DNA from: a virus
DNA length: 57,301 bases
Virus record (IMG/VR): IMGVR_UViG_3300045738_002091
Coordinates: 1 to 57,301 of that record
Strand: one strand, 5' to 3'
Shown here: piece by piece, positions 1 through 57,301 of the stretch
Layout: every line of letters begins with the position of its first letter
Position numbering within the stretch: the stretch's first letter is position 1
The notes under the pieces: generated by a model
The model's input: the letters and a program-made list of their open reading frames with translations, nothing else
Told to the model about the DNA's origin: nothing
The model's database searches: none
Program-made: the position numbers and the translations under genes

Positions 1-1
1 A

Positions 2-856
2 ATAATTTGTGAATCTAATTTCCAACCCAACAACATCAGGGAGGGGTCTGATATAAAGTTTGATATGGATGCAGAAAGTTATCAAATTTCCAAAGTTGAT
101 GATCTGTATTTTGTTATAAATTTTGATGCGGTTAATTCTAGTGGACTTATAGTTAAGGAGTCCGACGCAAAAAATCTTGTTTTGGGAGATGTAATAGATA
201 TCTCCTTTAAGGAATACCAAGTAAGCAAAAGCGCCGAAATCATATACTCCGGAGAAGGATACAAGATAGGAGATAGGCTTCTCATAGATGAGGGGACTGT
301 TCGAAAAGATTTAGCTACTGGAGAAAGTTTTTTCGCAGAACTTGAAGTTTTATCTGTTAACGAAGAAGGAGGAGTTAAAGAACTAAAAATAAATAAAAAC
401 GGAAACTACTTGGAAATTCCAGAGGGCAGTTTACTTTTGGCTTGGACGCCAAAAGGGGGAACAGGAGAGCATTTAGAAATTAACGTTTATTTTTCTTCTC
501 ATTCTAAAAGAAGTGCATTTAAAAGAGAAATCATAAGTCTTTCTAAACTGGATGATGGAGCTTTTTATGCTGATTTAAACGCCCCTCTTTCAGAAGAGAT
601 AAGAACAGGTAAAATTTCATCAAAGAAAAAAGTAATAACAATTTCCATTCCGTATTTGTCTGAAACAAAAAATTCTCAACTTTTCGGAATAGTGCAAGAT
701 TTCACACAAAACTATAGGCTCCCACTTATGCTGGGAAACAGTTTAAACGCAGCGTTTATTTTTAATAAGGCCATGAAGTTAGCTGATCAAGAAATCGCAT
801 TATTGAAAGATAGAATAGAAAAACTTGAATCTATAATTCATAAGAAGGATAATTAA
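2..856 (+). CDS. Structural-type phage protein, 3' part (5' end outside window)
   Basis: The reading frame is open to the left edge of the window, so the ATG at 65 is probably internal and the true start lies upstream. The visible part is about 284 codons. It contains a GEGYKIGD motif (about 60 residues after the ATG at 65) of the G-x-GY type, which recurs in beta-rich phage structural proteins and has a counterpart (GGSGYTEPP) in the convergent neighbour at 831-1715. The last 25 or so residues (ADQEIALLKDRIEKLE) look like a short coiled coil. Its 3' end overlaps the 3' end of the minus-strand gene by 26 bp, with no room for a terminator. I do not recognise a specific family. A virion or tail-associated role is inferred only from the motif and the adjacent tail-tip operon. 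Confidence 0.7.
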   Translation: MICESNFQPNNIREGSDIKFDMDAESYQISKVDDLYFVINFDAVNSSGLIVKESDAKNLVLGDVIDISFKEYQVSKSAEIIYSGEGYKIGDRLLIDEGTVRKDLATGESFFAELEVLSVNEEGGVKELKINKNGNYLEIPEGSLLLAWTPKGGTGEHLEINVYFSSHSKRSAFKREIISLSKLDDGAFYADLNAPLSEEIRTGKISSKKKVITISIPYLSETKNSQLFGIVQDFTQNYRLPLMLGNSLNAAFIFNKAMKLADQEIALLKDRIEKLESIIHKKDN

Positions 857-1715
857 AATCCTCTAATTTCAATAGGTGTTTTGTGTCATTGTAAATTCTA
901 GCTTCAACCTTCGCTCGGGTTCCGGTTTTAAGTTCGGGAAGGGAAATTGTTAAATAATATTCTCCCATAAATCCACATCCTGCGGTTATCACTTTTACTT
1001 CTTTTAATTTACCGTTTTCTATGACGGTTTCACATTTTGGTGGAAATACCATATTACGCTTACAACTAAACTCTATTGTTGGAGGCTCAGTATATCCTGA
1101 TCCTCCATCGACTACTTCTATGTCCAGTATATTATAATACGGTGTGTATTCCATAGCGTCTATTATTGTATATTTTTTATTAAATGAATCTCTATGAGCA
1201 ATTTGTTGAGATACAGAAAAAGCATCAAAACTATCAACAATTCCTATTGGATTCCCATTCTCGTCTCTTTGAGTATATGCATCTTTTAATCCTATTGCTT
1301 CTGCAAACTTCATGAGAATAAAATTTGGCAAATCTCTCAGGAATTTTTTTTGCATTGTTATATTTTTTAATTTTTTTTCGTCTCCCTCTTCTAAGTAGCG
1401 CATGAATAGAAGATCCAGCCCTTTGAACAGATCTTCTCTCTGCGGTATCCAAATGGAAAAATGTAGTTCTATTATATGCGAACGATCAAAGATTAGTTCG
1501 CCCTCCTTGAGGGCTAGACAACTTATATAAAATTCTGGCAATTGGCAATTTTCAAGCTCTCTATAAAAGATCTTAATCGAATCTTCTTTTGTCAAACCAA
1601 GCATCAGAATTCGCTCTCTTATAAGGGCCTCGTTGTCATCATCATCTTCAACCGGAATGAAAACAGAATTGAATTCTCCATCTTTTTCATAAAAAATTAT
1701 TAAAAATTTATCCAT
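831..1715 (-). CDS. Phage protein with GxGY beta motif, trailing the tail-tip operon
   Basis: This 294-residue protein is the last gene of the minus-strand tail operon; its ATG lies one base after the TAG stop of the J homologue. The N-terminal 180 residues are charged and unassigned. Residues about 200-280 carry DGGSGYTEPPTIEF, an arrangement common in beta-rich phage structural proteins (G-x-GY-x-x-PP, followed by a variable strand and a second glycine-rich turn, here TAGCGF). Family recognition stops there. Lambda-like phages often have tail accessory or fibre genes downstream of J, so a tail role is the natural inference. The 3' end overlaps the convergent gene by 26 bp. Confidence 0.75.
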   Translation of the reverse strand: MDKFLIIFYEKDGEFNSVFIPVEDDDDNEALIRERILMLGLTKEDSIKIFYRELENCQLPEFYISCLALKEGELIFDRSHIIELHFSIWIPQREDLFKGLDLLFMRYLEEGDEKKLKNITMQKKFLRDLPNFILMKFAEAIGLKDAYTQRDENGNPIGIVDSFDAFSVSQQIAHRDSFNKKYTIIDAMEYTPYYNILDIEVVDGGSGYTEPPTIEFSCKRNMVFPPKCETVIENGKLKEVKVITAGCGFMGEYYLTISLPELKTGTRAKVEARIYNDTKHLLKLEDFNYPSYEL

Positions 1716-1716
1716 T

Positions 1717-4700
1717 CTATTTCTTTATTGTAAGGCCCCTAAGGACAAGAGAGACGGTTCTCCATATAAATGTACAAGCAGTCTTTAGATTCCTATTTTT
1801 TCCCGTTGCGAAATCTATGTAATTTTGAAATATTTTGTATGCGTCTTCATGTTCGCCACTTGCGATAAAAGCCTTGGCACTTTCTCGATAACCCCTTCGG
1901 AATGCTTCTCCATACCAAGTGTTATGAAAATATTTTATACACCAACGAATGGCTTCTTGTCTTTGGCTCTCTGTGAAAGCGCCTGTTTCAACAGCGTGGC
2001 TTGCAATTACGCATTTGCTCTGGCTACCAGCATTGAAGTCAAGACTATAAGTACCTATATCGGTGGTAATCGAAGTTGGTGTCATGCTCGTACTTCTATC
2101 ATATACGTATGCATAACTCTGAGAGAGCCAAGTTGAATCTGCATTTGGTCCAACTTGACTAGGTAGGGGAATACCCTTCAATTTATTCATCTTGGTTCCC
2201 AAGAGAACTCCCGCGAAAAAACAACCGTGAAGTGGAGCACCGCCATATCCCCCTAAGGATATATCTCCTATCTCAAAATACTCTTTTGTTCTCTCCCCCA
2301 GTGAAAATCGTACTCCACTGGTTCCACCGAAAGTCGGAACGGGCTTGGTAAGAGAATAATAATTACTCCTCATTGGATCGGGAGAAAACGTGACAAATAC
2401 CTCATACAATGAGCTAGGTAACGGACTTGAAAACCAAAACCTTCTTCCTGATCGAGTTGCATCGATTGTGAAAACTTTGTAAGCTGTTCCATCACCCTTA
2501 CCTCCCATTCTCTTTGCTTGTCTAATATTGTAATTAGCTCCATGATTCACAAATTCTGTTTTAGAAATATTGGCAGAATGATAGTGTAATTCTCTTCTCG
2601 CATTTGCATTTATATTATAATAAATCCAAGCTCTCCATTTTAATGACCCTTCTAGAAATGAGTTTCTGCTCATTACCCTTACGACTCTCTCAGACCAAAC
2701 GACTTTTCGAAGTAACGTTTTCTTTGCGGGGGCTACATCAAGTGTCGAAATCCAAAACTGATCAATAAAACCAACACTAACGAAAAGATGAGGAGTCACC
2801 CCCTCCATTGCTATGTCATCTACAAATGCTTCTTTGCCTATGTCTACGAAAGGGGTTTTTATGCTAAATGCAAGGTTGGCGTCTTCTGATAGTCCTTCAG
2901 AAAAGAATATGTAACTGGATGGAAAAGAAGCTTCTGGTAATTTTATTCTAGTAGAAATTGAGTCGGTTAAACTATCCCCCTCGAAAGCTGTCAACATGTC
3001 TGGTATATCTGATGCTACAAAAGAGCCTTTAGAAACAATAAATACGGCACACCTTAGGTCAGGCTGATCACCCAGAATGGGTGGATCGGCATCATCTTTT
3101 TCCACCACGAGATTCACTGATCCGTCCTCTTCAAGCCACATATCAGTACAGAAATTTGGGTCAGTGGTATTTTCACAAGTTTCTACTACTGCTCCTTCTG
3201 GCGTACCATATCTGTCTGTTAAATTTACGCTGGGGAATGGTTCATTATTTACATAAAGTATGTCATATCCGGGATTATTAGTGTAGGTAGAATCTGATGT
3301 AACGTCACCAGCTTCATTTCTTATAATTTGTCCTCCCGCAGAAGAATAACCATTTGGGTCTACTCCTTCCACAACTACATCCATAGTTCTATATGGGGAT
3401 ATTCCATCCCCTATGGTCGTTCCCATGTCAGGATCATCGGGTATGGCAGCATTTTCGGCAATGCTCAAGGTATCGCTGAACCTCGTGGCCGCAACATCTA
3501 CCCTTTCGAAAAGTAAATTCGTGCTGGGATTAGCAGCGGTTGGTCCGGTTGTTTCTCTGTATGATACCCTATATGTAAAATCGTTTGGAATGGATATTCC
3601 CCCATATCCGTCTTGTTCTAATGCGTCCAGTAATGCTGCTGAAAAACTAGCATCCCACCCCACATCTATATTTGCAGTGATATATTCACCATTGGAATCT
3701 TTTTGACCGTGTCTATTTGTAGCGCCCTCTGCTAGGATTTCACCTTCTAGCGCTAAGGAACTTATCACCAAATCAAGGATCAAAAAAACACCTGTAATAT
3801 CGATAGTCGTATAAACAAATTCGGTTAAACTTGGAGAACATTGGCCAGCCCTATTTACCGCATATGCTCTAATATAAAATCTTCCATTCGTCATTGGAAC
3901 GTAAAGTGTAGCTGTATTGGGATGACTCACAAAACCCAGAAAAAATTCGTTATTTGGAAGGAAACCATATGGGTCATCTGTAAAATCAGTAGAGGCATTA
4001 AAATCGTTGCTTCCGTCATCTCCTAACTCGGCTCTCTTTATGTAAAATTTATAACCCATCAACTTGCCGAGCAGGGCTTCTTGATCGGCAACAGAGCTTT
4101 TTTCGACAGTAATATCTATTTTATATGCATGTGTATTTGATATTGCTGTTGCTGTTGCTCTAATGCCATTTGGCTTGGTGGGAAACAGGGCCATCGATGG
4201 GGACACCTCCTCATACAAATCATCGATAAGGGGATATTTTTCTGGAGCATATTCAATTGCGTTGATATTGTATCTAAATTGTTCTTTTTCCTGAACGGTT
4301 ATAACCCTAAATCTTTCTAAATCATCTATTTCTCTGGTTTCTCCAGTCACTTCTATTGTCCAAATAAAAGAGTCTGGTTTTGGTTCTATAAATCCGCTTT
4401 CGACACCATTATCTAATAGCACATTTCCATTGTTATCATAAAGCAACCCACTAAACCCTGTTACATTGTATGTTTCGCCATCAAAAACATTTATTCCTTC
4501 GGAATAATTACCAGTTAAATTAATAACGCTAACATAATCACCTTCGTCGCCGCCGCTTTGTTGATAAGAATGAAGAACGCCCTCAGCCCCGGTATGTATA
4601 ACGTCTGATTTGTTAAATTGGAATTCCTGTATGGCTGGCCTATGAAGATAATTTTGTGCCGCCACACTACCATCTATCCTTGTATTAATTGAATCGACAT

Positions 4701-6999
4701 AAGACGGTGGGGTTAACACCTTCAGAGTAAAGAATTCTTTACCCTCTATTATCGCAGTGTCCCTAATAAATCCCGATATAGATTGATCCAAATATACCCA
4801 TGAAGGTGCATCAGTTTCACCCGTGGCAACGTCTATTCTGGGACTCCGACCTCCCTGCCTGTTTTTGAGAAAAGTATCATAACTGGTTCTATGAATATCT
4901 GACACGCCAATAACATCCCCCGGAGAAATATACGCTCCTTCAATTCCGGCAGAAAATGCTATATTTTGAGTCTCCAAAGATTCAGTCAGTAAAACATATT
5001 TTGCTAATCTTCTTGCTTGGCTTCTTGTCACACATCCGAAAGCTGTAAGATCCTTTACTCTAGTACCATATTTTTTTATACCGCCAACCTCTTCTACATA
5101 TTCAAGCTGAGGTTTATAATGTTCAAATTTATCATTGTATTTAACAATACATACTGTGTGTCTGGCTTTTCTTCCTGAATTGCTATATACGAATTTTCCA
5201 TCTATCACATTTGCATTAGAAAATGTGTATTGTGTTTCTTTCGGAGAATCGAACGTAGCTTGTAATTTCCCTCCTTGATAATAAGAAAGCCCTCTAAATA
5301 TAGAAGCAAAAGAATTTATTATACCATAGGCATCATCTCGCGTTGTCACTGCTACGTTACAAGCAAATCTTGGTTCGCCTTGGGCGGTTCCATCACGATT
5401 TGTTAATCCGTTCGGAACCATTTCGTCACAATATTTGGATATTTCATATAGTGTCCATTTGTCTATGTTATTTTCCTCCATATATTTTCCCAGTCCATAT
5501 CGTATATTGGTAATCAAGTCATAAAATATCCAAACTGGGTTATCGGTCCATTGTTTAAGTATCGTCCCATCACTTCTTCTTTTCCAATCGCCATTCCAGT
5601 CTTCCGTAGTGCTTCCGTCGCCTATGCGATTTCCATTCTCGTCATAAGCCTCGTCCACCGTTGGATCGTGGCCTTCTGGGGGCGAATTGCGAATACTTCC
5701 ATAAGTTTTTAGTATCGGGTTATAATTGTTTGGAACCTTTACCTTAATTCCTTTGGTCATGAAAGTTCTTTTTGGAATGGCCGAAAAAGAATCTGCCCTG
5801 AATCTGCTTCTTACATATGCGCTATTTGGATAACAATATTTTTCATTATATATCTCTATGATCGAATCTACCGATGTCTGATTTGCTGCGTGAGTCCCGA
5901 AACTGTCCCAAGTTTCTCTATAGACGGCAACCTTCCACCCAAGAAAAGATGGATGCTCCATGTCTGGTCTAAATTTTGATTCGTCTATTTCTACGGACGT
6001 TTCTCTCAAATATCCCGCCCGAACCACTCCATAAATTGATTCCAAGGAAACATTTGACGTGCTTTGGCTTGTAAGATTTCCGTTAGAATCTCTTTCCCAA
6101 AAATCTACATTTTTTTCGTCGTCCCCAAAATAAGGTCTGTAGTCAATCCTATAAGTTATGTAGTCACCCTTTATATCTCCTTTTCCAATCGCTGGCCTAT
6201 CGCCCTGATAATTAAACGGCCCACCGAGTTCTCTTCTAAATAGGGAACTAACTCTTATAACTACTTTAAATGAGGTGCAGTGTTTATTTAAAATTTTATA
6301 AAATTTAGCCTGATCTCTTCCTTGGGAATCTTCACCAGCTTTTAATTCCATGTTGTCAGGATTGTAAGAATCCTGATCAGTAGATGTTTTTTTGTATTGG
6401 ATTTCAGGACCAAAAAGTCTTTCGCCAATGGTTTTGATGACCTGAAGTTTATCAAGCGGATTGTCAGTAACCGCATCAGCCAAGCCAATAGCCTCTCCAC
6501 GAGGTTCTCCGAGGGTAAATGCAAAGTCTGTATCTCGATAATTTAGATACGCCTGTCGGGTCATAATTTCTACATCGTTATAATATACAGACCTTAAATA
6601 ACCGGATACATGAGCTTCGCTGCTCCCTGCTGAAATTGGAATAAATGGTGAAAATTTAGCCGATTCGTAACCTGTTTCTCCGACTATGGAAGTATACGCA
6701 TATTCACCAGAGGTTATCCCCTCTATTGGTCCTTCACTAAGTAGATCTATCGTTTCAAGAATACTTAGCGATAGAGCGCCCGGAGGTTTACCCGCATCTG
6801 TGCGTACCTTGGATCTTTTCCATTCTGCTTTTTCTATTCTCCTATCTATGCCGACTGGTTCTTCTGTCGAGTCTCTGGGCGAGGGCGATGGGGGAGGACC
6901 ACCAAACCATCTGTGAAACTCAACGTCGTCTTGGATGAGGTGAAACTGACCAGAATTATCTCCTGAATTACCGCTATATTTTATGTCTATTTTATTCAT
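1717..6999 (-). CDS. J: Tail tip attachment / host specificity protein (lambda J-like)
   Basis: This 1760-residue protein is a central tail-tip (hub) protein of the lambda J family. The N-terminal half has the expected signatures: LSEGPIEGI near residue 90, a YYNDVEI-type segment near 140, and a middle block with FACNVAVTTRDDAYGIINS, an RGLSYYQGGKLQ segment and SPGDVIGVSD that matches the conserved J core. After the core come fibronectin-like beta domains and a long divergent C-terminal region that would contact the host receptor. It is about 1.5 times as long as lambda J (1132 residues), and the surplus is C-terminal. The start ATG at 6999 overlaps the upstream K-like gene by 8 bp. The gene order M-L-K-I-K'-J supports the assignment strongly. 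Confidence 0.93.
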   Translation of the reverse strand: MNKIDIKYSGNSGDNSGQFHLIQDDVEFHRWFGGPPPSPSPRDSTEEPVGIDRRIEKAEWKRSKVRTDAGKPPGALSLSILETIDLLSEGPIEGITSGEYAYTSIVGETGYESAKFSPFIPISAGSSEAHVSGYLRSVYYNDVEIMTRQAYLNYRDTDFAFTLGEPRGEAIGLADAVTDNPLDKLQVIKTIGERLFGPEIQYKKTSTDQDSYNPDNMELKAGEDSQGRDQAKFYKILNKHCTSFKVVIRVSSLFRRELGGPFNYQGDRPAIGKGDIKGDYITYRIDYRPYFGDDEKNVDFWERDSNGNLTSQSTSNVSLESIYGVVRAGYLRETSVEIDESKFRPDMEHPSFLGWKVAVYRETWDSFGTHAANQTSVDSIIEIYNEKYCYPNSAYVRSRFRADSFSAIPKRTFMTKGIKVKVPNNYNPILKTYGSIRNSPPEGHDPTVDEAYDENGNRIGDGSTTEDWNGDWKRRSDGTILKQWTDNPVWIFYDLITNIRYGLGKYMEENNIDKWTLYEISKYCDEMVPNGLTNRDGTAQGEPRFACNVAVTTRDDAYGIINSFASIFRGLSYYQGGKLQATFDSPKETQYTFSNANVIDGKFVYSNSGRKARHTVCIVKYNDKFEHYKPQLEYVEEVGGIKKYGTRVKDLTAFGCVTRSQARRLAKYVLLTESLETQNIAFSAGIEGAYISPGDVIGVSDIHRTSYDTFLKNRQGGRSPRIDVATGETDAPSWVYLDQSISGFIRDTAIIEGKEFFTLKVLTPPSYVDSINTRIDGSVAAQNYLHRPAIQEFQFNKSDVIHTGAEGVLHSYQQSGGDEGDYVSVINLTGNYSEGINVFDGETYNVTGFSGLLYDNNGNVLLDNGVESGFIEPKPDSFIWTIEVTGETREIDDLERFRVITVQEKEQFRYNINAIEYAPEKYPLIDDLYEEVSPSMALFPTKPNGIRATATAISNTHAYKIDITVEKSSVADQEALLGKLMGYKFYIKRAELGDDGSNDFNASTDFTDDPYGFLPNNEFFLGFVSHPNTATLYVPMTNGRFYIRAYAVNRAGQCSPSLTEFVYTTIDITGVFLILDLVISSLALEGEILAEGATNRHGQKDSNGEYITANIDVGWDASFSAALLDALEQDGYGGISIPNDFTYRVSYRETTGPTAANPSTNLLFERVDVAATRFSDTLSIAENAAIPDDPDMGTTIGDGISPYRTMDVVVEGVDPNGYSSAGGQIIRNEAGDVTSDSTYTNNPGYDILYVNNEPFPSVNLTDRYGTPEGAVVETCENTTDPNFCTDMWLEEDGSVNLVVEKDDADPPILGDQPDLRCAVFIVSKGSFVASDIPDMLTAFEGDSLTDSISTRIKLPEASFPSSYIFFSEGLSEDANLAFSIKTPFVDIGKEAFVDDIAMEGVTPHLFVSVGFIDQFWISTLDVAPAKKTLLRKVVWSERVVRVMSRNSFLEGSLKWRAWIYYNINANARRELHYHSANISKTEFVNHGANYNIRQAKRMGGKGDGTAYKVFTIDATRSGRRFWFSSPLPSSLYEVFVTFSPDPMRSNYYSLTKPVPTFGGTSGVRFSLGERTKEYFEIGDISLGGYGGAPLHGCFFAGVLLGTKMNKLKGIPLPSQVGPNADSTWLSQSYAYVYDRSTSMTPTSITTDIGTYSLDFNAGSQSKCVIASHAVETGAFTESQRQEAIRWCIKYFHNTWYGEAFRRGYRESAKAFIASGEHEDAYKIFQNYIDFATGKNRNLKTACTFIWRTVSLVLRGLTIKK

Positions 7000-7924
7000 T
7001 AAATAAGGGCTTTAAAATTTTACGAACAAATGACCTCAAGGGTGCATCAGTATTATACCCCAAAGAGTCCAACTTATCTATTCTAGATTTTTCTTGATAG
7101 GGGTGATGAAGAATAGAGTCATTACCTAAATATATTCCAAAATGTGCTGGGTAATTTATATCCCATTGATCTTGACCTTCGCCTCCCAAGATCAACAAAT
7201 TATGTTTTTCAAGATTTTTTACTAATTTGAATTTAGATTTAGTTAACAAATCGACATAATAATTTTGCATGGTTTTTTTATTTAGTCCTTCTCTAAGCTT
7301 TACGCATTCCCAAGTTCCTTTTTTTTGATGTGGGTTATAATGACCCTTAGGTATCGCCTTTTTATAGAGAATTTTTAAATTAGTGTATTTGAATTTTAAA
7401 CCCGTAGGAAAAAATTCAGAAAGATCACTTATCTCTTTCTTCGTCAAGGTTTGACCACTTGCGTCAAGCACATTCGCATCTTCGAGTTCTTCCAGATAAA
7501 CATTAAAATATTTTTGATAATAATCTTCGACCAATTCACTATCTGCAAAGATGCCTAAGCAATAATTTCTTCCGACAAAAGGAGCTACCCATCCTCTTGG
7601 CTCATAAACTTTGAATGTTTCATTTTCCAAGCAGTATAAAATCAATTTTAACTTGAGTTTTTCACTTACGTATTTGTCTTCCCAGCTAAAACTGTCCTGT
7701 TTTCCGCTTGGATGAGAATGATAAAAATAAACCAATTCGCTTCCTTTGGATTTTGAAATGATTTCGTCCCTTGACAGAAGGCAATGTTTTTCAGGCGTAG
7801 GAGAGATATTTTTGCAACGCTCTGCTATGAGGCCAAATGAATTTTTGACAATAATGCCCCCACACTCATGAGGCTGTGACTCTTCTGCATGTGCTTTAAT
7901 AAATTTTTTAACTGTTTCATTCAT
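6992..7924 (-). CDS. Second K-like tail assembly protein: JAMM plus degenerate NlpC/P60 domain
   Basis: This 310-residue protein has the lambda K two-domain plan. The N-terminal JAB/MPN domain keeps a JAMM-type metal site (E20, then H69-S-H71-P, S80 and D83, with one extra residue compared with the usual spacing). The C-terminal part aligns with the NlpC/P60 domain of the K protein two genes upstream: GRN..., ..DYY and the H-containing YPAHFGIYLGND block are shared. The position of the catalytic cysteine holds Asp128 instead (FADSE here, NDCFS in the other copy). The only nearby Cys is at 122, out of register. A 70-residue insertion follows. The cell-wall peptidase half is therefore probably inactive and may be structural in the tail tip. 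It lies between I and J, where lambda has no K. Confidence 0.85.
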   Translation of the reverse strand: MNETVKKFIKAHAEESQPHECGGIIVKNSFGLIAERCKNISPTPEKHCLLSRDEIISKSKGSELVYFYHSHPSGKQDSFSWEDKYVSEKLKLKLILYCLENETFKVYEPRGWVAPFVGRNYCLGIFADSELVEDYYQKYFNVYLEELEDANVLDASGQTLTKKEISDLSEFFPTGLKFKYTNLKILYKKAIPKGHYNPHQKKGTWECVKLREGLNKKTMQNYYVDLLTKSKFKLVKNLEKHNLLILGGEGQDQWDINYPAHFGIYLGNDSILHHPYQEKSRIDKLDSLGYNTDAPLRSFVRKILKPLFNE

Positions 7925-7931
7925 GGGATTA

Positions 7932-8597
7932 CTATGATGTCATTAATCCGTCTCCTGCCGTGATGTGAGTTATATCTCCGTATTGTCCGATTACGTTACT
8001 CCCAGCTAAAATTTCACCGTATATAATAGGTATGGGATTTCCTTCCCTGACAATATTCACTGGACCGTTAAATAGGTAAGAACCTTGTGTCATACCTGCA
8101 ATTTTTTCTATCTTGTCAAATTCGGGGGGCTGCATCATCATCATGGCCAACCCAGAACCCACAAGCGCTGCTCCAGCAGCAAATACCATCATTGCTACAA
8201 TCTGTCCCCCCGGAACAAAAAAGGAAGCTACCATTAATAATGCCCCGAGAATGGTCATTCCGCCCCCATCTCCAGACCCTTCGATTATGGGAATGATATC
8301 TATTGTTTTTAAATTCTTTGTCCTAAGGACAATATTTGAGTTCATAAGTATTCCTATGTCTTTTTCGAGGGTTCTTTCTGTATTTCCTAGTTCTCCATTC
8401 ATCATTAGTTCTTCTCCGTTAATCAAAACGGAAAATCTTGTATTGGATTTTTGCCCTTCTAAAAAAAGCCTGTTAAGTTTATTTTGAGTTTTTACATTTA
8501 TTGCGTGTAAGGCTTCGCTTGCAGAAGCAACGCAAATATCCCATTGGTTTTTTCCAAGTGATTTACCTAGTCCTCCATGAAATTTTATTCTTGTCAT
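7932..8597 (-). CDS. I: Tail assembly protein I-like (ubiquitin-like fold plus hydrophobic Gly/Ala segment)
   Basis: About 221 residues from the ATG at 8597. This start overlaps the TGA of the upstream K gene in an ATGA junction; a longer frame to 8699 would lie inside that gene and is unlikely. The N-terminal 100 residues (GGLGKSLG... RFSVLINGEEL) fit the ubiquitin-like domain of lambda I. Next come a Gly-rich linker (GSGDGGG), a strongly hydrophobic Ala/Gly/Met stretch (about residues 112-155), and a conserved ending with a NGPVN block followed by PIPIIYGEILAGS, the family hallmark. In lambda-type tails I acts with K, L and J in tail-tip assembly. The MMMM run before the final domain is unusual but fits the hydrophobic segment. 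Confidence 0.88.
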   Translation of the reverse strand: MTRIKFHGGLGKSLGKNQWDICVASASEALHAINVKTQNKLNRLFLEGQKSNTRFSVLINGEELMMNGELGNTERTLEKDIGILMNSNIVLRTKNLKTIDIIPIIEGSGDGGGMTILGALLMVASFFVPGGQIVAMMVFAAGAALVGSGLAMMMMQPPEFDKIEKIAGMTQGSYLFNGPVNIVREGNPIPIIYGEILAGSNVIGQYGDITHITAGDGLMTS

Positions 8598-9307
8598 TTT
8601 ATTTTTTTGTTTCTTAGTGCAATTACGGTTCTTTTCTTCAAGGACGGAGAATATTCTTCTATACAGGAAAAACCATTTTCTGGGTGATGGAGTATACAAT
8701 CATTACCTATGTAAATAGCAGCATGAGAAGGAAATTCTTCCCCATATTTATTAATAATAAGGCCGTCTCCTTTTTTTATCTTTTTTTTATCCACTTCAAA
8801 AAACCCCTCTTTTTTAAAGTTTTTTTCGTATAGCCAAATATTAGAATAATTAACGGAAAAAGAATGATCTTTCCAACGCTTGCTTATTTTAATGTCGTGT
8901 TCTACTTCGTAATAATCTAAGCAAAGAGAGAAACAGTCGTTTACTCCTACTTCAAAATTTCTTCCTATTAAATCTATTTTTTTGCCCTTCGGAATATATT
9001 CTTTGAATTGATTTGTCTTAACATGATAGAGTAAATATCTTATATTTTGAGCTTCACTTTGTACCTTATCATGCTCTGAGAAATCATTGTTATCACCGAT
9101 ATGAGAGTGATATACAGAAATTATTTCTCCCAAGGTGGCAGCGTTGAGGTATTCTTTTGCGCTTATTTTAAAATGCTTATTTTTTAGAGAGGAAGAATTA
9201 ACACACCGAAATACAACCATTTCGTCAGTTTTTTGCACAAGAAAACCACAGCATTCATTTGGAAGCTCACTTCTTGCGTGTTTGATTATTTCTTTTTTAA
9301 CGATCAT
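8594..9307 (-). CDS. K: Tail assembly protein K-like (JAMM metalloprotease plus NlpC/P60 peptidase)
   Basis: This is a 237-residue protein from the ATG at 9307, which forms a TAATG junction with the stop of L. The N-terminal JAB/MPN domain has the canonical JAMM layout: E18 in NECCGF, H67-S-H69, S77 and D80. The C-terminal NlpC/P60 domain has catalytic Cys125 (GVNDCFSLCLDYY) and His195 (FPSHAAIYIGND). In lambda K this two-domain protein sits in the tail tip and is thought to cleave peptidoglycan during DNA entry. Both active sites look intact, unlike in the related protein at 6992-7924. It is smaller than the second copy because it lacks the mid-domain insertion. Confidence 0.92.
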   Translation of the reverse strand: MIVKKEIIKHARSELPNECCGFLVQKTDEMVVFRCVNSSSLKNKHFKISAKEYLNAATLGEIISVYHSHIGDNNDFSEHDKVQSEAQNIRYLLYHVKTNQFKEYIPKGKKIDLIGRNFEVGVNDCFSLCLDYYEVEHDIKISKRWKDHSFSVNYSNIWLYEKNFKKEGFFEVDKKKIKKGDGLIINKYGEEFPSHAAIYIGNDCILHHPENGFSCIEEYSPSLKKRTVIALRNKKIK

Positions 9308-10467
9308 TATCCTTCTTCTATTTTCTTGACAGCAGGAAACCCGCCAAATGGCAAGCATCCATAATGAGTGCCATCGGCTCCATTAATCGGCTCCGTCCTT
9401 GGAAATTTTGCTATGTCTTTTCTATAGGCATCATTCCATCTTAATTTACATCCACGTTGGCTTTTTGAACAAGCGTCTTGAAGCCAATATTCTACATGAG
9501 GAGGCGATAAATTAGCGGGAACAACTTGTCTGGCGACAAAATAATATTTAACACCATTTTTTTCTATGTATACCCAATCTCCGGAAGGATATTCTGTTCC
9601 CAATTGATACTTTTTTGGCGTTTGGTGTACACGCCCTATATAATCAGGCACTAATTCAGTGATTAAGATATCTTCGTCTGTCGCAATCGGATGTGCGATG
9701 GGGGGTAATGATAATGATCTTATATTATCTGTTCCGAATGCTTTTTCAGAAGTCTTTCTATCTTTCGAATCGTTAGGATTAAAAAGATGACTAAATTCAT
9801 AAAGACAGCCTTCCCCCCTGTATTGCCATTGACAACTTCTGGTAATTATAACTCTGGACGGTAGTTGTTTATTCTCAAAATCGACGAAAGAAGAAAGCTC
9901 AAATTCTACCTCGGTAGAACTTTCTGACGTTTTTCTTTCTACAAAGAAAATTTCTCTTGGGAATTCCGCATGAGGATCTGGCTCAAAACCTTCTGGCATA
10001 TCCTGATCCCCCTTGTTAAAATTCTCTTTATCCAAGTATTTGGCAAATGTTCTGACTCTTGTTACTTTCGCACCACAAAGATCATCCAGTTGTCTCATCA
10101 TAACCTTTATGTCTCTAAATTCTTTTATGTCTTCTTCATTCGCTCTAAAAACCATTCTCGGAGATGGGGCAGTTCCTCTCGTTGTGGATTCGAATCCCGT
10201 AACCATAATGGGCATTGAAATATATTCTTCTCCTCTCCATCTAATTCTTTGCCTAAGTAGTTTTACGTTACTATGAAACCTAAAAATCCTTTGATTGCTT
10301 GCGACAGGTAAGTTTTGATCTTCTATAAGATCTTCTAGATCTATTTCAAAAAGGGTTACAACTTCAGAGGGATTAATGCTCTGAGATTGACTACTTATTT
10401 TTCTATAAGAATCAAGCTTCTTTGAGATCTCGATAGGGTTATCGTCGTAATCACTTAGTTTTGGCAT
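9307..10467 (-). CDS. L: Minor tail protein L-like, probable iron-sulfur protein
   Basis: The 386 residues match the lambda L family: a beta-rich N-terminal half (RFHSNVKLLRQRIRWRGEEY, MVTGFESTTRGTAPSP), then a cysteine-bearing C-terminal half. Cysteines fall at 212 and 221 (CQWQYRGEGCLYE), 333 and 340 (CSKSQRGCKLRW), and 371 (GCLPFGGFP). Lambda L is known to bind an iron-sulfur cluster through C-terminal cysteines, and the spacing here allows the same. The protein is longer than lambda L (232 residues), mainly through an extended N-terminus and an insertion between the two cysteine pairs. It lies between M and K in the expected order. The start at 10467 is one base from the M stop. Confidence 0.92.
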   Translation of the reverse strand: MPKLSDYDDNPIEISKKLDSYRKISSQSQSINPSEVVTLFEIDLEDLIEDQNLPVASNQRIFRFHSNVKLLRQRIRWRGEEYISMPIMVTGFESTTRGTAPSPRMVFRANEEDIKEFRDIKVMMRQLDDLCGAKVTRVRTFAKYLDKENFNKGDQDMPEGFEPDPHAEFPREIFFVERKTSESSTEVEFELSSFVDFENKQLPSRVIITRSCQWQYRGEGCLYEFSHLFNPNDSKDRKTSEKAFGTDNIRSLSLPPIAHPIATDEDILITELVPDYIGRVHQTPKKYQLGTEYPSGDWVYIEKNGVKYYFVARQVVPANLSPPHVEYWLQDACSKSQRGCKLRWNDAYRKDIAKFPRTEPINGADGTHYGCLPFGGFPAVKKIEEG

Positions 10468-10468
10468 G

Positions 10469-11011
10469 TTATATCACTACCTCCTCGAACGTTGCTCTAA
10501 CGTTGTTGTTATCATAAAATGCCATAGAAAAACTCCATCTTCTCGCAACAAACAATTTCTCTGACGAATATGGAGAAGGGGCAACAAAGATAAAAGATTC
10601 CCGCGCCTTTCTAACGGAAAGAAAATGGGAAATTGCCCTTGCTTCTTGGTTGTCTCTGGAATCAAAAGAAACTGAGACGCTAATTAAATTACTGTTAATT
10701 CCGTCAGTAATTCTTTGTTCATACCCATCTCCAAATTTAAGCCTAAGGACCCTTGGTGCTGATTCAACTGACACATTATAAGAGGGATTCCATATGAATT
10801 CAGGCTTGTTTTTGAGGGTTCGAGTATCATATTTAACTCCTCCCCATTCCGTATTAAACAGGCTCGGAGCGCTTGTGGTTACTCCATTCACTCTAGAATA
10901 CCAATAAAATCGTTTCCTATCAGATCCGCTACCTAATTTATAATGGACGATATCGTCTAATCTATATGTCGTGGTTGATTTCCACTCGGGGATGTCATAA
11001 ATATTGGCCAT
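10469..11011 (-). CDS. M: Minor tail protein M-like with N-terminal carbohydrate-module-like extension
   Basis: This 180-residue protein starts at the ATG at 11011; a longer frame would run back into the divergent gene at 11087. The C-terminal 110 residues carry the family signature RLKFGDGYEQRITDGIN and the closing ATFEEVV-type strand of lambda M. The N-terminal 60 residues (PEWKSTTTYRLDDIVHY ... FYWYSR) resemble the short aromatic chitin/cellulose-binding (CBM5/12-like) module often grafted onto phage tail proteins; this part is inferred from the W-x-x-x-x-x-Y-x-x-x-D-x-V-x-x pattern. It is the first gene of the minus-strand tail operon and is preceded by an AGTGTAAA inverted repeat and an AGGAAAAAGG purine run. 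Confidence 0.88.
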   Translation of the reverse strand: MANIYDIPEWKSTTTYRLDDIVHYKLGSGSDRKRFYWYSRVNGVTTSAPSLFNTEWGGVKYDTRTLKNKPEFIWNPSYNVSVESAPRVLRLKFGDGYEQRITDGINSNLISVSVSFDSRDNQEARAISHFLSVRKARESFIFVAPSPYSSEKLFVARRWSFSMAFYDNNNVRATFEEVVI

Positions 11012-11029
11012 AGTTCCTACCTTTTTCCT

Positions 11030-11043
11030 AGTGTATTTACACT
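11030..11043 (-). promoter_or_regulatory. AGTGTAAA element / inverted repeat upstream of M
   Basis: On the minus strand this reads AGTGTAAATACACT, a perfect 6-bp inverted repeat around AA. An AGGAAAAAGG run follows, then the ATG of M. The same AGTGTAAA plus AGGAAAAAGG combination precedes the plus-strand gene at 12031. It could be a -10-like promoter element, an operator or both; which one cannot be told from sequence alone. Confidence 0.45.
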
Positions 11044-11072
11044 TATTTGACAAAGGGACAGCAAAATACTCC

Positions 11073-11086
11073 GTGTAATAGTATAT
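11073..11086 (+). promoter_or_regulatory. GTGTAAT element directly before the first fibre-island gene
   Basis: GTGTAATAGTATAT abuts the ATG at 11087, and no Shine-Dalgarno sequence is visible. The start of the second adhesin island has the same arrangement (GTGTAAATCATATAT before the ATG at 39163). If TGTAAT is a -10 hexamer, transcription would begin at or within a few bases of the ATG, giving a leaderless or nearly leaderless mRNA. This is inference. Confidence 0.4.
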
Positions 11087-11995
11087 ATGGCTTTTTCGGT
11101 ATTGAATAGAGAGAATCAACAGATTTTTATAGGCTCGGAGCAGATTTTTGGGGTACAATCAGTATCGGCAAACTACAAAATTCCTGAAGTACCATTGGAA
11201 TTTGTCGGACTTGCGGGAGTTATACCAGTTCCTAACTCTCAACAAGTTGGTGATATTACATTTCAACTTTTAACCATAGATACTGACCCATTCATAAAGT
11301 GCATTTCAAAAGACAGCTTTAACGGGTACGTAATGGAAGATTCCAGTAGTTTTGATAAATATCATTATTCATTTAATTCCGGATATCTTCAAAGCTACAC
11401 TTCTTCATGTTCCGTAGGAGAAATACCTAAGGTTTCAGCGAGTTTCAGAGTGGTTGGGGATATGGGAACACTCGCAACCGGAGATATGGCTTCTGATGCT
11501 AAAATTGAAGTCAGAGATATAGTCAATTCCACAAAGACAGATCCTGTTTTCAGGATTCCAACGGCCTCCTCCATAGAAATAACTCTCGATGATTTTGAAA
11601 CTAATCTAGTACAAAATTTCAACCTGAGCGTAGTTATCCCAAGAAAAGATTACTACACATTGGGAAACAGGTCTCCATACCAAGTTGAGGTTGATTATCC
11701 CGTTATCGCGGAAGTAAATTTTACAATAGAAATCAATGATTACTCAGGGAATTCAATTAAGTCATACCCATGTAAACAAAAAATAAAGCAATTTGAAATA
11801 AAACTGAAGGCCCAAAAAACACATGAACTTATAACACAATTCGCATTTTCTGGAGCGACCTTAGTAGGCGAATCCTATTCTTCAGATACGGAAGAGAATG
11901 CTAAAATTACCGCGACCTATAGATGTTACATATCTGACTTAATAACCCTGAGTGACAATTTAAATACTCCAGAATTAAAAACTCAGACTTATTGA
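11087..11995 (+). CDS. Tail-tube-like structural protein, first of three tandem paralogues
   Basis: This 302-residue, beta-rich protein has no membrane or signal segment. It shares a layout with the next two genes: a conserved block near the end of the first half (FNSGYLQSY ... VSASFRVVGDMGTLATG) aligns with FYMNSYSISIKSNA..ARVSYKGFEEMSGNVSP in the second and with GYLTSYSLELTPNS..HVSAEIDFFDQLTGTFDP in the third. The pattern of alternating polar and hydrophobic strands around a central turn is like that of phage major tail (tube) proteins. The exact role (tube, collar or fibre adaptor) is not determinable. It heads the plus-strand island and starts with ATG right after the GTGTAAT element. Confidence 0.7.
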   Translation: MAFSVLNRENQQIFIGSEQIFGVQSVSANYKIPEVPLEFVGLAGVIPVPNSQQVGDITFQLLTIDTDPFIKCISKDSFNGYVMEDSSSFDKYHYSFNSGYLQSYTSSCSVGEIPKVSASFRVVGDMGTLATGDMASDAKIEVRDIVNSTKTDPVFRIPTASSIEITLDDFETNLVQNFNLSVVIPRKDYYTLGNRSPYQVEVDYPVIAEVNFTIEINDYSGNSIKSYPCKQKIKQFEIKLKAQKTHELITQFAFSGATLVGESYSSDTEENAKITATYRCYISDLITLSDNLNTPELKTQTY

Positions 11996-11999
11996 ATCT

Positions 12000-12010
12000 A
12001 GTGTAAAATT
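12000..12010 (+). promoter_or_regulatory. AGTGTAAA element in the gap before 12031
   Basis: AGTGTAAAATT lies five bases after the stop of the first paralogue, inside a 35-bp gap. A GAGGAAAAAGG purine run follows, then the ATG at 12031. The layout matches that before M on the other strand (AGTGTAAA, then AGGAAAAAGG, then ATG), which is why it is listed as a candidate promoter or regulatory site. Confidence 0.4.
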
Positions 12011-12030
12011 AAGAGGAAAAAGGTTTAAGG

Positions 12031-12870
12031 ATGCTTTATTTTAACAATTGCGACATTCAGGTCAATGGCACAGGACTAATGGCTCAAAATGCTCACTTAG
12101 CATCTTCTAACTCACTGAGAAGCATAAAGCCCATTGGAAGATCGAAAGGGTTAGAGACTAGTCCGGAAGGGCCAGTCACTAATAACTTTTCTGCCACGTA
12201 TTGGATAAATATTGACAAAGATCCCTGTTATCAAGAAGTTCTGAAGCTAAAAGATTTATTCGTATCCAAGTCTGAATTTGATCTAGCCCAACCACAAGTC
12301 ATTGAAGTAGCTGGATTGTCGGGGGCTTTTTATATGAATTCTTATAGCATTTCAATAAAGTCCAATGCCGCAATACAAGCTAGAGTTTCATATAAGGGAT
12401 TTGAAGAAATGAGTGGAAACGTATCTCCAAGAGATGAAGTATTGGAATATGTAGATAGCTTTAGTGGGTTGGCCCATTCTTGGACTACGTTCATTGAGTC
12501 TGATGCTGGGAGCTTAGATATCCCTATTCTTGAGTTTGATTATAATTTTGCTTCTAGAATGACCCCGGTTTATGCCCTTGGGGCAAAAACCCCAGTACAG
12601 GTCCTATTTACTAATTTTGAAGAGACCATAAAAATGCAAAAAGACATAGAAAGACAAATTAAATTTTACGGAGAAAGTGGCTGTGCTCTCTTCGATTCAT
12701 GTGCAAATGACCCTAAGGTAAAAATATTTAAATTAGGTTATTTATGTGATGATTCTTTAACTGACGCTATGGAGTTTGGTGTATCAGGATATCGAATTAA
12801 TTCAAATTCAATAACTGTTGACACAAATGATTTTGTTAAATCTGAATTTACAATAACCAAAACAAGCTAA
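12031..12870 (+). CDS. Tail-tube-like structural protein, second tandem paralogue
   Basis: This 279-residue protein is beta-rich and similar in layout to the genes before and after it. It starts MLYFNNCDIQVNG, and the third paralogue starts MFHSYKNCKIHLN, so the N-termini align as well. The central FYMNSYSISI..NA..ARVSYKGFEEM block aligns with both neighbours. The second half (MTPVYALGAKTPVQVLF ... GYRINSNSITVD ... FTITKT) repeats the same strand order, which suggests a two-domain tube-like fold. The stop and the next start share bases in a TAATG junction (ATG at 12870), so translation of the pair is probably coupled. Function beyond a structural role is not visible. Confidence 0.7.
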   Translation: MLYFNNCDIQVNGTGLMAQNAHLASSNSLRSIKPIGRSKGLETSPEGPVTNNFSATYWINIDKDPCYQEVLKLKDLFVSKSEFDLAQPQVIEVAGLSGAFYMNSYSISIKSNAAIQARVSYKGFEEMSGNVSPRDEVLEYVDSFSGLAHSWTTFIESDAGSLDIPILEFDYNFASRMTPVYALGAKTPVQVLFTNFEETIKMQKDIERQIKFYGESGCALFDSCANDPKVKIFKLGYLCDDSLTDAMEFGVSGYRINSNSITVDTNDFVKSEFTITKTS

Positions 12871-13967
12871 TGTTCCATTCGTATAAAAATTGTAAAATTC
12901 ACCTGAATAATTCAGGGATTATTGCTGATTCAGTTGACTTTCAAATTAGCGCACAGACTTCTCCTGTTTATCATGCGGAAAAAAAATACGCCCAAGGAAG
13001 TTCTGCGGCTCGGGGAGCAGTGGGTGGAAAAGTTAACATCGGCTATTTCATTACCGGAGATGACCCATTGCGAGAATTTATATATTCAGAAGTTTCCGGA
13101 ATCTCAGGAAATTTTGCGGGATTGACTTTTGGAAGCGGCTATTTGACTTCTTATTCTTTAGAGCTTACCCCAAATAGTTCTGCTCATGTTTCGGCTGAAA
13201 TAGATTTTTTTGATCAACTAACAGGAACTTTTGACCCTGCAACAGAAGAACTGGATTCTGTTGAGCCACTCAACGCTTCTGAGATAACATTGAATGGAAC
13301 TGGGTTTGGGGATCTATCAAACGTTATGCGAGCATCATTAAATTACAAAAATGACGTAAAGGCCAGTTACCATATTACTTTAGAAGAAGGAAAGACCAAT
13401 ATAAAACCTAATCGCATAGTATTTGGAAAAAAACAGTTGGTCTCATCATTGGTATTTGATTCCGTAGATGGCAATTTAGGACTTTATGGTAATTATGGAA
13501 CTTTGACTTTCGGCTTAAAAGATAGAGACGGCAACCTACAATCAGAATATTCAGTAAAGGGAAGAATCCAATCAAAAGGAATAGGAGCTAGTTCAGAAGG
13601 CTTTGCTAAATGTTCACTAAAAATTACGCAAGACGCCCCAAGTGAAAACGTAACAATAACAGATTTTCACCCGGAGTCAGGTGTTCCGGGAGATAAAATT
13701 GTTGTCTCTGGTACTAATTTCCATTTCAATCCAATTCTTTATTTAGAAAAGTATGAACTTAAACCTCTGGAATATATAAGTCAAACTGAATTAAGATTTA
13801 CAACCCCAAATGCACCAATCCCAAGTGGAAATTTGCTTGTGGTTAGGACAGATTTGCCTGTCGAGGAATCATTTAGAACAGAAAATTTTTATTGGCAAGA
13901 ATCCGGAGGGAATTTTAAAGTTATATATAATGACCCATCGATAGGCGCGACTTTCGCAATAGTGTAA
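12870..13967 (+). CDS. Tail-tube-like structural protein, third paralogue, with C-terminal IPT/TIG domain
   Basis: The 365 residues divide into a tube-like part similar to the two preceding genes (about 1-270, including GYLTSYSLELTPNSSAHV) and a C-terminal IPT/TIG immunoglobulin-like domain (about 278-350) with the signature TDFHPESGVPGDKIVVSG. The same TIG signature is repeated many times in the next gene, so this protein looks like a link between the tube-like family and the giant TIG/solenoid protein. The stop is separated from the next ATG by one base. A linker or collar role is an inference from this domain order. Confidence 0.75.
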   Translation: MFHSYKNCKIHLNNSGIIADSVDFQISAQTSPVYHAEKKYAQGSSAARGAVGGKVNIGYFITGDDPLREFIYSEVSGISGNFAGLTFGSGYLTSYSLELTPNSSAHVSAEIDFFDQLTGTFDPATEELDSVEPLNASEITLNGTGFGDLSNVMRASLNYKNDVKASYHITLEEGKTNIKPNRIVFGKKQLVSSLVFDSVDGNLGLYGNYGTLTFGLKDRDGNLQSEYSVKGRIQSKGIGASSEGFAKCSLKITQDAPSENVTITDFHPESGVPGDKIVVSGTNFHFNPILYLEKYELKPLEYISQTELRFTTPNAPIPSGNLLVVRTDLPVEESFRTENFYWQESGGNFKVIYNDPSIGATFAIV

Positions 13968-13968
13968 A

Positions 13969-16900
13969 ATGGCTTACAAACACGTTACAACAGGCTCAAT
14001 AGGAGAATCGATTATCGTTTCGGGAGAAAACCTTTCATCGGTTAATAAAGTCTTTTATTCACAACAGCCAGCTTATGCTGAGGGGGCTAGATTTTTTGGA
14101 ATTGATTTTGAATTTCTTGAATCAATTGTTCCCGATAGCGTTCAATGGGGACCGATTACTATTGTCGCAGATATCATAGCCAAATCCGGAACTTCTGATT
14201 TCGATTTTGTCCCCAATCCGGAAATTATAAGCCTAGACGATTATTCTCCATCGGCAAGCGTAACAATAGGAGTGTCTGGTCGGGCTTTGTCCGGTGTTAC
14301 TGGAGCCTACTTCGGCATTGAAGAAGATGGGACACATCGCGACAGTAATCTGACAGGGATAGTTTTATCAGGTTCAGTAACATCCATAGGAGAACTTCCG
14401 ATAATTGTTCCTACTGGTAATATTTCAGGAATGTTTAAAATAGTAGGACAATCGGGTCTCTATGATGTTTCTGATAAACTATCTGTATCAGCAAAAATAA
14501 CAGGAATTAATCCAACATCTGGGTACGAAGCAGACCAAGTTGTTTTGTCGGGTGTAAATTTTATTCCCGAAGCTCTATATCTGAGTGGAGCCGACTATTA
14601 CGAGGTCAGCTTTGGAAATGGAGTACGTGGGAGCTTCAAGATAGACTCAACAAACGTATTAACTGGACATGTTCCTTACCATGCTGATTCTGGCATGGTT
14701 AATTTGGTAAATTCAAATAACGGATTACATACTGGAGGAATAGATTTTAATGTCCTTATAAGTCCACCAACCGTTATATCTTCGGAACCTGAGTCAGGCG
14801 TTCCGGCGGGATATTCCCTTACCGACGCCTTTTCGATATTTGGATCTAATTTTGTAGATATAACAGGAGTCTATTCGTACCCAAGTTACGAAACTTCTTT
14901 TGATATAAATACAGCAAATAATTTAATTGATCCTTTCCAATTAAATTTTAATCTTCAAAATAGAAACCAACTCCAAATAAGCGCCCCTTCTGGAACTGGT
15001 TATCAGAATTTAGTAATACAAACCGAGCATGGAACTGGTCAAGGAGAAGAAGTCTTCTTTTTGAAATATGCTCCAGTTGTTTCTGGATTTGGGCCTAGAT
15101 CGTTAGTGGCAGGGGATGATATCTATATTACGGGAAGTGGATTTTTTACAGACCATTTACTAGTTTACTTTAGTGGGCTAGGTCCAGAGGAACAATTTAA
15201 AACAAAAATTTTCGTTGATATTCAAAGCGTCATAGGCGATGCGAGAGACACTTCGCCTCCAAATACGCAACAGGTCATGACAGTCACAAACCCCGGACTT
15301 TCATCCTCTACTTCTTATAAATTAATAGTCGAAAATGGAGTAGGAATAGGGGTATCTTCTTTATCAGCAAGTTTCTTAGGGCATCCAAAAATAGACACAA
15401 TTACTCCTACTTCTGGCAGACATGGAGATACAATAACACTTAGTGGCGAATCGCTAGGGGGTAATGTAGACAATCTAAAGCACGGCTTTGGAATAGACAT
15501 CCCTTATTTTTCTCCGATAGCTGGAGAAAGCGCAACTGGAATGACCTTTACGGTCCCCGACAAACAGACCTATCTAAGTAATGATTTATTCTATGGTAAA
15601 CGTTATAACCGCATAATTGTTGGTAGCTCAGCCGGGTCGAGCACTTCAGAAGAATATTTTTTAACTATCCCAGATGATATAGTTTGTAGTGGCTTTATCC
15701 CAGAAGTTGTATTTCCTGCTGACGAAATTATAATTTCAGGAGGAAATCTAGAGCTAGTCAAAAATGTAATATTTTCGGGAGGTCTAAAAGATGGCGTTCG
15801 GCAAAGATCAATCGTACGGGTTAAAAACGATGGTATGGTCACGGAATTCCATCCGCTCGGTTCAGACAGCCCCAAAACAGGAATTTCAATTAGAGTTCCC
15901 GGAGATGTATCAGACGGAAAAATTATTTTATCAGGAATCTACTCTTCTTGTCAGACTACACAAGAACTCATCATCGATAAAGACCCCGCTGACATTACTA
16001 TTATATCCGGAAGCGGAGTATTCGGAGACAAGATTAGAGTAAGCGGAGAAAATCTGCATGGACAAGCACTTTGGTTTCGTGGTTATAGAACTGGTACTAT
16101 TGACATTTCTAATCCGGTTGATGATCCGTTTGGTGAATTTATTGAACTGAATAAAGGTCCTCTTGAAGAGTTCATCCCGCCTTTATCAACTGAATACGTT
16201 ACTGACCCACACGGATTCGAAGTAGTTGACATAACAATTCCGGCAACGGTTCCAGAGTTTTCTGAGCTTTATGTTTCTCGCATAGGCATTTCATCCCCAT
16301 CTAGAAGGGATTTTAAAGCTCTAAGAACTGGGGTCTTTGTATTCCCTATTGTTAGTGGAATTTCCCATACAGAAATACACGTAGGAGATACTCTTTACGT
16401 TACGGGAGTAAATGCGATGGGCACTCTTGAAAATGCCGTAGGCATTTCTGGTACAGGTATTCCTAATCTATTCAGCGACATTTCAACTGACGCAAAGGAA
16501 ATTGAGTTTGTAAGTAAATATAATACAAAGATCACTCAACTCCCAGAACAAGATGGAGTACCTAGTTGGATGGACTTGGGTGGTTGGCATATACCAAATT
16601 GGCCAAAAGAATTATTTGATTCAGGCGATCCTCTCGCTCATAAATTCAATGCCAATATACGTAAACACGTACATGGATCTGGAGTAGTAGATACAACTCC
16701 CCCTACGGGAACTTATGTAATACCGATAGAAGTAGGAGACAATTTTGTCGGAACTGGTTTTATATTTTTATTCTTTGATGAGCATAAAGTTCATAAACAA
16801 GATGAAGGCGCTACGGCCACTTCTACTGACGTAGGCTATAAAACTCTTCATTGGGGGCACAATAAGATAGTAGAAAGAGGTCCAGATTCAGTTTCGTTTA

Positions 16901-19900
16901 AAGGAAAAACCTATCAAGGAAGGCGTTTCGACGATTTCGATTTTGATGGTGATGGAAAAAATGATACGTTTTTATGGAGTGGATATACCCATGAAACTAA
17001 CTATGAGAACAGGGGCGAAGAATACTCCCCTTTCTGGACAGGATTTAGTGGAAGTTATAACGATGAGCGTTTTGGAGACATTCTTTATACGAAGCATCCC
17101 CTTGTCATCCTGCCAGAGATAATTGAAATAACGGGAATAAGTCCCTCAGGTGGATTTCCGGGAGAATCACTCTCAATTTTTGGTTCTGGATTTAAGAATG
17201 CTACAGAAGTCTTTATTACTTTAGATGACGTTGGAGAGGATCATGATCTTCAAGTTAAAAAAGAGTTAACCGTAATCAATAAAGAATACGAATATATTAG
17301 TACTAAAATACCTTCTGTAGATTGGCAAACCAATCAAGAAAGAAAATCCGGATATATAACAGTCAAAACGAGATACAGCACTGCGAATTCCAGCGGATTG
17401 GAAAGTGGGCATGTTACAATCGAAAGACCGCCAGATTTTACTGGATTCTATCCAGATTACGGAATAGAGGGAGAAACAGTATTTTACATAGGAGGAACTA
17501 ACCTTAAATACATAAATAGTCTTTGGCTTAGGTCAAATACCGATTACGAAACAGTAGACGTAACTTATTGGGGGTTCGAAAACCGTGAAAATGACACTAT
17601 AGGAATATCAGGTCTTACTCCTCAGGGCATGTTGCCACTTCCTGATGATTTTACAATTTTCGGTTCAGCCACCGACTCGGCCTCAACCACTTCCGTAGGC
17701 CCCTATACAGTTGTAGTGGGAGATCTAACTGTTCATGGAAGTTTATACGTAGCCGAAAGTGCATACATCCAAGAAGACCTTGTAGTTTCTGGAAATACTT
17801 TTGCTTATCAAGATTTAGATGTATCCGGTGAATATTTGTTGGACGGGATTCCATTTGATGCGGGATCACTAATTAAAAGATTACCAAGAGAAAACAAAAT
17901 ACTTCATTTATCAGCCGAAAATAAATTCAGCTATATTGGAACAGGCGCTACTTGGAACGATATATCAAAATCCAAGAATGACGCTACTCTTATTAATTCT
18001 CCCACTTTTGGTGTTAACGAACTTGAGTTTAATGGGGTAGATCAATATGTAACCCTTCCCATGATAGAGCCGTTAAAGGTTCAGGATTTTACCATCGGTA
18101 TATTTTTTAAGCCAAACGAGGTTGGGGGAACAATCGCTACTCCAATTATTGCAGCGCCAAACCTAATACCAACTGAACTTGTTAGTTACGACATAAGTTA
18201 TGATTCAAATCGAAGATTTTTCTCGAATATAACATTTACAGACGAAACTTCTTCAACTGTATTTACTGATCAGGTAGATACGGGCTCTTATCACGTTGTC
18301 CATGCTACATGGGATGGAACAATTCATAAGATCTTCATAAGTGGCGAAGAGGCTAATTCTAATACTCCTGCGGCTGGAAAAATTATTTCTTATACTGACA
18401 CATCTTTAAATATATTAACAAATAGAACCGCTAGTCAATTCGTAGAAGGCGACCTTAGAGATATTCACATGTACTCTGGGGCTTTAAGTGGTAATGAAAT
18501 TTATGATATATATTCTAATTTAAATAATGTTTTTATATACGATAGAGACTTAGTTATTTCAGGTGGGAAAATCAAAATATATGAGCAAGATAATCCATCC
18601 AATTTTGGAATTTACGAAGATAATTTTATTAGCTTGAGTGGTGAGAATGCTGGAATAAGTATTAATGGCCACCTGTTAGATCCTCAATCGGAAAGATACA
18701 AATGGGAAAATGTAACCATTGGCGACAAGATTGACTTTGTAAGTTCACAGGGAACCGGAACATCAACAAGCATTACGGGAACAACCGATCATACTTTAGT
18801 AGGCTCGGTGCTCTTGGAAATGCAAGACGCCGGTCAATGGAGAAATGTAAAAGTTGTATTTGGAACATTGTTGTTCCCCGGCCTAAATAGCATCAAAGAC
18901 TTCGAAGTAAGGATCGGGTCAGATGTAATGGATTGGCCTTATAAATTTTCAGGGATAGATACTACAATTTCAACTGATTCAACAGATGTCACATTCATAG
19001 CTGAAGGTTTACCAGTCGGTTACATTGCAGAAAGCCCTCTCCTTTTAGACGTGTATGCTCGACCAACGACGTTTGAATGGCTTGGTGATCTTACCCAATA
19101 CAGAACCATTTACGGCGCGGGAGTCTATGGAACTGGAAGCGGCGTTGGAGTGTGGAATATCACCACAGAAGGAAACGTCGAGTTAGCCTTCCAACCGAAT
19201 ACGGGAGAAGGGAGCATAATCGGCACGGCAATTTATACGGGTGATGGAATTTCAGATTCGTTCCAGCTTGAATATACGGAAGGTGACACAGAACGAATAT
19301 TTGTTAGCTTAGACGGTATAGAATTAGTTCCTGAAATAGATTTTACAATTGTTGACCTGACAGGGGTTAAAATTAATAGCGCACCAAGCGCTGGAGAAGA
19401 AGTTTTTCTTAGGCAAATTTCTAATTCAATTGTCGTTCAACCGACGACTAACATTGTTAATTTCGGTGATATTTCTGGCTTAACCCTTTCTGATCTTTCA
19501 ACCGGAACTCAGATGCATTTTTCTGGTGAAATTTCTTCACTAGATGTCGAAAATTACAATATTTATGATAGTAACGTAAGTATTACTGGCGGTGGACAAA
19601 CGATCCATAACGAATTCTCAGGAATCACCGTAAATATTGACAACAATGCAACTGCAACAGCAGTTAATGTATTCACTGAACCGGGTGGCGACTCGACGAT
19701 GACATCGACGAACGCAAATGTAGTAGTCGCAAATGAAGGTGTCACTTCTTACATAACAAATTTGAATACTGCTTATATATTTGCAGAAACCGGAGCAGGA
19801 AAAGTCTTTATAACAGGGGGACAAAACCTTCTTACTGGTAACGTATATATAACTGGTGGCGAGAACATTGTAAGTGGGGGACTTTCTACAGTTTCTATTA

Positions 19901-20529
19901 ATGACGGTGAAAACACAATTTTCTTTACTGATGAATATAGCGAAGAAGCTACGGTTACTGGCGTTAACATAACTATATTTAGTTCTGGAACAATAGAGAA
20001 CATTTCAGGCGAAACTCTGACTATCCAAGATAGTCAACTTAGTAATTTTGGATATTCAGGAACTCAAATAACAATCCAAGGTGATTCCGTAACTTCTATG
20101 ACTGGAGAAGCATCCGGTTTAACGATCACTCAAAACGCTGGAACTGCAAATTATCATTTTTCTGGTGCTGCGGGAGGTAATACATATTTAAATACAATCA
20201 CAGCCAATAGCGCTTTTTCGGCCATAGGTTACGATAGCACTACATTTAATGTAACTGGAAACGATGCAACTATTAATTCTAGTGTCTGTAATATCGATAC
20301 AGAAAATATCACTACATACGAATCAACAAATTCGATAACTGGAACAACTATTGATGACATTTTTATATCTGGCATAGGAAATGTGACCTATATAGACGTA
20401 CAGGATGGAAACCTATCGTTTACGGGGGCTAGTGATTCGACAAATATCATAAGTGGTGCGAATACTGTAAATGCAACAGGAGTAAGCTATATTATTTATA
20501 ATTCTACGGTAACTATTGGTGGCGAATAA
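13969..20529 (+). CDS. Giant multi-TIG, LamG and beta-solenoid adhesin, N-terminal ORF
   Basis: The protein has 2186 residues. Residues about 1-890 and 1045-1220 contain around eleven IPT/TIG-like repeats with the pattern I-x-x-x-x-P-x-SG-x-x-G-D-x-I-x-ISG (for example ITGINPTSGYEADQVVLSG and GISPSGGFPGESLSIFGSG). Residues 890-1045 are a separate domain with a DFDFDGDGKND loop at about 987-999, typical of calcium sites. Short VSG strands (about 1230-1300) lead into a LamG/concanavalin-like domain (about 1306-1520). A fibre module with SLDGIELVPEIDF and APSAGEEVFLR follows (about 1752-1825), then ITGG-type solenoid coils to the stop. The stop at 20527-20529 is followed directly, in the same frame, by the ATG of the next ORF, and the solenoid simply continues. 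It is most likely a virion-associated host-recognition fibre. Confidence 0.85.
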   Translation: MAYKHVTTGSIGESIIVSGENLSSVNKVFYSQQPAYAEGARFFGIDFEFLESIVPDSVQWGPITIVADIIAKSGTSDFDFVPNPEIISLDDYSPSASVTIGVSGRALSGVTGAYFGIEEDGTHRDSNLTGIVLSGSVTSIGELPIIVPTGNISGMFKIVGQSGLYDVSDKLSVSAKITGINPTSGYEADQVVLSGVNFIPEALYLSGADYYEVSFGNGVRGSFKIDSTNVLTGHVPYHADSGMVNLVNSNNGLHTGGIDFNVLISPPTVISSEPESGVPAGYSLTDAFSIFGSNFVDITGVYSYPSYETSFDINTANNLIDPFQLNFNLQNRNQLQISAPSGTGYQNLVIQTEHGTGQGEEVFFLKYAPVVSGFGPRSLVAGDDIYITGSGFFTDHLLVYFSGLGPEEQFKTKIFVDIQSVIGDARDTSPPNTQQVMTVTNPGLSSSTSYKLIVENGVGIGVSSLSASFLGHPKIDTITPTSGRHGDTITLSGESLGGNVDNLKHGFGIDIPYFSPIAGESATGMTFTVPDKQTYLSNDLFYGKRYNRIIVGSSAGSSTSEEYFLTIPDDIVCSGFIPEVVFPADEIIISGGNLELVKNVIFSGGLKDGVRQRSIVRVKNDGMVTEFHPLGSDSPKTGISIRVPGDVSDGKIILSGIYSSCQTTQELIIDKDPADITIISGSGVFGDKIRVSGENLHGQALWFRGYRTGTIDISNPVDDPFGEFIELNKGPLEEFIPPLSTEYVTDPHGFEVVDITIPATVPEFSELYVSRIGISSPSRRDFKALRTGVFVFPIVSGISHTEIHVGDTLYVTGVNAMGTLENAVGISGTGIPNLFSDISTDAKEIEFVSKYNTKITQLPEQDGVPSWMDLGGWHIPNWPKELFDSGDPLAHKFNANIRKHVHGSGVVDTTPPTGTYVIPIEVGDNFVGTGFIFLFFDEHKVHKQDEGATATSTDVGYKTLHWGHNKIVERGPDSVSFKGKTYQGRRFDDFDFDGDGKNDTFLWSGYTHETNYENRGEEYSPFWTGFSGSYNDERFGDILYTKHPLVILPEIIEITGISPSGGFPGESLSIFGSGFKNATEVFITLDDVGEDHDLQVKKELTVINKEYEYISTKIPSVDWQTNQERKSGYITVKTRYSTANSSGLESGHVTIERPPDFTGFYPDYGIEGETVFYIGGTNLKYINSLWLRSNTDYETVDVTYWGFENRENDTIGISGLTPQGMLPLPDDFTIFGSATDSASTTSVGPYTVVVGDLTVHGSLYVAESAYIQEDLVVSGNTFAYQDLDVSGEYLLDGIPFDAGSLIKRLPRENKILHLSAENKFSYIGTGATWNDISKSKNDATLINSPTFGVNELEFNGVDQYVTLPMIEPLKVQDFTIGIFFKPNEVGGTIATPIIAAPNLIPTELVSYDISYDSNRRFFSNITFTDETSSTVFTDQVDTGSYHVVHATWDGTIHKIFISGEEANSNTPAAGKIISYTDTSLNILTNRTASQFVEGDLRDIHMYSGALSGNEIYDIYSNLNNVFIYDRDLVISGGKIKIYEQDNPSNFGIYEDNFISLSGENAGISINGHLLDPQSERYKWENVTIGDKIDFVSSQGTGTSTSITGTTDHTLVGSVLLEMQDAGQWRNVKVVFGTLLFPGLNSIKDFEVRIGSDVMDWPYKFSGIDTTISTDSTDVTFIAEGLPVGYIAESPLLLDVYARPTTFEWLGDLTQYRTIYGAGVYGTGSGVGVWNITTEGNVELAFQPNTGEGSIIGTAIYTGDGISDSFQLEYTEGDTERIFVSLDGIELVPEIDFTIVDLTGVKINSAPSAGEEVFLRQISNSIVVQPTTNIVNFGDISGLTLSDLSTGTQMHFSGEISSLDVENYNIYDSNVSITGGGQTIHNEFSGITVNIDNNATATAVNVFTEPGGDSTMTSTNANVVVANEGVTSYITNLNTAYIFAETGAGKVFITGGQNLLTGNVYITGGENIVSGGLSTVSINDGENTIFFTDEYSEEATVTGVNITIFSSGTIENISGETLTIQDSQLSNFGYSGTQITIQGDSVTSMTGEASGLTITQNAGTANYHFSGAAGGNTYLNTITANSAFSAIGYDSTTFNVTGNDATINSSVCNIDTENITTYESTNSITGTTIDDIFISGIGNVTYIDVQDGNLSFTGASDSTNIISGANTVNATGVSYIIYNSTVTIGGE
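17884..18530 (+). other. LamG / concanavalin A-like domain inside the 2186-residue ORF
   Basis: Residues about 1306-1520 show the jellyroll lectin layout that follows a LHLSAEN start: NELEFNGVDQYVTLP, DFTIGIFFKP, YHVVHATWDGTIHKIFISGE and a closing EGDLRDIHMYSGALSG. The same sequence plan appears three times in the 1848-residue protein at 39550-45096. LamG domains commonly bind carbohydrate, so this may be a surface-glycan binding site. Confidence 0.7.
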
Positions 20530-23500
20530 ATGGATATTGAACTCATACAATTAAATTATTCGACTGGCTACATAACCGGGCAAAATGTGTCTGTTTATGA
20601 TAGTACCATTGTCGAGATGAATATCACTGGAATCAGCCCAATCGTCTCGATTACTAGTGGTACAACTTATTTTTCCGATTCCACAGCCTACGTAACGGGA
20701 AATATAAATGTAGAAGACGGAGGAATTCTCACTGGTGAGATAATAGGAAACGTTACCATTTCTGGAGGTACGTCTTATCTGACTACAGACAGTAGTGTTT
20801 CAATTTCCGGCGGAACGAATACCATTACGGGATCTTCTGTTTTCGCTACGGGAGAAAATTTAAATATTTCCTATGGCGTAACCACAGCCACAGGAAATAA
20901 CATTAACATTACATCTGGCACTAATACAATAAGCCTTCTTTCTGAAAGCGATGTATATTTAACAGGCGGGACAAATATATTAAATGTATATTCGGGATCA
21001 GCTACAATAGGTGGAGACGTTGCGAATGTATACAATCAAATAGTCGATTCCACCAATACAACCGTAACCGGATATAATGTTAATATTACGGGCGGGACTA
21101 CGAACATAACGGGAAACAATTTTACTATATCCGATGGAACCAACAATATTAATAGCGGTAGTGGCATTGTCATAAATCATGGGCTTAACACTATTACAGA
21201 TTCTTTGGACGTTGATGTGCTTGGAACAGTAGAGGCTCTCTTTGATAACGAAGTTGCAGAACTTACTTTAATCGGAGGAGATCCATTAATTTATAAGCCG
21301 GATGCTGTCAATATTTATAGCGGTGAAGAAATTACAATACATGAGGCAATCACTGTCAATCTGAATGATGAGTCTTCTCTTAATCTACTGGGAGACGATA
21401 GCAAAATTATAAATGCTTCTACGCTTAACTTTACTGGCGATAATATTGATATAAGTAACTCGGGTTCTGGTATTGTCAATATCACCAGTATTGGAGATGC
21501 AACTGTAAAGGATAGCTCAAATATATATCTTTCAGGAACTGTAAATGTAACAGGAACCGTTATCAACTCTGGCTTGATTACGGTTACTGGTTCTGATTTT
21601 TCAATTTATAGCGGAGAGAATACCATTGGTAGCTCGACAGTAACTGTTAATTCTGACGATATAACGGTTCGTAATTTGAGTAACACTTATATAAATGGAG
21701 AGCTTCTATCGTTTCAAGACATTGAGATTCTTAACGCTGGTCAGCTTCAAATGACTGGGGATGCTACCATTTCAAATCTTGCTGGATCAATTAATATAAC
21801 TGGAGGAATCAATGAAATCACTGGCTTGGGTGATGGAATAATAGCTTTGTATGATTCATCAGGGGCAATTGTTAATACTTCTTCTTCTGTGTCCGTAACA
21901 GGAGGTCAAACAACCATTACATCTTCCGATACTGTTTCCTTAGTCGGGGAATCAGGATCTAGTTCTACTATCCACAATACTGGAAATGTTGGAATAACCG
22001 GGGGAACAATAGCAATAACCAACACAGGGGATGCTTCCGTAACGGGTTCTACCATAAGCTCGTTTAATTTGGTTTCTGGAACCGCACACTTTGTCTTGCA
22101 AACGGGTTTCATAACAGGAGGAGTTAATTATCTTACGGGACAGAATTTTAGCATCACATCCGGAACTAGCCATTTCACAGGAGATTCGATTTATGTTACC
22201 GATGGAACAAGTCACATTACGGGCAACAATGTATATATAACTGGACAAACAATAAGCGTAACCGGAGTGGGTGAATCAGTATTCGCGACAGGGCAGGACA
22301 TAACTATTAACGACGGAACAGTAAGCGCAACTGGTAAAATTTTTAACGTCAGTGGAAGCACGGTCAATATAACTGGACAACTTAACATCACTGGAACTAA
22401 CAACACAATAAATGCTGATACTGCATATTTAACAGGACAGTCTCTTAACATTTATTCCGGTACTAGCTTCATTACGGGAGGAGCGATTAGTGTATCTGGA
22501 GGCGTTGTAAATGTAACAGGGGTTACCTCTGGAACCTTCAACCTGAATGACGGTTCTGTATCGACGGTAAATCTTAGCGGAAGTGGAAATGTCCTTACGG
22601 TAAACGAAGGTGCTGTAATAAAGCTCGATATTGATGATGCAGAAAATTTGAATTTGCCTGATATAGACAGCGTGACTGTCATAAGTGGGAATACATATAT
22701 ATCTGGTCAAGAATTTTCAGGAATATTTATTACGGGCGGGACAACCAGCATAACTGGATTCATAGGTAGTGGAGTAACAGTAAATTCCGGTACGGTTAAC
22801 ATAAATTCCACTGGAGAGTTTACCCTTAATTCTCCAATCGAAGTCAACGTACACAACAAAGAAAGCGGAATAGTAAACTTTACTGGAACAGCAAATGTAT
22901 ATAGCGGGGCTAATTCAATTACGTCAGTTTCAGGAGCGATTATTTCCATAACTGGAGGAACCAATAGTTGGAGTGGAGGAGTCGTAACCATAACAGGTGG
23001 AACAAATTATATTACCGGAGATGTTTCAATAACCGGAGATCAAATAACCATTACGGGAAGTAGTGGAACAAATCAATATATAACCGGAAATTCAATAACA
23101 ATCCAAAGCAGCACAAATACAAACATATCAGGGATCAGTGGTTCTACTTTCGATATTGATGAAAGCATTAATATTTTTAGCGATATACAAGATTCTACAT
23201 TTACAATCGAAGACGTTAGTACTCTAAATTTAACGGGCGGAAGCCAAACAATTAACGGAACAATATCGCAACAGAACCAATATATGTTTGGGGGTAACAT
23301 AACAGGGACTGTGATAGTTTCGGGTGGAACACATACATTTAATACTTACGGTGATACTGATATAAACTTATACAGCGGGGAGCATAGTGTAACAGGAGAT
23401 TCTATAAATATAACAGGTGGATTTGTTAATATCTTTAATATAGAAAGTGGTGCAACAAATACGTTTTCTGATAGCGATGTTGATATAAGCATAAATACAA

Positions 23501-26500
23501 CCAGTGGTGATTCTACACTCGTAGTTTCTGGAGACGTTAATTCCATATCCACAAGTGAGTTATCTGTTGATACGTTAACCGGAAATCTTATCTCATTTAC
23601 GGGTTCAAACGTGACAATACAGACTGGTGATGTAAACGACATAAGCATAACCGGATATAATCAAGTGGTTAATTTGTCTTTTGGTTCACAATCTATATCA
23701 AAGGACTCGATAAACGTTGGAGATATTAACACTTTCATTTTACAGAATTCTGGAATTAATACGATTACTAATTTAACGGGACGTTTTGTTTCGATTATAG
23801 ATGGAGCGATAGATTTAAATAATGCATATGGTGATATTTATTCTTACTCTGGAGATATAAACGTTTCGAATACTGGAAATACATTCAATACTACAGGTGG
23901 AAATATCTACCATAACATCACTGGAAACGTAGACACCATTACCGGAGGCATAAATACTATTTATTCCACTTCTACCTTAAATCTACAAACAAATGAATTA
24001 ACCGTTAGTGGTGGAACCAACTACATAACAGGAGATACAGTTACTGTTACGGGAGGAATCAATTATCTTACTGGGACTGATCCCGGAACATTCTCGCTTA
24101 TAAGCGGAAGCAACTATATAACCCTAAATGACAATAATCTGGAATTAACAGGCGGCACAAATATAGTAACAGTCAATAGTGGAAATGTAAGCATTACTGG
24201 AATTACTACAATTTCGGGTGGAGCAATATCCGTTTTGGGAGACGTAAGTGAAGTAAGTGATTCTACGATAGTCCACAATGTTTCTGGAACTAATGTTGAC
24301 ATAGAAAGTATGACCGGAAGCATTACTGCCGTAAATGCATCTATAACTGGAATCATACTTTCAGTAACTGGAAATACAATAAACGCAACAGGGCAGGTTA
24401 ATGCCACGGGAGAAACTATTAATGTCACTGGCACGGCTTACATTAATGGATCGGGATCGAATATTTATGTTACTGGAATTGCCAATACAACAGGCTCAAA
24501 CACCAATATACTTGGGTCGGGAAATACGATTTCAATATCGGATTCAGATATTGTAATTTCTGGGGGAACTGTTTCTGACGTTAGTACAACTGGGCTTATA
24601 ATTAATCAGGGAACAACATATGTCACTCCGCTTACAGATAGGAAAATAATTCATACAGCATTTTATTCGTCTACTGGAGAAAGAAATTATGTAATTTCAG
24701 GTGGCGTTCCAACTGGTGAAGAAAATCTTATTGTCTCAATTGGTGGTATCATTATGAATCCATTTGATGATTATGCCATAAGTGGGACCAGCGTTCATTT
24801 AATCGCTTCTCCAAGTTCTGGAGAAGAAGTCGAAATAAGAAATTTCTCCTCAGACCAAGCTGATATACCAATTTCGATAATTGATGCGGCAAGCGTAAGA
24901 TTCACGGGCGGTAGTCAAACCGTTACGATAATTGATCCAAATGTGGCATACCTCTATCCAGAAAGTGGGAATGTAAGCGTAACAGGTGGCTTGGTTAATT
25001 TATACAATAGTTCCTCTACTCAAGTTGGCGTGACAGGTACTGGAATTACCATCACTCAAGGAATTATAACTATTTCTGGACAAACATCTCCCCCCATAAG
25101 CAATTCGACAGTCAATTTCTATGGCGATACCACAAATGTTATTACGGGCGATAATGTTTCTATTTCGGGTGGTGATAATTATATTAGTGGCGCTGTAGGC
25201 ATAGCTACGGCTCTTGGTTATTATTCAAATGCTGAAGCTTCGGGCCTAATGGATTCCGATATAAATATATATAGCGGAATTACATACATAACTGGTGGAT
25301 ACTCACTTGCAACTGCTGATTCGTCCTCCACAGCAACGGCTATATCGAATGTTAATGTAAATATGAGCGGGGGAATCAATACGATAAACACTCCGAACGT
25401 ATCTATTACTGGCTACCTTTTAGAAAATGTAAATCTTACGGCAACAAGTGGTGACATAAACGTAACCGGGCACTCTATTACCATTACGGGTGACAATATA
25501 ATAAACGCTAGTGGAAATTACCTAACAGTACAAAGCGGAACAGCTAACATTGAAATTACGGGCGATAATCCTATCAGTATCACAGGAGGATTAACTAATC
25601 TTACCATTAGTGGAACGACTAACATTATTGGTGGAGAAAACATTTTTAATATAAACAGTGGCGCTATCTCAGAGGTTTATACTAGCGGAACCAACACTAT
25701 TAATTCAGGGACAAGTTATGTAACTGGGCAATCTATTACTATAAATTCTGGAATAACTTATTTCACTGGGCAAAACACAGGATTAAATATAAATATTAAT
25801 TCTGGAATTACATATTTTACCGGAACAAATAATGACATAGATGTAATAAGTGGAGTATTTTACTTAACTGGTAATAATTCTGGGGCTTCCGTAAATACGA
25901 CTGGAGGCCAAAATTACTTTAGTAATCTTGAGAATCTTAATTTAAGTGGTGGTGACAATAATTTTGAAGATGCTCTAATAGAAAATATTAATCTTAACAC
26001 AGATACGATAAATATATATAGCGGCACTACATATGCAACTGGAGAGAACATAAACATAACGGGTGGTTTGAACTACGTAACTGGAGCTCGTGACATATGG
26101 ATTTACGGTGGAGAAAATATAGTTACCGGAGAAGAAGGAAAAACTTTTATAACTGGAGGAATCAATGAGATTTCGTTTGAAGGTTTTGGCTTTGCCTTTA
26201 TTAGATACGGAACCAATTATATAACAGGAGGCATTAATGAAATCGAAGCCCTTGGCCCCATTAGTATAACAAGCGGCACGAGTTATTTCACTGGGATTCA
26301 TACAGGACAAATCAATATAAACACTGGGATTAGTTATATCACTGTCACCGGAGATGTAATAGTCACTGGGGGGGTAACTCACATTACGAATACAGGATCA
26401 ATTTCCATCGATCCAGAAACTGCAAATATCTATAGCGGAACCAACTCAATTACGGGAACGCAAACAATCTATATAACTGATGGTATCAATATTTGGAGCG

Positions 26501-29500
26501 GGGGAACCAATACCATAACCAACGGCCAAAACTACATAACTGGGGACGTTTCCATAACTGGAGTAGATATAACGCTAAATGAAAGTACCATAGCCTATGC
26601 TACGGGGTCCTCCTTTACCCTTAATAACGGTGCAACTGCTAACGTAACTGGAAATCCCCCTGTCTATATTACGGGAGGAACTGCTGTAATTTACAACAGT
26701 GGGCAAACAGACGTAGCAAGCGGAACAAATGTCACAATCCACAACTATGCAGAGATGGATATGGTAGTCGAAGACGTGAACATAGTAGGCGGAACGAATA
26801 CTATATCCGGCGAAACACTTGGCGACATAAACATTAGCGATGGCACAAACTATATAACTGGAGATCCCTCTATAACGGGTTCTACGATAAACATTATAGC
26901 CGATTTGGTAACAGGGGTATCGGGACAAACAATAAATGTGAACAGCGGAGACGTTAACACAACTTTAATAGAAAATTCCACCATCATTTCCAATTTTGGA
27001 ACCATAAATACTTCTGCCGGAGTTTCGATAACGGGAAGTACAATAAACGTTGAAACTGGTTCTACAAATTATATCTCAGGACATACGGTAAATGTTTACA
27101 GTGGTATTAACATAATAGATTCTGAAGAGGGTGCTACTATTAGTGACTCGACTAATACATTTAATGCAACTGGCACTTTGAATTTTGATCTCATTGGAGC
27201 AACCGATAATACTTTCACATTTACTGGCGATAGCAACATAGTTAACATTACTGGAACAACTGTTTTTGGCGACATCACGATAAATAGTGGGCAAACTGCG
27301 ATTACCGGAGCAGAGATAGTCCTCTATGGGGGGGTTGCTACTATTCATTCTGGCGAAGATATTTTTCTAATTAATTCGATAAATACGATAAGTGGCGGAG
27401 AAAATGTTTATGTTCTTGGAGATAAAAACACATTATCTGGAATTACCATTGTCTCCTTTACTGGTAACGATAACTCTATATATGATTCTGTACTATATGC
27501 TGACGAGGTAAATATTGCCTCTGATACGATTAATACAATTCGAAGCGGCAACATCTCAATAGATGGCGGCTTGAATTCTTTGTATAATTCCACTGGAGCA
27601 AATATATACATAAGCGATACGGGCAACACCGTAAACATTACAAGCGGCACTAACATAAATATAGTAGGAACTGGGAATTTCCTATTTACTAGTGGTGATT
27701 TTACAACGGTAAATACAGAAGTATTTTCTGGGACTGATGCAACAATATCTGGACTTAATATCACTGGTGGAGGAGCCGCATATATAACAAACCAAGGCTC
27801 AGAAGTAATAAGCAACACAAATGTTCAATCCGGCGGGATTGCGTACCTAACTGGTAATTCCTTTACCGTTTCAGATATAGATGGAACTGCTTATATAACT
27901 GGAAGAGATATACAAATATCAGATAGCACGTTAATCAATAGTGGCGACCATGTAATAATAACAGGAACCTCTCTAGTCGTACAAGGTGGCGTAAATAGTG
28001 TTACTGGTAACTCTATCTCCATAACTGATAGTACAAATACCATATCTGGTCATCAGGATTTAATTACAATAACAGGAGGTACTTCGTACATAACTGGTGA
28101 CACAGATATATATTCAGGTACGAATTACGTTACAGGCACGACCATTAATATAACTGGTGGTGATATTATCGCAGAAGCAAATCTTGTCAATATCACTGGA
28201 GGGACAACGACTGTAAATGACAGTTCAGCCCATGTAACCGGAGAAAATATATCGATCTATGATTCTACGAATTATGTGACCGGGGGGGCAATCTATGTTA
28301 CTAGTGGAATCATAAATGCAACTGGAGATAACAGCACGATTATAGTAACGGGTAATGAATTAGTAAATCTCACAGATAATGATTTAGCCTATATAACCGG
28401 AGAAAGTATATCCATCCATGATTCTACGAATTATGTGACCGGAGGAATAATCAACATTACTGGCGGAATCGTAAACATAACTGGGGATAACAGCACAATT
28501 ACAATAACGGGTAATGAGTTAGTAAATGTCACGAATCATGCTATAGCTTCAGTGACTGGATCTGACATAGATATCGAAAATAACGATGGTGGAACAATCA
28601 GCATAACTGGGACAGTAGATACCATAAGTAATGGCACAAACTATATTTTAACTGGAGATTATTCTACCGGAATATTCAATATCACAGGTGGTACTTCTAA
28701 TATATATATTCAATCGTCAGGTAGCCATGCAAGCGTCACTGGCAATGCAAATATATACAGTGGAAATGTATTTGCCACTGGAAATGAGATTTCCATAAAT
28801 GGAGGTATCAATTCTCTCACTGGGGCTAATGTAAATATTACGGGTGGCACAAGTTATATAACTGGACATGAAGAAATAGTCATAAACAATGGAACCAACT
28901 ACATAACTGGAGCCGATATTGGTGTCACTGGGGGGACTAACGATATAACAAATCTAGGAGTGTTGGTTCTTGATACTCCCATTGGCTATATAGATGGTGG
29001 TACAAATCTAGTTACGGGAAACAACATTACCATTACTGGCGGTACAAATCATGTCACTGGACATGAAGATATATATATCACAAGCGGAACTTCGTTTGTC
29101 ACAGGAGGAGATGTATTTATTACCGGAGGTACGGTTTACTCGACAGGAAATAATATATTTGCAACTGGTCAAAATATCAACGTTTCTGGGGGAACAAGTT
29201 ACATCACTGGGATAACCGTTTCCTCAATTGGGAATAATAATCATATTTCTGGGAATACAGCCTATATAACGGGTGAAACATTGACTATAAATTCGCAAAC
29301 GAATTATATAACAGGAACAGACATATCGATCAACGATGGAACCAATACGATCACTGGAATCGTGACACTTATAGATGGGGGGGTAAACTACCATAGCGGA
29401 GTGACCCTTAATATTACTAACGGAACCACCTTCGCTACAGGAACCTATTTTAATATCACTGGTTCTACCAACTACATAACGGGTTCTGTCGTTAATATTA

Positions 29501-31500
29501 CAGGAAATGCAAATATAACAGGAGGGACTATTTTCATCACCGGAGAAGTTGGAAATATATATAGCAGTGTTAATACCATAAGCGGAGCTTCTTCGGTTTA
29601 CATAACATCTGGCACAAGTTACCTCACCGGAACAAACGTCTTTTTGACTGGTGGAACAAGCACAATAAATACAGAAAATGTCAATGTTACTGGATCGGCA
29701 ACCATAAACTCCCCCACAACTGCTTATGTTACGGGGAGCACAATCAGCATCACTGACGGTATTAGTTACGTAACTGGAGAAGCAATAAACATTACAGGTG
29801 GGACCACTTACTCTACGGGCAATCTATTTTATATTACGGGCGGTCCAAATACAATTACTGGTAGCGTAGTTAACATAACTGGTGATGGCAATTTCGTATA
29901 TGATTCTACCGTTACTATTTCAACCTCCGAAAATGTTTATATCACTGGGGGCACTAACCATATGACCGGAGTGTCTATCGAAATTAACAATGACGGAATC
30001 ACTTTCGCTACAGGAGTTAATGTCAGCATTACTGGAGGTAATAATAATGTGACAGGTCACCTTGTCAATATAACTGGTGGAACTAATACGATAGAGAACT
30101 CCACTGTTAACGTGACAGGGGATAAGATATACATTAATAACAGCACTAACTTTATAACAGGGGCAGAGCAAACAATAACGGGTGGCACAAATTACATCAC
30201 AGGAACTAATTCTTATATATCTAGCGGAACGAATTATGTTACGGGTAATACGGTATTTATTTCTGGAGAAACAGTAAACGTAACGGAAGTGGGTGAATCC
30301 GTTTATGCAACTGGCCTAACATTTAATATTAGCGATGGCACAAACTATATAACGGGACGATACATTGGCATTACGGGTGGAACCATTAACGATATTCAAG
30401 CCGAGGGTGATGTCAATATAACGGGAGTCCAAACCTTTAACTTTATGCCCACCGGAGCGGGTAACATCGCATATATTGAAACAGTTACAGCTAACATCTA
30501 TACAGGATTGGTTTATGCCACAGGGAATATAATTAATACAACAGATGGTTCAAATCACATAACTGGAGGTGATTACATGACCGTTAATGTAACTGGCGAG
30601 ACTACCTACATAACTGGAAGAGACTCCATGACTTCCTATATAACTGGAGATGTTACAATTTATGATGGGACCAATCACATAACCGGAAGTAATGTTGGTA
30701 TTACTGGAGGTGTTAATTATATTACAGGTAATGCATATATAACTGGTGAAGGAGAGTTTTTTGCCACTGGAGAAAATATATACATATATCCAACCCTATC
30801 CTTTGAGGGTGAAAATTATGCCCATTTGGAGCTTACCAATGACATAGATGTAACAGGACAAAACATATATATAACTGGGGATGGACATAGCGTAACCGGA
30901 AAAACAATTTATATAACTGGAAACGACAACACTGTTAGAGATAGTACCGTATATGTTACGGGTTCGCAAATATATGTTACGAACGGAACAAATTCATTTA
31001 CTGGAAGTGATACGGTTAATATTACTGGCGGTACTAACGTAGTAAATGCTCATAATGGCTCGACTACGAATATCACAGGGACATCAATAGGGCCGATAAC
31101 TTCATCTGGCACAAGCTATGTAAATGCCACAAGCGCTTATTTCACTGATGGTATTAATTTCAATATTACCGGAATCTCAAATTATTTTACGGGCGGCAGT
31201 CATTATATAACTGGAAACAACATATTCATGACTGGTGGCACAATTGAAAATGCAGGGGGAACTCTTAGTCTCACTGGTTCTGGAATAACTATAAATAGCG
31301 GTACAAACTATGTTGATAATTCCAATCTAACAACATTCAATTCTATTATCAACTTTACTGGAGAAACAATTAGAGACAACATAATCAATGTCTATACAGG
31401 AAATGTAGATATCGAATTGGCATCTGGAACTGATATACATACTACTGGTGGTAGTATTTATATATCGGGAACAGACATAACAATAAGCGGAGAGGTTAAT
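19480..31500 (+). repeat. Giant in-frame protein repeat region (ITGGTNYITG-type beta-solenoid)
   Basis: About 12 kb encodes near-continuous coils built from units such as INITGGTNYITGNN, roughly 14 residues made of two 7-residue strands (x-[IV]-x-[IV]-[TS]-G-G and T-N-x-[IV]-T-G-x), with occasional single 7-residue units and short insertions. It covers the end of the 2186-codon ORF and most of the 3774-codon ORF. The amino-acid consensus is strong, but third codon positions vary freely (Gly as gga, ggt, ggc or ggg; Thr as aca, act, acg or acc), so the DNA itself is not a simple repeat. Solenoid folding is inferred from the alternating hydrophobic pattern with Gly/Asn turns. Confidence 0.85.
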
Positions 31501-31854
31501 GTAGCAAGCGGAACGTTTGAAGTAATAGGTGCAATATATGGAAATTTGAATTTACAAGCCGGGTCAGAAGCTACTCTAATAACTCCAGATATTTTCGGTG
31601 ATTTAAGGAGCTATGGAATTCTCCAAATCAATGGAGATGTGACCTTTGCTCAAACGAGTGGTGATACATTAATCTCTGGGATTTTACAACATCTCTACAC
31701 TGGAGAGGTTCCGACAGGAACCGTGGACGAATATGGAATAGACGGACAAATTGCCTATGATACGGGATGGTGGTATGTCAAGGTTCCTGATTCTGGTTGG
31801 TTAAGAAATCGCCTTTGCCCGTGGGGAGAAAGCTATCACACAGATTGTCCCTAA
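20530..31854 (+). CDS. Giant beta-solenoid adhesin, 3774 residues
   Basis: Almost the whole protein is ITGGTNYITG-type coils with Asn/Ser/Thr/Gly turns, expected to form an extended right- or left-handed beta-solenoid more than a hundred coils long. One island breaks the repeat: residues about 1360-1440 hold a fibre module (LIVSIGGIIMNPFDDYAISG, SPSSGEEVEIRN) also present in the preceding ORF. The last 115 residues leave the repeat and finish with GQIAYDTGWWYVKVPDSGW, an ending like those of other phage fibre proteins. The ATG abuts the TAA of the preceding ORF in the same frame, and no good ribosome site is visible (only GGTGGCGA), so expression by reinitiation or by stop readthrough are both possible. 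There is no signal peptide and no membrane segment, which fits a virion protein. Its stop overlaps the stop of the convergent gene by 4 bp. Confidence 0.85.
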   Translation: MDIELIQLNYSTGYITGQNVSVYDSTIVEMNITGISPIVSITSGTTYFSDSTAYVTGNINVEDGGILTGEIIGNVTISGGTSYLTTDSSVSISGGTNTITGSSVFATGENLNISYGVTTATGNNINITSGTNTISLLSESDVYLTGGTNILNVYSGSATIGGDVANVYNQIVDSTNTTVTGYNVNITGGTTNITGNNFTISDGTNNINSGSGIVINHGLNTITDSLDVDVLGTVEALFDNEVAELTLIGGDPLIYKPDAVNIYSGEEITIHEAITVNLNDESSLNLLGDDSKIINASTLNFTGDNIDISNSGSGIVNITSIGDATVKDSSNIYLSGTVNVTGTVINSGLITVTGSDFSIYSGENTIGSSTVTVNSDDITVRNLSNTYINGELLSFQDIEILNAGQLQMTGDATISNLAGSINITGGINEITGLGDGIIALYDSSGAIVNTSSSVSVTGGQTTITSSDTVSLVGESGSSSTIHNTGNVGITGGTIAITNTGDASVTGSTISSFNLVSGTAHFVLQTGFITGGVNYLTGQNFSITSGTSHFTGDSIYVTDGTSHITGNNVYITGQTISVTGVGESVFATGQDITINDGTVSATGKIFNVSGSTVNITGQLNITGTNNTINADTAYLTGQSLNIYSGTSFITGGAISVSGGVVNVTGVTSGTFNLNDGSVSTVNLSGSGNVLTVNEGAVIKLDIDDAENLNLPDIDSVTVISGNTYISGQEFSGIFITGGTTSITGFIGSGVTVNSGTVNINSTGEFTLNSPIEVNVHNKESGIVNFTGTANVYSGANSITSVSGAIISITGGTNSWSGGVVTITGGTNYITGDVSITGDQITITGSSGTNQYITGNSITIQSSTNTNISGISGSTFDIDESINIFSDIQDSTFTIEDVSTLNLTGGSQTINGTISQQNQYMFGGNITGTVIVSGGTHTFNTYGDTDINLYSGEHSVTGDSINITGGFVNIFNIESGATNTFSDSDVDISINTTSGDSTLVVSGDVNSISTSELSVDTLTGNLISFTGSNVTIQTGDVNDISITGYNQVVNLSFGSQSISKDSINVGDINTFILQNSGINTITNLTGRFVSIIDGAIDLNNAYGDIYSYSGDINVSNTGNTFNTTGGNIYHNITGNVDTITGGINTIYSTSTLNLQTNELTVSGGTNYITGDTVTVTGGINYLTGTDPGTFSLISGSNYITLNDNNLELTGGTNIVTVNSGNVSITGITTISGGAISVLGDVSEVSDSTIVHNVSGTNVDIESMTGSITAVNASITGIILSVTGNTINATGQVNATGETINVTGTAYINGSGSNIYVTGIANTTGSNTNILGSGNTISISDSDIVISGGTVSDVSTTGLIINQGTTYVTPLTDRKIIHTAFYSSTGERNYVISGGVPTGEENLIVSIGGIIMNPFDDYAISGTSVHLIASPSSGEEVEIRNFSSDQADIPISIIDAASVRFTGGSQTVTIIDPNVAYLYPESGNVSVTGGLVNLYNSSSTQVGVTGTGITITQGIITISGQTSPPISNSTVNFYGDTTNVITGDNVSISGGDNYISGAVGIATALGYYSNAEASGLMDSDINIYSGITYITGGYSLATADSSSTATAISNVNVNMSGGINTINTPNVSITGYLLENVNLTATSGDINVTGHSITITGDNIINASGNYLTVQSGTANIEITGDNPISITGGLTNLTISGTTNIIGGENIFNINSGAISEVYTSGTNTINSGTSYVTGQSITINSGITYFTGQNTGLNININSGITYFTGTNNDIDVISGVFYLTGNNSGASVNTTGGQNYFSNLENLNLSGGDNNFEDALIENINLNTDTINIYSGTTYATGENINITGGLNYVTGARDIWIYGGENIVTGEEGKTFITGGINEISFEGFGFAFIRYGTNYITGGINEIEALGPISITSGTSYFTGIHTGQININTGISYITVTGDVIVTGGVTHITNTGSISIDPETANIYSGTNSITGTQTIYITDGINIWSGGTNTITNGQNYITGDVSITGVDITLNESTIAYATGSSFTLNNGATANVTGNPPVYITGGTAVIYNSGQTDVASGTNVTIHNYAEMDMVVEDVNIVGGTNTISGETLGDINISDGTNYITGDPSITGSTINIIADLVTGVSGQTINVNSGDVNTTLIENSTIISNFGTINTSAGVSITGSTINVETGSTNYISGHTVNVYSGINIIDSEEGATISDSTNTFNATGTLNFDLIGATDNTFTFTGDSNIVNITGTTVFGDITINSGQTAITGAEIVLYGGVATIHSGEDIFLINSINTISGGENVYVLGDKNTLSGITIVSFTGNDNSIYDSVLYADEVNIASDTINTIRSGNISIDGGLNSLYNSTGANIYISDTGNTVNITSGTNINIVGTGNFLFTSGDFTTVNTEVFSGTDATISGLNITGGGAAYITNQGSEVISNTNVQSGGIAYLTGNSFTVSDIDGTAYITGRDIQISDSTLINSGDHVIITGTSLVVQGGVNSVTGNSISITDSTNTISGHQDLITITGGTSYITGDTDIYSGTNYVTGTTINITGGDIIAEANLVNITGGTTTVNDSSAHVTGENISIYDSTNYVTGGAIYVTSGIINATGDNSTIIVTGNELVNLTDNDLAYITGESISIHDSTNYVTGGIINITGGIVNITGDNSTITITGNELVNVTNHAIASVTGSDIDIENNDGGTISITGTVDTISNGTNYILTGDYSTGIFNITGGTSNIYIQSSGSHASVTGNANIYSGNVFATGNEISINGGINSLTGANVNITGGTSYITGHEEIVINNGTNYITGADIGVTGGTNDITNLGVLVLDTPIGYIDGGTNLVTGNNITITGGTNHVTGHEDIYITSGTSFVTGGDVFITGGTVYSTGNNIFATGQNINVSGGTSYITGITVSSIGNNNHISGNTAYITGETLTINSQTNYITGTDISINDGTNTITGIVTLIDGGVNYHSGVTLNITNGTTFATGTYFNITGSTNYITGSVVNITGNANITGGTIFITGEVGNIYSSVNTISGASSVYITSGTSYLTGTNVFLTGGTSTINTENVNVTGSATINSPTTAYVTGSTISITDGISYVTGEAINITGGTTYSTGNLFYITGGPNTITGSVVNITGDGNFVYDSTVTISTSENVYITGGTNHMTGVSIEINNDGITFATGVNVSITGGNNNVTGHLVNITGGTNTIENSTVNVTGDKIYINNSTNFITGAEQTITGGTNYITGTNSYISSGTNYVTGNTVFISGETVNVTEVGESVYATGLTFNISDGTNYITGRYIGITGGTINDIQAEGDVNITGVQTFNFMPTGAGNIAYIETVTANIYTGLVYATGNIINTTDGSNHITGGDYMTVNVTGETTYITGRDSMTSYITGDVTIYDGTNHITGSNVGITGGVNYITGNAYITGEGEFFATGENIYIYPTLSFEGENYAHLELTNDIDVTGQNIYITGDGHSVTGKTIYITGNDNTVRDSTVYVTGSQIYVTNGTNSFTGSDTVNITGGTNVVNAHNGSTTNITGTSIGPITSSGTSYVNATSAYFTDGINFNITGISNYFTGGSHYITGNNIFMTGGTIENAGGTLSLTGSGITINSGTNYVDNSNLTTFNSIINFTGETIRDNIINVYTGNVDIELASGTDIHTTGGSIYISGTDITISGEVNVASGTFEVIGAIYGNLNLQAGSEATLITPDIFGDLRSYGILQINGDVTFAQTSGDTLISGILQHLYTGEVPTGTVDEYGIDGQIAYDTGWWYVKVPDSGWLRNRLCPWGESYHTDCP
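28228..28545 (+). repeat. 159-bp tandem duplication within the solenoid gene
   Basis: Copy one (28228-28386) and copy two (28387-28545) are 53 codons each and align end to end. Both contain TGATTCTACGAATTATGTGA as part of a longer identical run, and GATAACAGCAC plus GGTAATGA.TTAGTAAAT further on. Most other coils in this gene have diverged completely at synonymous sites, so this pair looks like a younger duplication that added an exact multiple of coils in frame. Confidence 0.7.
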
Positions 31855-32582
31855 GCCTTAGTCATTTTTTCCTTAAGGGCCTTGATCTTCGGGATATATT
31901 CAAAAATCTTTATATTTGAAACGTCATCTAATGAACTAAATTCATCTGCTCCTTTGACCCCATCAGAAACAAGCCTTTTTTTTACGTCATCAAAACCAAC
32001 GTTTGTAATGTCCATTAGTTTCTGAAGGATTACCCTTGGATTTGTGAGGTTTCCGCTTTCCCCATCTTGTTGGGGAGGGACTATTTTGGAATTTCCTATT
32101 TCGTCTTTGCCCAAAATATTAACCTTTAGGAAGTTTCTGACGCAGCGCACAAATGCTCTATTTTCAGCCGTTGCTCCAAGATAATACCGCGTAAGAGAAT
32201 TGGTGTTCTCTATGGAAGCGTCTCCTATAGCAGAGAAGGTTACTTCTTTTCCTTCTGTCTCAAGATTCGGAATCCATTTTATTTTGCAAACAGAAACTAC
32301 ATAACCCTGAGAGGGGCAAGAGACCTCGTGTGTAAGCTCAGTATAACCTCGAACTTGAGCAAGTTCTTTATACCCATGAAGAAGAACGAGTAAATCTCTA
32401 TCTTCTAAATCATCAATACTTTTGCTTGCGTTGCCCCTGTCTTTTGGGACTAAAAAATCAGGGTTGATCATTTTTCTCCAATCAATAAACCCTTCATCGG
32501 TAAGTTTGTAGTCTAACCCTTTAATTAAACCGTCATTATTGCGTTCGATCTTTTTGATTTTAGGCGTGGCTTTTCTTGGCAT
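31851..32582 (-). CDS. Hypothetical phage protein, possible single-strand annealing (Rad52-like) protein
   Basis: This 243-residue cytosolic protein has a basic N-terminus. The middle part has a beta-rich segment (TELTHEVSCPSQGYVVSVCKIKWIP) followed by GDASIEN and a helix AENRAFVRCVRNFLKVNI. A glycine-aspartate turn followed by an A-E-x-R-A-x-x-R-x-x-R helix resembles the core of Rad52/Sak-type annealing proteins, but the match is by eye and weak. The C-terminal 60 residues are helical and charged. It is the last gene of the minus-strand block that holds the polymerase core, which fits a replication or recombination role. Alternative: an unrelated conserved phage protein. Confidence 0.7.
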   Translation of the reverse strand: MPRKATPKIKKIERNNDGLIKGLDYKLTDEGFIDWRKMINPDFLVPKDRGNASKSIDDLEDRDLLVLLHGYKELAQVRGYTELTHEVSCPSQGYVVSVCKIKWIPNLETEGKEVTFSAIGDASIENTNSLTRYYLGATAENRAFVRCVRNFLKVNILGKDEIGNSKIVPPQQDGESGNLTNPRVILQKLMDITNVGFDDVKKRLVSDGVKGADEFSSLDDVSNIKIFEYIPKIKALKEKMTKA

Positions 32583-32583
32583 T

Positions 32584-33762
32584 TTATTTTCGGTTTGTTT
32601 TTGTTTTTGTTTTTTCTAAGAGCATGTAATAATCAGATTCCTCCCAAAACTCTTCATCATCGACAACTTTTTGGATATCGTCTTGATTCGAGCAAGGGAT
32701 ATCGTTTTTATGATGATATTTACTTAAATACATTTTAGAATTGCTAAGAGTAAGCTTGGATGATTTGAAATACAAGTTTTTTTTGTCTTTGTGTTCTGAA
32801 AAGTCAGGGATCTTTTTGGGGTGGATAATTCCGTAATCCATATAATCAAGCTTAATAGACTCAAGTTCTTTCCCTTCAATGCTGCTCAAAAGTAAAAATT
32901 TTATACCATGATATTCAAGAAATTCTATAAATTTTGGATCATTTTCTTTTTCTATAAAATAAATTATTTCTTTAATTTTGTGTTTGTACTTAAGAAGTAT
33001 ATTCGAGTCGATTGACTTGTTAGTCACAATAGAGCAAACGCAATCTTCTAGCTGCCTACAAAGATTGTTTTCTTCAAAGAAAAAATCCATTCTTACGATA
33101 ATCGCAGATATATTAAGGGACGCAGAACCTATGACTTGATTAGGTACTGTTTCTATTATTTTATTAAGATAATTATTACCCGACCCAAGCGTCTTGTATC
33201 CAAATTTAAAATCAAATCCAAGAAGATCAAAAATTGCTTTTGCAATTTTCTCTGGCTTAATCATATTAATTGTTTTTGGAAATTCCTGTGCCGCAAAAGA
33301 GGGCTTATTTCCTTCTCTGTCGCTTTCTATAAGAATTTGATTTTTGTTATCGCCCCAGTAAGGTTTAACGTCTTCTTTATGGTTATTTGCATAAGCGCAA
33401 ACTATTTTTTTATTGTAGTGTCCGGCCAATTGACTAATGTGATTGTCTATTCCAAAGTGAAGCATTGAATTTTTGATCAAATATGCTTCTTGATTTTTGG
33501 TTGCCATACCACATACAGAAAAAACATTAGGAGGAGCTTTGCATCCTTTTTCTCCAAGTTGAAGAATTTGTATCTCTTCTTCTCTAAATTTGTCTTTTAT
33601 TATAGTAATAACATCTGCCCAAAAATCGTAATCTTGAGACGGAATAAGAGAAGTCGAAAACGTAATATATTTTTCAAAATCCAACGGGAAAAATTTCTCG
33701 TAGATATACGGCTTGTCTATTCTAACGCCGCAATTGGTCGCATAAGATTCTACTAGGTGCAT
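32584..33762 (-). CDS. Glycosyltransferase family 9-like, C-terminal half plus extra domain
   Basis: About 392 residues from the ATG at 33762, four bases after the TGA of the upstream glycosyltransferase ORF; the open frame actually extends to 33867. The first 200 residues match the C-terminal half of heptosyltransferase-type GT9 enzymes: a KYITFSTSLIPSQDYDFW start, IQILQLGEKG, and FGIDNHISQLAGHYNKKIVCAYAN in the nucleotide-sugar binding region, then KPYWG. The matching N-terminal Rossmann half is at the end of the upstream ORF, so the fold is split between two genes in different frames. The last 190 residues are a separate unassigned domain. Target sugar and acceptor are unknown. Confidence 0.72.
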   Translation of the reverse strand: MHLVESYATNCGVRIDKPYIYEKFFPLDFEKYITFSTSLIPSQDYDFWADVITIIKDKFREEEIQILQLGEKGCKAPPNVFSVCGMATKNQEAYLIKNSMLHFGIDNHISQLAGHYNKKIVCAYANNHKEDVKPYWGDNKNQILIESDREGNKPSFAAQEFPKTINMIKPEKIAKAIFDLLGFDFKFGYKTLGSGNNYLNKIIETVPNQVIGSASLNISAIIVRMDFFFEENNLCRQLEDCVCSIVTNKSIDSNILLKYKHKIKEIIYFIEKENDPKFIEFLEYHGIKFLLLSSIEGKELESIKLDYMDYGIIHPKKIPDFSEHKDKKNLYFKSSKLTLSNSKMYLSKYHHKNDIPCSNQDDIQKVVDDEEFWEESDYYMLLEKTKTKTNRK

Positions 33763-33766
33763 ATTT

Positions 33767-35689
33767 TCACTTATAGTTAAGGTCTTTGTAAACAACTTTA
33801 TCTTTTCCGTTTCTTGAATATGTTGGGTGTTTCTGTGTCGTAAAATAAGGCTGAAACACAATGTCAAAATAACCTTTGTGTTTTCCTGTCCCTTGTAATC
33901 CTCTAAGATTATCCATTTGGTCGCTATAAGGAATCACGCCATGAACATATGGGTTTCCATCTAGAATATCAAAATATTCCGGTTTTGTACAAAAATAAAT
34001 TTTATAATTTTTATACTCTTCAGATATCGACCTAAGTAAGCTAGTAGACATAAAAACATCTTGAGCACTTTCAGGCATTATATACAAAATTCTTTTCTTG
34101 TCTTCTTTATCAAGAAGCGACTCAAGTGACTTATGTTTATTTTCAATTTCGGTATTTTCTTTTGTCGCCACCTGTCTGAAATAAGACTCTACGCTTTCTC
34201 TTGTGGCCCCTTTGACCATTTCTTGCATCCAATACCTATGCCCATCATCCTCTGAAGTAACATAGTGCATCTTAAGTATGTTGTGATACATACATAGTAA
34301 CCATTCATCATCGTTTTTAGTTTCTGGAATCTCAAAATTTGGATCTCTTTCCTCTTCTTTTAGGTCAAATTTATAAGTCGTAGGTTTGCATGTGTCTAAA
34401 AACCTTTCTAATTTTTTTCCAACAGCATCTATCGAAAATAAAGAAAGGGTCCACTCTCTTGCTTTCTTGCCAATTTTTTCTTTTTTGTGTTTGGGCATTC
34501 TCCAAACTTTCTCTATTTCTTTCGCAATTGATTCCGGTTTTGTTGAGGCTTTTCTGAATTCAGTTCCATGTTCTCGATATTCGCTCCAGTCTAACGCTAT
34601 GGAACCAGAGTCTGGAGTACAAAGGTCTTCTCCACAAGAATAGTTTGTAACAAGCGTTATTAATTCTACAAGTTTAGCTTCTTGAACTGGAATCTCTTGG
34701 CCACCAGAGGTAAATGGGTGGCAATATACATCCATTAAGTTGTATACTTCATTTAGTTGTTCCTCAGAAACTCCTAGTCCTACTCCCGTTGTGACCATAC
34801 CTTTTTGATCCCCACATATTGAACACGGTTGATCTTGTCCATTAAAGGGTTTTACATTGTAATTTTTACAGGATTTACAGACATAAGTAGTTATAATTTT
34901 ATTTTTATCTATTTTATATTCTCCAGCAAGTCTATGGATATTCCACCCTTCTGCCCAACTTGTATGAAGCAAAAGATAAGCATTGGAATTTTTATTTTTA
35001 GATAAGAATTTTTTGAATCCTTCTAACAAATTAGGTACAGATTTCCTAAGCTGGTTTCTGAAAACGTAACCTATGATATAAGCGTCAGGAGAAATTCCAG
35101 ATTTTTTTCTTAATTCTAACTTTTTTTCATCATCAAGTTTGTAAAAATATTTATCATCAATTGCCCCATGAACCGTTTTAACTTGCTCATAACCTTCTTG
35201 ATTTATCGCTTTGGTTGCAAAATTTGACCATATCCAATAATTTTTAACTCTTTTTGCTGCTTCGATAGCAGTTGGAAGAATCGGCAAGGAATCAAGAGTC
35301 GTCCATAGAACAGAGGTGATTTTATCAAACCATATTTTATTTATCGCAAATTCAATTCCCCATATGTCTTGCACAGCAATATAAACATCAGGTTTTTCGT
35401 CTTTCATTACCCTGTCGATATAGTGTGCTCCATAACCAGCTAATCTGGCTACGTTTGGGTCTCTGTTTAATTGATTTACTTCCTCTTGGCTATCGGGAAG
35501 ACACCCCATTGATTTCCAAGGGGTTCTTTTTAGGTCAGGGTTGGAATAACTCGTTCCAGCACAATAGTGTACCAAATCATACTTATCAGTTTTATATAAA
35601 TAAGTCAAAATGGCTTTGGCGTTTCTACCAAAACCAGTTTTGGCCAAAGCTGAATCAGTTTGGATAAGTACTTTAAGTTTTTTTGACAT
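33767..35689 (-). CDS. GT-B glycosyltransferase (family 4-like) with zinc-ribbon insert and C-terminal GT9 N-half
   Basis: The 640 residues start at the ATG at 35689, which forms a TAATG junction with the upstream stop. Residues about 1-450 are a GT-B transferase: KVLIQTDSALAKTGFGRNAK at the N-terminus, a GYVFRNQLRKSVPNLLEGF segment and a donor-site region with VYCHPFTSGGQEIPVQEAK. A four-cysteine zinc-ribbon (CKSC ... CSIC, about 271-294) is inserted before the donor site. Residues about 528-640 begin a second domain, RILYIMPESAQDVFMSTSLL then GNPYVHGVIPYS, the N-terminal Rossmann half of a GT9 heptosyltransferase, and the ORF ends inside it. The next ORF holds the other half. Phage glycosyltransferases usually decorate DNA, virion proteins or host surface glycans; which applies here is not visible. 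Confidence 0.82.
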   Translation of the reverse strand: MSKKLKVLIQTDSALAKTGFGRNAKAILTYLYKTDKYDLVHYCAGTSYSNPDLKRTPWKSMGCLPDSQEEVNQLNRDPNVARLAGYGAHYIDRVMKDEKPDVYIAVQDIWGIEFAINKIWFDKITSVLWTTLDSLPILPTAIEAAKRVKNYWIWSNFATKAINQEGYEQVKTVHGAIDDKYFYKLDDEKKLELRKKSGISPDAYIIGYVFRNQLRKSVPNLLEGFKKFLSKNKNSNAYLLLHTSWAEGWNIHRLAGEYKIDKNKIITTYVCKSCKNYNVKPFNGQDQPCSICGDQKGMVTTGVGLGVSEEQLNEVYNLMDVYCHPFTSGGQEIPVQEAKLVELITLVTNYSCGEDLCTPDSGSIALDWSEYREHGTEFRKASTKPESIAKEIEKVWRMPKHKKEKIGKKAREWTLSLFSIDAVGKKLERFLDTCKPTTYKFDLKEEERDPNFEIPETKNDDEWLLCMYHNILKMHYVTSEDDGHRYWMQEMVKGATRESVESYFRQVATKENTEIENKHKSLESLLDKEDKKRILYIMPESAQDVFMSTSLLRSISEEYKNYKIYFCTKPEYFDILDGNPYVHGVIPYSDQMDNLRGLQGTGKHKGYFDIVFQPYFTTQKHPTYSRNGKDKVVYKDLNYK

Positions 35690-36246
35690 TACCAAATATC
35701 GGAATCATCATCCTTGACATCGGGCTTTGGTTCTGGTTCTGGAGCCTTCTCCTCGGCCTCTTTTACTCTTTGTTTCGCATCTTTAATTCTTTTTTTTCTT
35801 GTTATCTCGAAACTCCGAAGCAAGATGTATTCGAAGAAAAGAACAAGCTGGACAGATTCAGGGAAATCAAAACCAATAGCAAAAAATTCTCCGCTAGTTG
35901 AATCATCAGGTTTTTCTTTCGTAACTCCTAAAGAAAATCCAAGCTGATTGCCCTCTTTATTCACATAAGGGCCGAATTTAAATTTGACGATTTGGTTACT
36001 ACCATGATAACCCTTGAAGTCTGTGTTCCTTTTTATTGCATCTATAAAGCTGCAAATTTCCTTTTGGCTGAACTTGAGAATAACCTTGTTTTCGGGATCA
36101 TTAGCATGAAATGAAGCTTTTCGAGCTTTTGCATCCCAAGACTTTTGTCTAATTATCGAGGCGAAAAAAGAATTTTCTACCTCATTTAGGTAAAATCGAC
36201 AGGCCGAGCCTTTTACTGTTGGTTTTGGTTTGTAGAATTCAATCAT
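35689..36246 (-). CDS. Candidate single-stranded DNA-binding protein
   Basis: About 185 residues from the ATG at 36246; an in-frame ATG at 36258 is also possible, and neither has a clear ribosome site. The body has a KPKPTVKGSACRFYLNE start, a basic/aromatic strand region (YHGSNQIVKFKFGPYV, GFSLGVTKE) and a helix (VLFFEYILLRSFEI). The C-terminus is a Pro/Glu/Lys linker ending in DDDSDIW, an acidic tip with a final aromatic residue, as in SSB and T7 gp2.5-type proteins. The body resembles PC4/whirly-like phage ssDNA-binding proteins, judged by pattern only. It lies directly downstream of the polymerase core, which supports the idea. Confidence 0.65.
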   Translation of the reverse strand: MIEFYKPKPTVKGSACRFYLNEVENSFFASIIRQKSWDAKARKASFHANDPENKVILKFSQKEICSFIDAIKRNTDFKGYHGSNQIVKFKFGPYVNKEGNQLGFSLGVTKEKPDDSTSGEFFAIGFDFPESVQLVLFFEYILLRSFEITRKKRIKDAKQRVKEAEEKAPEPEPKPDVKDDDSDIW

Positions 36247-36279
36247 ATGGAGAACCATACAGGGAAATCCCCGAAGGTG

Positions 36280-38907
36280 TCAAGCGTTATTTTCTTTCTT
36301 ATCGGATTTTAATTGTGATAACTTAGTATAGATTTTTTGATCTTGAACTGAAATATTATAGGCGAAAATCGCATCTTCTTTTTTGGTTCCCCTGAGGATA
36401 ACGAGACTGCCTTTTTGGGGGTATCTTCCTCCGTTTTGGGATTTCATGTCGTCTACGCTATCGTTAAAAATGAGTACCGTGATTAATCCGGTTTCATCTT
36501 GGACTTCTGCTTTATAATAGCGCGTTCCTTTTCTTGATTTTCCAGTTCGATAGTCTATTACGGTTCCGGCAAGGGTAATTTTTTCATTTAGACCCGCCTC
36601 TTGCGCTTCGAAAACAGACATCAAATCGCTTCTCTTGTCAGCGTAGATTTCTCTTAACGTCTTATTGTAGGTGAATCCGAGAAGAGTCCTTTCATAATAC
36701 CAATTTGCCAGATCTTCTGATTTTTGATTTATGTCGTAAATTTCTTTGTATGGTTTGTATCGTTTCCTAATGGTTTCTTTTCTGGAATCTTTAATTAGGG
36801 GGCGACCCTTTTCATCGTTTAGTTTGCTTATGTGCCTTAATATTTCTAATAGGTTTTCTTTAAATTTTTCTTTATATTTTACTACAATTTTCTTTTCCCT
36901 AAAGGTCAAAATATTCCAAAGTTGTGCCTCAAGCACAGTCCGGCTTCTGGTCTGTTTCTCAGTTTCGAGTGCTCCTGCTTGAAGTAGGGCGGATAATATG
37001 CCGATTCCAATTTTAGCCTCTTCCGCTCCTTGAAACACTCCGAATTTGTTTGAGTATTTTTTTCTAAAACTCTGGAGCTTTTCAATTGATTTGTCAGAGA
37101 TCCCCTTTATAGACAAGAGGCCAAAACGAATGTTTTTATTTTCAATTGTAAAATCTAAATCAGATTTTAAAATATGAGGAGGTAAAAGCTTCATGTCAAA
37201 TTGATGAAGTTCTTTGTGGATTTTAGAAATTTCGTCAATCGGATCTCCCTCGTTTCGAGTCATCCTTAAAAGAGACAAGTAAAATTCTTTTGGATGTTTG
37301 AACTTAAGATAAATCGTAATTGCAGCAAGTGCAGCATAGGAAATGGAATGAGACTTGTTGAATGAGTAATTAGCAGAGTCTTCTAGAACTTTCCATAGTA
37401 CATTACTAATTTTTTTGTCCAGATTATTTTCTTTGACTTTGTTTTTAATTTTCTTTTTCCATTCACGAACTTCAGACACTTTCTTTTTGCCGACAATGCG
37501 GCGAAGGATTTCAGCTTCATCAAGAGTAAAGCCAACTTTATGAGCCATCTTCATTAGCTGTTCTTGATATAGGGCTACCCCTCCTGTCGATGCTAAAATG
37601 TCCTCAAAAAACGGATGAATTACGTCATAGGTTTCATTGTTTACATAGTTTGCGTATTGATTTACATACGCTAATGCTCCGGGTCTAGCTAAGGCTAAGA
37701 CCGCACTTAGTTGTTCTAAATTTTTAGGCTTAACTTTTCGGCAGACTCTAAAGTTCGTATCGGCTTCGATCTGAAATAATCCATGAGGCGCTTTAAGATC
37801 TTGGAGATTTTGATAGATGGCAGGATCGTTAAGGTCAATGTCTTCAGCATTTATTCCAATTTTCTTACATGCGTCATCAACAACGGAAGCACTACGTAAC
37901 CCAAGTATGTCCAATTTCACATTTGAAATGGATACGTAATTCATATCGTAACTGGTTATAGAGCTTTTATCAGAAGAAAGCTCCGTGGGGCAACAATCTT
38001 CGAGCTTATCATACGACAATGAAATTGCAGAAGCATGTACGCTTTTATTTTTTATGAGACCTCGAAGCTTAAGCGCAATTTTATAAGATTCTTCATTTTC
38101 ATCACACCAGTCTTTAAATTTGGGCTCTTCTTCATACGCCTCTTCAAGATCTTTAACAATCCCAAAGACTCTCGGGATCAGAGAAGTAACTTCATTCATC
38201 TCTTGTTCTGTTTTTTCTCCGACAATCTTACCGCATTCCTTCATTACGAGTTTCCCGCTAAGAGTGTTAAAGGTTACGATTTTTGACGTTCTTTCTGAAA
38301 AAAGCCCTTCAAGATATTTGATTACCGTCTGCCTATTATAATAACAAACGTCAACATCAATATCACACATCAATGATCCATCTAAGTATGTTACTCCATC
38401 TATTACTTGCTTCTTGGTGCGAGCTTTTGATATGAACCTTTCGAAAAAAAGATCATATTTAATCGGGTCTATTTTTGTTACCCCTATAAAAAACAAAATC
38501 AAGCTCCCAGCCGCAGAGCCTCGGCCCAATCCAATTGCTATTTTGTTTTCTTTGCAAAAATTAATTACCATCCATACTAAAAGGATGTAATCGGTAAACT
38601 CCAGTTCCTTAAGAACTTTTAATTCGTATTTTGCTCTCTTTATGTATTTTTTATACAGGTCAGAGTTCTTTTTTAAGCCTAAGCTTTCGAACCCTTCTAA
38701 GGAGAGAGCTCTGAGGAAATCATGATTTGAACAGTCCTCACTAAGCTTGTGCTTCCGTTTTAAATTTAAATCAATTTGAAAATTTGGAAGCCTTACTCCA
38801 TATAGGGGAAGGTTTATTTTTTTAAACTGCTTTAAAAATAATTTTTCGTTATTAGAATTCGAAACTGCCATCTTCTTGGACATCTGGTCCGGATGTATCG
38901 TCGTCAT
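36280..38907 (-). CDS. dnaE: DNA polymerase III alpha-type polymerase core (DnaE lacking PHP domain)
   Basis: This 875-residue replicative polymerase of family C starts exactly where the PHP domain of DnaE normally ends. Motifs in order: GRGSAAGS at about 128, MCDIDVDV at about 180 (two catalytic aspartates), HASAISL at about 290, VKLDILGL at about 330 (third aspartate region), GLFQIEAD and LARPG at about 375-400, YQEQLMKMAH, FNKSHSISYAA at about 515, a helix-hairpin-helix (LLSIKGIS) at about 595, and an OB-fold with AGTVIDYRTGKSRKG near 778. The missing N-terminal domain is encoded about 9.4 kb upstream at 48303-49064. Alternative starts at 38883 and 38871 exist; the ATG at 38907 overlaps the upstream gene by 56 bp. 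There is no intein signature. Confidence 0.93.
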   Translation of the reverse strand: MTTIHPDQMSKKMAVSNSNNEKLFLKQFKKINLPLYGVRLPNFQIDLNLKRKHKLSEDCSNHDFLRALSLEGFESLGLKKNSDLYKKYIKRAKYELKVLKELEFTDYILLVWMVINFCKENKIAIGLGRGSAAGSLILFFIGVTKIDPIKYDLFFERFISKARTKKQVIDGVTYLDGSLMCDIDVDVCYYNRQTVIKYLEGLFSERTSKIVTFNTLSGKLVMKECGKIVGEKTEQEMNEVTSLIPRVFGIVKDLEEAYEEEPKFKDWCDENEESYKIALKLRGLIKNKSVHASAISLSYDKLEDCCPTELSSDKSSITSYDMNYVSISNVKLDILGLRSASVVDDACKKIGINAEDIDLNDPAIYQNLQDLKAPHGLFQIEADTNFRVCRKVKPKNLEQLSAVLALARPGALAYVNQYANYVNNETYDVIHPFFEDILASTGGVALYQEQLMKMAHKVGFTLDEAEILRRIVGKKKVSEVREWKKKIKNKVKENNLDKKISNVLWKVLEDSANYSFNKSHSISYAALAAITIYLKFKHPKEFYLSLLRMTRNEGDPIDEISKIHKELHQFDMKLLPPHILKSDLDFTIENKNIRFGLLSIKGISDKSIEKLQSFRKKYSNKFGVFQGAEEAKIGIGILSALLQAGALETEKQTRSRTVLEAQLWNILTFREKKIVVKYKEKFKENLLEILRHISKLNDEKGRPLIKDSRKETIRKRYKPYKEIYDINQKSEDLANWYYERTLLGFTYNKTLREIYADKRSDLMSVFEAQEAGLNEKITLAGTVIDYRTGKSRKGTRYYKAEVQDETGLITVLIFNDSVDDMKSQNGGRYPQKGSLVILRGTKKEDAIFAYNISVQDQKIYTKLSQLKSDKKENNA

Positions 38908-39100
38908 CTTCTTCTCTTATGTCAAGAACCAACTGTTCTAAGACTGCCAAAATTGCCTTTTTTGACGTTGGTGATTTGATTTGTAAAAAAACGTCAACTT
39001 TATCACTGCGACTCCCTTCCCTAAGGGCAAGGATGATATAATCCATATTTTCAGCATCCAGTTTTTCAGTGAGGTCGTAAATGTGATCAAGCGACGGCAT
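38852..39100 (-). CDS. Small acidic protein upstream of the polymerase core
   Basis: This is an 82-residue protein from the ATG at 39100; an upstream in-frame TTG at 39136 is less likely. The first 60 residues look like a small alpha/beta domain (MDYIILALREG ... VDVFLQIKSP ... AILAVLEQLVLDI). The C-terminus is strongly acidic and ends EDGSFEF. An acidic tail with terminal aromatics is typical of phage and bacterial ssDNA-binding or replisome-contact peptides, but the body is not recognised. It is read with the polymerase core, whose start it overlaps, and is the first gene after the plus-strand adhesin island. A promoter-like TTGACT ... TTATTT pair lies just before it. Confidence 0.65.
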   Translation of the reverse strand: MPSLDHIYDLTEKLDAENMDYIILALREGSRSDKVDVFLQIKSPTSKKAILAVLEQLVLDIREEDDDDTSGPDVQEDGSFEF

Positions 39101-39108
39101 TTCCCTAA

Positions 39109-39136
39109 AAATAAGAGCGTTTAAGGAATAAGTCAA
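39109..39136 (-). promoter_or_regulatory. Candidate sigma-70-like promoter for the polymerase-core operon
   Basis: On the minus strand TTGACT (39131-39136) and TTATTT (39109-39114) are separated by 16 bp, in the 62-bp divergent gap. The pair aligns closely with the one before dnaB (TTGACTT, then TTATGTTT, same spacing). The predicted start of transcription would lie at or just before the ATG at 39100. Activity is inferred. Confidence 0.4.
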
Positions 39137-39146
39137 AGACTAATTT

Positions 39147-39155
39147 AGTGTAAAT
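39147..39155 (+). promoter_or_regulatory. AGTGTAAAT element before the second adhesin island
   Basis: AGTGTAAAT ends seven bases before the ATG at 39163, followed by CATATAT and no visible ribosome site. The first gene of the other plus-strand island (11087) has the same layout. It is a candidate promoter that would give a leaderless transcript. Confidence 0.42.
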
Positions 39156-39162
39156 CATATAT

Positions 39163-39543
39163 ATGGCACTTTCAAAAATTAATTTAGTAAGGCTGAAAAG
39201 TGGAGAAGCTCCCACTGATGGTAGCCTGATCACCTATGATTCTAATACTACGCTTTATCAAGCTCAAACTCAAACTGGTTTTCTCTATGAGGTTTCCCCA
39301 TATATTAAGCTAAGTGAAACCGATAACGATGCTAATTTTATATCCCTCGACTATGTTCCGTTGAACTCAATATCAGTAGACGGAACCTTGGTTGGGGTAG
39401 ATAATAGGATTGCAGATATAGGACCTTACGTTTTGACTCCCAATGAAGTTTCTGATGGGGCTTATTCTCAACATTTCATAAGCACAGATACCCCCGTCGA
39501 AGCTAGTGGTAAAGATGGGGATCTTTGGTTCGTGATTGCTTAG
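39163..39543 (+). CDS. Small fibre-associated structural protein
   Basis: This 126-residue protein heads the second plus-strand island. It begins MALSKINLVRLKSGEAPTDG, a start common in small phage fibre or baseplate-attachment proteins, and ends GKDGDLWFVIA, which resembles the DGD-x-W-F closing strand of many fibre proteins. The middle part is beta-rich with an SVDGTLVGVDNRI turn. It has no membrane or signal segment. Six bases separate its stop from the next ATG. It may be the adaptor or assembly partner of the two large adhesins that follow; this is inferred from order only. Confidence 0.65.
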   Translation: MALSKINLVRLKSGEAPTDGSLITYDSNTTLYQAQTQTGFLYEVSPYIKLSETDNDANFISLDYVPLNSISVDGTLVGVDNRIADIGPYVLTPNEVSDGAYSQHFISTDTPVEASGKDGDLWFVIA

Positions 39544-39549
39544 CTTAAC

Positions 39550-42500
39550 ATGAAGTTCAAAAGACATTTTTATATCAAGGACCTTGATAGGGAAATAGGC
39601 GCTATAGAAAATGTTCCCCTGTCTGAATCTATTGGATATGTGGGAGATCCCCACTGGGAAAAAGTAGGATTGTTAATACAGTCAAACGACATTAGTGAAA
39701 GCACGGATATTATAGATAAATCCCAATACAAACGTCCTTTAACCCTTAATGGTATCGAAAATTCAATAAGCCGCATACAAAATAATGATGAATTTAAACT
39801 CGACTATGGTAATTATAGTATCTGGGGAATCGAATCAAAAAAACGTATTTATGTAGGGCAACGGCATCAGAGTCATAATCTACATTGTCTTACGTGGGAT
39901 GTACATGGAAAATTAACGCTTCAGGATACGATAAATTTACCGATTACACCCGATGGGGAGCATGGTCAACCAACTGGTGGTTACAGAAGCGCAGTTTGGG
40001 GAGACGAAAATTATGTTTATATAGCCATTGGATATTTCGAGACCGACGTGTTCAACAATCCTTCTGAGGATGGCCACAATTGGGGCAGTGCCATTGCGGT
40101 TTTTTCTGTAAGCGATAGTGGCAAATTGGCTTTCGTAGAATATAAGTTTTTGCCAGAGGGCAATCAAACTATCAGAGGCATGTGGGGAGATGAACAATTT
40201 ATTTATGCTTCCGGACAGCATGGGTGGAAAATCAACGAAGGTGCGACAGCCGCTGGAGTGATTACTATTGATGACTTTTACGGTCCATTAATACTTATCT
40301 ATTCTAAAAATTCTGATGGTACGCTGTCTCTTGTTTCTTCAACGTATGATATGCAATCTGACCCTTTTTGGGATACAGGTAGGGCAGATGGGCCAAACCC
40401 AACCCTAGCTGGAACAGTCTTGTTGATACAATCTGATACTACAGACGGCAGCGTGGTGATTGTAGACTCATCCAGAAAAAATCACACAATTGTCGATAAC
40501 AACGTAAATCATAGTACCGTACATTCGAAATGGGGAAGTAGTTCTCTTTTATTCGATGGTGACGGAGACTATTTGGAAATTCAGATGGCAACCGCAAGGT
40601 CAAATGAATATCCACAGGGTAGGATAACAGATTTTGATTTTGATGGTCGTGATGTGACTATCGAATTTTGGTGGAAACACATTAATCATTCACCGAATGG
40701 CCACGTCGCGGCTTGGGGTTCCGGTTTCATGAAAGAGGATAGCCTAATGAGCAAGGGGCAAGTGAATTATAACGGCAATGGCTGGCAATTTCGATTAATG
40801 CAGGAAGATGATTCCATGTCTTATTGGAAAAAGGGAACCGTTTTATTCTCCTTGTACGGAGATATGCGCCCTGATGGGGACGACGAGCTCGGTGGGACTG
40901 GTCAGTTCGGAGGGGCTCATTTGGCTAGTGATCAAGCTCTTGATGATGGGGAATGGCATCATATCGCAGTTACAAGAGAAGCAGTCGGAGGGCTAGGTCA
41001 TTGGCGTATGTATGTAGATGGAGCATTACAAGATGGTGCTTCTATTGGTCCTCCAGTTTCTCCGGGCGAACCACAACTTGATGGAGTCCTCAGTCTTTAT
41101 AATACGTTTGATACAGATTGGGACCTTTTAATAGGAGCCGGAAGAAGATACGAGGATGGAAAGATTGGTTATTTCGGCAACTTTTATATGGAAGACATTA
41201 GAATAACTAAAGGCCGCCGACGATTTACAAACACGACAATAGGTCAAGAAGCGACTGGAGTAGAAAAACTTTTCAAGATCAGAAAACACCCAGCACTGAA
41301 CGCACAGTCGTTACCTCAGGAAGTGGGCGAGGTTCGATCCATCATCGAAAAAGATGGATATGTAAGTGCAAGTGTCGGAAATGGGTGGATCTCCTACGAA
41401 CTAAATAGAGAGACGGGAGAGCTAACCGTGACCGATGATGAGCCATCTTGGTCTTATTCTTATATGACAACTGCAGATTCGAAATTCAATTATTTAAAAG
41501 TGCATGGAACAATATACGCCTTTAGAACGACCAATGGAATTATTCACGATGTCGCCCCCACCAGCAGAAATCCCGAGGGTTCTGTTTCTCTCGAAAACCC
41601 AATAACTTCTAGTTACACAGTCGTTGCCGCAGACAAAGACTATGTTTACGTAGCTGGAGTGACACAAGATCATGAAAAACACCTTTTATTTGGTACTGGC
41701 GTTAAGACTTATGATGCTAGGATTTCAGTCTATTCCGTGGATGAAGAAACAGGGATTTGGACTCTTATTGCTTCCTACTATACTCGAAATTTATCGAATG
41801 GTAGAGATTACCTTGCGCCGTCCGATCTTTGGGTGGGTGGTGGTTTTATTTTTGCTTCGATAAGCGACAATTTATCATCTTTTAAATTTTTTCAATCCGG
41901 TAAAAGCACAACGGAAGACTCTCAAATTTCTACCGCTCTTTCTTTTGATGGAATAGATGATTCTATCACCACGCCAAAAATCGATTTCGATGAATTTGGG
42001 AGTGACGACTTTACCATAGAATGTTGGGTAAATAGTACTGGTAATCCAAGTGCGATGATGCAACCACTTATTTCCAAGGTTAAGTCTGGTTCAATCTACC
42101 ACCCGCAAGGGTGGGTTTTAGGGGTGCTGTCCTCGACTAGCAAAGGCCGCTTGTTATTTTACGATCAGCAAACCATAGAAGAATACGGAGTAATATTTCT
42201 TGGCTCGAAGTACGACATTCTTGATGGTCAGTGGCATCACGTTGCCGTTACTAGAAAAGATGGCTTAATTTCTCTTTGGGTTGATGGAAAAATTGAATCA
42301 AGGCAATCGGATGGGGCAACTGCTGTAGTCTCTGATTCTTTTCCTCCTTTCGTAGGCGATGGCCAAGTAATCCAAATTGGAGAACTCTATTCTAGTAATG
42401 TTTATAGTAGAAACTATGAAAATTTCTTCAAGGGTCTTCTTGACGATATCAGAATCACAAGTCACGCAAGATATGACACAAATTTCGACGTATCGAAAGA

Positions 42501-45096
42501 ACCGTCCCCTACTTACCTACAACAGTTATCCCCCATAAAGTTAAAATTTAGAGGAGGTAGCCTTTCAGAAAAGGAAACTCAGAAATTCGCCCTTAATCCT
42601 ATTGATTATTCCGCTTTGAAAAATAAGGTATTATTTGGCAATAGGGGCCAAAAAAATGGTTTCATGTATAGAGATTCTGAAAGATCGCTTGAACGCGGTC
42701 TTGTGGACGTTTGGGGAGGTGGAAAATTTATTTACGGAGTTGCTTACAATACATGGACAGAAGGCGGGTTTCGTGTTTATTCCCGTAATGCTTCAGGTAA
42801 ATTAACGCTTAGGGGTTCTCATGGTGGTCTTGGCCAAGAGGGGCGAGGCGTTTGGGCAGATGATGGGCTTGTGCTTGCAGCTTTAGGAAGTGGAGGACTT
42901 AGGTCTTATTCTATTAGCGATGAAGGAATTCCCACTACGCTAGAGACACTAGATACTACTTATGCGAGACAAGTTTTCGTAAAAAAAGACGGCAACCCCG
43001 GCAGTCCAACTTATCTTACCAGATTTGTTTTTTTAGCTGATCACACATATTTAAGAGTCTATAAGCAGATTGGTGAAGGCCGCGAATCACTTCCTGCATC
43101 ATCGGATTTAATAAATGTACATAATGAATCGACTTGGGGTGGTTCTAGAAGTAGCATTTGTAGTGGCGTTTGGGCCGATGATGAGTGGGTTTATTCTTCT
43201 CAGACTAATTGGGGTTTATATATTTGGAAAGTCGTCGATGCCGGAACTCTTGAATACTATAATGGACACGCCAGAGGAGACCCATACTCTTATACATATA
43301 ATGCACGTCACGTTTGGTCAGATGGAAATTTTATTTATGTATCTTATGGAAAAGATGGTTTATATGTTTACAAATGGAACCCTGCGTGGGGGAGTAGAGG
43401 AACGCTAGAACTTAAGAGTCGTGTTTCAGTAAGCTCGTACAAGGTTTGGGGGGATGGAGATTTTATTTATGTAGTTGACAGGAAAAAATTACATATTTAC
43501 ACCGTCTCTTCGGGGGGAAATATGACTCTCAGAGATTCAATTAGCAAAGACGATTCATCAGAACTAAGTGTTTGGGGAGATGGGAAATTTATTTATACTG
43601 CCAATAGGCTAGAGGGTGCAGATCTGTGCAAGGGTGGATTATATAGTTACTCCCTTGTCGAAGCTCGCGGGAAAGAAACACAGATATACCCATCGAGTAA
43701 TAAAGAGGGTCCGGTTCATGACTTAAATTGTACTTGGCCGCCGGTCACATTTGGGAACGGGCATTTCATAGAGGGATATCGCTATACTGAAGATCCTCTG
43801 GGCGTTCGGAATGGTCATGGCCGTACAATATACGATGGAGTAGGTTTAAATAGACACCCATACATAAGCCCATGCAGTAAAACGTGTGATCATGCCAGTT
43901 GGCTCTTTAATTCAATTAGTGCTAATGTTCCGCCTTATTACGGCTCAATGACACAGAGTGAAAACATGAACAATCCCTTGGGAGACTTTAGGCATTTTTT
44001 ATCGACGGGAGACCAAGAAGCATACGGAATCGATGATCAGGGAAATTATCTTAAAATCTCAAGCAAAGAAAGTGATGCATACGATTTTGCTAATTTGGAT
44101 TTTACAATCGAATTTTGCGTAAGAATACTTCCCATAGTCACAAAATTAGAAAAGCCCGGAGCATACAATGTCGAAACGGGAATGGGCAAAAGAATCATTC
44201 TTATGAATGGCTCAAGTTGGGTTATAGGGTATGATTGGGATAGTCTTGGGTTCTTTGCGGTAGCCCAGAGAGATACAAAAGAGTCGTATGACCAAGGCAT
44301 TGGGCTTTCGAGTAATTCGCGTAGCCTTTCTACTTTTTATACGGGGACAGCAAGTCCTCCTCATGTTCTTAATTGGGAAAGGGACGATAGCTCGGGAATG
44401 GATGTCAGACTAGGAGGTCAATTTTATGATGATAATCATTGGCATCATGTAGCATTTACTAGGCATGGAAATAGTTTGTCATTGTTTGTAGATGGTTTTT
44501 TGAAAGACAAAATAAGTATAGATAGCAGCGTAAGCTATGCCCAAGATGGTTGGAATAATTATGGATATCTATATGGTCCAAGCGTTGCACAAACAACAAA
44601 GCCATCTAATATAGTTTACATAGGCAAAGATTCGGGTAATCTTGTAATAGACGAACCGTGGTTTCGAAACGTACGATTTACTCAGGGAAGTTATGGAGGT
44701 GCAACATTGGTAACCAATGTATGGAATAGCACTCTATCGAATATTCCAGCTATACTGGGTACTCCCTTCAACACCTCGTTCCCCCTCTACCCCTCAAGAA
44801 ATTGGAAAGAAGGTGTGCCAAATTTAATGGGCGCTAATGGGACAATTGATGAAACCTCTTATCACCTTTTCGGCAGTATGGATTTTATGAGAATTATAAA
44901 AGGTCATGCAGAATACACTGAAAATTTTCTCCCATGCCCTAATTTTGACCTCAAAGTCTCACTCCCCACTCATTGGAGAAGGGTCAATGGACTTTCCGTA
45001 AAAAATAAAAATACAAAAATCGGAGAAACAGCAGCCACTTGGAAAGAGGTGGTAAATGGCTACCTTAAAGTCAATAACGTATGGGAGATACAATAA
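39550..45096 (+). CDS. Large adhesin with three LamG domains and beta-propeller repeats
   Basis: The protein has 1848 residues. Propeller-type repeats with the motif V-W-G-D-x-x-F-I-Y occur near residues 150-215 (WGDENYVYIAIG, MWGDEQFIYASG) and 1052-1377 (VWGGGKFIYGVA, VWSDGNFIYVSYG, VWGDGDFIYVVD, VWGDGKFIYTAN). LamG/concanavalin-like domains lie at about 280-557, 794-977 and 1490-1717, each with the W-H-H-[IV]-A-[VF]-T-R and VDG strands (for example DGEWHHIAVTRE and DGQWHHVAVTRK). The C-terminus ends VVNGYLKVNNVWEIQ, a typical fibre closing strand. LamG domains suggest glycan binding, consistent with host recognition. The TAA is followed directly by the ATG of the next gene, but here the two proteins are clearly different. 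Confidence 0.85.
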   Translation: MKFKRHFYIKDLDREIGAIENVPLSESIGYVGDPHWEKVGLLIQSNDISESTDIIDKSQYKRPLTLNGIENSISRIQNNDEFKLDYGNYSIWGIESKKRIYVGQRHQSHNLHCLTWDVHGKLTLQDTINLPITPDGEHGQPTGGYRSAVWGDENYVYIAIGYFETDVFNNPSEDGHNWGSAIAVFSVSDSGKLAFVEYKFLPEGNQTIRGMWGDEQFIYASGQHGWKINEGATAAGVITIDDFYGPLILIYSKNSDGTLSLVSSTYDMQSDPFWDTGRADGPNPTLAGTVLLIQSDTTDGSVVIVDSSRKNHTIVDNNVNHSTVHSKWGSSSLLFDGDGDYLEIQMATARSNEYPQGRITDFDFDGRDVTIEFWWKHINHSPNGHVAAWGSGFMKEDSLMSKGQVNYNGNGWQFRLMQEDDSMSYWKKGTVLFSLYGDMRPDGDDELGGTGQFGGAHLASDQALDDGEWHHIAVTREAVGGLGHWRMYVDGALQDGASIGPPVSPGEPQLDGVLSLYNTFDTDWDLLIGAGRRYEDGKIGYFGNFYMEDIRITKGRRRFTNTTIGQEATGVEKLFKIRKHPALNAQSLPQEVGEVRSIIEKDGYVSASVGNGWISYELNRETGELTVTDDEPSWSYSYMTTADSKFNYLKVHGTIYAFRTTNGIIHDVAPTSRNPEGSVSLENPITSSYTVVAADKDYVYVAGVTQDHEKHLLFGTGVKTYDARISVYSVDEETGIWTLIASYYTRNLSNGRDYLAPSDLWVGGGFIFASISDNLSSFKFFQSGKSTTEDSQISTALSFDGIDDSITTPKIDFDEFGSDDFTIECWVNSTGNPSAMMQPLISKVKSGSIYHPQGWVLGVLSSTSKGRLLFYDQQTIEEYGVIFLGSKYDILDGQWHHVAVTRKDGLISLWVDGKIESRQSDGATAVVSDSFPPFVGDGQVIQIGELYSSNVYSRNYENFFKGLLDDIRITSHARYDTNFDVSKEPSPTYLQQLSPIKLKFRGGSLSEKETQKFALNPIDYSALKNKVLFGNRGQKNGFMYRDSERSLERGLVDVWGGGKFIYGVAYNTWTEGGFRVYSRNASGKLTLRGSHGGLGQEGRGVWADDGLVLAALGSGGLRSYSISDEGIPTTLETLDTTYARQVFVKKDGNPGSPTYLTRFVFLADHTYLRVYKQIGEGRESLPASSDLINVHNESTWGGSRSSICSGVWADDEWVYSSQTNWGLYIWKVVDAGTLEYYNGHARGDPYSYTYNARHVWSDGNFIYVSYGKDGLYVYKWNPAWGSRGTLELKSRVSVSSYKVWGDGDFIYVVDRKKLHIYTVSSGGNMTLRDSISKDDSSELSVWGDGKFIYTANRLEGADLCKGGLYSYSLVEARGKETQIYPSSNKEGPVHDLNCTWPPVTFGNGHFIEGYRYTEDPLGVRNGHGRTIYDGVGLNRHPYISPCSKTCDHASWLFNSISANVPPYYGSMTQSENMNNPLGDFRHFLSTGDQEAYGIDDQGNYLKISSKESDAYDFANLDFTIEFCVRILPIVTKLEKPGAYNVETGMGKRIILMNGSSWVIGYDWDSLGFFAVAQRDTKESYDQGIGLSSNSRSLSTFYTGTASPPHVLNWERDDSSGMDVRLGGQFYDDNHWHHVAFTRHGNSLSLFVDGFLKDKISIDSSVSYAQDGWNNYGYLYGPSVAQTTKPSNIVYIGKDSGNLVIDEPWFRNVRFTQGSYGGATLVTNVWNSTLSNIPAILGTPFNTSFPLYPSRNWKEGVPNLMGANGTIDETSYHLFGSMDFMRIIKGHAEYTENFLPCPNFDLKVSLPTHWRRVNGLSVKNKNTKIGETAATWKEVVNGYLKVNNVWEIQ

Positions 45097-47187
45097 ATGA
45101 CACCGCCGCTACCAGATCAACAAAGTTGGGAGCTAATCCATAAAACTGATAAATTGGTTATTGGGGCTACTTTTCCCTATTACGAAACATCTGAAGATTA
45201 CCATTATTTTGTTGAAGATCTTTTGGCATACCTAGTCGAAAATACTCCTTACGATACGAGTGTTTATACCGAAGCCCCATTCTATATAAAAATTACCATA
45301 GAAGAAGGAGTTATTATAAAGGGGCCAATTGTTATAAAAGGATTTAACTCAATGTCCACCTTCGAGATTATCAACCACGGGGAAATAAAGGGCACAGGCG
45401 GCAAGGGGGGCACGGCTTCTACTCCGTATCATCTGAGAGGTTATGCTCAGGATCTAATAAACAAGCCTCGCTTATCTCAAAAGTATTGGCATGAATTAGA
45501 TGGCCAAGATGGAGGTGATTGCATCCATACCTATCATAACCTTGTTATAACCAACTATGGAAAAATTCATGCTGGAGGCGGTGGTGGTGCTGGCGGAACG
45601 CCTGTCTACGGTTTCTATGCTTCGAACAAACAAGCGGATAATACAAGAACCTATCTTCCATTAATGGAAGCTCCCTTGGGTAATTTCGGTAATATGAATG
45701 CAAGATTTTGCGATGCCTCACCCACTTGGAATTGGCCATCTAATTCATATTATGGACCTTGGCGTTGGGACTACCACAATAAATGGCAATACGAATGGGG
45801 TGGAAGATGTAAACCGGGTTATCATTGTCCATCCAATCCCGATATTTGGAATCGTGGACTCATAGCCAAAACTCAGCCTATGTTAACGATTTGGATTTGG
45901 CCAAATACTTGTTCCTATAAAAATTCCTATGGTATTACTATTTGGTGCACTGGTCCGGTAGGGCTCGGATTCCCTTATAAGGGATTTACCGTCGTTTCTG
46001 ATGGTTGGGAACGTCGTGACTGGACTGGTTCGACTGGTTCTGTATCGAAGGGCGACCCAGACCTTGCCCTCAATCAAAAAATTTCATTCCAAATCATCCA
46101 CGGGGGAAATGGTGGCGGCGGGGCAGGATTTGATAGCTCTGCCGGATCATATGACAGACGATGGCTTGATAACGGTTATGGGGGAGGGTCTTATTCTGTA
46201 AGTAGGACCGTAATTGGAGGAGGGAAATATTTTGACGTACGCATATCCGAGCTTTACAAATTCGGATTGGCATTAGGGAAGTTTTTCGCCCTTGAGAATA
46301 TAGATCTAAGTTGGCTGAGTAAAGAAATAGATCATCCCACATGGGGAAAGATTGATTTCGATGCCAAAATAGTAAGTGGCCCAACCCTAAATACCAGCGA
46401 TACCCTTTCCATTACTAAAGAAGGGGGACTCACAAATTTTCCAACTTCGTTTGACATAACGATGCTTTGGGGATCAAGAACACTCCGTAGAAATATAAAT
46501 TGGAACACCGCTCATTTTTCCCCTCCCCCTTTCGAATGCCTTAGCATAGAAGATACACCAGTTACCCATACCGTCCCAATTTATTATGATGACTACGACA
46601 TGTCTCCACTTTTCGGTTTGTCTTCGTTATCGTATGGCTATAGAGAAATACCAGCAGCAGGTGGACGGTCTTGGCCAAAAGCTAATCCATACGGAGCAAG
46701 CGATCCATACGGAGGCTATAACGGTGAAGACTTTGTGGGAGCACATCGCGCTAACCAATATAGCTTAGCCTCTGCCGGAATCGCAGACATCGGAGGGGCT
46801 GGTTCTACTAGACAATATTCTGAAGTAGATTGGGGAGAGGGCCAAAGTAGGGTAGACGACCCAGTATGGCGACGTGATCCTAAAAAATTATGGTCCAAAG
46901 GTGGGGGTTCTGATGCAATGTCGTTTTTGGTTCATGGAATTTATAATCACGACTACTTAAAAGACTTTAAGGGTGATGGTGGCGCTGGCGGCAATATAGG
47001 CGAAGACGGAAAAAATACTGAAGTTGCTGCTTATTCAGGAACCTCGAAACTAGGGCAACCATATACGCTACCAGCCATTACCATAAAAGGGGGTAAAGGA
47101 GGACACGCAATAAAAAAGAAGGACGGGGTAACTGTTAGCATCAAAGAAGAAGGGGATATAAAAGGAAGGATTGAAGCTGGTCTTTAG
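45097..47187 (+). CDS. Glycine-rich receptor-binding-type adhesin
   Basis: This 696-residue protein has several polyglycine segments: GTGGKGGTAS at about 100, HAGGGGGAGGTPV at about 155, GGNGGGGAGF at about 333, GGAGSTR at about 570, GDGGAGGNIGEDGKN at about 627 and GGKGGHA near 670. Each follows a short [I/V]-x-[N/H]-x-G-x-I strand (INHGEIKG, ITNYGKIHAG). This is the design of phage adhesins whose tips fold as polyglycine-II bundles, as in the gp38-like adhesins of T-even-type phages and many phage fibre ends. Trp/Tyr-rich loops between them (about 200-250) would form the variable surface. Its position as the last gene after the LamG fibre fits a distal tip. Receptor-binding function is inferred. 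Confidence 0.75.
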   Translation: MTPPLPDQQSWELIHKTDKLVIGATFPYYETSEDYHYFVEDLLAYLVENTPYDTSVYTEAPFYIKITIEEGVIIKGPIVIKGFNSMSTFEIINHGEIKGTGGKGGTASTPYHLRGYAQDLINKPRLSQKYWHELDGQDGGDCIHTYHNLVITNYGKIHAGGGGGAGGTPVYGFYASNKQADNTRTYLPLMEAPLGNFGNMNARFCDASPTWNWPSNSYYGPWRWDYHNKWQYEWGGRCKPGYHCPSNPDIWNRGLIAKTQPMLTIWIWPNTCSYKNSYGITIWCTGPVGLGFPYKGFTVVSDGWERRDWTGSTGSVSKGDPDLALNQKISFQIIHGGNGGGGAGFDSSAGSYDRRWLDNGYGGGSYSVSRTVIGGGKYFDVRISELYKFGLALGKFFALENIDLSWLSKEIDHPTWGKIDFDAKIVSGPTLNTSDTLSITKEGGLTNFPTSFDITMLWGSRTLRRNINWNTAHFSPPPFECLSIEDTPVTHTVPIYYDDYDMSPLFGLSSLSYGYREIPAAGGRSWPKANPYGASDPYGGYNGEDFVGAHRANQYSLASAGIADIGGAGSTRQYSEVDWGEGQSRVDDPVWRRDPKKLWSKGGGSDAMSFLVHGIYNHDYLKDFKGDGGAGGNIGEDGKNTEVAAYSGTSKLGQPYTLPAITIKGGKGGHAIKKKDGVTVSIKEEGDIKGRIEAGL

Positions 47188-47192
47188 GGTCA

Positions 47193-47831
47193 TTAAAGTT
47201 CCAACTGATACTTTAACTGATTCCAAACTTTTAGGTTTAGCTCCAAGTCAACCAAGGCATCATGTGACTTTTCATAGTTGTGTTCCATTTGGAATTCTTT
47301 ACCCAAGGCTACTAAATTCGTTTTTATACCCTTTCTTCTTTCTCCTAGGAGTTTGTATTGATACTCAAGAAAATCTTCCCCCTCTCTATACGGAAGTTCA
47401 TATTTTATACCTTTAGCTATGGCATTGGTATCAATTATTTTATCCATTAAATGACTATAATCTTCTCCAACGTAATTATAAAAATCTTTTATTAAGTAAA
47501 TGTCAAACCCAAGAATATTGTGGCCTACTATGTAGTCTGCATTACCAAGCCAATCTTTTATAGTGGGAAAAATTTCCTCGAATGGGATTTTTCTTTTTTC
47601 GTAATCGGAGGGGCTGAAACGTGTGATTTGCGCGGCTTCTTTACTCACTTTTATTTCTCTGTCCCACCCCACATAGTAATCTTTAGCATCAATTCTCTCG
47701 CCTCCCTTGCTTTTTATCATGGCGATTTGCCAAGGAAGATTATGACACTGATTCAAACAAAGATTTTCTGTTTCACAGTCAATAAATACAAAAATTTTGT
47801 CTTCTTCGAATCTAATCAAGTGACCATCCAT
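47193..47831 (-). CDS. DnaQ-like 3'-5' exonuclease (DEDDh)
   Basis: The 212 residues start at the ATG at 47831. The AAGGAGG at 47838-47844 lies six bases upstream of this ATG, so it is preferred over the ATG at 47837. The three exonuclease motifs are complete: FIDCETE (D18, E20), GHNILGFD (D110) and HDALVDLE (H190, D195). This makes it a DEDDh-type proofreading or RNase T/DnaQ-like exonuclease. The family C polymerase core in this genome has no built-in exonuclease, so this is the obvious proofreading candidate. The gene overlaps the upstream gene by 20 bp and converges with the glycine-rich adhesin gene, 5 bp from its stop. Confidence 0.88.
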   Translation of the reverse strand: MDGHLIRFEEDKIFVFIDCETENLCLNQCHNLPWQIAMIKSKGGERIDAKDYYVGWDREIKVSKEAAQITRFSPSDYEKRKIPFEEIFPTIKDWLGNADYIVGHNILGFDIYLIKDFYNYVGEDYSHLMDKIIDTNAIAKGIKYELPYREGEDFLEYQYKLLGERRKGIKTNLVALGKEFQMEHNYEKSHDALVDLELNLKVWNQLKYQLEL

Positions 47832-48306
47832 CTTCATCCTCCTTAAATTTTATCAAATCTTTTTGAGAAACAAAATACGCATCTCCGGCGTTGTTTGGAT
47901 TCCAAAGGTACTTCTCCTGTACGGCATCTTGTCCTTTGATGTAGCCTATTATATTATACGAAGGCATTAATCCCGTTACTAAAGCGAAATTTTCTTCATA
48001 CTTTGGAGAATCGATGGGTCGGATAATTAACTTCCCATCTAACCTGTCCGTATACCTAACTTGCCATCCTCCTTCTACGTCCGGAGCATGAAATGTATTA
48101 ACGTCTCCGATCCATTTTTCTCCAATGAATTTCGAAAATGCTATTTCCGCCCCACATGCTTCTATGTCACTTGCCCAAGCATTCCCACAAGCGTAACCGT
48201 GACTATGTAGATTCTTAAGCTCTTTGAAGAGATTCGTTAAGCGTCTTTCTATAGCTGCGTGAGCGGCTTTTCTGCACTCTTCTTTTGTGAGTTGAACTGT
48301 GGTCAT
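47812..48306 (-). CDS. Conserved phage-type hypothetical protein, possible PD-(D/E)XK fold
   Basis: About 164 residues from the ATG at 48306, which forms an ATGA junction with the upstream stop. The start at 48318 is less likely. The sequence has an N-terminal helix (KEECRKAAHAAIERR), then an ACGAEIAFSKFIGEKW helix, then DVEGGWQVRYTD and a KLIIRP strand, and NIIGYIKGQ. The order helix with E, then D...QVR, then strand is compatible with a degenerate PD-(D/E)XK nuclease-like core seen in some phage proteins, but I cannot prove it. It lies between the exonuclease and the PHP-like polymerase fragment, so a DNA-metabolism role is likely. Confidence 0.7.
   Translation of the reverse strand: MTTVQLTKEECRKAAHAAIERRLTNLFKELKNLHSHGYACGNAWASDIEACGAEIAFSKFIGEKWIGDVNTFHAPDVEGGWQVRYTDRLDGKLIIRPIDSPKYEENFALVTGLMPSYNIIGYIKGQDAVQEKYLWNPNNAGDAYFVSQKDLIKFKEDEDGWSLD
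47838..47844 (-). promoter_or_regulatory. Strong ribosome binding site of the exonuclease gene
   Basis: On the minus strand this reads AAGGAGG, six bases before the ATG at 47831 and immediately adjacent to the ATG at 47837. The spacing selects 47831 as the start codon. Confidence 0.7.
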
Positions 48307-49064
48307 GACTTTCTCCAACTCTCAAAGCAAAATTCATTACTACACATGTGGTCTAAGTTTGGCTTGTTTAGTGTACTTCGGTTGTTAATACATCGAAATG
48401 TTAAATACGCTTTGAAGTCTTCTTTGTTTTTATAGTAAATACTTTTTGCATTAATAACCTTGTACTTACCCTTTGTTTGTTCCATCACTCTTTTTTTGAG
48501 AATGTAATCAAATGGTATATTGTTATCTTCAATAAAAAAAACTGGCTTACAAAAACCAAACGAAGGAATACAGGTTGAATAAAACAATGTATTTTTATGT
48601 ATGTAAGAATCATAAAACGGAACACAAAGCATCAAGTCTTTTTCGTCCCAAAAAACAGAAAGGCTTTCTAGATCAATTCTTGGCTCATAATAAAAGCCGT
48701 CCTTTGCGGCCAAGCTATATATTTTGATTAGTCTTTTGTATCCTTCTGTGTTTTTGACAAAAATTACATATTTGGATTGTTTGCTAAGTGAACCTTCGTT
48801 TTTTTCATTAAGGTCACTACAAACTGTGATCCTCAAACCAAAATTCAGTTTGATTTTTTCTTCTTCGCAATTTATATAGGCTTGTAAAAATCCGCTTACG
48901 CTATCATCGACCAAGAAAATTTCCTTAAGTTCATTGCTTTTTGCTATTTCAATAATCGATTGTGGACCGTTATTTAATACTGAATTCGGCTTTTCTAGGG
49001 TGAGGATACTCCTTCCCTTGGAATACTGGCTCTTAAATAATGGTATTGAATTTGTTTGAGACAT
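48303..49064 (-). CDS. N-terminal PHP-like part of the split DnaE polymerase
   Basis: About 253 residues from the ATG at 49064 (TAATG junction with the upstream stop). The sequence follows the N-terminal domain of DNA polymerase III alpha from start to end: an IPLFKSQYSKGRSILT start, an ELKEIFLVDDSVSGF strand where TDHG normally occurs, YVIFVKNTEGYKRLIKIYS then GFYYEPRIDLESL (a hallmark of DnaE), NNIPFDYILKKRV, and a final block with SIYYKNKEDFKAYL and CSNEFCFESW that equals the VHYLNPEDAEAH and EFYLKS region. It stops exactly where the polymerase core at 36280-38907 begins. The metal-binding His-x-His and Asp-His of active PHP domains are absent, so it is presumably structural. It would have to assemble with the core in trans. 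Confidence 0.82.
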   Translation of the reverse strand: MSQTNSIPLFKSQYSKGRSILTLEKPNSVLNNGPQSIIEIAKSNELKEIFLVDDSVSGFLQAYINCEEEKIKLNFGLRITVCSDLNEKNEGSLSKQSKYVIFVKNTEGYKRLIKIYSLAAKDGFYYEPRIDLESLSVFWDEKDLMLCVPFYDSYIHKNTLFYSTCIPSFGFCKPVFFIEDNNIPFDYILKKRVMEQTKGKYKVINAKSIYYKNKEDFKAYLTFRCINNRSTLNKPNLDHMCSNEFCFESWRKS

Positions 49065-50056
49065 TAGAAAAAGTCCAGCATATCCCCATTGTGTCTGGGG
49101 CATCCATCATAATTCATTTTTTCGACAGTCTCCCCCTTTTTGGGGGAAAATGTATTTTCGAAATCTGTTTTTAGAACATTTCCATTCTTATCTTTAAGAG
49201 CATGGTAGGAAAAATCAAACTTATATGGGCAATGCCACATGAGGGAGCCGTCTTTTTTAAGCTGACCCTTTTCTTTGGCAAAACCACACATGAGTTTGCC
49301 GCTGAATCCTTCTTTTGGTATGGGTTTATCCGCAGCAAAATTAGATTCGGCATCCTTCTCATCAAAATTGCGAATGCTTTTATAAACTTCTTCCAAATAG
49401 TATTCGAATCCTTCCAATGCGTCATCACTAAACTCAAGCCTTTGGATTGGTTTTTTGGGAAATCTAAGGAAAAGAAATTCAACAACGGGTTTAAGCTTTG
49501 GCCATGTCTTTTTAGCTACTAGGCTGTATATCATTGCTTGCACATTGCTCTCAAGATCCTCGCCTTTAAATTTTCCCTTGCTCGACTTGTAATCGCTAAT
49601 CAAAATTTCATTTTTATTTTTGAATTTGGCTATTTTATCTATAAAGCCATAAATTCTATAAGACGGACTTTCATTTGTTATGTCAAACTCAAATTCTGGA
49701 TCTAAAAGCTCGGAGCCTTCCACATAAAAATCACTACGTAGCCCAACTACAATCATTTCGTCCATTAAATCATAGTTCTCGGCATCAAAGATACCTGATT
49801 GTTTTAGGTGTTTTTTTACAAGCCTATCTATTGGTGGAGAAGCCTTAATGGTTTTCTTTTCTGAAATTATTTCCTGATGTTTTTTGTGTCTACTTTCTAG
49901 TAGAAGCTCGAATATCAAGTGGCAAATAGTTCCCCTTAATGCTCCAGAATTTGTAGTATCGGGGAGCCCAAGGCCATATTTGCACCAATATAACCAAGAG
50001 CAAGACTTAAAGGTCTTAATTCTAGAAGCTGACAAATATTTGGCTTTTTTAAGCAT
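49064..50056 (-). CDS. RecB/Cas4/AddB-like PD-(D/E)XK nuclease with probable Fe-S cluster
   Basis: This 330-residue protein has the RecB-family nuclease motifs in order: LSASRIKTF start, GTICHLIFE (H46), GFIDKI (D140), ISDYKSSKG (D155, K157) and QAMIYS (Q173). Cysteines at 19 and 25 in the N-terminus and at 257, 276 and 319 in the C-terminus (LMCGF, WHCPYKF, DGCPRH) match the split iron-sulfur cluster arrangement of AddB, Cas4 and related phage nucleases. It is likely an exonuclease or flap nuclease in recombination or end processing. The gene overlaps the primase stop by 8 bp. No helicase domain is fused. Confidence 0.85.
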   Translation of the reverse strand: MLKKAKYLSASRIKTFKSCSWLYWCKYGLGLPDTTNSGALRGTICHLIFELLLESRHKKHQEIISEKKTIKASPPIDRLVKKHLKQSGIFDAENYDLMDEMIVVGLRSDFYVEGSELLDPEFEFDITNESPSYRIYGFIDKIAKFKNKNEILISDYKSSKGKFKGEDLESNVQAMIYSLVAKKTWPKLKPVVEFLFLRFPKKPIQRLEFSDDALEGFEYYLEEVYKSIRNFDEKDAESNFAADKPIPKEGFSGKLMCGFAKEKGQLKKDGSLMWHCPYKFDFSYHALKDKNGNVLKTDFENTFSPKKGETVEKMNYDGCPRHNGDMLDFF

Positions 50057-50954
50057 TACATTTTTGTTCCCATTCTACTATCTCTTTTCCTGTCATCTCA
50101 CCGAAATCACCCTTTGATGGTAAACAAATTTTCACTTGATGGAAATCAAAATATTTTTTTAATTTGTTATTAAGCTTTTCGGCGGCTATGTTGCCAGCAC
50201 TATTTTTTTCATCATCGTTATTTAGTGCTATTGTTATTTTTTCTGGATCTAACTTTATTAAGCTGTTAAGTACCGGAATACTTATATCCAAACCAAATGT
50301 TACAAGAGTATTTTTTACATCTTGATCCCAAAGAGACAACATGTCTCCGATACTTTCAATAAGGATTACTTCTTTTTTATCTTTTACTATTTCTAAATTA
50401 GCTTGGAATGGATATTTCCAGTCAGATTTTCCTCCCATATGTTTCCATTTCGGTCTTTTGCCTGAGTCTTTTAGAATACACCTTCCGGACAAACCTATCA
50501 GTTTCGCTCGTGAATTGAATATAGGAAACACATACCTATATTTCATTCTTCCCTCCTTGGCAACTCCCCCTCCGAAAAGGTCTAAGGTATCTTTGCTAAT
50601 TCCCCTGTCCAACCAATAAGAGGGGTCATCCTTAAGTTCGTTAAGCATGTTCGCACTAAAAGTTTTAGTGGTCTTAACCTTGGGTTTGGGTTTTTGACCT
50701 TGCGAAAAAATAAGTTTTCCTTTCAGAAACTCCTTGGCTTCTTCGGGAGTTTTAAAACCCAAGGTTAACTTTACTAATTCTTCTAGTGGGCCGCTTACTC
50801 CTAATTTGTAATCAGTAAACCATCCTGTTTTTTTGCTTATCCTTAAAACAGTATTGTTATTGGAGTCACGATAAAGTGGTCTTGCCCTGTATTCTCTCCC
50901 AAAATCAAAGAGCGTATATCCTACTGATTCTAAAATTTCTCTAAGATTTTCCAT
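50049..50954 (-). CDS. DNA primase (Toprim, DnaG-like core)
   Basis: The 301 residues form a compact primase. The N-terminal 80 residues are a small domain (GWFTDYKLGVSGPLEEL) in place of the usual zinc ribbon; it has no zinc cysteines. Residues 140-190 are the RNA-polymerase-type segment (YVFPIFNSRAKLIGLSGR). The Toprim motifs follow: ILIESIGDML with the catalytic Glu200, then ITIALNNDDEKNSAGN (245-248), and a final PSKGDFGEM. It makes RNA primers for the replication fork and is translationally coupled (TAATG) to the DnaB helicase upstream. There is no helicase-binding C-terminal domain of the bacterial type, so contact with DnaB must differ. Confidence 0.9.
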   Translation of the reverse strand: MENLREILESVGYTLFDFGREYRARPLYRDSNNNTVLRISKKTGWFTDYKLGVSGPLEELVKLTLGFKTPEEAKEFLKGKLIFSQGQKPKPKVKTTKTFSANMLNELKDDPSYWLDRGISKDTLDLFGGGVAKEGRMKYRYVFPIFNSRAKLIGLSGRCILKDSGKRPKWKHMGGKSDWKYPFQANLEIVKDKKEVILIESIGDMLSLWDQDVKNTLVTFGLDISIPVLNSLIKLDPEKITIALNNDDEKNSAGNIAAEKLNNKLKKYFDFHQVKICLPSKGDFGEMTGKEIVEWEQKCNA

Positions 50955-52444
50955 TAGTGAAGCCCAAGGTTACTGTTGTCATTGACTCCATCATCAAGTT
51001 CATGCTGGGCACTTTCATGTTCTATAATATCAGCAAGCGACCCATGTTCCCTAACGACAAAATTGTCCATAGAAAAATTAAGATAATTGTTAACCCATCT
51101 TTGAGTTCCTTCTATGTTTCTTAATAAAAGGTCGTGATGCCCGGAAGCATCCCTACCTTGGAATCTGGCTTTTAGGGGAATGAATTTGTGAGTACCAAAT
51201 TGTACCCCATCAAGGGCTATTTCGTCAGGCGTCTTGCGTCTACAAATTGCAACAAAGGTAGCAAACCATTGAAGCCGATCAGATTGTGCAATAGCAGAAG
51301 AATCATCAAAAAATGATGAAGCAGTTCTATTAAAATTTTCTCCAGAACGATTTAATTGAACGGCTGTCAAGATTACGGAATTTAATTCTTCACCAATTTT
51401 TTTTAATTTGCTTACCTTCTCTCCAATCGCTTGATATTCTGCCCAATTTTTGCCCAATCCTTCGCCAGTGAGCTTGAGATAATCATAGATAATGATTGCA
51501 GGTTTTCCTCTTTTTACATTTTTGTAGTACCACCTACGGATAAAAGAAATCACCTGTTCTACTGTTTTTTCTCCTACTCTAAAATGATCCATTGTATAGC
51601 CTTTTATTTTTGGCCAAACATCTCGCACCTTTTGAATCATCTCCGCATTTTTACGCCAATTTCCGGTTTCTAAATACCAAGCGTCAACACCAGAAAGGCT
51701 TGCAAGAAGTCTCATTTGCATTTCTTTCTTGGACATTTCAGTATCTAGCATCAGAACCCTCGGCTTAGAGGGATTACTTAAGTATGTATGAAGGCCGAGA
51801 TAACTCAATAAAGTAGTCTTTCCCTGTCCCGGCCTTGCTGCAAATGCGTATAGGTTACCGGGCCTCAGACCCCCGTACAAGCGATTAAATTCCGGGAATG
51901 GGGTCTTGAACCCTGTTTCTTCTACAGGCTCGTCTCCGAGCCTTTCTGCAAATTGTTCCAAATCATCGAACAGGTCTTCTGCGTCATTGTTGAAACCATA
52001 TTTTGAAATTTCACTGTTTAAGTTGTCATCAAGTTCGGAGACAATATCGTCAAATGTTCTTTCGTTTGGTGTCTCAAGGTTCCTAATTCCTTTCCGAAGA
52101 ACTTCCTTAAGGTCTCTGCGTAGCCTAATCTCATGCAAGTCGTGCGCGTTATCTATTGTGCCTTGTTCTGTAATTTCGGTGAAGGTTAGGTCGTCAATGT
52201 ATTCGAAAATATCAATATCATCCTTGAAGGAAATACCAAGATTTTTAATCTTATTCGCAAGAACTACCTTGTCTACTTTCTGCCCCTCCTGAAGACACGC
52301 TTTGATGACCATGTAAATGGTACTATGAACGTCATTGAAAAAATGTTGGTCTGTTAAAAATACGTCTAAATCAGGAAAAATACTTTGATAGTTTATCAAA
52401 CCCCCTAGAACCCGCTTCTCTGTCTGAATGGAATATATCTGCAT
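50954..52444 (-). CDS. dnaB: Replicative DNA helicase DnaB
   Basis: This 496-residue protein is close to the usual DnaB length. The N-terminal domain (about 1-110: EKRVLGGLINYQSIF, HFFNDVHSTIY) and linker precede the RecA-like motor with Walker A ARPGQGKTTL at 203-212, a LDTEMSKKEMQMRLLA segment, Walker B IIIYDYLKL near 320, and the EYQAIGEKVSKLKKI and TAVQLNRSG motifs. It unwinds the fork as a hexamer. AAGGAG lies only three bases from the ATG at 52444. A promoter-like TTGACT/TTATGT pair lies in the preceding 50-bp gap, so dnaB may head its own transcript with primase, nuclease and polymerase fragment behind it. Confidence 0.94.
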   Translation of the reverse strand: MQIYSIQTEKRVLGGLINYQSIFPDLDVFLTDQHFFNDVHSTIYMVIKACLQEGQKVDKVVLANKIKNLGISFKDDIDIFEYIDDLTFTEITEQGTIDNAHDLHEIRLRRDLKEVLRKGIRNLETPNERTFDDIVSELDDNLNSEISKYGFNNDAEDLFDDLEQFAERLGDEPVEETGFKTPFPEFNRLYGGLRPGNLYAFAARPGQGKTTLLSYLGLHTYLSNPSKPRVLMLDTEMSKKEMQMRLLASLSGVDAWYLETGNWRKNAEMIQKVRDVWPKIKGYTMDHFRVGEKTVEQVISFIRRWYYKNVKRGKPAIIIYDYLKLTGEGLGKNWAEYQAIGEKVSKLKKIGEELNSVILTAVQLNRSGENFNRTASSFFDDSSAIAQSDRLQWFATFVAICRRKTPDEIALDGVQFGTHKFIPLKARFQGRDASGHHDLLLRNIEGTQRWVNNYLNFSMDNFVVREHGSLADIIEHESAQHELDDGVNDNSNLGLH

Positions 52445-52465
52445 AGTCTCCTTCGAGGAAGGGAA

Positions 52466-52493
52466 ACATAACCCGACGAAAAGATCAAGTCAA
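52466..52493 (-). promoter_or_regulatory. Candidate sigma-70-like promoter for dnaB
   Basis: On the minus strand TTGACT (52488-52493) and TTATGT (52466-52471) are 16 bp apart. The start of transcription would fall near 52459, with a 15-base leader holding AAGGAG before dnaB. A near copy with the same spacing precedes the polymerase-core operon at 39109-39136. Inferred from sequence only. Confidence 0.45.
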
Positions 52494-52494
52494 G

Positions 52495-52749
52495 TTAAAC
52501 CTCTTCCCCGTCTTCAGGAGTATCGGGATTGGTCATTTGCTCTACGGAACATTCAATATTTATGGCTTCTAGGGCTTTACTCCAGTTTGAAATGTGCATT
52601 TGCATTGCCATTGCTTGCATAGAAGAATCTGCGCTACTGAAAACCAATGGATGTCCTTCTATATCAAAAGTAAAAAGAACATACCCCCCATTGGAGCATT
52701 CGTCGATTTGATTTAGTACTTGTTCTGGGAACTTAAATTTTTTATCCAC
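52495..52749 (-). CDS. Small hypothetical protein between Vsr-like nuclease and dnaB
   Basis: This 84-residue protein is taken from a GTG at 52749. The only other in-frame start is a TTG at 52785, which would lie inside the preceding gene. The GTG is preferred because an AGTGTAAAT element sits at the same distance before it as before the ATGs at 11087 and 39163. The protein is a small alpha/beta domain (GGYVLFTFDIEGHPLVF, then a Met/Ala-rich helix DSSMQAMAMQMHISNW) with an acidic end (PDTPEDGEEV). No family is recognised. Its place among replication genes suggests an accessory role. Confidence 0.6.
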   Translation of the reverse strand: MDKKFKFPEQVLNQIDECSNGGYVLFTFDIEGHPLVFSSADSSMQAMAMQMHISNWSKALEAINIECSVEQMTNPDTPEDGEEV

Positions 52750-52755
52750 AATAAT

Positions 52756-52764
52756 ATTTACACT
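52756..52764 (-). promoter_or_regulatory. AGTGTAAAT element before the 84-residue protein
   Basis: AGTGTAAAT on the minus strand lies in the 16-bp gap between the tandem stops (TGA TAG) of the nuclease gene and the GTG at 52749; GTGTAAATATTATT ends immediately before the GTG. The spacing equals that at the two plus-strand island starts. Confidence 0.4.
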
Positions 52765-52765
52765 A

Positions 52766-53191
52766 TCAAATAATAGATATGCCAAATTTGTTCTTTATAA
52801 AATCAACGGATAAACCTTTTACTTCGTCATGTTCAATTTCTATTAATTCAAAACCATTTTTTTCTAACCATTCTGTTTTTTCCCAATCTCTTTTTATGGA
52901 ACTCAGGTACTTTGCTTTTGAATTACCATGAAAAAATTTGTTAAACTCTTTGTGTTGAGGCCCATTAACTTCGATGGCTATTTTCTTTGTGAAGTTTACT
53001 AAATCAACTGACATTCTGGTTCCGTATACCGGAAATTCTTCAAAGCATACTTGATACTTCCAATGCGGCTTAAGGAATTGCTTAACATTAAATTGAAGTT
53101 TCGATCTGGAGGGTTTGTCCCATTTTATTTTATACTTGTTTACGTTTCTTGAAATCAAGCGCCCTGACATACTATATAATCGAAGCATCAT
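52766..53191 (-). CDS. Vsr-like / DUF559-like PD-(D/E)XK endonuclease
   Basis: The 141 residues carry the short Vsr-type nuclease core: RMSVDLVNF (Asp63), KKIAIEVNGPQH (Glu74, His80), then YLSSIKRDWEKTEWLEKNGFELIEIEHDE, where R-D-x-x-K-x-x-W-L-x-x-x-G is the family helix. Such proteins are mismatch or structure-specific nicking enzymes, or stand-alone nucleases encoded beside phage recombinases. The ATG at 53191 overlaps the RecA stop (ATGA), so the two are co-translated. The N-terminal 40 residues are basic. Which DNA structure it cuts is unknown. Confidence 0.8.
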   Translation of the reverse strand: MMLRLYSMSGRLISRNVNKYKIKWDKPSRSKLQFNVKQFLKPHWKYQVCFEEFPVYGTRMSVDLVNFTKKIAIEVNGPQHKEFNKFFHGNSKAKYLSSIKRDWEKTEWLEKNGFELIEIEHDEVKGLSVDFIKNKFGISII

Positions 53192-54324
53192 GATTCAACG
53201 TACACCTCTTTAATCTTTTTATACCAATAGTCTATGAACTCTGGATTATCGTCCATGAATTTAAGAATAGAGTCTCTTCCTTGAAATTTCTCTGGCATCT
53301 CAATACCTAATTCTTTCATCTCTTCTATGACACTTGAGTCAACACTTGTCCAAGCTCCTGATTTTAAAAGAAGTCCATTTTCGAACATCAAATCACGAAT
53401 TTCTCTTTCTCTCCAAATACTATTACCCCCTTTTCTTCCATACATAATAGGGTAGGTTATGAGTGTATTTGTTTTCTCATTAGGTGATTTCTTGATGGTA
53501 ATTTTAACTTCGTGGCCCACTATTTTATTTTTTATAGGATCATATCTTTCATTCGGCTTTTCGAGTATCAAGTCTTTATTATACCTTCCTTCGAATTGAA
53601 AAATAAAATTAGAATAATGCATTAAAGCATGGCCACCGGAGGCTGAAGTATTTTTGTAGGCTTTTTTAGCATATGGATCTATTTGTATGTCTGCCCTTAC
53701 CTGACTTATCAAAATCATAATATGACCGCCCTTCGACATATCAAGGGAGATGCGTTGCATAATTTTGGATGCCAATAGGGCTCCACCAGCGACTTTACAT
53801 GCTTCGTCAAAGTCTTTTTCTAAATCGTTTTTTGGGATGAGACTGTCTACACTATCAATAACAATACCATACCTAACTGCTTCAGGATTCTCTTTAACTA
53901 AGGTTCTAATAATTTTAAATACTGTCTCATACACATTACATTCTAAGATAAAACAAGTACCGACTTCCCAATCTTCGGCATTTTTAACAAAGGTGATTCC
54001 GGTCCTTTCTTGCACCTCTGGATCTAAACGCCCTTCAGATTTAACATATATACCTTTTGAGTTATCAATAGAACTAAGAAGGTTTTTTATTATTTCTAGG
54101 GCTTCGGAGGTCTTACCCCCTTCGTTAACCCCACAAAACCTATGGAGTCCGGGCATAATCCCCCCAGTTCTTATATCTAAAATAAGGCTTCCAGTGCTTA
54201 CCTTATAGTAAACATCTTCTTTGTAGTTGTGGTGATCATCTGAAAATTGCTGCAATAACTGATCTAATTGAGCACTTGATGCATCTTCCAGCTTGCTTGG
54301 AGCTATCTTTTTTTTTCTTGGCAT
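53188..54324 (-). CDS. recA: RecA/UvsX-like recombinase
   Basis: This 378-residue RecA-family ATPase has Walker A GVNEGGKT at 65-72, a VKSEGRLDPE segment (Glu97 near the catalytic Glu position), Walker B YGIVIDSVDSL at 152-162, a GHIMILISQVRA strand and SGGHALMHYSNFIFQF. It forms filaments on ssDNA for strand exchange. The Walker A is unusual in having acidic/Gly residues (NEGG) where bacterial RecA has PESS. The N-terminal basic run PRKKKIAPSK and the length suggest a phage-type lineage. It is followed by the Vsr-like nuclease with an ATGA overlap, and preceded by a 3-bp gap. Confidence 0.9.
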   Translation of the reverse strand: MPRKKKIAPSKLEDASSAQLDQLLQQFSDDHHNYKEDVYYKVSTGSLILDIRTGGIMPGLHRFCGVNEGGKTSEALEIIKNLLSSIDNSKGIYVKSEGRLDPEVQERTGITFVKNAEDWEVGTCFILECNVYETVFKIIRTLVKENPEAVRYGIVIDSVDSLIPKNDLEKDFDEACKVAGGALLASKIMQRISLDMSKGGHIMILISQVRADIQIDPYAKKAYKNTSASGGHALMHYSNFIFQFEGRYNKDLILEKPNERYDPIKNKIVGHEVKITIKKSPNEKTNTLITYPIMYGRKGGNSIWREREIRDLMFENGLLLKSGAWTSVDSSVIEEMKELGIEMPEKFQGRDSILKFMDDNPEFIDYWYKKIKEVYVES

Positions 54325-54327
54325 GAT

Positions 54328-54636
54328 TTAGTATGTTTTAAAATTAAAGAATTTTGGTTTTTTATTTCTAGGTTCGACTTCCCTGTCTTCTCCTATTTTT
54401 TCTTCTTCAATTTCTTGCATATTTTTTTTGTTTATGTCTAGGGCAATGTATTTGAACCTCTTAAAGAGTATCCTCTTTCCTTCTTCAGTCAAGAAATAGG
54501 ACAAACAGTAGGGCTTATACCAAAGATTTACCATCACGAAAAAATAGAATCCGTGCTTATTAATAAGGGTTTTGGCCAGCTTGAACTGTTTTGGGTAATT
54601 TATTTCTGCATCTTTGCGTAGAAACTTATGGAGCAT
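54328..54636 (-). CDS. Small basic hypothetical protein
   Basis: About 102 residues from the ATG at 54636, 10 bp after the gmd stop. The frame is open to 54747, which would overlap gmd by about 100 bp and is less likely. The protein is rich in Lys, Phe and Tyr (FYFFVMVNLWYKPYCLSYF), with a charged C-terminal part (EIEEEKIGEDREVEPRNKKPKF). The aromatic stretch contains too many charged and polar residues around it to be a clear membrane segment. No family is recognised. It is placed between gmd and recA in the same minus-strand series. Confidence 0.6.
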   Translation of the reverse strand: MLHKFLRKDAEINYPKQFKLAKTLINKHGFYFFVMVNLWYKPYCLSYFLTEEGKRILFKRFKYIALDINKKNMQEIEEEKIGEDREVEPRNKKPKFFNFKTY

Positions 54637-54646
54637 GAAGAGGTAT

Positions 54647-55717
54647 TCATCTCTCTTGCTTAATGTCCCATCTGACCATCTTTTCAACAAGTTCTCCAAA
54701 TGATACCTTGGGTTTCCACCCCAATTCTTCTCTTGCTTTGGTTGCATCTCCGATTAAAATGTCTATTTCTGCCGGACGATAAAAATCCGGATTGACCTTA
54801 ACGAAAGTATACTTATGGGGGCCTCCATTGTCGATATATTTTTCATCCACTCCTTCCCCCTCCCAATGTCCTTTAAAACCAGCGGTAGAAAAGGCTTTTT
54901 CCACAAATTCTCTGATAGAATGAGCTTCACCGCTTGCAAGAAGATAGTCTTTTGGGTTCTCCTGATTCAACATAAGCCAAACCCCCTCTATGAAATCTTC
55001 GCTATCGCTCCAGTCCCTTTTTGAATCAAGATTGCCAAGCTCAATTGAATCAAAAGTTGCAGCATCTCCATGACGACCCCTCCAGTTATCTACGCATTTA
55101 ATTTTATTGAAGATTCTGGCTACCCCTTTGGTAATTTTTCTTGTCACGAATTCTTCGCCACGCTTGGTCCCTTCGTGGTTGAAAAGAACTCCGTGAACCG
55201 CATAAAGATCATAAGAGTCTCTATATACTTTAACTAGATGGCCAGCCGCACATTTTGAAGCTCCATATGGACTGCGAGGCTTCAGGGGGTGAGAAAGATC
55301 TTGGGGGCAATAATCGACATCTCCAAATTCTTCACTACTTCCGGCACTATAGAATCTACAATTAGGCTGGAATCTTCTAATCGCTTCCAAGCACCTTATT
55401 ACTCCTGCGGCATTGGTATCAAAAACCTGCATTGGCATATCCCAGCTACATCCTACAAAAGAATTAGCCGCAAAGTTAATAAAATAATCAGGTTGTATTT
55501 CTTGCACTAATTTTGCGAGGCTAAACTCATCAGTAAGGTCTCCATAAACTAATTGAAAATTAGAATGATCCAAAAACTTTTTACAATTAACAAAATTAGG
55601 ATTAGAAAGTCTACGGACCATGCCGAATACCCTATTATCTTGATTTTTTAAAAGGTACTCACACATATTAGAACCGTCTTGGCCCAATACCCCTGTAACT
55701 AAAATCTTTTTGTTCAT
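54647..55717 (-). CDS. gmd: GDP-mannose 4,6-dehydratase
   Basis: This is a 356-residue protein from the ATG at 55717 (ATGA junction with fcl). It is an extended short-chain dehydrogenase: NAD(P)-binding TGVLGQDGS at 8-16, a NFAANSFVG strand, a GSSEEFG active-site segment at 126-132, the catalytic Tyr151/Lys155 pair in SPYGASKCAAG, and FNHEGTKRGEEFVTRKIT, a hallmark of Gmd. It converts GDP-D-mannose to GDP-4-keto-6-deoxy-mannose, the first step to GDP-L-fucose and related sugars. The next enzyme, fcl, is encoded directly upstream. Length and motifs are complete. Confidence 0.92.
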   Translation of the reverse strand: MNKKILVTGVLGQDGSNMCEYLLKNQDNRVFGMVRRLSNPNFVNCKKFLDHSNFQLVYGDLTDEFSLAKLVQEIQPDYFINFAANSFVGCSWDMPMQVFDTNAAGVIRCLEAIRRFQPNCRFYSAGSSEEFGDVDYCPQDLSHPLKPRSPYGASKCAAGHLVKVYRDSYDLYAVHGVLFNHEGTKRGEEFVTRKITKGVARIFNKIKCVDNWRGRHGDAATFDSIELGNLDSKRDWSDSEDFIEGVWLMLNQENPKDYLLASGEAHSIREFVEKAFSTAGFKGHWEGEGVDEKYIDNGGPHKYTFVKVNPDFYRPAEIDILIGDATKAREELGWKPKVSFGELVEKMVRWDIKQER

Positions 55718-56688
55718 TTTTTCCTTAGAGAGTTTTCTTCTTTTGCTTTGACATACCATTCATAGGTAGATTCTAAGCCTTCTTCCAAATTAATTTTTGG
55801 TGACCAACCTAAATCTATAAGCCTTTTGGAAGACATTAGTTTTCTTAACGTTCCATCCGGTTTTGAAAGATCAAAGGCGATGCCTCCTTCGTATCCTATC
55901 ACCTTTTTCATTGTAAGAACAAGTTCTTCAATCGAGCAATCTGTACCAGAGCCTATATTAAGGTGAGAAATTTTTTGGTCATAAACATCTTTAACATTAA
56001 CCTTTTCAAGAATAAATATACAGGCGTCTGCAAGATCATCTACGTGCATGAATTCCCTTCTTGCTTTTCCTGTCCCCCATACCTTAACGATTGGAAGGTT
56101 CTCTGTCTTTGCTTCGTCGAATTTTCTTATCAAAGCGGGGAAAACATGAGAGTTTTCAGGATGAAAATTATCATATGGCCCATACTGATTACAGGGCATG
56201 ACAGAAAGATATTCCCTACCAAATTGCCTGTGATAACTTTCACACATTTTTATACCAGCAATTTTGGCAATTGAATAAGGCTCATTTGTGTACTCTAACG
56301 GAGAGGTTAAAAGATATTCCTCTTTGATAGGTTGCTCCGCAAATTTAGGATAAATACAAGAACTACCCAAAAACAAAAACTTATTCACATTCCACTTGTG
56401 GGCTGTATGAATTAAGTTGTTTTGAATTTGAAGATTACCGTAAATGAAATCTGCTCTGTATTCGTTATTCGCATGAATGCCTCCAACTTTTGCGGCACAA
56501 TCGATAACAGCTTCTATTCCTTCGTTATCCCAAAAAAAATCTTCTACTTCACCTTGTCTTGTCAGGTCGAGGTAACAAGAGTCGGCAGTTATGATATTTT
56601 GATAGCCACATTCTTTTAGTTTTTCGTGGATAGCCCTTCCAACCATTCCGTTATGTCCGGCAATATAAATTTTGGAATCTTTGTTCAT
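55714..56688 (-). CDS. fcl: GDP-L-fucose synthase
   Basis: The 324-residue protein has a nucleotide-binding IAGHNGMVG at 9-17, AAKVGGIHANNEY at 65-77, LGSSCIYPK at 107-115 with the active-site Ser-Ser-Cys, and NEPYSIAKIAGIKMCESY with catalytic Tyr138/Lys142. NQYGPYDNFHPENSHVFPALI is diagnostic of the family. It epimerises and reduces the Gmd product to GDP-L-fucose. The ATG at 56688 overlaps the epimerase stop (ATGA). Together with gmd this gives a complete two-step GDP-fucose pathway from GDP-mannose. Confidence 0.94.
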   Translation of the reverse strand: MNKDSKIYIAGHNGMVGRAIHEKLKECGYQNIITADSCYLDLTRQGEVEDFFWDNEGIEAVIDCAAKVGGIHANNEYRADFIYGNLQIQNNLIHTAHKWNVNKFLFLGSSCIYPKFAEQPIKEEYLLTSPLEYTNEPYSIAKIAGIKMCESYHRQFGREYLSVMPCNQYGPYDNFHPENSHVFPALIRKFDEAKTENLPIVKVWGTGKARREFMHVDDLADACIFILEKVNVKDVYDQKISHLNIGSGTDCSIEELVLTMKKVIGYEGGIAFDLSKPDGTLRKLMSSKRLIDLGWSPKINLEEGLESTYEWYVKAKEENSLRKK

Positions 56689-57301
56689 TTTTTTTGAGTG
56701 TCAATCCAGTCTTCTAATTTCACGGTAGGTTCATATCCAAGATATTTTTGGATTTTGGATATATCTGCTAATGTTGTTGCAGCTTCTCCGGGCCTTTCTG
56801 GTACGTGAATTATTTCGTCTCCAATTAGTTTAGCAAGCTCAAGAACACTATGATTTTTCCCTGTCCCGACATTAAAAATTTCACCAAATATTTTTCTGTT
56901 ATCGCTTTCAGCAGCACGTATGTTTGCTTGAACTACGTCAGATACATGGGTGAAATCTCTACGCTGTAATCCACCACCCACAATTGTCATTAGTTCTCCA
57001 TCCGCAACTTGACGTTGGAAGATCCCTACTACGGGTGCGTATTGACCTCTTACTGGTTGCCTTTCTCCGTAGACATTAAAATATCTAAAGATTACGGTTC
57101 TAAGATCCCATAATATCTGATACATCTTACATAAGTCTTCCGCAGCTACCTTGGTAACAGAGTACGGGTTTAGGCAATCTCTCGGCATGTCTTCCTTTAA
57201 GGGTGGCTCATTCTTGAGTCCATATGCGGAAGACGTTGATGAGTACATGAACCTTTTTACCTTTGTTTTCCTAGACGCTTGAAGAACATTACAAGTACCC
57301 A
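56685..57301 (-). CDS. NDP-sugar epimerase/dehydratase (UDP-sugar 4-epimerase-like), 5' part outside window
   Basis: The frame is open to the right edge, and the residues before the ATG at 57248 (GTCNVLQASRKTKVKRF) continue the family consensus, so this is the C-terminal 205 residues of a larger gene. It has the active-site YSSTSSAYG, Tyr-x-x-x-Lys in NPYSVTKVAAE, FRYFNVYGERQ, VGGGLQRRDFTHVSDV and FNVGTGKNHSVLELA, a pattern closest to UDP-glucose or UDP-GlcNAc 4-epimerases. The substrate cannot be fixed because the N-terminal half is missing. It is the first visible gene of the sugar-nucleotide group with fcl and gmd. Confidence 0.88.
   Translation of the reverse strand, partial: GTCNVLQASRKTKVKRFMYSSTSSAYGLKNEPPLKEDMPRDCLNPYSVTKVAAEDLCKMYQILWDLRTVIFRYFNVYGERQPVRGQYAPVVGIFQRQVADGELMTIVGGGLQRRDFTHVSDVVQANIRAAESDNRKIFGEIFNVGTGKNHSVLELAKLIGDEIIHVPERPGEAATTLADISKIQKYLGYEPTVKLEDWIDTQKK

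Follow-up and report, generated by a model that had tools for sequence, protein, structure and literature searches.

Two adjacent genes of an uncultured phage, termed here A and B, probably encode the two chains of a single GT9 glycosyltransferase whose active site is located between the chains. The window (the whole stretch of DNA analysed) comes from IMG/VR, as a virus record 57,301 bases long. In the proposed arrangement, A and B are two normal adjacent phage genes, the products of which would jointly form one GT9-type (heptosyltransferase-like) enzyme with a GT-B fold. Chain A would provide the acceptor lobe with the catalytic Asp544 and chain B the donor-nucleotide lobe with Asp106; the physical complex, and catalysis at a GT9 active site formed at the A–B interface, are predictions. 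In addition, chain A has an entire GT4 transferase and, in most members, a DUF4214 region, and chain B has an extra alpha/beta domain. Such a complex would hold two transfer sites, which may act one after the other, in a presumed order, to put two sugars on a single acceptor. The features of the two genes are as follows.

33767..35689, minus strand: gene A, 640 aa; GT4 transferase, DUF4214 and predicted GT9 N-lobe
34376..35689, minus strand: GT4 part of gene A, residues 1–438 (PF00534, BshA fold match)
34814..34879, minus strand: four-cysteine insert in the GT4 part (C271, C274, C289, C292), all four invariant in 43 members
34103..34366, minus strand: DUF4214 region, about residues 442–529 (PF13946 in 41 of 43 members)
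33770..34102, minus strand: predicted GT9 N-lobe, residues 530–640, a 111-residue tail (TIGR02195, hhalign, D544)
34058–34060, minus strand: predicted catalytic-base Asp544 of gene A (D544 in 43 of 43 members)
33760..33769, minus strand: junction TGA-AAAT-ATG (stop of A, 4 nt, start of B)
32584..33762, minus strand: gene B, 392 aa; predicted GT9 C-lobe and alpha/beta domain (AF2 model, pLDDT 92.8)
33211..33762, minus strand: predicted GT9 C-lobe, residues 1–184 (PF01075, WaaC fold match)
33445–33447, minus strand: predicted donor-side Asp106 of gene B (D106 in 39 of 44 members, not kept in 5 of 44)
32587..33210, minus strand: C-terminal domain of gene B, residues 185–392 (no family match)

Domain architecture of the two proteins

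The larger part of the gene A product is a GT4 transferase. Glycos_transf_1 (PF00534) is found in all 43 gene A members, with the window's own protein, at 26.2 bits, falling just short of the 26.4 cut-off, and residues 3–438 of the model comprise a full GT4 fold matching BshA (3mbo, Z 31.6). Gene A has both features of the GT4 family, the Glycos_transf_1 match and the GT-B fold. For the gene A model, Foldseek and a second aligner listed only GT4-like chains, in a second look with matches over residues 3–438; GT4 thus fills the match lists in which the fold of the predicted N-lobe was sought. The first Glu of the EX7E motif presumably corresponds to Gly329, which is invariant. The DUF4214 region is missing from gene A in two of the relatives (L175 and L176).

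The tail following this region is shorter than a full GT9 N-lobe. Its last 28 residues include the invariant Q619 and N627 and are unfolded when A is modelled alone, the last three blocks having mean pLDDT values of 56, 44 and 40; this is what would be expected if the segment needs a partner.

The GT9 identity is barely visible in the window proteins alone and, at the level of sequence profiles, is clear with the family. Among the window proteins, P0002 matches two NCBIfam heptosyltransferase models (E 0.004 and 0.0065) and P0001 matches none. Heptosyltransferase II (TIGR02195, NCBIfam) is found in 37 of the 43 gene A tails, with a best value of 4e-7; no Pfam GT9 model matched these tails, so the N-lobe assignment rests on NCBIfam, hhalign and a weak profile match to a solved GT9 structure (3tov, E 0.059). 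On the side of gene B, PF01075 is present in 34 of 44 members (best 3.9e-14; the window's own protein was not matched in that scan), and the gene B profile matches WaaF in the PDB (E 3.8e-5). Residues 1–183 of the AF2 model of gene B overlay residues 139–322 of WaaC (Z 16.6, rmsd 2.9, 151 aligned), a match that supports a GT-B fold for the predicted C-lobe.

The two chains cover complementary parts of single-chain GT9 enzymes. At one locus (L063), both chains match the same 339-position heptosyltransferase model, A at positions 1–48 and B at 234–338. In an hhalign comparison with an alignment of three cellular single-chain GT9s (taken from seven loci, four of which gave none), the A tail corresponds to columns 4–78 (prob 94.7) and B to columns 168–343 (prob 96.2), and the C-terminal domain of gene B, used as a negative control, yields a prob of 0.1. 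On this complementary coverage, the division falls between the two lobes of GT9, with the cut at the opening helix of the C-lobe. The N-lobe of gene A has the GD motif and the catalytic-base Asp characteristic of GT9, and Asp544 of A is aligned with D13 of WaaC, as is Asp106 of B with D261. For WaaC, the substitutions D13A and D261A are reported to lower activity 4688-fold and 2027-fold, respectively (PMC5713226). Both an A-tail match and a GT9 match over the cut-off (PF01075) are found in 20 of 20 large records. Profiles, structure and residues thus agree with the original prediction that a GT9 fold is cut over two ORFs, with the N-terminal half at the end of A and the C-terminal half in B.

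For the C-terminal domain of gene B, the best PDB profile match has an E of 0.06, and no Pfam family common to many of the 44 members was found. For the gene B protein of the window, a sub-threshold PDDEXK match (E 0.0024), seen in one of the 44 members, was judged to be due to chance.

The A–B junction and its conservation

In the window, the TGA of gene A (33769..33767, minus strand) is followed by AAAT and then by the start codon of gene B, an ATG at 33762, exactly the arrangement of stop, gap and start quoted in the original prediction. The listed ORF start of gene B, at 33867, is an upstream TTG, and the alignment of relatives begins at the ATG. A second frame had also been described as open for 100 bp inside the first gene. 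This frame is indeed open, for 162 nt upstream of the stop of A, but the stretch is not part of gene B, since relatives align from 33762 and not from 33867. An open frame of this length was matched in 2.7% of 5000 codon shuffles of gene A (P 0.027). Directly upstream of the stop of A, the B frame is closed in 45 of 138 distinct junctions and is open for just 1–30 nt in 79; the overlapping open frame is therefore not a family trait.

The relatives comprise 257 loci including the window, collected by scanning viral contigs with profiles for A (best 80 of 254 relatives), for B (best 80 of 112) and for the A tail alone (best 80 of 362), and by a scan of bacterial and archaeal contigs (12 MAG contigs). 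Some loci share a contig, so that 257 loci represent fewer genomes, and the 138 distinct junctions and 124 non-redundant loci are the safer counts. Among the 257 loci, with the best-80 viral lists included, A is present in 253, B in 253 and both in 250; a fused A–B ORF, sought as an intact fusion in relatives, is present in none. The fairest test for a fusion is the scan with the A tail alone, which is blind to what follows the tail; it likewise returned no fused ORF in 80 loci (best 80 of 362). Of the loci without both genes, three have contigs that end in or just after A (L006, L167, L248), one has part of A only (L177) and three have no A (L108–L110).

The spacing of the two genes varies widely. 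Of seven close relatives found first, six have B downstream of A, with gaps of 4, 7, 4, 11, 207 and 14 nt and differing relative frames; the contig of the seventh ends inside A. The 138 distinct junctions include 55 overlaps of 1–17 nt, 64 gaps of 1–15 nt and 17 gaps of 192–1019 nt. The last number is derived from 19 gaps of more than 100 nt, two of which are artefacts (L019, paired with a second, unrelated GT9, and L056, with a misplaced start). Relative frames 0, 1 and 2 occur in 11, 54 and 73 of these junctions, and all three stop codons are used by A. The larger gaps contain intact genes, encoding an Anp1-type transferase of about 213 aa, a DUF6165 protein of about 125 aa and a protein of about 70 aa, and one junction (L194) holds a nucleotide-sugar epimerase gene. 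As a set, these inserts suggest glycan synthesis of a general kind.

Recent breakage of a fused gene about 1030 codons long, by a single-base indel (as first suggested for a GT4–GT9 fusion) or by an assembly error, is extremely unlikely. The 162-nt open frame in the window would fit such an event, but the same division is found in 250 of 257 loci with no fused relative, including those found by the A tail alone, and some junctions contain intact genes. The finding specified beforehand as counting against the earlier idea was a set of relatives that keep the two genes separate but differ in their spacing; this is what the loci contain, and the broken fusion is thereby removed.

Ribosomal frameshifting that joins A and B into one protein is similarly very hard to credit. 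The frames of the two genes in the window differ and lie close together, as frameshifting would require, but all three relative frames are present among the relatives, the B frame is closed upstream of the stop of A in about a third of junctions (45 of 138), and whole genes occupy the gaps of 192–1019 nt. A conserved slippery sequence was also looked for in the 138 distinct junctions, and few classical heptamers were found: of the 52 junctions in one shifted frame, 4 have an X3Y3Z within their overlap, as do 7 of the 41 in the other. With frame, spacing and overlap unconserved, and with whole genes in some junctions, frameshifting is neither needed nor conserved.

Of the possibilities raised originally, that of halves working as separate chains is supported by the presence of both genes in nearly all loci and with the variable gap and frame. 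The split seems to be an old, conserved gene layout in a whole group of uncultured phages and not a mutation.

Three records of 142, 31 and 25 kb (L108–L110) contain gene B beside its usual downstream gene, with neither A nor an A tail in them. The A-tail profile used for them detects a match in 20 of 20 other large records, which shows that the search works; the three records are perhaps fragments. In a tblastn comparison with 50,697 deposited phage records, no relative of the window's A and B was found. With the A and B sequences of two relatives, Synechococcus phages S-EIVl and S-CBS4 were matched weakly and only at the GT4 level, and Salmonella heptosyltransferase III was matched weakly too. 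When viral contigs were scanned with gene B as a single sequence, two pattern matches and no relative resulted; a profile is thus needed to find relatives of this gene.

Selection and linked divergence

The A tail and B are both under purifying selection. In pairs with usable dS, dN/dS is 0.03–0.11 for the A tail and 0.11–0.30 for B; 11 pairs were compared, and saturated dS left no ratio in 4 of 11 for the A tail and 3 of 11 for B.

Pairwise distances were compared over 124 non-redundant loci, drawn from 229 with all parts. Distances of the A tail and the B lobe are correlated with r 0.84, against 0.66 for the A tail and the GT4 part on its own chain and 0.76 for the B lobe and its own C-terminal domain. 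With the phage background, represented by the two conserved neighbours of the pair, factored out, the lobe pair retains a partial correlation of 0.76, the GT4 comparison one of 0.36 and the C-terminal domain one of 0.63. Both differences between the lobe pair and the same-chain domains are positive in each of 500 bootstraps. Where a gene is inserted at the junction (15 loci), r is 0.88, 0.80 and 0.65, respectively. The GT4 distances instead track the two neighbour proteins (0.90). Rank correlations keep the same order with smaller values (0.63 for the lobe pair versus 0.55 and 0.44). Block exchange of adjacent DNA or a shared rate could lie behind part of this linked divergence. Taken together, the catalytic residues, the unfolded end of A and the linked divergence indicate that the halves belong together.

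Several observations limit the two-chain reading, namely the short N-lobe, the loss of Asp106 in 5 of 44 gene B members, the occurrence of B without A in L108–L110 and the weakness of the 3tov match. The first three would also fit a model in which A and B act as separate chains with no GT9 site, the A tail docking or binding an acceptor and B acting with another partner or only binding a nucleotide. This model is rather unlikely, considering that Asp544 is invariant in 43 of 43 members and that the divergence of the two halves is linked. A two-chain GT9 is still the preferred reading.

Genomic neighbourhood and possible acceptor

The neighbourhood was compared in the window and 43 relatives, 44 loci in all. 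The genes usually run in the order helicase, thymidylate synthase, primase, exonuclease, polymerase parts, polymerase III alpha, a 189-aa protein, A, B and a 243-aa protein. The neighbours located in the window are the following.

36280..38907, minus strand: DNA polymerase III alpha (PF07733, E 6.9e-59), in 38 of 44 compared loci
35692..36258, minus strand: conserved neighbour directly upstream of A, 189 aa, in 43 of 43 compared loci having A; no family match
31851..32582, minus strand: conserved neighbour directly downstream of B, 243 aa, in 43 of 44 compared loci; no convincing family

In one of the 44 loci, nothing follows B. Family and profile searches with the neighbour proteins gave no convincing match; they might be single-strand-binding or Rad52-like proteins. 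The pair lies in the cluster of replication genes, and this gene order suggests that it is tied to replication.

This position raises the question of whether the pair glycosylates phage DNA at modified bases, an idea compatible with the two-chain GT9 reading. What speaks for it is the constant position of the pair amid the genes for helicase, thymidylate synthase, primase, exonuclease and polymerase III. On the other side, thymidylate synthase (PF00303) is over the cut-off in 1 of 20 records, Tet/JBP (PF12851) is found in 0 of 20 in a scan that had no positive control, and the genes inserted at the junction suggest general glycan synthesis; DNA glycosylation is therefore an unlikely role. Other candidate acceptors include the cell surface and phage proteins. 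A more elaborate and quite improbable scheme is a phage two-site glycosylation machine. In this heterodimer, GT4 would add the first sugar and the divided GT9, requiring both chains, the second; the acceptor, modified phage DNA, would be made at the replication fork, and the split point would serve as a slot for inserted sugar genes that vary the glycan.

Comparison with known systems

The GT4 part of gene A, residues 3–438, has the full fold of GT4 enzymes such as BshA, to which gene A adds the four-cysteine insert, DUF4214 and the predicted GT9 N-lobe. The pair resembles the GT9 heptosyltransferases WaaC, WaaF and RfaQ in both lobes by profile, in B by fold and in the positions of the two catalytic Asp residues, but it consists of two chains, has a shortened N-lobe and has each half fused to other domains. 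The usual single-chain layout of GT9, which is not strictly defining, is absent, with no fused ORF in the 257 loci (best-80 viral lists included).

The autotransporter heptosyltransferases TibC/AAH, which are among the structures matched by gene B, share the GT9-like fold. TibC is reported to carry a four-cysteine metal finger (PMC4358343). TibC/AAH enzymes are, however, single chains, and the four cysteines of the phage pair lie in the GT4 part, not in the GT9 part.

Neither a divided GT9 nor the phage A/B pair was found in the literature searched. Division of a GT-B enzyme is described for the MurG-like Alg13/Alg14 and EpsE/EpsF, with acceptor and donor lobes on two chains (PMC4973528), and engineered GT-B lobes are reported to assemble and work as separate chains (PMC10937113). 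The phage pair is like Alg13/Alg14 and EpsE/EpsF in having two chains with one lobe each, as known here from genes and models. It differs in belonging to another family and in having the acceptor lobe on a complete GT4 and not on a membrane anchor. No MurG-type family is among the 24 listed for the 44 gene B members, which match GT9 models instead, and MurG (7d1i) is only a weak fold match to the gene B model.

The pair also points to a glycosylation step that gene order connects with the replication of phage DNA. Natural divided GT-B enzymes are known from the MurG-like family; the phage pair would extend this division to GT9 and to a wide group of uncultured phages, with each half joined to a partner of its own and both halves tracking each other over the gene border. 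It may thus serve as a natural test of a cleft active site built from two chains.

Variation within gene A

Gene A, which encodes the GT4, DUF4214 and GT9 N-lobe regions, carries four cysteines that are invariant among the 43 family members compared:

34814-34879, minus strand: four-cysteine insert in the GT4 of gene A (C271, C274, C289, C292)

These residues make a zinc-ribbon-like insert; a weak match to HypA was found in 21 of the 43 members. The DUF4214 region is absent from gene A of two related loci (L175 and L176), where GT4 is directly joined to the GT9 N-lobe; the N-lobe and gene B, which encodes the GT9 C-lobe, are still separate there. In a single record (L212:756-2725), the GT4 part is spread over two overlapping ORFs, perhaps through an indel or an assembly error.

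Gene content around the A–B pair in related loci

Additional genes lie between gene A and gene B in several related loci:

A–B junction of L015, L016, L017, L018, L020-L023, L043 and L081: Anp1-type (PF03452) transferase, about 213 aa
A–B junction of L037, L068, L087 and L168: DUF6165-like protein, 125-135 aa (L037 checked by family search; L068, L087 and L168 assigned by similarity on reading)
L194:4323-5351: nucleotide-sugar epimerase gene between A and B (phrog_540, E 1.9e-78)

The L019 record holds two more genes beyond the pair, downstream at L019:12883-14580: one for a GT9-like protein of 318 aa on a single chain, the other for a further transferase-like protein. Gene B of L108-L110 adjoins its usual downstream neighbour, with no gene A or gene A tail within the record, and is possibly a lone C-lobe.

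Long ORFs near the transferase pair

Two very long, adjoining ORFs are located near the pair in the window:

13969-20529, plus strand: 2186-aa ORF, directly preceding the next
20530-31854, plus strand: giant 3774-residue ORF of short-repeat composition

The larger ORF contains 175 [IVLF]TG motifs among its short repeats, with self-identity peaks at lags 7, 14, 21, 28 and 35. It is composed of 16% Thr and 14% Gly, whereas the 2186-aa ORF is noted for a weaker periodicity. The product of the larger ORF is probably a surface or fibre protein built of repeats. Since this product is Thr/Ser-rich and encoded close to the transferase pair, it could be a candidate acceptor for these enzymes.
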